Shown here piece by piece: positions 1 through 64,000 of a stretch of 64,000 nt of DNA; positions within the stretch are counted from its first letter, which is position 1, and each line of letters starts with the position of its first letter. Source of the stretch: Allolobophora icterica (lineage: Eukaryota; Annelida; Clitellata; Crassiclitellata; Lumbricidae); the NCBI GenBank assembly GCA_963556255.1, contig OY744611.1, positions 37,973,306 to 38,037,305 of the forward strand, written 5' to 3'. The notes below the pieces were generated by a model. The model ran no database searches and was not told where the DNA came from. It was given only the letters and a program-made list of their open reading frames with translations. Made by a program: the position numbers and the translations under genes.

Positions 1-619
1 TCGCGTCTGCATCCCCCTGCCGGCTCAGCAGTAAAGAGTGTTTGATCCCGTATACGACCTTGTGATAATCATCGCAAAAACCGAATAGATGTCTTAAGGG
101 AACGATGAATGAAAATGTGCCGATGGGGACGGGTTTTCCAATGATCATCAGTCGACGGGCCTCGAAGCCGATATTCGCGGCCGCCGCCGCCGCACTCGTG
201 TCCTTCTGCCAACACATGTTTAAACCTTCGCCTTTGGAAAAATCATCGCCGTATACCAGCATGCCTTTCATCGTCGTGGCTTGCCCAGGTGACATGACAT
301 TCTCTATCTCGGTATTGTTAGCCAGGTATCGAATTTGAGAAAACATGTACGGGATAGCATTGTTGATGAATGACACCAACGAGTCTGCGTTGTAACCCGC
401 GCCAGTTGATGTAATCCTGCCCTCCACAAGAAGGTAACTCTTAGAAGGCTGCGTGAAAATGTCTTGGTTCTGGATGTCTATCTGTATGGCCTGGCCATTG
501 TTAATAGCCGCAGGGTTTTGTGATTCATACTCGCGGTATTCAAACGATTCGATGCTATTATCATCGGGTACCGCCGAAGCGATGTCCAACATTTCACTCG
601 GCACGTCAAATGCCGCCAT
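1..619 (-). CDS. Polinton/adintovirus major capsid protein, N-terminal part (cut by window edge)
   Basis: An open minus-strand frame starts at the ATG at 619 and runs 206 codons without a stop to the left window edge, so only the N-terminal part is present. The protein starts MAAFDVPSEM. It contains stretches typical of Polinton double-jelly-roll major capsid proteins: an early SKSYLLVEGRI strand, a GMLVYGDDFSKGEG loop, and a segment with FIVPLRHLFGF. This family forms the pseudo-hexameric capsomers of the predicted virion. The gene is first in a minus-strand late-gene block with a core-like protein, minor capsid protein and ATPase, as in other Polintons. Upstream (620-729) is AT-rich and noncoding. 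Identification is from family resemblance read by eye. The C-terminal jelly roll and probably the protease gene lie outside the window. Confidence 0.85.
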   Translation of the reverse strand, partial: MAAFDVPSEMLDIASAVPDDNSIESFEYREYESQNPAAINNGQAIQIDIQNQDIFTQPSKSYLLVEGRITSTGAGYNADSLVSFINNAIPYMFSQIRYLANNTEIENVMSPGQATTMKGMLVYGDDFSKGEGLNMCWQKDTSAAAAAANIGFEARRLMIIGKPVPIGTFSFIVPLRHLFGFCDDYHKVVYGIKHSLLLSRQGDADA

Positions 620-729
620 TATTATAAGTAAAAAAGTTCAAGCTTCAATTATTAATCATGCTGTAAATGAAATTCATGTGTGGCGGGTAAAGCATTTTTT
701 GTGTTTTATGAATTAGTCGGAAATTTTTT

Positions 730-1188
730 TTATTTTGCGAGAAACAGACCCTTGCCGCCGCGACTCGGCTTTATAGTTTTGAAACCGGATCCAGCAATAC
801 GGCTGTTTATGTCAGCCATTGCCGGAACAACGGGTGGCGGACTCACAGCCAGTTGTTTTAAGTATTCGATGCTCTTGTCGCTGAGCGCCTTCTCCAAAGG
901 TGCGGGGACAACGGGCGCGGCAGCCGAATTTTCATTTCGTAAATGAGCTTCATTTACGGCTGCAGCGCGTCTCGCTTTCACGGCATCAACAATTTGCCTG
1001 ACGGCAGATGCTGTTGTGGCGCCGGCTTTCGCGACATTACCAACCGCCTTGGCAACGTTTGTGATTGTGCCTCTATTCGCCGAAATGAAGGAGCCTGCAC
1101 GGCCAAGGAAACCCGCGATTTTGGGTATCCAGTCGAAAAGTCCACCACCCACGACACGACGCCGCTTTTTAATTCCAAGAACCAACAT
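730..1188 (-). CDS. Small basic virion core-like protein of the Polinton (152 aa)
   Basis: I take the ATG at 1188 as start; an upstream in-frame extension has only a GTG. The protein opens MLVLGIKKRRRVVGGG, a basic stretch followed by glycines. An amphipathic/hydrophobic segment with LFDWIPKIAGFLG follows at about residues 17-30, then an Ala-rich helix and a Pro-rich C-terminal half. Small basic proteins with a GGG-hydrophobic segment recur next to the capsid genes of adintoviruses and Polintons, where they are considered core or membrane-active virion proteins. The exact role here is inferred from size, composition and position between the two capsid genes. It lies 22 bp downstream of the minor capsid gene on the same strand. 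Confidence 0.65.
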   Translation of the reverse strand: MLVLGIKKRRRVVGGGLFDWIPKIAGFLGRAGSFISANRGTITNVAKAVGNVAKAGATTASAVRQIVDAVKARRAAAVNEAHLRNENSAAAPVVPAPLEKALSDKSIEYLKQLAVSPPPVVPAMADINSRIAGSGFKTIKPSRGGKGLFLAK

Positions 1189-1210
1189 TAGAATATTCAA
1201 GTGTGAACAT

Positions 1211-2011
1211 TTACGCACTGCGGATGTGAAACCTTATAGTTACTGTCTCACCGCGGAGGTTTAATTGTTCACCATTCTGGTCGGTCAGCCACACACGAAT
1301 GCCCTGTACGTTACCAGCCGGTGCAACTGGTAGGTACACCAGATTTTTCGGAGACTCGATTACCTTGTAGCCGGGCGACACATCCGGGAAAAAACTGTAG
1401 ATTACTGGCAGCTGGCTACCATTTCGATACGATCCAGAGATAATGTCACAATTTACCAGGATTGTGTCCACGCGGAGAATATCGACTGGATTTTCTCCCT
1501 CTTTATAACCACTACCAAGCCTCTGAGGGTTAAAACCGAGCATTTGCCTGATGGTAGATTGAGCCATATTTACCTTATATAGGGCATTCGTAATTTTTAT
1601 GAAGGCGCGTAGGGTAGATGCGTTAGCTCCTATGGTAATAGGAGAATTAAAGCCGAGTGGTGCCACACCCGTCGGAGAATTTTGCTTTTCTAACTGCCTA
1701 CCGATTTCATCATTAATCTGTGCGATCTCGTAGCTTCCGTCGGGCAAAATGATCGTCTTCCACGTCACACCATTGTCGGTGCTGTAGACGAACTTGTTAT
1801 TTGAACTGTCAATGTTCGGAATCGAATTATAAGTTTCAAGATTGACCAAAGCAAGCTCAAAGCGTCTTTTTGGATCCAGGTACAGCGGTGGTGAGAAAGC
1901 CGTGGTCCACCCTGTAGTATCTGAGGAAACAACTATACTAAAATTTTCCTTAGGCTGTAAAAGTTCTCTAATTTCTTCGAGCAGTTTCTCCGAGCGTTCC
2001 ATCTGAGCCAT
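1211..2011 (-). CDS. Polinton minor capsid (penton-like) protein (266 aa)
   Basis: The start is the ATG at 2011 and the product is 266 aa. After a short charged N-terminal helix (MAQMERSEKLLEEIRELL) the protein is almost entirely beta-strand-like. It includes FSIVVSSDTTGW, FELALVNLETYNSIPNI near residue 50, and a WKTIILPDGSYEIAQIN segment near residue 85. This pattern (strand, FELALVN...YNS.PNI, then L..GSYEI..IN) is typical of the single-jelly-roll minor capsid/penton protein of Polintons and adintoviruses. It occupies capsid vertices in related viruses. Gene order (MCP, core-like, mCP on one strand) supports the call. The end carries LRGETVTIRFHIRSA, a plausible last strand. Confidence 0.8.
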   Translation of the reverse strand: MAQMERSEKLLEEIRELLQPKENFSIVVSSDTTGWTTAFSPPLYLDPKRRFELALVNLETYNSIPNIDSSNNKFVYSTDNGVTWKTIILPDGSYEIAQINDEIGRQLEKQNSPTGVAPLGFNSPITIGANASTLRAFIKITNALYKVNMAQSTIRQMLGFNPQRLGSGYKEGENPVDILRVDTILVNCDIISGSYRNGSQLPVIYSFFPDVSPGYKVIESPKNLVYLPVAPAGNVQGIRVWLTDQNGEQLNLRGETVTIRFHIRSA

Positions 2012-2029
2012 GAATTTTGTTTTCTATTT

Positions 2030-3133
2030 CTATTTTATGAGCATGTTTCTATTCAATTCGAGTGCCAGCTCTTTGGAGATCGCGCCGGAACGCAGTAACT
2101 CATCAAGAATGGCGGAGATTTCGTTGCCGAGACCTGTGTTTCCCGCGGCCCTAGAGGCCACCAAAAGCTGCAACCTCTCTACCAGGGCGTTTGGATCGTT
2201 GTAAAATTGCACCGCGCCGCCTCGAATCAACTGGAACTTTTTACTTTTCCGGCCATGAATAGGCAGACCAGACATCTGTACGAGCTTTTTGAAAGTTTCA
2301 ATTGCCTGAGGCGAATATTGCTTAGTCTTAACGAAGCGTTTCGTTAACAGGCTGAACAATGACTCATCGGCAGGAGCTTCGAGCACGAGGTTCCCACCTT
2401 TAAACACTCTTAGTCTACCAGCAGACAGCGCGACGGGGTCGACGGAGAGCTCACCCAAGGCGTTACCTTGTAATTTCAGAGGAACGGCTGGAACACTGAA
2501 ACCCTTTCCTTTTTTAGTGAGGGCGTGGCCTTTCAATAGCAAACGAATTCGATCTCTGTAGTCCTGTAGGACGCCGATATCTACGGCCAGCGCATGTACC
2601 TTTTCTTCGTCTCCGTTCTTATTGGCCTTCCTTTTCGCTTTGCCCAGGGTGTGGCGATTATAATAATTTACGCCTTCGATTATCTGTTTCACAGCTGCCG
2701 TGTCGTTCAGGTCGAGCTCGCTCGGAGGGGTAAAACCGTGCCGCCTGATTGCATCGACGTTGAGATGTCTGTTTGGGTGGACGAGCAATGCTTCCTGAGC
2801 GGGGTGTGCCGCAATCGCCGGAAGGGCTGGAGGAGCAGTTGCTCCAACGGAATCACCGAACAACGCCGCTATCGGGTTATAGTTAGCAGACTCTGAAATC
2901 TGCGCCGGCAAATCCTGTAAAGCGCTGGTAACTTTCTGCAACTCCTTAGACGTAGCCGCCTGTGATTCAGCCGTGGCTGTGGCGATTGGTTTGAAAAGCT
3001 TTGCCGCATCGTACTGAAGGTTGGCTTCACCGAGCTTCTCATCCACGAAACGCTGTCTCAATCGATTTCTACGAGCTAAGTAATCCTGAGTTAACGCGTC
3101 TCGCTCCTGTTTAGACGAAACCTTTGTCCACAT
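2030..3133 (-). CDS. Uncharacterised Polinton protein (367 aa)
   Basis: ATG at 3133 starts with MWTKVSSKQERDALTQDYLA. I do not recognise a domain of known function. The N-terminal ~120 residues are helical and charged (RRNRLRQRFVDEKLGEANLQ, then a KELQKVTSALQDLPAQI stretch). The middle is basic with NKNGDEEKVHALAVDIG and a long helix. The C-terminus contains a FYNDPNALVERLQLLVASRA motif and ends in a helix with LDELLRSGAISKELALEL. Proteins with this C-terminal pattern recur in Polinton gene blocks, so it is probably an element-specific structural protein. It ends 18 bp before the minor capsid start. Its start codon and upstream sequence are duplicated (see 3122-3311). Confidence 0.75.
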   Translation of the reverse strand: MWTKVSSKQERDALTQDYLARRNRLRQRFVDEKLGEANLQYDAAKLFKPIATATAESQAATSKELQKVTSALQDLPAQISESANYNPIAALFGDSVGATAPPALPAIAAHPAQEALLVHPNRHLNVDAIRRHGFTPPSELDLNDTAAVKQIIEGVNYYNRHTLGKAKRKANKNGDEEKVHALAVDIGVLQDYRDRIRLLLKGHALTKKGKGFSVPAVPLKLQGNALGELSVDPVALSAGRLRVFKGGNLVLEAPADESLFSLLTKRFVKTKQYSPQAIETFKKLVQMSGLPIHGRKSKKFQLIRGGAVQFYNDPNALVERLQLLVASRAAGNTGLGNEISAILDELLRSGAISKELALELNRNMLIK

Positions 3134-3311
3134 CGTGGTTGTATGCCGACTATATCTTGTAAGTTCTCAAGTGTGACAAGTTTCACAATGTGACTGATAA
3201 TATCGTCACAACTGTCACGCTAAGGTATTTTTTTATACACATTCAATCAATCAGTAACGATAACTTTTGTCCACATCGTGGTTGTATGTCGGCTATATGT
3301 TGCCTATATCG
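3122..3311 (-). promoter_or_regulatory. Duplicated promoter/start region with palindromic GTGAC/GTCAC array
   Basis: A segment of about 37 bp spanning the start codon of the 367-aa gene (3122-3158) recurs at 3265-3301 with few changes. Between the copies is a cluster of GTGAC and GTCAC pentamers in both orientations (3171-3218). On the coding strand both copies contain ATGTGGACAAA. The upstream one opens a 9-codon ORF, a possible upstream ORF or decoy start. A TATA-like word (GATATAG) lies about 25 bp upstream of the real start on the coding strand. It may be a promoter, replication or silencing site; function is inferred. Confidence 0.5.
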
Positions 3312-3316
3312 TGTCT

Positions 3317-4003
3317 TTAAATACTTGCCTTGGGCTTATAGAAGCGATCGAACCCGCAACGATATTTTCCATCGTACACCTTGGACGTCAAATCTATGAC
3401 TGCGAATCCATATGGTTGGGCAGCGCACTCGCTGAAGAACGTACGGAATTCATCGAAAGACATGTCGCCGCCCACGAACGTATCGTGAATGGCTCGCAAA
3501 TTTTTGCTGTCTTGGTTGAAGAGGACGATAAGATTAGCATTGTCACGGATCGCTTGCTTCGGAATTCGAAAATAATTCTGCGTTAAGTAGAAGCAGTCCG
3601 CGCCACCGTGTCGACCCATAGTGAAATACCTTTCAATGGGCGACTGTTTTTCAAGCATGACGTCATCGAACACTAGAAGGCTTCTGGCATTCTTATTTAA
3701 TGATTCAACTGGAACTATTTCATCTGAGCAAGAGTGAAAGGAAGCCACTTCCTTCCCGGCAACTTTTTCCAACTCTGTAACCCAGTCCCGGAGGAACTGG
3801 TATTTTTCCTGCCCCAGAGACTTCGAGTATAGATACAGCCGATCAAAACGCAGGTACCCCTTTTTCAGAAGGAGGTTGAGCAGTAGGTTTGTTTTCCCAC
3901 ATCCGCTAGGCCCGCAGATTATACACCGTATACTGGATGGCAACAACCAATGGTGGTGTTTTTTTCCATCGACGGCTTCGAGATCGAAATTTGTTATTTC
4001 CAT
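3317..4003 (-). CDS. Polinton packaging ATPase (FtsK/HerA, A32-like), 228 aa
   Basis: I place the start at the ATG at 4003; the frame is open further upstream but would overlap the divergent gene. The 228-aa product has a Walker A GPSGCGKT at residues 31-38 and a Walker B LLVFDD at 109-114. A GRHGGADCFYLTQNYFRIP segment follows near 130-150, with the conserved Q/N typical of A32-like ATPases. In Polintons and related viruses this enzyme pumps DNA into the capsid. It is transcribed toward the capsid genes and away from the PLA2/integrase pair, from a shared region of about 40 bp. All motifs are intact. Confidence 0.93.
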   Translation of the reverse strand: MEITNFDLEAVDGKKHHHWLLPSSIRCIICGPSGCGKTNLLLNLLLKKGYLRFDRLYLYSKSLGQEKYQFLRDWVTELEKVAGKEVASFHSCSDEIVPVESLNKNARSLLVFDDVMLEKQSPIERYFTMGRHGGADCFYLTQNYFRIPKQAIRDNANLIVLFNQDSKNLRAIHDTFVGGDMSFDEFRTFFSECAAQPYGFAVIDLTSKVYDGKYRCGFDRFYKPKASI

Positions 4004-4041
4004 ATAGAGACAACGAGTTATGATTGTATTCAACGAAAACA

Positions 4042-4608
4042 ATGTATTGCCTTCGATGTAAGAAACATACTGAGACTTCAAATGAAACAATCGTCGAGTT
4101 ACGAAACGGTCGGCCAGCCAAGAAGGGAACCTGTGCCGTCTGCGGTGCAAAGAAGAGCCAAATTTTGCCTTCTAAAGTGCGAAAGCATAAGTCTCGTGAG
4201 ACTTATGGAGGCTCGCTACTGAATAGGGCCCTCAACGCTCTACCTCTACCAGAAATGCATATGAGCCTTCCATCCGGTATGTCTTCGGAAGATAATCCGG
4301 GAGGTTCTTTTCAGAATACGGGAAAGTACTCTTACTGTGGGCCATTCACAAAACTCGATAAACGGCTGTCACAGCGATATCACGGTGTTAATCAGCTCGA
4401 CCGTGCGTGCCTCCACCACGATGTGGCTTATGCAGTTCATAAAGATACCCCAGGGCGTAACCACGCAGATGACATCCTCGCTGCAGCCGCGTCGAAGATC
4501 GCACTCACCGATGAAACTCCGGATTATGAGAAGAAGGATGCCCGGCTCGTATCGGCCATTATGTCAGCGAAGTCGAGGCTAGGGATGGGTGTTGGACGGC
4601 GGCGCTAA
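4042..4608 (+). CDS. Zinc-ribbon plus parvovirus-type phospholipase A2 protein (188 aa)
   Basis: The ATG at 4042 is preferred. The frame is open a few codons further, but only from a TTG, and the ATG gives the typical MYCLRCKKH start. Residues 3-6 and 31-34 are CxxC pairs with NGRPAKKG before the second pair, matching a DUF5679-like viral zinc ribbon. The C-terminal half has YCGP at 98-101 (calcium-loop position), then LDRACLHHDVAY at 119-130 with the HD.xY catalytic pattern. This is the phospholipase A2 fold best known from parvovirus VP1 and found in some adintoviruses, where it helps virions breach endosomal membranes. The end is very basic (MGVGRRR). The stop overlaps the first possible integrase ATG (TAATG). 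Confidence 0.87.
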   Translation: MYCLRCKKHTETSNETIVELRNGRPAKKGTCAVCGAKKSQILPSKVRKHKSRETYGGSLLNRALNALPLPEMHMSLPSGMSSEDNPGGSFQNTGKYSYCGPFTKLDKRLSQRYHGVNQLDRACLHHDVAYAVHKDTPGRNHADDILAAAASKIALTDETPDYEKKDARLVSAIMSAKSRLGMGVGRRR

Positions 4609-4661
4609 TGAAAATCATTTGTGTATGTGTTTACCTGTTTGTAATATATAGTATTACTGAA

Positions 4662-5675
4662 ATGTCTAAGCACCTTTCAGCCGTCTATTACAGCCCTAGA
4701 GGTTACTGGCGAGGTAAGGCTGCGGTGAAGAAACTAGCCGTGGCCGCCAAAGTTTCCGAGGCCGAGGCTCGCGATTGGCTGAAGAAACAAGCTGTGTGGC
4801 AGATTTATCTACCCGTTCCACGCCGCATACCGCGTCCAAAGTTCGAGGAAACTCGACCAAACGCCGTACACCAAGCCGATCTCTTGTTTTTACCTCACGA
4901 TAAAGTAGGTCGAAAGACTTATAAATACGCTCTCACTGTTGTTGATGTTGCCTCACGATACAAAGAAGCTGAACCGTTGATCAACAAAAGTGCGACCGAA
5001 GTCGCCGCCGCTTTAAGCCGGATCTATAAGAGGGGCCCATTAACTTGGCCTCGACTCTTTCAGGTCGATCCTGGACGCGAATTTATGGGTGATTTTACAC
5101 CATTGCTGACGAAGCACGACGTTCTTGTAAGACGCGGACAGGCCGGAAATCATCGCCAACAGGGCATCGTTGAACGCTTTAACCGTACTCTAGCTGAGCG
5201 ACTCTTCGGTGCTCAATACGCTCAGGAATTGCTCCTGGATGCAAGGGGGTCATCCGAACGGTCAGTGGAATGGGTTCGACGATTGCCCGAAGTTGTAGCT
5301 GCACTAAACGATGAGCCGACGCGCTTGCTCGACATGAAGCCGGTTGAAGCGATGAAAGCTGCTAAAGTGACGCAGAAGCCCTCTCATTCACAAATGAAAA
5401 CTCGTTTGTGGGGAATGGATGAGCCTATTCTCGGACACGACGTTCTCGTCCGCTATTTGTACGCTCCCGGCGAGCTCGAAGGTGGAAGCAAACGTGCCAC
5501 CGATCCTAACTGGTCGCTCACCATCCACGCTATTTTGGATGTTGTTCGGCGGGCTGGTAAACCGGCTTTATACCATCTAGTTGATGGGCCTGGCCGCGGT
5601 TTTGTACGTGAGGAGCTGCTTCTGGTGCCTATGGGCACTGAGCTACCCCCCGATAGAATACTCAACCGTCGTTGA
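4662..5675 (+). CDS. Polinton retrovirus-like integrase (337 aa)
   Basis: The frame is open from an ATG at 4608, but the second ATG at 4662 (MSKHLSAVYYSPRGYW) matches the usual start of Polinton integrases. Residues 1-50 form the HHCC-like/helical N-terminal region. The rve catalytic core has its acidic triad at D73 (HQADLLF), D136 (FQVDPGREF) and E171 (GIVERFNRTL), a DD34E spacing. The C-terminal region (about 250-337) contains GHDVLVRYLY and a beta-rich chromo/SH3-like tail ending LLLVPMGTELPP. It would insert the element with a short target duplication. It is convergent with the polymerase gene, overlapping its 3' end by 14 bp. Confidence 0.95.
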   Translation: MSKHLSAVYYSPRGYWRGKAAVKKLAVAAKVSEAEARDWLKKQAVWQIYLPVPRRIPRPKFEETRPNAVHQADLLFLPHDKVGRKTYKYALTVVDVASRYKEAEPLINKSATEVAAALSRIYKRGPLTWPRLFQVDPGREFMGDFTPLLTKHDVLVRRGQAGNHRQQGIVERFNRTLAERLFGAQYAQELLLDARGSSERSVEWVRRLPEVVAALNDEPTRLLDMKPVEAMKAAKVTQKPSHSQMKTRLWGMDEPILGHDVLVRYLYAPGELEGGSKRATDPNWSLTIHAILDVVRRAGKPALYHLVDGPGRGFVREELLLVPMGTELPPDRILNRR

Positions 5676-8600
5676 TTTTGTAGTGCCCATATGCCAGCGT
5701 TGTTATCCCGTCCGGAGAAATCCACTTTTTTGTGTCTAATGGAGAGAGGCTGATCTTATTCTGCTCGTACACTCCGATCTGGTGGTCGTGGCTTCTAATC
5801 ACGACTTGTGTGTGCCGCATCTCTTCTCGTTCGAACAGGCATTCCTTGTATAGCTCGTGGTGCAGATCCTTCTTCACAACTGCTCTCTGAACGCCTTTTG
5901 CTTTCCTGATCTCTGAACCACCCGATTTTAAGATCGAGTACATTTTCGGACGCAGTCCCACGAATTGGGCTATGGCAACTCCGTTACATTCATCTTTGAA
6001 CTTGCCCACGACTTTCTTGTTCTCGACGTCGTAATAGGGGCTGTCTCTTGGAAACTCTGAGAGGTCGTATAGGTGTTTTTTATTCCACATATCGGCATAG
6101 GCGTTCGGAGTTTCCACCTGAAATAACAGGCTGTCAGTGTCTGTATATAGCAACTGGGCTTTTTCTCCGTACTCATTTTTTACATCGTTGTACCAGAAGT
6201 CGTACATCAGATGCTTGCTGAGGTCCAGGACAGCCTGACCAACATATACAGGTCTGTTTAACTTGAGCTTGTTCTTCAAACTGTGAATCGCGGCGAGTTG
6301 GTCGTTGAAAATTTTGTGTGATATGTAGGCCGGGTCAGCAATTAGTTTACGAAGTTTGTCAACTTTTGAGGTCGGCACCAGGTTAACTCTGATTCTTTTT
6401 CTAAGATTTTCCATGGTCTTTCCAAAGACCGCATTATTAGCCAGTTTGAAGAAATCCTTCTCAAACTCCGACGTTGCCTTCGCTCTCAATTTCGTATTCA
6501 TCTCGATGTATGGAGCCATCCATGCCTCCTGTCTAAACTTAATGACACGATGAATTTTAGAAACTCGTAGCCCTAACGAGTGGTAGAGTTTGAGATTTCT
6601 ATAATGGACCACATACCGCTCCTTAGGTCGTAGGCTTGGTACTAACTTCACATGCTTTGTGAACTTGCCTCCCAACTCGTTCATAAGCACATTCTGATAG
6701 TCACTCAACCACTCCTCTTGGACTGTCAGGGTCTCCGGTGCTAAGGGATAGTCGCTATGTGATTCGTGGAGGTGCTCCGGGTACCCGAGATCGACTTCAA
6801 GTAGGAAGCCTTCGGGCGCGTCGTCTGGAGTTTCCAACACTTCATCGAGAGTTGGACTTGCCCAGCTAAATCCTCCAACTGGCAGTGGCTGTTGCATCGC
6901 CCAGCCGTAAAGATTATTCGCGTCGAGATACATGATCCAGTTGTCTGGCTTCGTGGTATCGTGATCTGGGCATTGCGGGTTGTTGGCTTTTGCGAAGCGC
7001 TTGGATACCATCGAAATTCCGCCTCGGAGACCTTTCTCTACGAACAAGTGCATGTCTATATCGGTTAAAAGTTCGAGCTCGATTTTTGTCTTTTTCAACA
7101 AAGCGTCCCAGGCCATTCCTGGTAGGCTGAAGTAGTTAGCCGGGTCCAGACTGTAGTGTTTCATCGATGTGGACCTGAAGGTCTCGAAGACATCTGCCAG
7201 TAGGAGTACATCCGTACGGAGATACAAGTCGTGATAGTCACCTAGAGTTTTACAATCAAATTCGTTCCACACTCTTTGAGCGTGTTCATAATCCTCATCA
7301 GAGATGTTCTCTCGGGACAGCCTGCTGTAGAACGCTTCTTTAGGTGGAAGTCGGTCTTCTTCGAAGCGGTGGTAATCATGGATGTATTCGTAACAATATA
7401 CGCCCTTTCGTCTCAACAGATCAAGTTTTGTCCTTTCATTGTGAACGAAACTTTCCTTTATATATGCTGCTGTGACTTTCAAATCCTCTAGCGATAGGTT
7501 TCCTGATAATTTATCCAAAGAGCTGTTTAGAAACTGGAGACTATCGATGAACTGTAGTTGTCCAATGTTAAATGTCATGTATTTCTCCATATTGTTTGGA
7601 ATACAGTTAATTTCAGTTGCCTCATCCTGTGCGGCCTCACAGCCTCCGATCGCTTGCATTATGAGGTGGCTGTCGTAACCTCGCAGATTGTGGAAGACCA
7701 CTGGTACCTTGCACTTATCTGGATATATTCGAAGCTTGAGGTTGCAGGCGTTGTGAGCGGCACCTCGGTACTTACCGGTAATGTGGCAGTGGTCGCGAAC
7801 TCTATCCTCTTCGAGCGCATTTCCGCAGATGTGACAATCGATAGCTTCGCGGAATGATTGGCGATCAACTGCTGACATAACCATCTTAGCCGGGGTGGCC
7901 AGCCTTTGTCTGATAGAGTCCAGCTCGCCTTGTATTCGTTGTAGGAATTGTTGCACGGCGTCCTCTCCACGATATAAAACTGGTTTCTTGGTGCGGCCAT
8001 CGTATCGAACCACTATGTAACAGAAGCTACACGGTTTCTGCTCAGCTATCTGTCTGGTGTTGCTCTTGCTGGGGTTCATGACTGCACCTTCGATTGGTAT
8101 GTTCAACGCCTCAAAGTCTGCGTATATGATATATGGGGTTTGTATCTGTTTGTGGTGGTTCTGGAATTTGAGGATATTTTCATCCTCTTTTGGCATCTCA
8201 ATTCGCTGAGGCTTCTCACTGATACCCTGGCAATCTTTGATATGGGCATCCAGCAAGTCTTGTCTACAGAATATGTGTAGGCAGCGACGACATGGGTGTT
8301 TCTTGCTTTTGTCTTTGCTATTTTGATTAAGAATTCGGCCAAGGTCTTTAATCCAGACGTAGTGGTAATTCTCGCCACTGACTAACAGTAGAAGATCGAT
8401 ATTATAGTCTCTATTGGTCTGCTTTGAGACATAAATTGGATACAAAGCTTTATCCCACCCGAAGACTGAGACGCTTATATTAGGGTTCTGACGTTCGAAC
8501 TTACCGATATCTGTGACCTTCACTGGAAATTCTATACCATCGAAGTTTAGCTCGAGGAGGTGGCCCCGATACTTAGTTGGGCGATCTGGATTTTGCCCAT

Positions 8601-9408
8601 GACCTACTGGATACATAGCACTTAATATGGCCCACTCGAAGCATCGGTTATCTTTATTCTTTACATTAATAACCGTACGAGGGGGTATATACTTTGGTGT
8701 AGGAAAGTAGCTCCTTGCACGAAATGGTTGATATTTTGCAACGCTGAGGTCTACCGCCACGACCCGCCTCACCCTCCAGCCTGACCCCTCATTGGTATAG
8801 TCCTCGAGGCTTTTTAGTACTTCGGCCTTGGCCTTTCGTACAGCCCCTTGGATTTTACTCGCATTCGTAATTGGCGCTGCTTTGCTTCGAAAGTAGGCCG
8901 TATTGGTAATAGTACCCGGGGTCGCGTTTCCGTCGTACAACATGTCAACGGTCGGAGCCAGCTTTTCCAACTCAACTGTCAACACTTGCGAGTATTTCAG
9001 ACCGTCTTGTTTCAACAGCTCTTCGTTGAGTTGCGCCTCAATGTTATGCTCCATTGCACTCAAGAAAGCCAACGCATCTCTTTCCAGCCTGTGGTTAAGA
9101 GGTACTTCTGCACGGAAGTCTCTCAGAAGCTGATTGGCGAGCTCTTTGTGTACTAGAAATGGCGGTGGTCCACCTCTATCCTGCTTAATTAGGAGTGGGT
9201 CGAATTGTGCCAGAAGGGCCTTTCGTTTTGCCCCTCTATGCTTGCGCACTGGAGGAATTGGCCTTGGAAGCAGTGGCTGTAGTAAGCGCCTTTTGACTGC
9301 ATCTGGGATAGGTTCGTCTAAGATATTTTTTAGAACAGCTCGAAGAGCTGGGGGGCCAGTAAACTCACCCAACAATTGTGCAATTTTTTCATTCGTAGAC
9401 AATGCCAT
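5662..9408 (-). CDS. Protein-primed DNA polymerase B of the Polinton (1,248 aa)
   Basis: A single open frame of 1,248 aa starts at the ATG at 9408. After a ~230-residue N-terminal region come a DNRCFEWAILSAM segment (about 253-265) and a Cys/His zinc-finger-like stretch (about 371-393). The 3'-5' exonuclease motifs are YADFEA (~430), FHNLRGYDSH (~573) and LRTDVLLL (~730). An HNH/zinc-like CHICGNALEEDRVRDHCH block sits at ~525. Polymerase motif A is LDANNLYGW (~828), motif B is KLANNAVFGK (~988) and motif C is YTDTDS (~1089). These are the hallmarks of the PolB that replicates Polintons from a terminal protein. All catalytic residues are present and no stop or frameshift is seen, so the element may be functional. 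Confidence 0.97.
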   Translation of the reverse strand: MALSTNEKIAQLLGEFTGPPALRAVLKNILDEPIPDAVKRRLLQPLLPRPIPPVRKHRGAKRKALLAQFDPLLIKQDRGGPPPFLVHKELANQLLRDFRAEVPLNHRLERDALAFLSAMEHNIEAQLNEELLKQDGLKYSQVLTVELEKLAPTVDMLYDGNATPGTITNTAYFRSKAAPITNASKIQGAVRKAKAEVLKSLEDYTNEGSGWRVRRVVAVDLSVAKYQPFRARSYFPTPKYIPPRTVINVKNKDNRCFEWAILSAMYPVGHGQNPDRPTKYRGHLLELNFDGIEFPVKVTDIGKFERQNPNISVSVFGWDKALYPIYVSKQTNRDYNIDLLLLVSGENYHYVWIKDLGRILNQNSKDKSKKHPCRRCLHIFCRQDLLDAHIKDCQGISEKPQRIEMPKEDENILKFQNHHKQIQTPYIIYADFEALNIPIEGAVMNPSKSNTRQIAEQKPCSFCYIVVRYDGRTKKPVLYRGEDAVQQFLQRIQGELDSIRQRLATPAKMVMSAVDRQSFREAIDCHICGNALEEDRVRDHCHITGKYRGAAHNACNLKLRIYPDKCKVPVVFHNLRGYDSHLIMQAIGGCEAAQDEATEINCIPNNMEKYMTFNIGQLQFIDSLQFLNSSLDKLSGNLSLEDLKVTAAYIKESFVHNERTKLDLLRRKGVYCYEYIHDYHRFEEDRLPPKEAFYSRLSRENISDEDYEHAQRVWNEFDCKTLGDYHDLYLRTDVLLLADVFETFRSTSMKHYSLDPANYFSLPGMAWDALLKKTKIELELLTDIDMHLFVEKGLRGGISMVSKRFAKANNPQCPDHDTTKPDNWIMYLDANNLYGWAMQQPLPVGGFSWASPTLDEVLETPDDAPEGFLLEVDLGYPEHLHESHSDYPLAPETLTVQEEWLSDYQNVLMNELGGKFTKHVKLVPSLRPKERYVVHYRNLKLYHSLGLRVSKIHRVIKFRQEAWMAPYIEMNTKLRAKATSEFEKDFFKLANNAVFGKTMENLRKRIRVNLVPTSKVDKLRKLIADPAYISHKIFNDQLAAIHSLKNKLKLNRPVYVGQAVLDLSKHLMYDFWYNDVKNEYGEKAQLLYTDTDSLLFQVETPNAYADMWNKKHLYDLSEFPRDSPYYDVENKKVVGKFKDECNGVAIAQFVGLRPKMYSILKSGGSEIRKAKGVQRAVVKKDLHHELYKECLFEREEMRHTQVVIRSHDHQIGVYEQNKISLSPLDTKKWISPDGITTLAYGHYKINDG

Positions 9409-9569
9409 AGTTATAAATTATTTATACTACTGTGGCAAAGTTTTCCTTAATACAATAACAGAATCGTTTGTTTAAAATGAAATTTTGTTTACTAGATATT
9501 CGAATGTCGCTTGCCCATCTGTATTATCTCAATACAATAATGGAATCCTTTCTTTAATAGAGAATTTTT
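9409..9569. promoter_or_regulatory. AT-rich spacer upstream of PolB with an imperfect direct repeat
   Basis: The spacer between the polymerase start and the end of the small cysteine-rich gene is AT-rich. It contains two related blocks at about 9450-9505 and 9530-9580, each with AATACAATAA followed by GAATC and TTTAA. A TTTATAC word lies about 10 bp upstream of the polymerase ATG on its coding strand. It probably contains the PolB promoter; no experimental support is visible. Confidence 0.35.
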
Positions 9570-9860
9570 TTACTCTACTACTATGTTCGCTAGTCTTTTC
9601 CATTCTTTCTCGAATTCACGGGTTAGTCCGCAGCGTCGAACTCTTGATTTTATGACGTAATAATCACAACGTATACACTCACCTAAGTGGTTTTTGATTC
9701 CCCTTCCACATTTAGCGCACGGTCTTGTCTCAAAACCATTTCGCAGCTGTGCTAAATGTTTGAAACAGTGCTCCCCAATACATCTGCGACAGCACAGATT
9801 TGTTTTACCTATAACCAACCACTTGCAGAAGTTTTGCCCCAACATTATGTTTTTATACAT
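9570..9860 (-). CDS. Small cysteine-rich zinc-binding protein at the Polinton right end (96 aa)
   Basis: The ATG at 9860 gives 96 aa; a second ATG at 9845 (MLGQNFCKW) is an equally good start. The sequence carries CCRRC near residues 23-27, then CFKH, CAKCGRG near 48-54 and CIRC near 61-64. This is a pattern of paired CxxC/CxxH metal ligands. The remainder is basic (SRVRRCGLTREFEKEWKRL). I do not recognise a named family. Size, position upstream of PolB and same strand suggest an accessory gene of the element, possibly nucleic-acid binding. No other coding frame competes here. Confidence 0.55.
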   Translation of the reverse strand: MYKNIMLGQNFCKWLVIGKTNLCCRRCIGEHCFKHLAQLRNGFETRPCAKCGRGIKNHLGECIRCDYYVIKSRVRRCGLTREFEKEWKRLANIVVE

Positions 9861-9937
9861 ACCACAACTGATTCTTTTATTTAAATTGAAAAAATATTCA
9901 AAACAAGGCTAATTATTATTATTATTATTATTGTTAT

Positions 9938-10177
9938 TGATTTATACTCCTTCACCGTATGAGGCGCCACAGTACATAGATGCCATAACCAAAATAATAA
10001 GGACTTCCAAGTCTTTAATTATACAAGTCCTTTAAACATGATTTATACTCCTTCACCGTATGAGGCGCCACAGTACATAAAAAATAGGCCGCTGTTGGAT
10101 TTAAGGCTTACAGTCATCGCCTGAAAGTGCACGGCGTCGATATGGGTGATGATCGGTCAAAATCCTTATTATTTTGG
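9938..10177. repeat. 41-bp identical direct repeat and 15-bp inverted repeat at the Polinton flank
   Basis: A 41-bp sequence containing CTCCTTCACCGTATGAGGCG occurs at 9938-9978 and again identically at 10039-10079. Around the second copy, CCAAAATAATAAGGA (9989-10003) is matched as an inverted copy at 10163-10177. This could mark the right end of the Polinton, or a small non-autonomous element of about 190 bp next to it. The left terminal repeat is outside the window, so the boundary cannot be fixed. Confidence 0.45.
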
Positions 10178-10215
10178 CCTGTGTTTATGGTTCGCTTGTT
10201 GTAAACCCAGACCGC

Positions 10216-10310
10216 GGTGGATGGATGGATGGATGGATGGATGGATGGATGGATGGATGGATGGATGGATGGATGGATGGATGGATGGAAAATGATGGAT
10301 AGATAGATGG
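10216..10310. repeat. (ATGG)n microsatellite
   Basis: About 18 uninterrupted GGAT tetramers (to 10290) are followed by degenerate GATGGATAGAT units. Long open frames across it on either strand (HPSIHPSI repeats) are simple-repeat artefacts. Confidence 0.95.
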
Positions 10311-10423
10311 AAAGGATGATGGATGAACTTTACGTAAATGCAATGTAGGCCTATATCCCCGAGATTTCTCAGCGCTAAACAAAGCCGCATCATGTGAAAC
10401 AGGATGCTTACTAATGGAATATA

Positions 10424-10660
10424 ATACAAAGCAATAAATCACTTAGGTGGTTGCGGAGACCGCTGCACTGATGGAAAATAATACGCATCTGTTTTATATC
10501 AAGCGTTGAATGATGCGGCCTAAAGCCTCTGTGTGGGTACAAAGCAATAAATCACAATTAGGTAGTTGTCAGAGACCGCTGCACTGATGGAAAATAATAC
10601 GCATCTGTTTTATATCAAGCGTCGAATGATGTGGCCTAAAGCCTCTATGCGGGCATATGT
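10424..10660. repeat. Tandem duplication of a ~117-bp unit
   Basis: The segment beginning ACAAAGCAATAAATCAC at 10424 and running through GAGACCGCTGCACTGATGG and GCGGCCTAAAGCCTCT is repeated from 10541, with a few substitutions and a small indel. Origin unknown. It lies between two tetranucleotide arrays. Confidence 0.8.
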
Positions 10661-10848
10661 CTTCCTCTGTGTGTGTGCCTGTGTGCGCCTCTGTGTGTGT
10701 CTCTGTCTGCATCTGCGTTGGCCTGTGTCTGCCTTTTCGGTTCTCCGCACAATGGTTAAGTCAAAAGCTATAGTTAATATCAAGAGTCTCATAAAAGCAC
10801 AAATAATTTGGCTGAACCCTAATGGCCTCATAGCGGCCAGACGATATC

Positions 10849-10935
10849 CGTATGTATGTATGTATGTATGTATGTATGTATGTATGTATGTATGTATGTA
10901 TGTATGTATGTATGTATGTATGTATGTATGTATGC

Positions 10936-10966
<31 letters not shown>

Positions 10967-11036
10967 TGTATGTATGTATGTATGCATATGTATGTATGTA
11001 TGTATGTATGTATGCATATGTATGTATGTATGTATT
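10849..11036. repeat. (TATG)n microsatellite
   Basis: About 45 TATG units are interrupted by three TGCATA variants. The MYVCMYVC and IHTYIHTY open frames across it are artefacts of a tetranucleotide array readable in every frame. Confidence 0.95.
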
Positions 11037-11387
11037 CATTGTATTGTCATGAATCTCATGTATCATTGCTGGCTAGCCTTGCGGCGTAGCCGCATGCAGG
11101 CGTTCCGCTCTGGGGCTAAACTTTGCTGGCTGGGCCAGGCTGGGGTAGCCGCGCGCCTGTCAGTCTCTGTGCGAGTCTTAACTATCGACTTATATGGACC
11201 GTCGCAAATTTTGGTGGCTGGGCAGGCTGCGCGTAAGAGTCTCTGATGCTTACTAATGGAAGTGGGCAGGCAGGCAGGCAGGCAGAGCAACGTGGGTGTT
11301 TATATATAGGACCTGCTCAGTCTGGATTGACATCCCATGTGTCGGAAGACGGTTGTTGAACGGTAAACGTGCTATAATCATTCGGAA

Positions 11388-11732
11388 ATGGACAAGGAAC
11401 AGAAATTTTTGCGAGCTTTAGCTGATATTCCATTTAAAGAGGTTAGTAAAAAAGAGAAAATTAAATCTGTAGAAATGCAGCTTAGAAGAATAAATCAAAA
11501 TTACAGAAAGACGAAACAGCGGCTGAATGAATCGGCGTTAAAATTAAAGCAGCTCGCAATTAAACGGAAGTCGCTGCGTGAGAAAGTTAACGGGCTAAAG
11601 GTAGGCGTAAATGAAGATTCAGATTCTGAATGTGAAAATTTACAACTGCCCCAACAGGTAGAAGATGCAATTTTAGCAGCCTTGGGTGAACCTGTCGTGG
11701 AGAATATGGAGGACGATGATATTAATTTGTAG
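11388..11732 (+). CDS. Unidentified small coiled-coil ORF (114 aa)
   Basis: An ATG-initiated frame encodes 114 aa starting MDKEQKFLRALADIPFKEV. Residues ~20-75 are Lys/Arg/Gln/Leu-rich with heptad-like spacing (MQLRRINQNYRKTKQRLNE), predicting a coiled coil. The C-terminal third is acidic (NEDSDSECEN, then ENMEDDDINL). The composition is natural and unlike the neighbouring repeats, so a real protein or a transposon-encoded accessory protein is plausible. I do not recognise the family. No splice signals are needed and no partner gene is visible nearby. Confidence 0.4.
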   Translation: MDKEQKFLRALADIPFKEVSKKEKIKSVEMQLRRINQNYRKTKQRLNESALKLKQLAIKRKSLREKVNGLKVGVNEDSDSECENLQLPQQVEDAILAALGEPVVENMEDDDINL

Positions 11733-12433
11733 TTGTTAAATTCTCTAAATTTTAATTCTTCCTTACAGTCAGGCTATAACAAATTTTGAGCTCATACGGC
11801 GCTGTTATAAGGACGGATGCCCTAACACGGTAAAAAATTTTCCTTCGAGCCTGGCTATTACGGATTTTTAGCTGATGCCGTGCCAGTATAAGGCTGATAT
11901 AGCATAGCTCTGTGAAAATTTTAAAGATTTATATTGGCATCGTTATCAGGGCGCGGTGTGTGGCAAAGTGGCGTTTGTCTCATAATTAAAAACCGCAGGA
12001 GCCCATTGATAGCTTTGTGACGTGGCGAGTTCAGGCCGCCATCAAAATAAGCCTGTGCCCTCGCAGCTTTTTGTGGGATATATTTTTGTTTTTCACTAAA
12101 AGTTTAGACGATTCCAATACAGGCAACACAATAGACCCTGAAATATCATTACATAGTATTTGTCGTTCAACAATCGTGTTCTACACATGGGGGCGGAAGA
12201 CCAGCAGTTAGCTGGGAGGAGGCCGTCGGTGTCTCGAAGACGCCCTGATGAGTCCAGGCAAAACTCGTGTTGTCTTTGAGACTACGGTCTTGGCCTTGGT
12301 CTTGAGGACAATTCTTGCTGCACAGGACGAAACGGAAATCCACCCAAGGAAAAAACCAATCATCTGGTGAGTAGTGATTCTACTTCTTTCTGTATTAAGC
12401 GAAAAAAGTATATATTACTGGTGTAATGATGAT
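11733..12433. other. No gene recognised
   Basis: No convincing coding frame is seen. At about 12240-12320 there is a short GTCTTGGCCTTGGTCTTGAGGACAA-type stretch, related to the terminal arrays of the decayed hAT element at 16.3-21.2 kb and probably a fragment of that family. Confidence 0.4.
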
Positions 12434-12707
12434 CATAGGCGCCGACTTCTTGGGGGCCTTGGGTGCATTGCACCCAGAGAAAAAGTTCGGTGGGGGCCTG
12501 GCCCCCAGAGGAATTCGGACCTTAAATTAAATTTTGGGGTATTCCTAAAAAGGTCGTTACATTTTTATGGGGATGAATTCCTAAAAGTCGCCAAATTTTA
12601 GGAGACATGGCCCCCTTTTATTTTTTGACGGATGACTAAAAAAAATAAGCCTTCTGGATCCGCCCCTGACTGGCACCCAGAGACAAAACCAAAAGTCGGC
12701 GCCTATG
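12434..12707. mobile_element. Non-autonomous hAT-like MITE (274 bp)
   Basis: The ends are inverted repeats CATAGGCGCCGACTT...AAGTCGGCGCCTATG. The flanks are 8-bp near-duplicates, atgatgat (12426-12433) and atgacgat (12708-12715), as expected for a hAT insertion with one later mutation. No coding capacity. Confidence 0.75.
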
Positions 12708-12940
12708 ATGACGATTATGGTATAATTATGATTATGATTAAATAATGTCTCTGTCTATCTCTCTACCTCTCTCTCAGTCTCTCTATTTCCATTCTTTCAT
12801 TCATTCGTTCTGTGAATTTAAAATAGCCCCTTCAAGATACCTACTCAGGAGCGCCGCACCGTTTTTTAAAAAATATTCAACTTGGCGTATATTCCTAATT
12901 TAAATAGTTAAAGCTGTTATTACACTCCTAGCTTAAAAAC

Positions 12941-12999
12941 GTGACAGATGTGACGATAATATCTGTCACACTGTGAAAGTTGTCACACTCGAGGACTTC
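12941..12999 (-). promoter_or_regulatory. Second copy of the Polinton palindromic GTGAC/GTCAC array
   Basis: Read on the minus strand, about 58 bp here match the array inside the Polinton (3161-3218) with roughly seven differences, including the order of GTGAC/GTCAC words and the central GATA.TATCGTCACA. The TATA-like downstream part is also partly kept. It may be a remnant of another Polinton or an independent mobile promoter-like unit. Confidence 0.5.
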
Positions 13000-14030
13000 T
13001 AAGCTATAAGCGTTCGTGGATTCCACGGACTGCCTGGAAGTCGGCCTGCTATAATTGTCCGTGGGTTTCAGGACCCTCTGGAAGCCTAGATGGTATAGAT
13101 CGGCATCCTCTTAATTCGGTGAGATAAGGGAGTGGTGGGGACCAGAAAAACTGGGTGTTGTAGGCCAGTCAAAACTGGTTTTTAAACGTAATTTTGGTAA
13201 TGTCCCCAACCCCGTGTTACTAATCTACTCATGTCCATATGCGAAGCTTCACATTTTCAAATTTTCATGTTGTTGTAGCTAGCCCTAATTTAGCGCTACA
13301 ATATGCGACGCCATTTTCGGATCAGTTAATAGTTAATACATTTCAAGAAAATGGAATTGAATTCAATGGATGTTTAATTGTTTTAAGGCTGAACATTAAT
13401 AATTTTATATACGTAAGTTTATTAAATAAATTCTGAACAGAACAAATTTTTTGCAACTATTTGCGTCTACAATATTTGCCGAGGCGAATACTTCCGGAAA
13501 CGGGATTTCCGGCCGAACCGAGTATCCGAAACGGTTTCCGGTCAATCCCTAGTAATGAGTAATACTGCAGATTGAACCTCTTCACAATAGTTTTATCCAC
13601 TGCCTTGATACAGTGTTCCATGCTCTCAGAAGTCAACCTTTGTTTTATACTTGGTAACGACTAATAATGCGTGTAGTCCAGGATTCAAACCTCTCCACAG
13701 TTTTTTCCACTGGCTTATTAGAGTGCTTTGTTCTTTCTGAAGTTAACATTTTTTTTTTTACTGGTACTGACTAGTAATGCAGTCCAGTATCGATGGTCAT
13801 CTGCTCTTTTGATCACTCAAATATCCTTGCTTACCATTTACACAGCAATGCTGTGAAATAATGTCCTGCTATTTTGTATTTAATTCTAAAAGTATTTTGG
13901 CAGTGTGAAGGGTATAGCTTACTTTTAGCTAGATCTGTATGTGTGTCTTCCTGCATGTATGTATGCATTCGTACATATCTGTGTGTATTAATGTACAGAC
14001 TGCTTTAGCCTGGATATGGCAGAATATGTA
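13000..14030. other. No gene recognised; intron-like sequence upstream of the 14.3-kb exon
   Basis: There are no supportable coding frames. The part from about 13690 to 14230 is a duplicate of 34455-34830, apart from the microsatellite at its end. It is best seen as intron of the gene whose last exon is at 14321. Confidence 0.5.
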
Positions 14031-14031
14031 A

Positions 14032-14035
<4 letters not shown>

Positions 14036-14121
<86 letters not shown>

Positions 14122-14139
14122 GTGTGTGTGTGTGTGTGT

Positions 14140-14184
<45 letters not shown>
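14036..14184. repeat. (TA)n(TG)n compound microsatellite
   Basis: About 40 TA dinucleotides are followed by about 30 TG dinucleotides with two TATG interruptions. The frame through it is an artefact. Confidence 0.95.
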
Positions 14185-14186
<2 letters not shown>

Positions 14187-14320
14187 ATTGAATGTATATG
14201 TGTGTTTACATGGGCCTGTGTCTGTACATTTATATACCAGCTTTCAAATTGAAGTGCTGAATAGTTCCTGAGATGTTGATGCTCTGTCTTGATTTATTGA
14301 TGATTTTATTTGCCTTTCAG

Positions 14321-14571
14321 TTAATGCAGGGAAGAACAAAGCCACAACTGAGCCACCCAAAGAACGTCCTGGCCTTCGACGCATCGAAGAAATGAAAGAA
14401 CTATATGGTAACGGTGCAGCAATGATTCACGGCATGGAAACTGCTATGCAGCTCACCTTTGACCGAAACAGCGATCGAAAACAACCACATCCATGGCCAG
14501 CTTTGCCGATTAATTTTAACATGAAGCATACTAGGAATGCAGGAGTTTTTCTTAAAGCGAAAGCATCTTAG
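14321..14571 (+). CDS. Terminal coding exon of an unidentified conserved-looking gene
   Basis: A good acceptor (TTTATTTGCCTTTCAG) at 14320 opens an 83-codon frame to a TAG at 14569-14571. The frame is entered after two bases that complete a split codon. The protein has KERPGLRRIEEMKELYGNG, a MIHGMETAMQLTFDR helix and a PHPWPALPINF stretch, then a short basic end. Codon use and composition look like a real protein, with no repeats or stops. I could not name the family. Upstream exons were not found in this window; the ~600 bp before it is intron-like. The likely 3' UTR follows, with possible AATAAA signals near 16165. Confidence 0.6.
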
Positions 14572-15084
14572 CCTTCTTAGGACTGTTCAGTGCTTTTAGA
14601 AATACACTCGTTGGTACAACTTTTTATTGGTTGGACTGGTTCAGGTGTTGAAGACAGTTCAAGGTTCACTGTATTTTAAACATGGTTTACAACAGCCAAA
14701 CAACCAGTTTCAGGCTTGTTTTTAGATTACATCATTCATTCATTTGCCTTGAAGATATTTTTTATAGAGTCATAGATAGAAGAGTTAAGCATTTCGCAGA
14801 ACACGCTTTTATTTAGTATCAATACATCCAACATGTGATTAGTTTTACCTAAATTCGCCTTGTACACAGCAATGCGGCAGTGAAATGTGTGAATGGCGAA
14901 CTGATCTGTGTTCGTATTTCCTGAATCTCGTGAGTTTATTTATGTGCAAACTATTGAACTTGTAGCTATGGGAGTGGGCTCTGTGTTAGACGCTAATTAA
15001 ATTTATGTATGCATGAATATGCTCATCCGGACAAGCAATATACAGAATATAGCCCTCGTAGCCTGTCCCAGTGTTATTTATTTA
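14572..15084. other. Likely 3' UTR/flank of the 14.3-kb exon; no gene seen
   Basis: AT-rich with no coding frame. A TTAGAAATACACTCGTTGG word near 14597 recurs at about 34845, which shows that this flank is part of the segmental duplication at 34.5 kb. Confidence 0.4.
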
Positions 15085-15318
15085 ATTTATTTATTTAGGA
15101 TATTTCTATAGCGCCTCCTCAAGTCTACTACTACTCAGAGGCGCTCCCGACTACAGCATTGGTATACTGTGTCGGAGTTTTCATGCCAAAGCGCCATGAG
15201 CAATCGCGAGTGAAGGACTTGCCCAAGGTCCGTACGCAGCGGCTAGAGTGGGATTAGAACCTGCAACCCTCAGGTCACAAGGTGCCGAACTTACCACTGA
15301 GCCACCACGCCCACGTGT
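15085..15318 (-). repeat. tRNA-headed SINE (family B)
   Basis: On the minus strand the element starts with a tRNA-like head: GGCGTGGTGGCTCAGTGG (box A region), then GGGTTGCAGGTTCTAATCCC (box B). A unique body follows, ending in GGCGCTATAGAAATATCC and an (AAAT)n-type tail. This is the structure of a pol III-derived SINE. It is not a functional tRNA. Confidence 0.75.
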
Positions 15319-15434
15319 TGTTCAATGTTCTAATATTACTGTATGTTATGCTCATGTTGTTGAAGACGGACAGGATGGCGTGAATTTTAAACGGATCGCG
15401 CAACTGGAAGAGGTGGCGCTTGGATTATTGACTA

Positions 15435-15845
15435 AGCTCATATAAACGGATAAGCCTATTGATCACTGTAGAGTTACCATATACCGCAGAAACGTATACC
15501 AGTTGAGAAGTCGTCCGTGTTAGGAAATTCGACCCATGTGTTACAGACTAAGCCTGTGTGTATGTAATGGCCTGCGCACTACTCGTTATCCGTAAGAAAT
15601 GTGCTCGGTGTGTAAAGACAGATAATAATCAATCGATTAATGCTCATATAAACGGATAGGCCTATTGATCACTGTAGAGTTACCACCTACCGCAGAAACG
15701 TATACTAGTTGAGAAAGTCATCCAATAGGAAAGTCGACCCAAGTGGCACAGACTAAGCCTGTATGTATGTGATGGCCTGTGCACTACTCATTATCTGTAA
15801 GAAATGTGCTCGGTGTGTAAATACCGATAATAATCAATCAATCGA
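15435..15845. repeat. Tandem duplication of a ~205-bp unit
   Basis: The unit beginning CTCATATAAACGGATA and containing GATCACTGTAGAGTTACC, GCAGAAACGTATA and AAGAAATGTGCTCGGTGTG occurs twice in a row (15435-15638 and about 15643-15842), with small differences. Nothing coding. Confidence 0.85.
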
Positions 15846-16327
15846 TGGTTTTCGTTTATAGGTACCTATACCTATATTGCGAGACAAGAAAGAAACGATT
15901 TATGCCAGTTATGTGCAATGGCACGAGACCGGCGTTTTAAGCGAAGTTGAAAGCTAAAGTGCAAACAGATATATTCCTCCATGGACTAAGCGTCTTTTAT
16001 AACATCTGAGAGTTGACTTCGTGATTCTTATTGGCTATATGCCTCAGAATGTTTAAAGTAACGCTTGCAACTGAATGTGATTTCAGAACTGAAATCGAGT
16101 GTGCCCAAAGCATATATAAATGCTGTGTTTGGTGAATATTAGTGTCTGCTTTTATTAGACATAAATATGAAATAAAATAAAATATAATGCAACGTCATTT
16201 TTGTTTCCGAGGAAACAAAAAAATGAGGTTGTATTTTTTAGAATAGCTTACGTCGTAGTTAAAAATCGATTGTCTTGATCAGTTTAACGAGAGGTGACTC
16301 ACCGTGACTGGTGGTGGCCTTCTTGCA
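15846..16327. other. No gene recognised
   Basis: AT-rich sequence without a supportable frame, and with AATAAAATAAAA at about 16164-16175. The last 8 bp (ttcttgca, 16320-16327) are the left TSD of the large hAT element. Confidence 0.4.
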
Positions 16328-16342
16328 CGGTATTGTTGTCAA

Positions 16343-16434
16343 GACCTTAAACCTTAAGACCAAGACTGAACCTCAAGACCAAGACTTTGAACCTCGAGAC
16401 CAAGACTAAGATTTTGAACCTCGAGACCAAGACT
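16343..16434. repeat. Subterminal CAAGAC-type array of the hAT element (left)
   Basis: About four degenerate 21-25-bp units of the form GACCAAGACTTTGAACCTC. The array is cut by the hAT-like element inserted at 16435 and resumes at 20389. Confidence 0.8.
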
Positions 16435-17542
16435 CAGTGGCGTACGGAGCTGAATGCCGCCCGGGGCGAGGGCCCAAAATGCCGCCCTTGGCCACAATTT
16501 TCGATATGCTATTTTCTCTAAGATATTGCACGACGATCGTATTACCGTACATATGCAGTTTTATTTTTTAACAGTTTATAACCTTTCTGGATTTTTCACT
16601 TTCAACCTAGGCCTACTTGTAATTATCCGTTTTAGTTAGGCCTATACATTTTCAACTGACTGAACTCTATTTTATTAGATAATAAAACATTTTATTGCAT
16701 GACTTGCTACTGTCGCTGTTTCGCTGTTATGTGTACAGTACAGTACATACGTAGGCCTATACATACGTGTTATATTTTGTTACAATTAGGCCTAGGTCCT
16801 ACCATAAAATTATTGTCACAATTTCGTGGAAGCAGCGTAATGATAGTGTAAGCCCTACGTTCGCTATACAAATACAGCGCTGCATTATAAAGAGATTATT
16901 ATTAGTCACCGTTATTCCACAATAACCTACAGTAACGATGTGAACACGACTTACTGTGCTCAGTAGAAGGTTAGGCCTACGTTTTAATAAAAATTAAAAA
17001 TGTATTTTATTTACTGGATAATAATATATCCTCTTATTTAGTAAACATTGCAAAACAACTGCAGTCTGCAGCATTGTTGCAAAAACGTCAAAGGAAAAAT
17101 ATTAATAGCGAGCAACCGAGATTCGAAAATAAGATTCGAAAATAACTGAATAGGCCTACAATTACTAAACCATGTTAAAAGGATAGGCCTAAGTGGTCAT
17201 TTCAAATGACAAAGTCATGCAGTCAATTTCTGTCAAACCAGACCAATTTATAAAATTAATTTTAAAAAGAGGTCTAAACCAATTGGGGAAAGACTGTGGT
17301 GGTGATGAGATATCGAAAGTTTGTGATTAAATTTTATTCTAGGCCTAAGTATACTTCGTTTAGGTACCTATAATACCTATAGATACATAGGTGTATATAT
17401 AATGATTATGAAGGGCGGCATAACTAGATTATGCTTTAAAATAGACCATGCTGTATGTAGTCTGTCATTCTTTTTACAGTTTACTAGATAAGCGATTCCG
17501 CTTCCTTTTCTGCAATTCTGTTTAGTCTCATGAGCGTGATGC

Positions 17543-17745
17543 GGTTTACTATCAGAAGGGCGAGTTCGGAAGGGCGACTATCAGAAAGGCGACTTCGGAA
17601 GGGCGAACTCCTAAAGGGCGCCTGTTCACAAAAGCGCCGCTCAGAAGAGCGCGCTATCAGAAGAGCGCGCGTTCACAAGGGCGACGATCAAAAAGGCGAC
17701 GATCATAAAGGCGAAAATATAGGTTGAAATCTAAAAGGCGACGAT
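17543..17745 (+). repeat. Left terminal inverted repeat of the MULE
   Basis: Built of short GGGCGA/AAGAGCGCGC modules. It is closely matched by the reverse complement of about 20000-20171. At 17722-17775 there is also a ~46-bp direct repeat (GGCGACGATCATAAAGGCGA). Confidence 0.85.
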
Positions 17746-17891
17746 CATAAAGGCGAAAATATAGGTTGAAATCTTTAATCTGTACGACAAAAATATTGAA
17801 CTAAGAAATTGATAATCATCAGTTCAAATGTAGGCCCTGTTGTCCTAAATGTTTTTCAATACGGGTAGGCTTACTAATAATAGTAATCAGT

Positions 17892-19058
17892 TCAAATGTT
17901 GAGATTAATATTATGACCGATCCCTCTCAGAAAATCCAATGTCGTTCGGTTGCCATAATCTTCCACTATTGTCTTGATGCGCCTGGCTACCTCCCTGTAG
18001 ATTTTTCTAGCGCGTGGAGGATGTTGACCGGATAGGAATTGCTCCAACTTCAATTCGTTCATGCTCTGCTCCTTCTTCAAACTGTCTATGAATCTCCATA
18101 TAGTTGGATGAGAAGCTCCAAGTAGTTGACTGAATGCCCTGTGCCAACCTTCGACCGAGTTGTTGGTCTTGGGAAGATCTTGGAGTGCCGAATTGTGGAC
18201 ATTCCAAATTTCTATGGCGAACAACGGATTGCTCCGCCCACCACGTCGTGCTGGTCTCCCAATCCATGTGTCCTCAAAGTAATTCATTAACTCTTGCAAG
18301 TCTTGGGCATTCTGTTGGAAGAATTCAGAGTCGACCAACTCCTCGAACGCGGCAATAACGTCGTCTGGTGGAATGAAAGCAAGCGCCATTAGTTGACGGA
18401 TATGAAGCGCAAAATCAGGTTCGTCCATGTAACGCTGGGCGAGTCCATTGAACTGCTGTACCTTGCGCCAGATACACTGACTAAGGTGAAAGAGGCATCC
18501 TTGCTGCTGCACATTTGGAAATATACTACGAAATGCTAATAGTGCAGCATTTTCAAAATCAGTCATGATCGTCGACGGATTCAAACCAGGGTGCAAGTTC
18601 TTCAATTCGGTCAGTATACGAACGTAGGTGTTGGTACTGCGATCACTCATCAGAACATACACCATTGGAATAACGGTTTCGTACTTAAGAACATGGATGC
18701 TGTAAATCTGTTGGAAGAGAGGAGGAGACGACTTGAAGGTTCCATCTGCGTACCAGTTCGGACAACGTGCCAACACTTCAAGATTATCCATTGTGGAAAA
18801 GATCATGAAACGCGCTGCACCAGTACCACTATCGTACAGCAGGAATCCATCGCCTTTCAACGTCTTCCTATATTCATCTGGCACAGACAGGTCGTCAAGA
18901 GTTGTTGGACTAGGCAACGGTGCCTGGTGTTTGTGACGTGCTCTGCGAATGACTTGTTTGATGCTAGATACAGTTGGTAGTTGAGCAGCCACAGCTGGAG
19001 TCACATCGTGAGATGCTGATGCAGTCGCAACGAGCAGGTGAGTTGAATCTTGACTAAC
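17892..19058 (-). CDS. MULE transposase, exon 2 (catalytic domain)
   Basis: On the minus strand an acceptor TATGTATTTTAG ends at 19059, and the frame is open from 19058 to the stop at 17892 (388 codons). The MULE catalytic core is visible: WYADGTFK with the first Asp, STIMTDFENAA with the second Asp, then GCLFHLSQCIWRKVQ (the C..H signature after the second acid). A TNNSVEGWHRAFSQLLG segment is typical of the C-terminal part. It continues in phase from the FLYWCH exon (19380-19634) across a 321-bp intron. No stop or frameshift is seen, so the transposase may be active. It would cut and insert MULE ends with a 9-bp stagger. Confidence 0.88.
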   Translation of the reverse strand, partial: VSQDSTHLLVATASASHDVTPAVAAQLPTVSSIKQVIRRARHKHQAPLPSPTTLDDLSVPDEYRKTLKGDGFLLYDSGTGAARFMIFSTMDNLEVLARCPNWYADGTFKSSPPLFQQIYSIHVLKYETVIPMVYVLMSDRSTNTYVRILTELKNLHPGLNPSTIMTDFENAALLAFRSIFPNVQQQGCLFHLSQCIWRKVQQFNGLAQRYMDEPDFALHIRQLMALAFIPPDDVIAAFEELVDSEFFQQNAQDLQELMNYFEDTWIGRPARRGGRSNPLFAIEIWNVHNSALQDLPKTNNSVEGWHRAFSQLLGASHPTIWRFIDSLKKEQSMNELKLEQFLSGQHPPRARKIYREVARRIKTIVEDYGNRTTLDFLRGIGHNINLNI

Positions 19059-19128
19059 CTAAAATACATAAGCAAGAGTTATTGTCGCCAATCCAGCTTC
19101 TATTTAAAATTATCTTAAATAAAATAAT

Positions 19129-19300
19129 TTAGAGCGTTAAATGCCTCCCAAATCTAGCACGACTAAGAAGAACCGTTTTAAGGTGATAAAAGAACGTAAA
19201 ACAGAATGTCCTAGGGAAAAGGCGAAGCTCCAGAGGAAGGCCATTCCAGGTCGAGGGACCCACCGCCGAGAAAGCCCTGTAATAATATTTAATCTGGTTT
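19129..19300 (-). pseudogene. LINE reverse-transcriptase C-terminal fragment inside the MULE intron
   Basis: On the minus strand a short frame reads AFSAVGPSTWNGLP and then FYHLKTVLL. This is the familiar C-terminal end of CR1/L2/jockey-like ORF2 proteins (GP..WN.LP...F...LKT.L). It is truncated and has no other LINE domains. It sits in the intron between the two transposase exons and was probably captured there. Confidence 0.5.
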
Positions 19301-19379
19301 CCGCGACTTCGCTTTTGTGGGCGCTCTATAAATCTCGAGATTAGTATTAATAAAGATAACACTAAGTGTCGTTACATAC

Positions 19380-19634
19380 CGCCGCGTTCTGCTTGATCTC
19401 GGCAATCACCTTCTTGCTAACCAGTTTAGCTTTATCCGGAACGTGATTGTGTTGAGTCGGCTGCTTAGTCAGAATTCCATCTTTGGAGTGACAGCGGGAC
19501 TTACACTTAGCTGTACGGTATTCAGTGCACTTCCAGATTTTCTTTTCTGTTATTGTTTTTTCAAGTCTGAATGTACAACCATCGACCACTAACATTTCTC
19601 GACCTTTGTTGCTCATGACAAATTCTAGCTCCAT
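19380..19634 (-). CDS. MULE transposase, exon 1 (FLYWCH zinc finger)
   Basis: Starts at the ATG at 19634 (MELEFVMSNKGREMLVVDG) and runs 85 codons to a GTATGT donor at 19379-19374. The sequence contains FRLEKT, IWKCTEY, CKSRCHSKDG and QHNHVPD, a FLYWCH-type zinc finger (F-x-L, W-x-C, C, H-x-H). Such a finger precedes the catalytic domain in many animal MULE transposases and binds the element ends. Phase 0 joins it to the frame opening at 19058. Confidence 0.85.
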
Positions 19635-19717
19635 TCTTAAACTGCTCCTACGACGAACTGACAGTTTTTCTTGGTTCAGACTTCGATTTATATACCCTTC
19701 AGGTTTGGGGCGAATAT

Positions 19718-20124
19718 GGTAATCACAGACTTTCGCGTATTGACATAAGAGCTTTACGTACCTTTACGTACCTAGCAATGGGCGGATATTTTTGCGACCT
19801 TTTGATAGTCGCCCTTTTGATCTTCGCCCTTGTGAACGCGCGCTCTTCTGATAGCGCGCTCTTCTGAGCGGCGCTTTTGTGAACAGGCGCCCTTTAGGAG
19901 TTCGCCCTTCCGAAGTCGAATAGGGTAATCACAGACTTTCGCGTATTGACATAAGAGCTTTACGTACCTTTACGTACCTAGCAATGGGCGGATATTTTTG
20001 CGACCTTTTGATAGTCGCCCTTTTGATCTTCGCCCTTGTGAACGCGCGCTCTTCTGATAGCGCGCTCTTCTGAGCGGCGCTTTTGTGAACAGGCGCCCTT
20101 TAGGAGTTCGCCCTTCCGAAGTCG
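19718..20124. repeat. 201-bp tandem duplication of the MULE right subterminal region
   Basis: The block from GGTAATCACAGACTTTCGCG to CCTTCCGAAGTCG is present twice (19718-19918 and 19924-20124), essentially identical and separated by 5 bp. It duplicates the inner part of the right inverted repeat. The near-identity says it is recent. Confidence 0.92.
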
Positions 20125-20388
20125 CCTTTCTGATAGTCGCCCTTCCGAACTCGCCCTTCTGATTGGATACCGCGTGATGCCGCCCCTAACGATCAACGGA
20201 AGCCAAGCCGACTGGTCCAAAGTGACCGTTTCTTTCCTTCCTTCTTTTTTCTTTCTTTCTCTTCTACTTTTTCATTTTTAATCCAAAATGTATTCTTTTT
20301 TATTTTTCTTCAACAGTATTTTGCCGCCCCTGCAAAAGTGCCGCCCGGGGCGACTCGCCCCCTCTGCCCCCCCTTCGGTACGCCACTG

Positions 20389-20456
20389 CCAAGACCAAGA
20401 CCAAGACTTTGAACCTCGAGACCAAGACCGAGACCAAGACCCAAAATATCACATAT
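20389..20456. repeat. CAAGAC-type array of the decayed hAT element (continued)
   Basis: Continuation of the array interrupted at 16434: CCAAGACCAAGACC, then TTTGAACCTCGAGACCAAG units. It starts with the second copy of the nested element's TSD. Confidence 0.75.
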
Positions 20457-20638
20457 ACGCCAAGACTTCTTTTCCTTATAAAAAATTGTCAAGTCGGACT
20501 AGGCCTACTCGCTATTTTAATGAAAACGTGAATCTTTTATTTAATTCAAGCAAATTAACTTTAAATGCAGATTGAAGAGATTTCCGAATTCGTATGTAGG
20601 GCCTACAAAAGTCCTTTATGCAAAATGTTATTCAAAAG

Positions 20639-20782
20639 CCTTTTGTATTTTATAAAAACCAATTCGCTCAGAATTTTCTGACCAAGACGTGCCTTGAGGG
20701 GCCTCATAAAAATTTCGCCAAGTGAAAAAATACTTTCCACAGGTGCTGAAGTCGCTGGCACACACCGTAGCTTTTCAAGCAC
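20639..20782 (-). pseudogene. hAT transposase C-terminal dimerisation region, decayed
   Basis: On the minus strand, 48 codons read in one frame give VPATSAPVESIFSLGEIFMR and, after a few residues, LGQKILSELVFIKY. This matches the hAT dimerisation signature (vPATSA..ER.FS..G....R..L....l..LvFlk). The sequence upstream on that strand is broken by stops, so the gene is dead. The same region, more degraded, is at about 36556-36680 on the plus strand. Confidence 0.8.
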
Positions 20783-21002
20783 TGGATTTAAATGTACATA
20801 TTGTGAGCCTTTTTTAAAATCCTCCCATGGTTTATCAGAAAGAAGTCTCGGCAGGGCTTCCGGATAGGGCCTACAGCATAACTTGGGTTTTCCTGAGCAA
20901 CAAGACGTATCCGTCCGTAAGTATTTGTCGTAGGCTATGATGCAAACAGGCTTGATAAATTTTTAAATTCTTGAGTTTTGTTAAATGACTTCATATTTAC
21001 AG

Positions 21003-21185
21003 CCGGTCTTGGTCTTGGTCTTGCGAGACCAAGACTTTGAACCTCAAGACCAAGACCAAGACTTTGAACTTCAAGACCAAGACCAAGACTTTGAACTTCA
21101 AGACCAGGACCAAGACTTTTGGTCTCAAGACCAAGACTTTTAAAAACGAACTCGAGTGCACTCGAGACCAAGACCTTGGTCTCGA
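21003..21185. repeat. Right subterminal CAAGAC array of the decayed hAT element
   Basis: About seven 21-24-bp units of the type AGACCAAGACTTTGAACTTC, ending in the terminal GACAACAAGTCTG. Confidence 0.8.
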
Positions 21186-21207
21186 GGACAACAAGTCTGT
21201 TCTTGCC

Positions 21208-22393
21208 TGATGCATCTTAGCCTCAGTTCTTCGCCATCGTAACAGTTCTTTACTTATTTTATTGATGCATCGTCTGCAATATAGGCCTAGTACCTCGTGG
21301 CGAAGCGCTCCCCATTTTTGAGCGGCCAACAGAATACTCATTGGAATCTAGAGTAAGAATCAGATGATCACATAGATAAATCTCTTGAGCATGCTCAGCA
21401 TTCAACATCAAACGATCCTGATTTTGCCCCGATGTAACCTACGCAGAACCACACATGATTACGCAGAATGAATTGAGCGACCTAATTAGAGACCTAGATT
21501 CGTTTAAAAATAAAACATACATTTTGGCCTCTGAACTACGACAGTTGAATCTGCTTGAGTAGAATATGTGTAACTTTCAGTTTACCATGACCGCCAGGTG
21601 GACTTAACTCAGTTCTTGGCTATTGAAAACGACCTTATATATCTTCTGTCTTGAGATCAATGGTTTAATTACCTCGCTCGATAACTTACTTTTATTTATT
21701 TTAAGAGACTATTATTCTAGTTAAACAACTATGATCCCACACCTTTGCTTAAAAACATTCGAAACAGCTTTAAAAACATGACTTTTTATGGAGTTGTGGG
21801 ACTTGTGGAGAAAATAAGCAAAACAAGTGTGCAATTGTAGCCTAAACATGTTTCAGAATTTTTGGCATAATTATGGCAGAAACCTGCCCATTAGAATCAC
21901 AGAATGGCACCTCGTCTGACAGACAAGCATCTTGATATGCCGGATCCATCCTTAATAATAGTTTCTCAGCTCTGTGCATGTATCTGTCTGTTGTAAGACA
22001 AACGCTGTGACGAAGACTCCAGTCGCGAAGACCCGATGCATCGACTGGAGTCGCATATGCTGCTTCAGTGGGCGTAGGCCGACTGCAGTCGATTAGTGGC
22101 TGCAGTCGATGCATCGGGCGGCCGGCCTTAGGCGCCCGAAATTCACTCTCGCCCTTCCTCTGCCTCTCCCTTCCTCTCGCTCCTTCTCTCCATACCTCTC
22201 CTTGTCACTGCCTCCATCGGGATTTTTAACGCTTGTAAAGAGAATAGCGTGCAACCCATGGGGGCATGCTGTTTCTAGGGGTAGTGTCATGATGTGTTCT
22301 TCCAAGAATATGCTCTCCCTGGATCTGGCTACTTTACTCCTCTTCGACCCCTCTACGCCCCACTTGATTCGTAAGTACTTCTCTCTTATATAA
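21208..22393. other. No gene recognised
   Basis: Mixed AT-rich sequence without a convincing frame. At about 22140-22215 it is pyrimidine-rich (CTCTCCCTTCCTCTCGC). Confidence 0.4.
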
Positions 22394-22412
22394 TTGAAGG
22401 GCTTGCAGCAAT

Positions 22413-22864
22413 GATGTATGATCAGTAGCATGATGTATGGATGCGAGACATGGGTGCTTACAAAGGCTTCACAAAAGAGAGTGTTGGCATTCGAACGAAA
22501 ATGCTATCGTAAGATTCTCAGAATAGGATGGACTCAAAAGATCAGCAATGAAGAAGTATACAGAAGAATTAATCTGACTGAAAATCTCATGCAAACAATT
22601 ATTCAGAGAAAGTTAAGACTTTTCGGACATATCTGCAGAATGAAGGAGGACAGAAAAATTAAAACTTTGATTTTTGGAATAGTGGAAGGCACAAACAAAA
22701 GAGGAAGACCTCACAAGGAATGGACAGATGACATTGAAGAATGGTGTGGAGCAAGTCTCCAGAAACTGAGCCACTCGGCAGTGGACAGAACGGAGTGGAA
22801 AGACATTGTAAAGAAGGCATCAGACACCTACGGGCGCTGAGCCCATGGTTATTGAATGAATGAA
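22413..22864 (+). mobile_element. 5'-truncated non-LTR retrotransposon insertion with 10-bp TSD
   Basis: Flanked by exact copies of TTGCAGCAAT at 22403-22412 and 22865-22874, which split the left end of the host element. It contains only the end of ORF2 and a short 3' tail with TTATTGAATGAATGAA. Typical target-primed 5' truncation. Confidence 0.85.
22418..22840 (+). pseudogene. LINE ORF2 C-terminal fragment (140 aa)
   Basis: The frame reads MYGCETWVLTKASQKRVLAF, then ERKCYRKILRIGWTQKISNE, then RKLRLFGHICRM and TNKRGRPHKEWTDDIEEWCG. These are hallmark strings of the region after the reverse-transcriptase domain in jockey/I/RTE-like LINEs (YG.E.W...K....L..FE..C.R.IL.I.W, LFGH..RM, RGRP...W.D). 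The RT catalytic domain itself is missing. The frame is still open, so insertion is fairly recent. Confidence 0.88.
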
Positions 22865-23471
22865 TTGCAGCAATAACCAGGTATGTCGGATTTTTTGAGT
22901 TTTGGGAAAATGGCTTCAAAGATTTGACACTTCAAACTGTTGTATCTAAGCCATTTTACGAGATATCGACAAGCTGTTTGAAACACCGTCTCAGTTGTTA
23001 TTGTCTTTCACGAAATTGTTACATAATGCAATGCAAAAGATAACTTTAATGTTTTTTTCACGACATTTTGCTTCATACCTGGTTATTGACACTCAATAAC
23101 CCAACATCGCCTGCTGTTAGTCGACATACCTTATTCTTGCACCAAATGGTGACTAGCACACAGTACAAATTAATCGTGCAATAAAAAGGTAAGTCATCAT
23201 AGCTACATTACAGTAAGGAAAAAATAACGCAAAATCAGTGAATTGTAGAGTAAGTAACAGTCAGTAACCGTGTATGTCAAATAACCTGATTATTGCACCG
23301 GTTTTAATACAAAGATTACTAGAAAAAACGACAATTTTTGTTATCATACCGGGTTATTGCACTGGAGTAATGCTGCCGGCTGCTAAATACCATATGTCGA
23401 CAAACTTGTTTATCCAAAACCCAATTCAAAAATAATCAGATTTGCACCAAATTTGCAGGGTATATATAATA

Positions 23472-24024
23472 CAGTGTGATTCTCCTTACAGATTTTATTT
23501 TAGTTACAGTTACAGTTATAGTTAATGGTTTTTCATTTTAGTTATAGTTACAGTTATAGTTAATATTATTTTTTTAGTTACAGTTATAGTTATCGTTAAC
23601 GAAATCATTTTGCTTTCGTTAACGAAAACATTTTCGTTACCGTTATCGTTAATGAAAATCACACTGAATTATGAAGACGCATTACACAATAATTTGCTTA
23701 GAGCTTTGACGAATGGGTGCATTCAGCTTCATGAATAGGCTACACAAGGCTCCATATTCACCGACATCCAAGGCGAACATAGGAATCATTTTGCTTTAGT
23801 TAACGGCTGTATTTTCACGTTCTCACGTTAGTTGATATTGCACGTTTTTTTTATTATCGTATTAACGAAAATAGCAATGAATTTTCGTTAGTGTTATTTT
23901 CGTTATAGTTATAGTTATAGTTAATGATATTTTTTAGTTATAGTTATAGTTATCGTTAACGAAATCATTTTTTGTTCGTTAACGAACATTTTCGTTATCG
24001 TTAACGTTAACGAGAATCACACTG
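23472..24024. mobile_element. hAT-type MITE with perfect 8-bp TSD
   Basis: Ends are CAGTGTGATTCTC and its exact inverted copy GAGAATCACACTG. The flanking duplication atataata is exact (23464-23471 and 24025-24032). The interior is made of GTTAACGAAA/AGTTATAGTTA modules repeated in both orientations. Noncoding. Related modules occur around 27590-27665. Confidence 0.9.
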
Positions 24025-24113
24025 ATATAATACAATATTCCAAGCACGCTGGCATACTTTTTCACATAAACCAGGTATGTCGACATACCTGGTTATTGAG
24101 GCAAGCCCTTCAA

Positions 24114-24205
24114 TTGTTTGACTATAACAAGTGTATCATGTTTGATTGTAATATGTTTACCATGTACAGCGCTGTGCGTTTGCTAGTGCTTTCTTAATAA
24201 AGAAT

Positions 24206-24239
<34 letters not shown>

Positions 24240-24870
24240 CTTACTTACGTTTACAATTTTCGGACAATGAATAATAGTTGTACTTGTAATAATTGTCATA
24301 TACTGGGGCAGCTTTGTTTCGCTGTTCTGTTTAACCTTAAAATGCATTACAGACTACTATAGCAACTAGCTTGAGTAATCTTGAGCAGTTTTAAAGTTTT
24401 TTCTGGGAATGTATAGGCCTACAGTATGAATTTTTGAGAGATTAGCTCAAGTAAACCACAAACTATATCATTATAATGCCTGAAATTTTACTTACCAGTT
24501 CAATTACAGTTTGACAGTTTGATGAACAGTGTGCAATTGAACTTCATAAGTAATTTAGGAACTGGAATAGGCCTATAAGAATGCAACATTCGTCAGCAAT
24601 TTTAGCCCAAGAGACTATAGGCTACAGTCCAAATCGAGAAAGTCGACCAAGTCGATCGTTCATTTGCCAAGTCGATCAAGTCGACGAGAGGTCAATTAGT
24701 TGATAAAGTCGATCGAGTCGATCGTCGGCCGAGCCAAATCGATTATAGCAGTTCTACTCGATCGATCACGGGGTAGGCCTATATCGCGATCCACAGGTTG
24801 AGAACCGCTGAGCTAGGCCATATGGTCTAGCTCGAGTAGGCCTATTGGATCGTCACGCTCAGGACTGTAG
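24114..24870. other. No gene recognised
   Basis: Contains an AATATATATA-type tract near 24205-24238 and a GTCGA-rich stretch at about 24638-24730 (AAGTCGATCAAGTCGAC). Nothing coding. Confidence 0.4.
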
Positions 24871-24875
24871 TGGTA

Positions 24876-25024
24876 AAATTAGAGGTGAGTACACGCTACC
24901 AGTTACTTTTCCGAATCTATTTAGAGGTGAGTACACGCTACCGGTTACTTTTCCGAATCTAATTAGAGGTGAGTACACGCTACCGGTTACTTTTCCGAAA
25001 CTGATTAGAGGCGAGTACACGCTG
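24876..25024. repeat. Minisatellite, ~42-bp unit, 3.3 copies
   Basis: The unit TTAGAGGTGAGTACACGCTA followed by CCGGTTACTTTTCCGAATCT is repeated with few changes. The frame through it (GEYTLPVTFPNL repeats) is an artefact, and no host gene surrounds it. Confidence 0.9.
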
Positions 25025-25153
25025 TAAGCCCTATACCCGCGTATACCCTCGACTGCAGCACTGATCACGCTCCTCTGCGTACCATCAACATGCGACCAAA
25101 ATCAGGATGCCCACGGTTTGACGGGAATGCTCAAAGTCAAAGAGGTCAACCAG

Positions 25154-25232
25154 AAGACTCTGTCTGTGTCTGTCTGTGTCTGTCTGTCTGTGTCTGTCTG
25201 TCTGTGTCTGTCTGTCTGTGTCTGTCTGTCTT
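25154..25232. repeat. (TCTG)n/TGTC microsatellite
   Basis: Imperfect array of TCTG and TGTCTG units. The flanking segment at 25270-25325 (GGCGCTATAGAAGTTGCTAA then TTAATAAAATT) recurs at about 35690-35730 and is a SINE/LINE tail. Confidence 0.85.
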
Positions 25233-25683
25233 TCTCTGTGTGGATTTGTTTTGATGCGCTGCAGGTTGTTGCCTTGTAAATCAGACACCGGCGCTATAGA
25301 AGTTGCTAATTAATAAAATTCTTGTCTTATCTTACTGTATCTTACCTTACTGTATCTTACCTTATCTTACCGAGTTTTATCTTACCTACCGTTGCGTTAT
25401 CTAAATCATTAATAAAATTTACCTTATAGGCCTACACAAACGTACATTTCCCAGTTTGACTCTTCCAGTCAGAGTGGCACCGTTCCGGTCTTCGTTATGT
25501 CTATCGTTTGTCACGGTCCAGCGGGCAGAGGTGGACGACTCAAGTACGTTAAGGTTTATTTTGTGTTTATGCCTTTTTGGTCGGAAATAGACATACGTTC
25601 GAATCTGAAGATAAGAGCTCAGAATGAGCGATATAAAGCCAAAAATTAATGCTATGGTTTAACACTGGAGGCCTCAGTCCAGA

Positions 25684-25928
25684 GTGGGAAACATGCGTTC
25701 AGAATGGAAAACGTGGGTTCAGAATGGGAAAAATGAGTTCAGAATGGGAAACATGAGTTCAGAATGGGAAACATGAGTTCAGAATGGGAAACATGGGTTC
25801 AGAAGGGGAAACATGGGTTCAGAATGGGAAACATGAGTTCAGAATGAGAAACATGAGTTCAGAATTGGAAACATGAGTTCAGAATTGAAAGCATGATTTC
25901 AGAATTGGAAACACATAATTTCAGACGC
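25684..25928. repeat. Minisatellite, 20-bp unit, about 12 copies
   Basis: The unit GGGAAACATGAGTTCAGAAT is repeated about 12 times with decay towards the right end. Confidence 0.92.
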
Positions 25929-25992
25929 AGATATACCATCTTGTATTTTCAGTAGGCTAATGTATAATTAAGGCCTATTCAGTTGATTAAGA

Positions 25993-26432
25993 CCAGGCGT
26001 AACTTTGGTCTAAAAAGTGGGGGGTACCAATTTCTTACATACACGAAGCAAGACGGAGACTGCAATCTCTGAGAAGGCGCAATAATAAAATACTGATTGG
26101 CACTATTCAAAAAGTGGGGTGGGATACGGTCATGGGCGGCGATCCCGGGAGTTTGAGGCGGACAAGACCCCCATCTTGAAGAGTGGGGGACACACCACGC
26201 ATTTGTTCCCCTCACATTCTGAAGAAACATCAAAAAAGGTGATCAGTTTTTCACGCGTGAAAAATGTTTTGACCTATTTTTTTTAACAGATCAGTTCAAA
26301 ACTCTTTTTTTGACCAGATAAGTTCTAAAGTGTCCCCCCACCTGTCAAACAAGATCGCCGCCAGTGGGTACGGTACCCCAGTCTAAAAAGTGGGGTATGG
26401 GTACCCCTCGCACCCCCACAAATTACGCCTAT
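25993..26432. mobile_element. Non-autonomous DNA transposon (MITE), 440 bp
   Basis: The left part reads CCAGGCGTAACTTTGGTCTA then AAAAGTGGGG. The right end, inverted, starts ATAGGCGTAATTTGTGGGGG and carries GTCTAAAAAGTGGGG. Flanks gattaaga (25985-25992) and gattaaaa (26433-26440) are 8-bp near-duplicates. A second copy begins at 63866 and runs off the right window edge. Confidence 0.7.
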
Positions 26433-26440
26433 GATTAAAA

Positions 26441-28640
26441 TTCAGTAGGCCTAACTGATCTTGTTTTTAGCTTTATGTTGCGCCAAATTAGAAAAATATC
26501 TAGTTTAATTCCATGGCTGGTTGAGAATTCAATAAAGTCTTTCAGAACAGTGATATTTTACTTCTAAAAATAATTCCTAATTCAGTTCTAATTCAGTTCT
26601 GAGCTCTTTGATATTACTCCTAATTCTAATTTTACTTCACAAATAATTTAACTTCTTTTTTTACCCGAGGTATTTATGATCCCTCAGGTGCAAGATACTA
26701 ATTAATTATGTTGACTCTGGAGTGGCCGTCCTGGTCAAGATTCTTCTCATTGCTATTTTAGTTCTCAAATAATTTTGCTTCTTATTTTAGTTTTCCAAAT
26801 AACTATTAATTTCCGCGCTGTAAAGTATGCATTGCTTGCATGCAGAAACGCGCTAAACTTGTCTCAAGAAAGAAAAAAATTGAAGTAAAACAAGGGGTGG
26901 AACGTTAGTCTAACAATGCAGCATCTATTCCCCTCCCAAGACTTGCAATACTTCTATTTTTTTCTAGCAAGTCCACAAAGTCCGCCATTTTCTCAGTTCG
27001 TTCTTGGCATGTAGATCTGCCTTTAGTTTCGTCAAAATGAAAAATCCCAAACCGGCCTATCTCGCTTCCTTCCAGCCAACATTCTCGATTAACTCATAAT
27101 TTTACAATTTAACGATCGAACCCTAAATTAAAAAAATGGCGTACGAAACTGAGGTCGTTAGTACACAAGCAAGGATTCTATATAAGTGCTCATTTCCTTC
27201 AAACTCAAAACTCAAACTTTATTCATGATGTTAAAGACAGTGATGTTGCAACAATTTAAGTGATGGAATCTATGCAAAGCGTCCATCACTTCTTTTATAA
27301 AAGGTCCTTGGTACACAAGTGAGACAATTAGTCCTGTTAGACAACGAAGACCAAAGACATCGAGAAAAATGAATGGTATGCGCCCCTGATCAACCAAAGT
27401 TTTCCAATGGATTATGTGTTTGGAACGCGTGCAATTTTACTCCCCTTCATCTCAACTTAAGTTAGGTACCACAGGAAGTAAAATGATTTTACTTCTTAAA
27501 ATAATTGTTAATTTCGTTCATAATTTTAGTTCGGCAAATAATTTCTAATTCAATTCCTAATTTCGTTTTTTCTGCTGAAATAATTCCTACTTTTACTTCT
27601 AGTTTTCGTTAACGAAATCATTTATTTTTACTTCTAATTTTAGTTTTCGTTAACGAAAATATCACAGTTTCAGAAGCGGAGACATATTCTGTCCGTCAAC
27701 GGAACATCGACTGATGGCCTCAGTCACAGAGACGTCGTCCTTCTTCTGACCTCCGATTCCATCAGTTCAGTCCGCCTGTCTGTCGTCTCCTGGCCAGGAT
27801 CTTCCATCTGACCACAAACTTTCGCCTCTGCGTCCCAGTTTTGAAACCAAGTAGGCCTACACCCTACACATAGGCGTAGACTCTGGGGGAGGGGGGCAGC
27901 CGGGGCACGTGCCCCCAATAATTGAATTGGACTGTACACCCAATGCAACAAGTTAGAATGAATAACCAAATCCTCCCAATATTTTGGACAAGTTTACGCC
28001 AGTGGACCTACGTCGTCCACGATGTGAGGAGTCGCGGTGAATAGGTGACGCTGGAGTAAAATTGGCCTGGCAGTTCTACTTCCGGTAGCCTGTTACGCTG
28101 CCGGCATTTTCGCCGGTAGTGACGGACACCAACGATATTGCATCATCAGTGTTTCCGTCTGAACCTGTCACTGTTTACTTGATGTAGGTCTAACGCAGAC
28201 AAAGGTCGTAGTTTTAGACACTCATCATCATGGTGAATTAATTTACTACACTCTACCACTGACAGTTGGACGTTATCGAACAATGCAAACGGTTACGACT
28301 TACGACATGCTGTCCGATTGTCGGACCGATGATGTCCTGTATAGGCTTCAGGCAAAGATTCTCATCATAGAGGGGAACCGAACAATAGGCGCCTAAGTTA
28401 AGCTACTGCTAACTCAGAAACAATTATCTATCTGCATTAAGGTTCTGTAGTGCCTCGCTCGTGAATACATTGGGGCCCTGCGCCCTTGGCTTTATAAACT
28501 AACGCAACAGAATTGCTTGATTGTACGATTACGATATAGGCCTATTATGCGACTAGCGCTTCATAATTCATCAGCTGGGAGTAACTGATGTAACCGTGTT
28601 TGTAATTGTAATTGTAATGTAGGCATAATTACCACAATTT
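26441..28640. other. No gene recognised; AT-rich repeats
   Basis: There is no supportable coding frame. At 26550-26800 and 27480-27665 there are stretches of AATTCTAATTTTACTTC and TTTTCGTTAACGAAAT, related to the interior of the hAT MITE at 23.5 kb. A possible small MITE with GGCGTAGACT/AGTTTACGCC ends lies at about 27866-28005. Confidence 0.4.
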
Positions 28641-28725
28641 CTGTAGCATCGTTTCGTAATCTCGAGATTTCTACAGCGCCCAAAAAAGCGAAGTCGCGGG
28701 AACCAGCTCATTCACAGGCGTTAGT
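28640..28725 (-). repeat. SINE tail family C copy
   Basis: On the minus strand: TGAATGAGCTGGTTCCCGCG, then ACTTCGCTTTTTTGGGCGCT, GTAGAAATCTCGAGATTACG. Related copies in this window: 33436-33540, 33695-33790, 37647-37745 and 41577-41645 (minus), and 49085-49165, 49195-49300 and 55137-55207 (plus). Confidence 0.6.
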
Positions 28726-29636
28726 GGCTAGCTACTTCTGTGGTGCTTTGCAGAGTGTTCTGTCAGCGTAAATGCTAAGCAGGCCAATGGAAGGGATCCA
28801 GTCTGTAATTAGCAGGCTGATCCGTCACCGGTACCTCCCCATGCAGTAACAATCCAACATCTGAACAACTTTGCTGACAAGCCGACATTTGTCTCTTTTC
28901 TACGGTCCTGAGAAATCCGGGCACATGTCCTATATAGGTCACTCCTTCCAAAAAGTCAGTAGTATACACTCTCCGACCGCGTTCTCACGATCGCGTCTTA
29001 CCCAAAGCTAACAGTTATATGAGGAAAACTTCATGGTTAGAATGCCGTATTCTTATTGACGTTTATTGACATTAATTTTTTTTCAATGGGTGTACACCAG
29101 AGTGCGGCCTGGCAGCTGGTTTAATAAAGAATATACTTAGTTAAGAGTTACGTGGTAGTTACAGAGTAAGCAAGTTTTCAACTGTCAACTGAGCTCTCCT
29201 CCGTCGGACTACTCCCAATTCCATTGGAACGCTGTTTCTCTGCCATATGTACAAAATGTATGTCTAGTTATAGGCTTCACACGGATGATGGTTGAACAGA
29301 GGAGGACCATGACTCGCACGAAACACTTACACCGAAACACTTGAAGACCCCCACGCCAAAAACACATGATAGGCCACTTCTTCTATTGTAACAAAGTCAT
29401 GTTAACTGAATCAGACATACACGTAACCCAAGGATTTGCCAATGACCCATGCAAGATCCTGTGCTACAGAAATAGATACATATGCCTACGCACGCACGAG
29501 CATACACTAACCAACAGGCAGAGTTGAAGACACACAGATTTGCATACATATATACATGCATATTTACATACATGTATACATGTATGTATGAATACGTATG
29601 TATATATGTACATATATGTGTGTTCATATATAGATA
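28726..29636. other. No gene recognised
   Basis: No convincing coding frame on either strand. The sequence becomes CATA-rich near its end and runs into the microsatellite. Confidence 0.4.
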
Positions 29637-29782
29637 CATACATACATACATACATACATACATACATACATACATACATACATACATACATACATACATA
29701 CATACATACATACATACATACATACATACATACATACATACATACATACATACATACATACATACATACATACATACATACG
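29634..29782. repeat. (CATA)n microsatellite
   Basis: About 36 CATA/ACAT units, nearly uninterrupted. Open frames here (IHTY/MYVC repeats) are artefacts. Confidence 0.95.
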
Positions 29783-30096
29783 CCCCTTACATACATACGT
29801 ATAAAATGTACATGCATAAATGCATACTCAACAATAATATTAAGCCAACTAATCGACTGATAGATCACCTACAACGCTTGCACTATGTACTGTGATGTCA
29901 TAAAGAAAAGACAGTTGAGGAATTACGTCATCGAAATTAATCTCGCTAGAGGACGCTGCGAAACAATCGATTTAAGCGACTCCAGTTGTCATTCCTACGC
30001 AGTCCTAAGTTTAGGTTTTAACAAGAAAGACAGGTTTGAACGATTGTGCATGCTGACTGACTTCTATCGGATAAAAACTTATAACGTAGCGAGAAT

Positions 30097-31128
30097 ATGG
30101 CCAATAATCTGTTTGAGGATATGCTAAGAGCAGTTGATGAACATGACAGCCGCGGGTTTCAGTCAGCATTGCAAAGAGGATTTGATGTGCGGACTCGCGT
30201 CCGATCGAGAAATTCGCGCACAAATGTGCCATTCATAGAAGTGGTGGCGAAGACTGGCTTTACACACGCCCTGAAGCTTCTCCTCCTTGAAAGCTATCCG
30301 TGTCAGATTACAGTCGACGACGCAGTAAGTGCGTTTAAGTCATGCCTTTGTTCATCAACGCCTAAATCGATCATCAGCGTTTTCGTCGATTCAAGTCTGC
30401 TTGGCATCTTGCCGATAGTCACCATCGCCGAAGCATTTCGATACAGCATGGAATATGAGTGTCACAGACTTGCCCGTCGGATCATCGATGCGCCTGGCTT
30501 CGATGTCGGATGTCGCATCAACCTTTACGGCGCCTACTGGGAAAGACCGCTACATGCCGCTATCAAGCATAACAATTACGAGATCGCCGAACGCCTCCTC
30601 CAACTGGGTTCCGAAGTCGACCAACCGAACTGCGACGGTATAACCGCGCTTATGATAGCCTGTGGCAGCGTGACCCTCGACACCGTCCGCCTTCTGCTCG
30701 CCCACGGTGCTGATCCGAACTCTGCCGAGGGTATAAAGACCTGCCACTGGCCACTCGATGCCAGACATCCCCTGAACAAGGTTGCGCTACCGGAATTTCC
30801 AAACTTTCTGACAAATCAAAATCGGTGGAAAAACGCAGATGCCGACAAAGTCGTTTCTCTGCTGATCTGCGCAGGACTGCGCCCGTCGGCAGGCAATTGG
30901 TTGCAGCGAACGGCCGTCGTCGTAAGGATGTCCCGTGAAACTGGTCTCGTTCTGCGGAAGCTGGTCTTTCGGTTGCCCACACTGACGGAGCTGGCCGTCG
31001 TTCAGGGAAGGCAGCAGATCAGGAAGATGATGAACGGGAAAAGCGGTCCCGGGTTCAACCAGATCCTCAACAATCTGAATCTTCCTTATATGATGAAGCA
31101 ACAGCTCGCCATCGAACTCATCAGCTAG
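30097..31128 (+). CDS. Intronless ankyrin-repeat protein with SOCS-box-like C-terminus (343 aa)
   Basis: The ATG at 30097 (GAGAATATGG context) opens 343 aa with no intron. Residues ~5-75 form an unusual first repeat pair (FQSALQRGFDVRTRV, then HALKLLLLES). Clear ankyrin repeats lie at about 146-220: ERPLHAAIKHNNYEIAERLL, QLGSEVDQPNCDGITALMIA, then TVRLLLAHGADPNSAEG. The last ~45 residues (LTELAVVQGRQQIRKMMNG, then FNQILNNLNLPYMMKQQLAI) resemble a SOCS box: a hydrophobic helix with IR followed by L-x-LP. ASB-type proteins with this layout recruit elongin BC/cullin-5 for ubiquitination, which would be the inferred role. The lack of introns suggests an old retrocopy or a naturally single-exon gene. 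Confidence 0.75.
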   Translation: MANNLFEDMLRAVDEHDSRGFQSALQRGFDVRTRVRSRNSRTNVPFIEVVAKTGFTHALKLLLLESYPCQITVDDAVSAFKSCLCSSTPKSIISVFVDSSLLGILPIVTIAEAFRYSMEYECHRLARRIIDAPGFDVGCRINLYGAYWERPLHAAIKHNNYEIAERLLQLGSEVDQPNCDGITALMIACGSVTLDTVRLLLAHGADPNSAEGIKTCHWPLDARHPLNKVALPEFPNFLTNQNRWKNADADKVVSLLICAGLRPSAGNWLQRTAVVVRMSRETGLVLRKLVFRLPTLTELAVVQGRQQIRKMMNGKSGPGFNQILNNLNLPYMMKQQLAIELIS

Positions 31129-32335
31129 CTTCGGTTACGATCAGTTCACGGACGTCGCAGTAAGCACTGCAGGCGTATAGTTCGTTAAAGACGCTCCACA
31201 CTATACTCGGTTACCTTACAATCCCTCATTCCGACTACAGTACATTTTAATCGCTTTCCCACACATTACATTACACTGTGCTTTTGATGTCTTAAAAGGC
31301 GCTATTTTAAAACTCGTTTGCACCACTTAACTCGACTACACAACTACACACAAACAGGGCCAACACAACAACGTTGCACTGCATCACACTAGGAACAAAT
31401 GCTAAACAACTACAAATCTAGAACTCATTCTAAATACAACTAGAAATTGAACTATTCTTGCAAGTATATTAAAATTCTGATGATTAACATTTGATATGAT
31501 TAGATTTAAATAGGATTATTTAATCTGATTAAACTTTATATTCTGTAAAAAATAACTTTGAATTTAAATTCAAATCTCCTTGTCTCCTTGTGCCGTCGGC
31601 TCTAGGAGCCCTAGCGATCGTCATGCCACACAGTCTCCGTTGCCGTCTTGCCACCTCTCCCAGTAGCCCTTGAGTCGCGCTTTGGCCTGGGAGCCCCACC
31701 TCAGCGCCCCGGCCTGGGAGTCCCTCCATCCGCGACCATCGGCGTGGTTTGGTGTGTGGCATGGCGATTTTCTTGGCATGATTAACAGGGGTGGTTTGCC
31801 ATTGCCTTCCCCTGGTTTTGCCTGCCGTGCCCGTTCGTTCCCCCTCCTAGGAAGAGTACTTCCTAGGAAGGGTACTAACGGTCCGCACCACGAGAAGGTG
31901 GGCACGGAGGACTTTGGTTCACCAGCCCAGGTCGGATCCGAGTCTACGCTCATCAGAGTCGTCGGTCAGGTCGCCTCCCTGCTTTACTCTGTACTCTGTA
32001 CCAGAGTGACTGGTGAACCTTTGCGGACATTATTCAAATAATGTTGTATAATTCTTAAGACACTACTGTTGTACTATGGTTAGTTGTGTTGGCAAAGAAA
32101 GATTAAAGTACATTATGGAACTTTTTTGAAATCCTGTTTGTTGTTATTCTGGATAAGGCCTACAATTCCTAATGCATTTACTTAATGTACTATTGTAGTC
32201 AAGAATAGCCACAAATAAGTTGAAGTCAATATTCATATCAAAATGCCTTACAGTGCAATGCAAAATAGGGCAAGGTAAAGTAATGAAAGGTAAATAAAGG
32301 CAAGTAAAGAAAAGGTAAAGTAGGGAAGGTAAGTT
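31129..32335. other. No gene recognised; GC-rich block inside
   Basis: An AT-rich 3' flank, then a GC-rich stretch at about 31600-31990 containing GGGGTGGTTTGCCATTGCC and TTCCTAGGAAG. Frames exist on both strands but none looks like a protein. The block may be an old repeat. Confidence 0.4.
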
Positions 32336-32345
32336 AATTACATAG

Positions 32346-32510
32346 TACATACATACATACATACATACATACATACATACATACATACATACATGTACAT
32401 ACATATATACATAGGGCCTAATACATCATAATACATGCTTACTTGCACACATTCATACATACATACATACATACATACATGCATACATACATACATACAT
32501 ACATACATAG

Positions 32511-32541
<31 letters not shown>

Positions 32542-32622
32542 CATACATACATACATACATACATACATACATGTACATACATACATGCATTCATACATGT
32601 ACATACATACATACATACATTG
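32346..32622. repeat. (ACAT)n microsatellites with a duplicated junction
   Basis: ACAT arrays at 32346-32394 and 32453-32620. The sequence between them, GGGCCTAATACATCATAATA then CATGCTTACTTGCA, recurs after the second array at about 32622-32656. The whole array plus its right flank was therefore duplicated. Confidence 0.85.
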
Positions 32623-32707
32623 GGCCTAATACATCATCACAATACATGTTTACTTGCATACATTAATGCATACGTGGGACTCGGTAACTGATTGTGGGGC
32701 ACGGTGG

Positions 32708-32990
32708 AAGAAAAAGAAGAGTCCCTTAAGCTAGTCCTGAGGCAGCCATGGGTATGAAGTGTTAGCAACCACACTTTCTTAGCCTCGGCATATGAGGGTG
32801 GGTGGCCAGTCCTCTCCCTCACCGTCTCATGCATCTTCCCACCAACAGTGTACGGTCACTGTATTCATTATAGCTGACTTGGCTACGGGGTGCAGAAATC
32901 TCGAACCAAATTTCTGCCCTGGCGGGAATTTGAACCCCGACCTCTCGATTGACAGTTCAGCGCGCTAACCACTACACTATCGAGCACCCC
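32708..32990 (-). repeat. tRNA-derived SINE (family A), full-length copy
   Basis: On the minus strand the head reads GGTGCTCGATAGTGTAGTGG, TTAGCGCGCTGAACTG, then GAGGTCGGGGTTCAAATTCC. These are box A and box B of a tRNA-like pol III promoter. The body contains CAGAAATTTGGTTCGAGATT and ACTGTTGGTGGGAAGATG, and the 3' end reads CTTAAGGGACTCTTC. It matches the copy at 45656-45928 along its length. Not a functional tRNA, because the acceptor stem does not close. Confidence 0.85.
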
Positions 32991-32998
32991 AACGATTG

Positions 32999-33180
32999 GT
33001 TAAAGCGCTGGGTTTGTAACGCGGAAAGTAGGGGTTCGAGTCTTCTCTTAGACGGTTACTGTGTAGGGACCTTGCCAGTGTAAGTGAAGACCTAAAGTCT
33101 CTCAAGTAGGCTCCAAACAAGCCTAGACAAGCCCAAAAGTGGCCAAAACAAGCTGTACATAGGCGGTCAGTTTGAAATGA
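32999..33180 (+). repeat. tRNA-Thr-like SINE head
   Basis: GGTTAAAGCGCTGGGTTTGT, AACGCGGAAAGTAG, then GGGGTTCGAGTCTTC looks like the D arm, anticodon region (TGT) and T arm of a tRNA-like sequence. The 5' acceptor strand is not recognisable. It sits directly beside the family A SINE. Confidence 0.45.
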
Positions 33181-33343
33181 CCAGTTCCCCCGGTTCGACG
33201 CGAAACGGGAAATCGGATCTGGCTTCGGCCAAGATGGCGATCAACCAACAGCCAACATTTTGTTCCCGGATACGAACTCGAGCTAATCTACAACGGCAAA
33301 AGGAGAAATTCAGGCCGAAGCGAAGAGTTTCTCCAATCCTTGG

Positions 33344-33700
33344 TTCATCTCGACAACGTTCTCATATTTACTTACTTATTCACATATAGGCATGTGCACT
33401 GTGCAGCCTGCAGGCGACATGGCGCAATAAAATATCGTAGTCGTGATCTAGAAATTTCTAGCGCTACTATAGTCTTAAAAGCTAAGTGCTGGGCACCAGC
33501 TTATTCACGAGGGATGAGTCGTGTCAGTGGGGTTGTCAATAGATAACAATCAGCAAACATAGATGCATATGTACGCATAAATCTTTAATACGGACAAACA
33601 AAACTTTATTAAGCCCTACTTTGTTCCGGAAGAATTGCATTGCCAGATATTAGAACCATTTGAGCACATCACAGGCATACTTATAGAGTGTATTCGTAAT
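33344..33700. repeat. Segmental duplicate of 37572-38290
   Basis: Shared strings in the same order include ATCGTAGTCGTGATCTAGAA, GTGCTGGGCACCAGCTTATT, TATGTACGCATAAATCTTTA, CTACTTTGTTCCGGAAGAAT and GAGCACATCACAGGCATACT. The copy at 37.6 kb carries an extra ~390 bp (about 37800-38190) after the CATAAATCTTTAATA word. Confidence 0.8.
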
Positions 33701-33800
33701 CGTAATCTCCAAACTTCTAAAGCGCCACTCGAAGACCAAGCGTAGGGCAACAGCCTATTCACGTGCGCTGCGTCAAATCAGAGGTGGTTTCCAAAGAGTA

Positions 33801-34454
33801 GCCCAGAGTCCGCTTACCATGAGGGCAGATCAAGAGAAGAAGCACAGCAGCTGTCAAGGCGGGTGCGTTAAGGGCGAGAATTGGTAGGCGGAGGATCAGA
33901 TGAGTCAGAGTAGGAGTTCTTAAAAAGGCGAGACTTCAGTTTTGAGTGGAAAGCCCCCGTGTGATAGATAGAGCAGCATGAAGAGGATGATTAAGGACGG
34001 GTTGGAATGATGTTGGAGGAACCGAGAATCTGCGGAACTCGGAGGGGAGATCGTTCCAGAGGCGTGGTGCTGTGTTGGAGAACTTGAGATGAGTAGTGAC
34101 CGGAGTCGAGACAGACCGAGATGGGAGGATGATAGGGTGGAGCGGGTTGCCTGGATGGTGAAGAGATCACGGAGATACTTGGGCTGGGAATATTGTAGGG
34201 AGTTATAGTTTAGTGATAGGCATTACTTTTTGCTATAAAAAGGTTCCGGAACTGAACAATTATGGAAGGGCTAAATCGAGGGCGAAGTCCGAGAAAAAAC
34301 TGGGGGGGGGGATGTGAGGTTTGGGAAGGGTCTCGGTGAGATCCTCCCCAAGAAAAGTTTTGACGTCATGATATTAAATTAAAATAACTAAATTATTCTT
34401 TTATTAAAACAACTAAATTATTTTCAAATAGCTGAAATAGGGTACCGGAACACC
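33801..34454 (-). pseudogene. LINE ORF2 end, degraded
   Basis: On the minus strand around 34020-34100 a fragment reads SNTAPRLWNDLPSEFR, the standard C-terminal motif of CR1/L2-like ORF2 (A..LWN.LP...R). The rest of the interval has no open frame and includes a poly-G tract near 34303. Confidence 0.45.
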
Positions 34455-34870
34455 CCACAGTTTTTTTACACTTGCTTATTAGAGTGCTTTGATCTATCTA
34501 AAGTTAACCTATTTTTATACTGGTACCGACTAATAATGCAGTTCAGTACTCGAATTCCTCACAGCCATTTACACAGCATTTCTGTGAAATAATGTCCTGC
34601 TATTTTGCATTTTATTCTAAAAGTATTTTGGCAGCGTGAAAGCCTGAAAGGTAGGCCCTATAGCTTACTTTTGGCTAGATATATATGTGTATCTTCATGC
34701 AAGTATGTATGTGTATGAATGTGCAGAGCCTGCTTTAGGCTGAATATGGCTGAATATGCATGATTGAATGTATATGTGTGTGTATATGACTAAGGTTAAA
34801 TTAGTGGTTTTATAAATAAGGTAGTGAGTGTATTCTATTAGAAATATACTCGTTGGCAGCTCGGCTTTGG
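34455..34870. repeat. Segmental duplicate of 13690-14620, lacking the coding exon
   Basis: Matching strings in order: GCTTATTAGAGTGCTTTG, AATAATGTCCTGCTATTTTG, TAAAAGTATTTTGGCAG and a GCATGATTGAATGTATATGTG-like end. The copy then jumps to TAGAAATA.ACTCGTTGG, the sequence that follows the exon at 14321-14571 in the first copy. The exon and its microsatellite are absent here. Confidence 0.75.
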
Positions 34871-35935
34871 GAATGTTGTTTCCAAAACGTTTTATTTCCT
34901 TAAGGCCTAAGTAATAGTTTTCGTCATCTAGGCCTAATACTTCAATGACGTATCTTCCATCCGATTAATTTTAAAGGCCCACGTATAAGACTTTGTGAGA
35001 ATATCAGCCTGAGATTGGCTGAGTAAGACCTGGCCAAGTGAGATTAGCTGAGGTCAGACTGAGGGGTCTGTCTTTTCTTCTAGGCTTATGATGTCTCACT
35101 TTCTCGGGGAGGTCATTATTCTTCCCTGACTGCTGTTGGTTAAAGGTCTTCCTCTCATACGCTGTGCAACCAATCAGACCGGTTACGCAGCGGCCATCAT
35201 TCGTGACGCCAGTGAAAAGGGTCGGGGTAAAAGTCCTCTTCGTCCCCACAAAATAATCCAGGTGTGCCATTAGGAGGTCACGCTCGCCGGCAGATAAACC
35301 AAGACTTAACGGCCATTTATTGTCCGCCATCGTCTGCTCGGTGTAAACCGGATATTGCGTCAACGGACGCGGATGTGGTGTGCCATCTAGTGATTGGTTA
35401 ACAACATTGACGAAATTTTGCTTTTTTATGGACAACTGGAGTGAGCCTGGTTTTTCTGTACACATTCGCTGTCCGTTGACCAGCTATATAAACAGACCTG
35501 GATAGAAGCTGTTCGTTCTCCTCTTCCCTCCATTGAGCCTCATCCCATCCTATAGCATAGTAGGCTACTGCAGGCTGTAAGCAGTAGTCGTATTAACACA
35601 GGAACGCAGTGTTTACAGGTGACCTAGGGTCCTAGACTAACAGACCAATTTATTTTACTTACAGTGTTTTATGCCTTGTGCGTTGAACACCGGCGCTATA
35701 GAAGTTGCTAATTAATAATAATAAAATTTGTATTTGACGGACTTATTAGCAACTGATATCGTCTGAGCTTTGGTCTAGCACTTCAGCTGCTTTGGTCGAA
35801 ATATCTGATCTGAGAATGTTTCGTCTTTCTATCGAGCAAAACCGTATACGCTAAAAGAGGAAGACAGGAGCAATATGGGAAACCAGCAGAGCTTCGACTG
35901 TGAGTATTTATCTTCGTTCTTAAGCCGAATGTGAT
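34871..35935. other. No gene recognised
   Basis: A 153-codon minus-strand frame (35004-35465) has no recognisable domain and no support from splice sites, so I did not call it. At 35690-35730 there is a GGCGCTATAGAAGTTGCTAA tail like the one at 25290. Confidence 0.4.
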
Positions 35936-36019
35936 CTAGATGTATGGCTCACTCTTTGCCAAGGCTCTCTTGGGAGCGCCTCTGTGTAGTCGGTGTGGAT
36001 ATTTTTCAGTGGGTTTTAG

Positions 36020-36300
36020 CTTGCTCCTCCTTTCATTACCTCTCCTATTTTATAGCTTCGTTGCTTCTTCCTTTCCTCCGTCCCACCTTCTTTTCTTCTT
36101 CCATTCTTTCTTCCTTTCCTCTTTTCATCCTTTTTCCTCCTTTCCGAATTCCTTCCTCTTTTAATTTCTTTCTTTTTTCCCTTTCTTCATTTTCTTTCTT
36201 CCTTTCTTTCTTCCTGTCTTTCCCCTGTACTTTCTTCCTAACTTCCCATCTTCCTTCCTCCCATCCTTTCCCTTCCTTCTATCCTTCATTCCTTCTTCAT
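36020..36300. repeat. Long polypyrimidine tract (CCTT/TTTC)
   Basis: About 280 bp almost purely of C and T on the plus strand. It could form triplex DNA. The Ser/Phe-rich and Lys/Arg-rich frames across it are artefacts. Confidence 0.85.
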
Positions 36301-36301
36301 A

Positions 36302-37045
36302 TCTTGGTCTCCCAAGACCAAGACCAAAACTCGGCTGTCTGTATGAACAGTCACTTAACAAAACTCAAGAATTTAAAAATTAATCATGATGTTGGCGTCA
36401 TACGACAAATATCTGCGGACGGATAAACAAGTCTTGTTGGTCAGGAAAACCCATCGGCAGCAGCAACAATTATGCTGTATCTGGAAGCCCTGCCGATACT
36501 TTGAAACAGACTCACGATTTGTACATTTACAGTGCTTGAAAAGCTACTGTGTGTGCTAGCGACTTCAACACCTAGAACGTAGCCTATATTTTCACGTGGT
36601 TGAATTCTAATGAGACCCCACAAGTCAAGTCTTGGTAAAAAAATTCTAAGCGAATTGTTTTTTATATATAAAATATAGGAAAGGTATTTGGAATAACATT
36701 TTGTATGAAGGACTTTTGTAAATACGAATTCGGAATTCTCTGCCGTCTGCATTTAAAGTTAATTTGCTTTGCATAAAATGAAAGACTCATATGTTTTCAT
36801 TAAAATAGCGAGTATTCCGACTTTACAATTTTTAGTAAGGAATAGAAGAATTGACCTGATTGTGATTGTGATTTTTTGGGTCTAGGTCTCGGTCTTGGTC
36901 TTGAGGTTCAAAGTCTTGGTCTTGAGCGTGGTCTTCAAGTTCAAAGTCTTGGTCTTGGTCTCGAGGTTCATAGTCTTGGTCTAAAGCTTAAGTCTTGGCC
37001 TTGGTCTTGGTCTTGAGGTTTAAAGTCTTGACAACAAGACTGCAC
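36302..37045 (+). mobile_element. Second copy of the decayed hAT element (inverted)
   Basis: The order is the reverse complement of the 16.3-21.2-kb element. CCCAAGACCAAGACC starts it. A degraded transposase end follows on the plus strand at about 36556-36680 (VLEKLLCVLATST, then ILMRPHKSSLGKKI, with stops). It ends with GGTCTTGAGGTTCAAAGTCT arrays and the terminus GTCTTGACAACAAGACTG. The left end looks truncated against the polypyrimidine tract. Confidence 0.75.
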
Positions 37046-39029
37046 TGGACTGGACGTTACATTGGTAGTAGGCCCCTAAACAGTAAACAGGCTCAGTATA
37101 TGAAAGCACGTGGCATTTTCCACTCTGACCTGATTACAGTTGGTGAAATATGACGAGCTCCATTTATGGACCTAGGCCTACCTTTAGAAACGACGAGAGA
37201 ATGGCCTTTTGTAAACCTACGCATACTGTCACGCATGGTTGCTGCTATCGAGGGCCACAATGAAGGCCTAAATGCAGGCCTCATTCCATGGTTGCAAATC
37301 GATGAGCTATATCGTGCGCTGGATATGTAATGGCGAAAGTATACTGCTAGGTTTTCAAAACGCCAGTTGATCTGCAAATGACATGCTAACGGAAGAGAGA
37401 CCATTAGCGTTGTGATGGAGGCTGTAATTTATAGATAGTGATCGAAGCTTCTGTCTAACACGTAGGCGTAAATAACAGGCCGCTTGTGATCATTGTCTAC
37501 AGAATGGTTTACATTCTATATGTTTGAAACTCAGTCCGAGCCGAAGACGTTTTTCAAGCCTTGGTTTGTCTCTACACAGTCTGATATTTATTTACCTACT
37601 CACGTATAGGCCTGTGTAGAACTACTTGGGGCAATAGAAAATCGTAGTCGTGATCTAGAAATTTATAACGCGCCACTTAAAACTAAGTGCTGGGCACCAG
37701 CTTATTCACGAGGGCTGTGTCGTGACAGTGGAGTAGTCGAGAGGTAATAATCAGCAACAACCAGATATGCTTATGTACGCATAAATCTTTAATATAAAAT
37801 ATATAGGTTTATGTATATTTATGTTCAGACGTCAGGTGTAGTGCGGTCACTGCCAGGCAAACGGATGCATGTCAGTGTTGAATTAAGCTTGAATCTATGG
37901 CTGCTGCCATAGGTAGGCCTAATGAAAGCAGACCAGTACGTCGGTCCATCTAAGTGTTTGTATTCCAGTATCAATTAGCACACACCTGAGCTGTCGTAAT
38001 TTACCTGTTTTGATCTACCGCGGCCTGCCTCTAGTATTCTGTCTGTACAGCCAGGGTTCCGTGAGTGTATAGTATATACATATAATAAATATATATAATA
38101 TATATTATATGTATATATAAATCACAAGCACATACACAAATACGCGCACGCACTCATGCGCACCTGTGTGTGTCTGCGGTGCCAATTAATGTATAAGCGC
38201 AAACAACAGTTTATTAGGCCTACTTTGTTCCGGAAGAATTTCCATTGCCAGATATTATTTGAGCACATCACAGGCATACTTATAGAGTGGATTCGTTGTG
38301 ATGCATTTAATTACGTATACAAATCAAGGCCTAACCGATAGGCCTTCAGACAAGCGGTCATTTCTACGAATGCATGTTGAGTTATGCGAACAGGTAGTAG
38401 GCCTAACACGCTTACGTCAGCTAACAGGCCTATCGTGTGGTTTGAAAACACGAGTGCATATTATGGGCCTACCTGATAGGCCTGTGGACATTTCAAGCTG
38501 CGTGATTACGCAGCGTAGCCTTCTACGCGTAGTCGCGTACGTGACTAAGCTACAACCGGTGACCTAAAGAACACGAGTCAATAATAAAAACACAGGCTAT
38601 AGTCCAGCAACACGGACCACGCATTAAGAAGCTTGCCCGCGCAGAGAAAGTCAACAGGAGAAACATAGGTCCACACTTAAGCATTTGAAACTATAGCAAA
38701 CGGAAGCGTAGACTCTGTTGACGCATTGATATTAAACGCTAGAACCTTGTTTGAGTCGACTATGTGTAAAGCAGGCTTAGTGCACTTGTATGACAAAGCG
38801 TTGTAGTTAATTAATTATGGCTAATTATTTTGCTGAACACACGCATAAGTAAACAGTCCTTGGTAGACCCCTATAAGTGGGAGTCTTAGCCGCACGCGCT
38901 CTTAACAGTAATATATATTAGAGGAGATAAAGAGATAAAAAAACAGAGAGGAGAGAGCGCGAGATTCTGTAAGTGGACAGGTGTTGAATTCCATGATTAG
39001 TCTGTATTCGGTTATGGTGTCGTTTTAAT
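37046..39029. other. No gene recognised; upstream region of the TRPM gene
   Basis: Contains the segmental duplicate (37572-38290) with its extra insert, an imperfect AT palindrome at about 38069-38120 (TATATACATATAATAAATAT), many TAGGCCTA words, and the putative TRPM promoter region near 38909. Confidence 0.4.
38909..38919 (+). promoter_or_regulatory. Possible TATA element of the TRPM gene
   Basis: TAATATATATTA lies about 110 bp upstream of the first ATG. No transcript evidence; other AT-rich words nearby make this weak. Confidence 0.25.
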
Positions 39030-63357
<24,328 letters not shown>

Positions 63358-63865
63358 TCTGTAAAACCTTGTGCTTTACTGCTTACGCAGTCAGTGTGCG
63401 AGACTGCGGATCAGCTGTTGACAGAGGAGACGAAGTGTGATAGTCTCCAGTGTTTAACGACATCTTATGGCTGTCAGGGCCGTTGACGTCGACCCTGCCT
63501 GACAATTCAGAGGACGGAGACCGGTTAGTTCAAGGATACCGAGACATTGTTTGAATTTACGAGCAAAAGAAACAATTGCATGTCTTGCGTTATTCTACAT
63601 CGGCGCACGTGATCGATGCGTTAAACAGAAAGACTAAGCATGGCAGCGAACGTAGAGTGTTCCCATGTGATTATACGCTTCAAACTGATCATTGAGGCTC
63701 GTATATGTGGGCTAAGTGCCTCTTAAAAGCGGCTTGTACCAGACATTCTTCGTAAACGTGTGCTGAATGACAGATATTATAGGTAAGAACACACAGGCAG
63801 CACAAGTTTTGTTGCTCGATGGTATACGGGAGAATTATCATTTGACCATTTGCCAGAGGCGCAAC
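63358..63865. other. Likely 3' flank of the TRPM gene; no gene seen
   Basis: No coding frame and no clear AATAAA close to the stop. Confidence 0.35.
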
Positions 63866-64000
63866 TTTCGTCTAAAAAGTGGCGGGGTACCAATTTCTTA
63901 CATAGGCCTACACGAAGCAAGGCTGAGACTGCGATCTCTGGGAAGGCACAATAATAAAGTATTCATTGGCATTGTTCAAAAAGTGGGGGTACGGTACCCC
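63866..64000. mobile_element. MITE copy related to 25993-26432 (cut by window edge)
   Basis: Shares GGCGCAACTTTCGTCTAAAA, GGTACCAATTTCTTACATA, CACGAAGCAAGGC and CAATAATAAAGTATT with the left half of the 26-kb element, about 85% alike by eye. Confidence 0.8.

What the first reader, a model, noticed from the sequence alone, without database searches (positions are those of the whole stretch)
1..9860. Open-framed Polinton/adintovirus with virion genes in an animal genome
Nine genes keep their frames and all visible catalytic motifs: MCP part, core-like, mCP, 367-aa unknown, ATPase, PLA2, integrase, PolB and the Cys-rich protein. A full morphogenesis set with intact PolB and integrase suggests recent activity or an integrated virus, not an old fossil.
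Basis: partly seen in the sequence, partly recalled or inferred. Interest (0 to 1): 0.75.

Follow-up and report, generated by a model that had tools for sequence, protein, structure and literature searches.

The report
Recently active Polinton in animal genome
An 18.9-kb virus-like mobile element (a Polinton) sits in an animal chromosome with open genes and matching ends, and the same genome holds at least 114 close relatives of its integrase gene, so it looks like a recently active integrated virus family rather than a fossil.

Summary
The nine open genes are real, but the element is larger than reported: 18,871 bp, ending at window base 13,229. The missing left part holds the rest of the capsid gene, an adenain-like protease, a PX-like protein, a fibre-like protein of about 720 aa and two small genes, all in open frames; the protease frame has no ATG before its conserved start. 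The outer 197 bp of the two terminal repeats are identical (inner parts differ), with a perfect 5-bp target duplication. The host is an unnamed animal (TRPM exons). One genome search answered: 114 scored integrase copies, 97-100% identical, none with stops. Of 20 copies picked from these, 17 keep an open PolB; both ends were found in 9, and these 9 and the window element all have perfect 5-bp duplications. Silent changes far exceed amino-acid changes (pN/pS: capsid 0.07, PolB 0.15, ATPase 0.02). Copies are mosaics. Reading: a recently active, recombining Polinton family, probably using virions (inferred). It departs from intact vertebrate Mavericks by 5-bp instead of 6-bp duplications and by copy number. 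Strict adintovirus membership is not established.

The parts
2..619 (-). Major capsid protein, first 206 codons; the other 224 codons are in L017:7327-7998 (-), frame continuous across the window edge
   Evidence: Pfam DJR-like 3.2e-11 and, for the left piece, 5.9e-38; open in 8 of 8 other copies, pN/pS 0.07
730..1218 (-). 'Core-like' glycine-rich, partly hydrophobic protein (GTG frame; ATG at 1188), possibly a membrane-active capsid protein (inferred)
   Evidence: No Pfam family; open in 8 of 8 copies, pN/pS 0.34
1211..2011 (-). Candidate minor capsid protein (penton), 266 aa
   Evidence: Position and length; only sub-threshold DUF5901; fold model uninformative, pLDDT 36; open in 8 of 8 copies, pN/pS 0.29
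2030..3133 (-). 367-aa conserved alpha-helical/coiled-coil protein, candidate capsid-surface (Cah-like) protein
   Evidence: 32 homologues; weak fold match to a DUF8207 protein of a bracovirus record (model pTM 0.31); open in 8 of 8 copies, pN/pS 0.25
3151..3219 (.). 69-bp motif that is also found in the inner part of both terminal repeats; possible regulatory repeat (inferred)
   Evidence: 86% to 12940-13008; third copy seen in the left repeat alignment
3317..4003 (-). Genome-packaging ATPase (A32/FtsK-HerA type), 228 aa from ATG
   Evidence: Pfam Pox_A32 4e-8; pN/pS 0.017 over 8 copies including the window
4042..4608 (+). Phospholipase A2-like protein with N-terminal DUF5679 zinc motif, 188 aa from ATG
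   Evidence: Pfam 1.5e-9 and 6.7e-14; open in 7 of 8 copies
4608..5675 (+). Retrovirus-like integrase (rve), 355 aa
   Evidence: Pfam 4.1e-10; D91, D154, E189 read from the positions (D91 corrects an off-by-one in that printout); 114 scored genomic copies without stops
5662..9408 (-). Family B DNA polymerase with N-terminal Cys/His (OTU-like?) region, 1,248 aa
   Evidence: Pfam DNA_pol_B_2 2.6e-21; keeps 331 of 341 columns conserved in the 17 aligned homologues; pN/pS 0.150 over 18 copies
9570..9860 (-). Cys-rich protein, 96 aa, function unknown
   Evidence: ORF; no family above cut-off
9861..13032 (.). Right arm with microsatellites and a 116-bp tandem duplication, then the inner part of the right terminal repeat
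   Evidence: Shared for 10404-13220 with copy C9-28.0 and 11227-13229 with C8-59.0, both 93.9%; four other copies share only about 12940-13220
11388..11732 (+). 114-aa lysine-rich, probably coiled-coil ORF in the right arm
   Evidence: Present at 99% and 96% aa identity in two other copies
13033..13229 (-). Outer part of the right terminal inverted repeat, identical over 197 bp to the left one (L017:2359-2555); outermost bases AGTAG
13230..13234 (.). Target-site duplication CATGT, also left of the element (L017:2354-2358)

Best explanation
It is an intact-looking, recently inserted member of a high-copy Polinton family: an integrated midsize DNA virus. Shown: a whole 18,871-bp element with terminal inverted repeats and 5-bp target duplication; gene set of PolB, integrase, capsid, packaging ATPase and protease in open frames; many relatives with an intact integrase on many chromosomes; selection against amino-acid change in every gene tested; mosaic copies. 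Inferred from the families: PolB copies the linear genome by protein priming from the AGTAG ends, the ATPase packages it into a double-jelly-roll capsid matured by the protease, the fibre-like and PLA2 proteins serve attachment and membrane passage, and the integrase inserts the linear DNA with a 5-bp stagger. Selection on capsid genes implies that lineages were passed on mostly as functional, probably packaged, genomes; mosaicism implies that different lineages recombined in the same cells.
For: Whole element, left part and ends. Outer repeats identical within the window copy; within-copy outer-repeat differences are 0-5 mismatches of 190 in 10 elements while left repeats differ from the window's by 3-38 mismatches between copies, so repeats are equalised before insertion and then drift. 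Ten of ten elements with both ends known have perfect, mutually different 5-bp duplications (both ends were found in 9 of the 20 copies looked at, plus the window). 114 of 114 scored integrase copies stop-free. PolB open in 17 of 20; two copies on different chromosomes have the same PolB, no difference counted. pN/pS: MCP 0.070 and 0.072, core-like 0.339, mCP 0.293, 367-aa 0.247, ATPase 0.017, integrase 0.186, PolB 0.150. Mosaic: identical runs of 717 and 701 bp beside stretches at 78-82% identity in one pair, random maximum 214 in 500 trials; 9 of 10 Mantel tests between gene distance matrices at p above 0.05.
Against: No reads, transcripts, virions or insertion polymorphism could be examined. 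Sampled copies were picked from the 114 best integrase matches of 5,476 first-look candidates, so decayed copies are under-represented and the intact share of the whole family is unknown. Three of 20 copies have a broken or missing PolB, one of 8 a broken PLA2 and one of 8 a broken PolB end. The inner parts of the window's repeats differ. The protease frame has no ATG before its conserved N-terminus. The window was chosen because its frames are open.
Confidence: 0.82

Rival explanations
1. The family spreads only inside germ-line cells as a self-synthesising transposon, without particles; capsid genes are kept because source copies are few and young.
For: High copy number in one genome; a snail genome paper reports a 13-kb Maverick with hundreds more copies than in its congeners, treated as a transposon burst (PMC12596079, passages).
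Against: Capsid halves show pN/pS about 0.07, as low as or lower than PolB 0.15 and integrase 0.19. PMC8097293 (passages) uses the same pattern to argue for particle-borne spread of fish Mavericks.
Confidence: 0.3
2. An exogenous virus with several co-circulating lineages currently infects this species, and the genomic copies are repeated endogenisation of that virus.
For: Several terminal-repeat types and up to 34% synonymous difference between copies that are themselves young by their repeats; mosaic genomes; homologues sit on metagenome contigs of about 15 kb, e.g. both a 367-aa homologue and a PolB homologue with longest contig 15,213.
Against: No free genome was seen; scans of IMG/VR with its proteins found no near relative (one distant PolB relative). 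Copies could equally descend from resident lineages.
Confidence: 0.4
3. The copies are segmental duplications or assembly duplicates of one old insertion.
For: Many copies are nearly identical in parts; some share identical PolB.
Against: Ten different target duplications and different flanks.
Confidence: 0.02
4. An old element whose genes were domesticated by the host.
For: Open frames under selection.
Against: Selection acts across many dispersed copies and on replication, integration and capsid genes alike; terminal repeats and duplications are intact.
Confidence: 0.02

Closest known systems
Polintons/Mavericks (class Polintoviricetes), as described in PMC11071308 (passages)
   Same: PolB, rve integrase, A32-type ATPase, DJR capsid protein, candidate mCP and adenain-like protease, terminal inverted repeats, size
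   Different: Extra fibre-like, PLA2, PX-like and 367-aa proteins; variable right arm; protein priming not tested
Intact vertebrate Mavericks (PMC8097293, passages)
   Same: Size range (12.7-24.6 kb there), repeats, intronless open genes, purifying selection, accessory flanking regions
   Different: 5-bp instead of 6-bp target duplications; at least 114 integrase-intact copies here against at most 38 intact elements per genome there (criteria differ: whole element there, integrase here); different gene order
Adintoviruses (definition in PMC11071296, passages)
   Same: PolB + rve integrase + hexon + PX/PLA2-type and coiled-coil proteins + adenain-like protease
   Different: Reference hexon and PolB not available to compare; no chromodomain or OTU family hit
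High-copy Maverick of the snail Potamopyrgus antipodarum (PMC12596079, passages)
   Same: Recent burst to hundreds of copies in an invertebrate
   Different: 13 kb, 3.5 Mb in all, analysed there as a transposon family; gene content and virion question not in the passages that I saw
Land-snail (Bradybaena similaris) PolB protein in public records
   Same: Falls with the window's PolB in one clade of 13 sequences, support 0.97
   Different: Only 67% identity over 47% of the query

Membership tests
Polintoviricetes (polinton/Maverick class) | Family B DNA polymerase of the protein-primed type | tested here: met
   DNA_pol_B_2 2.6e-21 and motifs; protein priming itself not tested
Polintoviricetes (polinton/Maverick class) | Retrovirus-like integrase | tested here: met
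   rve 4.1e-10, D-D-E residues
Polintoviricetes (polinton/Maverick class) | DJR major capsid protein and packaging ATPase | tested here: met
   DJR-like 3.2e-11 and 5.9e-38; Pox_A32 4e-8
Polintoviricetes (polinton/Maverick class) | Single jelly-roll minor capsid protein | tested here: inconclusive
   Sub-threshold DUF5901 only; model with pLDDT 36; no significant BLASTP to a candidate in L001
Polintoviricetes (polinton/Maverick class) | Ulp1/adenain-type cysteine protease | tested here: inconclusive
   No Pfam hit; best PDB matches are adenovirus proteases (0.0027; 1avp 0.016) and ASFV S273R (0.012), but beta-lactamases also appear from 0.035; H, D, Q, C motif seen by eye in the printout
Polintoviricetes (polinton/Maverick class) | Terminal inverted repeats with AG ends | tested here: met
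   10 of 10 elements with both ends begin AGTA
Vertebrate-type intact Maverick | 6-bp target-site duplication | tested here: not met
   5 bp in 10 of 10; 6 bp in PMC8097293
Adintovirus (PMC11071296) | Hexon and PolB recognisable by BLASTP against reference adintoviruses | not tested
   Reference sequences not held in the tools used; defining paper not held
Adintovirus (PMC11071296) | OTU-like domain at the PolB N-terminus | tested here: inconclusive
   Conserved Cys and His motifs but no OTU family at E up to 1
Adintovirus (PMC11071296) | C-terminal chromodomain in the integrase | tested here: inconclusive
   Only rve and rve_3 at E up to 1

The most novel reading that the evidence does not exclude
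This animal carries a live, recombining swarm of an integrating virus: several lineages co-replicate in the same cells, exchange gene blocks, form particles and re-enter the germ line, so the genome is a running archive of one virus species complex.
Probability: 0.4. Interest if true: 0.8.

Novelty: new variant of a known kind. Interest (0 to 1): 0.66.

Why it matters
Whether animal Polintons still make virions is an open question; PMC8097293 states that particles have not been observed (abstract). A chromosome-scale animal genome with at least 114 integrase-intact, selection-marked, mutually recombining copies points to a host in which the question can be tested directly by looking for particles, transcripts and new insertions. 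The 5-bp duplication also shows that integrase stagger is not the same in all Polintons.

Tried and rejected
1. Right end at about 10,080-10,217: I first suspected this from the 41-bp repeats and microsatellites; rejected when the left repeat matched 12,941-13,233.

2. The 69-bp stretch shared by 3151-3219 and 12940-13008 as a host repeat inserted into an old element: rejected, it is an inner part of the terminal repeats. Its pattern had no match in IMG/VR.

3. Near relatives in public contigs: IMG/VR scans with PolB, the 367-aa family, integrase and MCP gave no near relative; A2 gave one distant PolB locus, L001, and seven in bacterial MAG records, probably eukaryote or virus contamination. 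Phage records: no match. Rfam: none.

4. Host naming: the ankyrin gene search gave two unnamed close hits; a mollusc-haemocyanin family search did not complete.

5. Fold model of mCP was useless. The 367-aa model is weak (pTM 0.31), so its DUF8207 match is a lead only; no paper with the word DUF8207 was found.

6. (first selection script) treated minus-strand pieces as plus strand and its numbers are void; one search replaces it. Genome census by terminal repeat or PolB: not completed, so total copy number and the share of decayed copies are unknown.

7. Searches for the 5-bp duplication in papers: searches showed no Polinton statement on it other than PMC8097293; I do not claim that 5-bp duplications are unpublished.
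Full report
What is there. Pfam supports MCP, ATPase, PLA2, integrase and PolB; the 367-aa protein has 32 homologues in public proteins and PolB 7,218 among 7,995 scored candidates (120 listed). Against the aligned homologues the window keeps 50 of 53 (367-aa, 19 others) and 331 of 341 (PolB, 17 others) columns conserved in 90% or more of the rest.

Extent. The host assembly is held without a name: 1,117,693,669 bases in 328 contigs, and the window is C11:37973306-38037305. I fetched the 8 kb to the left as a separate piece, L017. Its bases 2354-2648 match window 13233-12941 inverted at 92.9%. The element runs from C11:37967664 to 37986534, 18,871 bp; the outermost 197 bp of the two repeats are identical, begin AGTAG, and are flanked on both sides by CATGT. 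So the right end is at window 13,229, not 9,860. The differences between the two repeats lie inside the outer 197 bp.

Left genes, all on the minus strand of L017: second half of MCP (DJR-like 5.9e-38; the codon at the window edge reads Ile, so the frame is continuous), a 163-aa PX-like protein (Adeno_PX 6.3e-4, below the curated cut-off), a protease-like frame of 134 codons, a fibre-like frame of 728 codons, and proteins of 184 and 201 aa. The protease-like frame has adenovirus proteases as best PDB matches (0.0027) and H, D, Q, C residues in the adenain order (seen by eye; order recalled), but its first ATG lies after the conserved N-terminal stretch: the ORF lister starts it at 101 aa. How the full protease is made (non-ATG start, frameshift from the overlapping PX-like gene, splicing) is open. 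The fibre-like protein matches PHROG families, one named tail protein (3e-4), and sub-threshold F5/8 type C (0.025).

Host. Exons of a TRPM channel lie downstream in the window (56160-56729: 3.8e-5; 58731-59126: best 6.4e-6 among 50 PDB sequences), as expected of an animal genome. The element is therefore integrated in a chromosome of an animal that I cannot name. In a tree of 117 PolB sequences the window falls in a clade of 13 with the land snail Bradybaena and unnamed metagenome sequences, support 0.97.

Copies. The one genome search that was answered (integrase protein) scored 114 matches out of 5,476 first-look candidates; the 114 have 97-100% identity and no stops. The tool calls such counts lower bounds. 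I picked 20 of them by hand across the list, with top ranks over-represented. From the ends a left-right terminal repeat pair was found in 9 of 20; in the other 11 none was found in the stretches fetched, whose place was guessed from the window's geometry. The 9 and the window have perfect 5-bp duplications, ten different ones: CATGT, CCCCG, ACGAG, ACTAA, TAGGT, AGTCA, TAAGC, CCTGT, TAAGT, TATCT. Over the outer 190 bp, left and right differ by 0, 5, 0, 1, 0 (2 gap columns), 5, 0, 4, 4 and 0 mismatches, while left repeats differ from the window's by 3-38 mismatches plus gaps. Over their whole length the left-right BLAST matches of the 9 copies are 86-99% identical, because inner parts differ by indels. 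Repeats are thus made equal before insertion and the outer part can serve as a clock.

Age. For the window copy: zero stops in 3,106 codons give a 95% upper bound of 0.83% neutral divergence (kappa 2 assumed); zero differences in two times 197 bp give 0.76%; together about 0.40% (my arithmetic). This assumes no selection after insertion, and the window was noticed because its frames are open. No rate is known, so no years are given.

Intactness and selection. PolB is open over more than 1,150 codons in 17 of 20 copies; one copy lacks PolB beyond the end next to the integrase, two have a broken frame. Among 8 integrase loci including the window's own: ATPase and integrase open in 8 of 8, PLA2 in 7, the PolB end in 7. 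In 8 other copies both MCP halves, the core-like, mCP and 367-aa genes are open in 8 of 8 over the matched stretch (the 367-aa match starts at residue 4, 7 or 10 in three copies and the mCP match at residue 3 in one). pN/pS: ATPase 0.017, integrase 0.186, PolB end 0.052 (7 copies), PLA2 0.124 (2 copies of equal length); PolB 0.150 over 18 sequences, 152 of 153 pairs below 0.5; MCP 0.070 and 0.072, core-like 0.339, mCP 0.293, 367-aa 0.247 (pairs below half: 25, 35, 27, 33, 35 of 36). Synonymous differences reach 34% between copies, so the lineages diverged long before the present insertions, as functional genomes. Two copies on chromosomes C4 and C6 have the same PolB. The protease, PX-like, fibre and two small left genes were not examined in other copies.

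Mosaicism. Against the window, copy C4-79.4 is 100% identical in several 200-bp blocks of the capsid genes and 99.5-100% in most of the integrase, but 78-82% in 2400-2800 and 71-73% in 8200-8600; copy C8-59.0 shows the opposite in the first two regions (88-96% in parts of 0-1000, 98% in 2400-2800). In 3,277 aligned columns with 167 differences the longest identical runs are 717, 701 and 466; 500 random placements gave at most 214. Local constraint alone does not explain this, because other copies vary in the same blocks. Distance matrices of five gene stretches over nine elements are mostly uncorrelated: r from -0.12 to 0.56, 1 of 10 tests below p 0.05 (MCP to PolB parts 0.03-0.17; mCP to PolB C part 0.56, p 0.028). 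Copies C4-79.4 and C3-52.2 are identical in the first-half MCP, mCP and 367-aa stretches but not nearest neighbours in PolB. The simplest reading is recombination between lineages replicating together; gene conversion between chromosomal copies is not excluded.

Right arm. The stretch 9861-12940 is shared by C9-28.0 (from 10404) and C8-59.0 (from 11227), including the 114-aa ORF; C3-52.2 shares 12092-13148 at 88%; four copies (C2-6.1, C20-15.7, C11-38.1, C1-16.3) match only the repeat region and two (C5-37.8, C19-28.2) only a short weak part of it; 11 of 20 right pieces gave no match. It is a variable accessory arm.

How it most likely works. Shown: integration with 5-bp duplication, equalised ends, open replication, integration and capsid genes, selection, mosaicism. 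Inferred from the families: protein-primed replication from the repeated end motif, packaging into a DJR capsid, maturation by the protease, PLA2 and the coiled-coil and fibre-like proteins in entry, re-integration by the rve integrase. The decisive inference, a particle stage, rests on constraint of capsid genes, the same argument as in PMC8097293 (passages).

What is known. Polintons are described by PolB, rve integrase, Ulp1-type protease, packaging ATPase, MCP and mCP (PMC11071308, passages). Intact vertebrate Mavericks: 134 elements in 17 species, 96% of loci eroded, at most 38 intact per genome, 6-bp duplications, 12.7-24.6 kb (PMC8097293, passages). Adintoviruses are defined by an OTU-like PolB and hexon recognisable by BLASTP, with a chromodomain integrase (PMC11071296, passages); I could not run that comparison and the defining paper is not held. 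A snail has a 13-kb Maverick burst with hundreds of copies (PMC12596079, passages). So the element belongs to a known kind; the 5-bp duplication, the copy number with intact integrase and the mosaic swarm make it a notable variant.

Noticed in passing
L017:6406-6807: The protease-like frame has no ATG/GTG/TTG before its conserved N-terminal stretch and overlaps the end of the PX-like gene; expression by frameshift, splicing or unusual start is possible.
   Followed up: partly
window 17534-20180: A MULE-type transposon with a MULE transposase domain (17895-19004), FLYWCH finger (19365-19763) and 188-bp inverted repeats 93% complementary.
   Followed up: partly
window 30097-31128: Single-exon-looking ankyrin protein with only two close, unnamed homologues (61% and 53%) among the public proteins searched.
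   Followed up: partly
G000:C9:48278203-48283708: Two intact integrase copies 3.4 kb apart (end to start) in opposite orientation (minus then plus), perhaps a nested or rearranged pair.
   Followed up: no
G000:C11:38113494-38114558: Another integrase-intact copy about 136 kb from the window's own integrase gene, with its own 5-bp duplication AGTCA.
   Followed up: partly
window 3115-3159 and 3257-3302: The leader and first codons of the 367-aa gene are repeated (89%) about 142 bp upstream, around the 69-bp repeat-derived motif.
   Followed up: partly
window 9938-9978 and 10039-10079: Two identical 41-bp direct repeats upstream of the Cys-rich gene, function unknown.
   Followed up: no
L001: IMG/VR contig with a distant PolB relative, PLA2-like protein, ATPase-like protein and a large fibre-like protein; no integrase was recognised in the ORF list read by eye.
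   Followed up: partly
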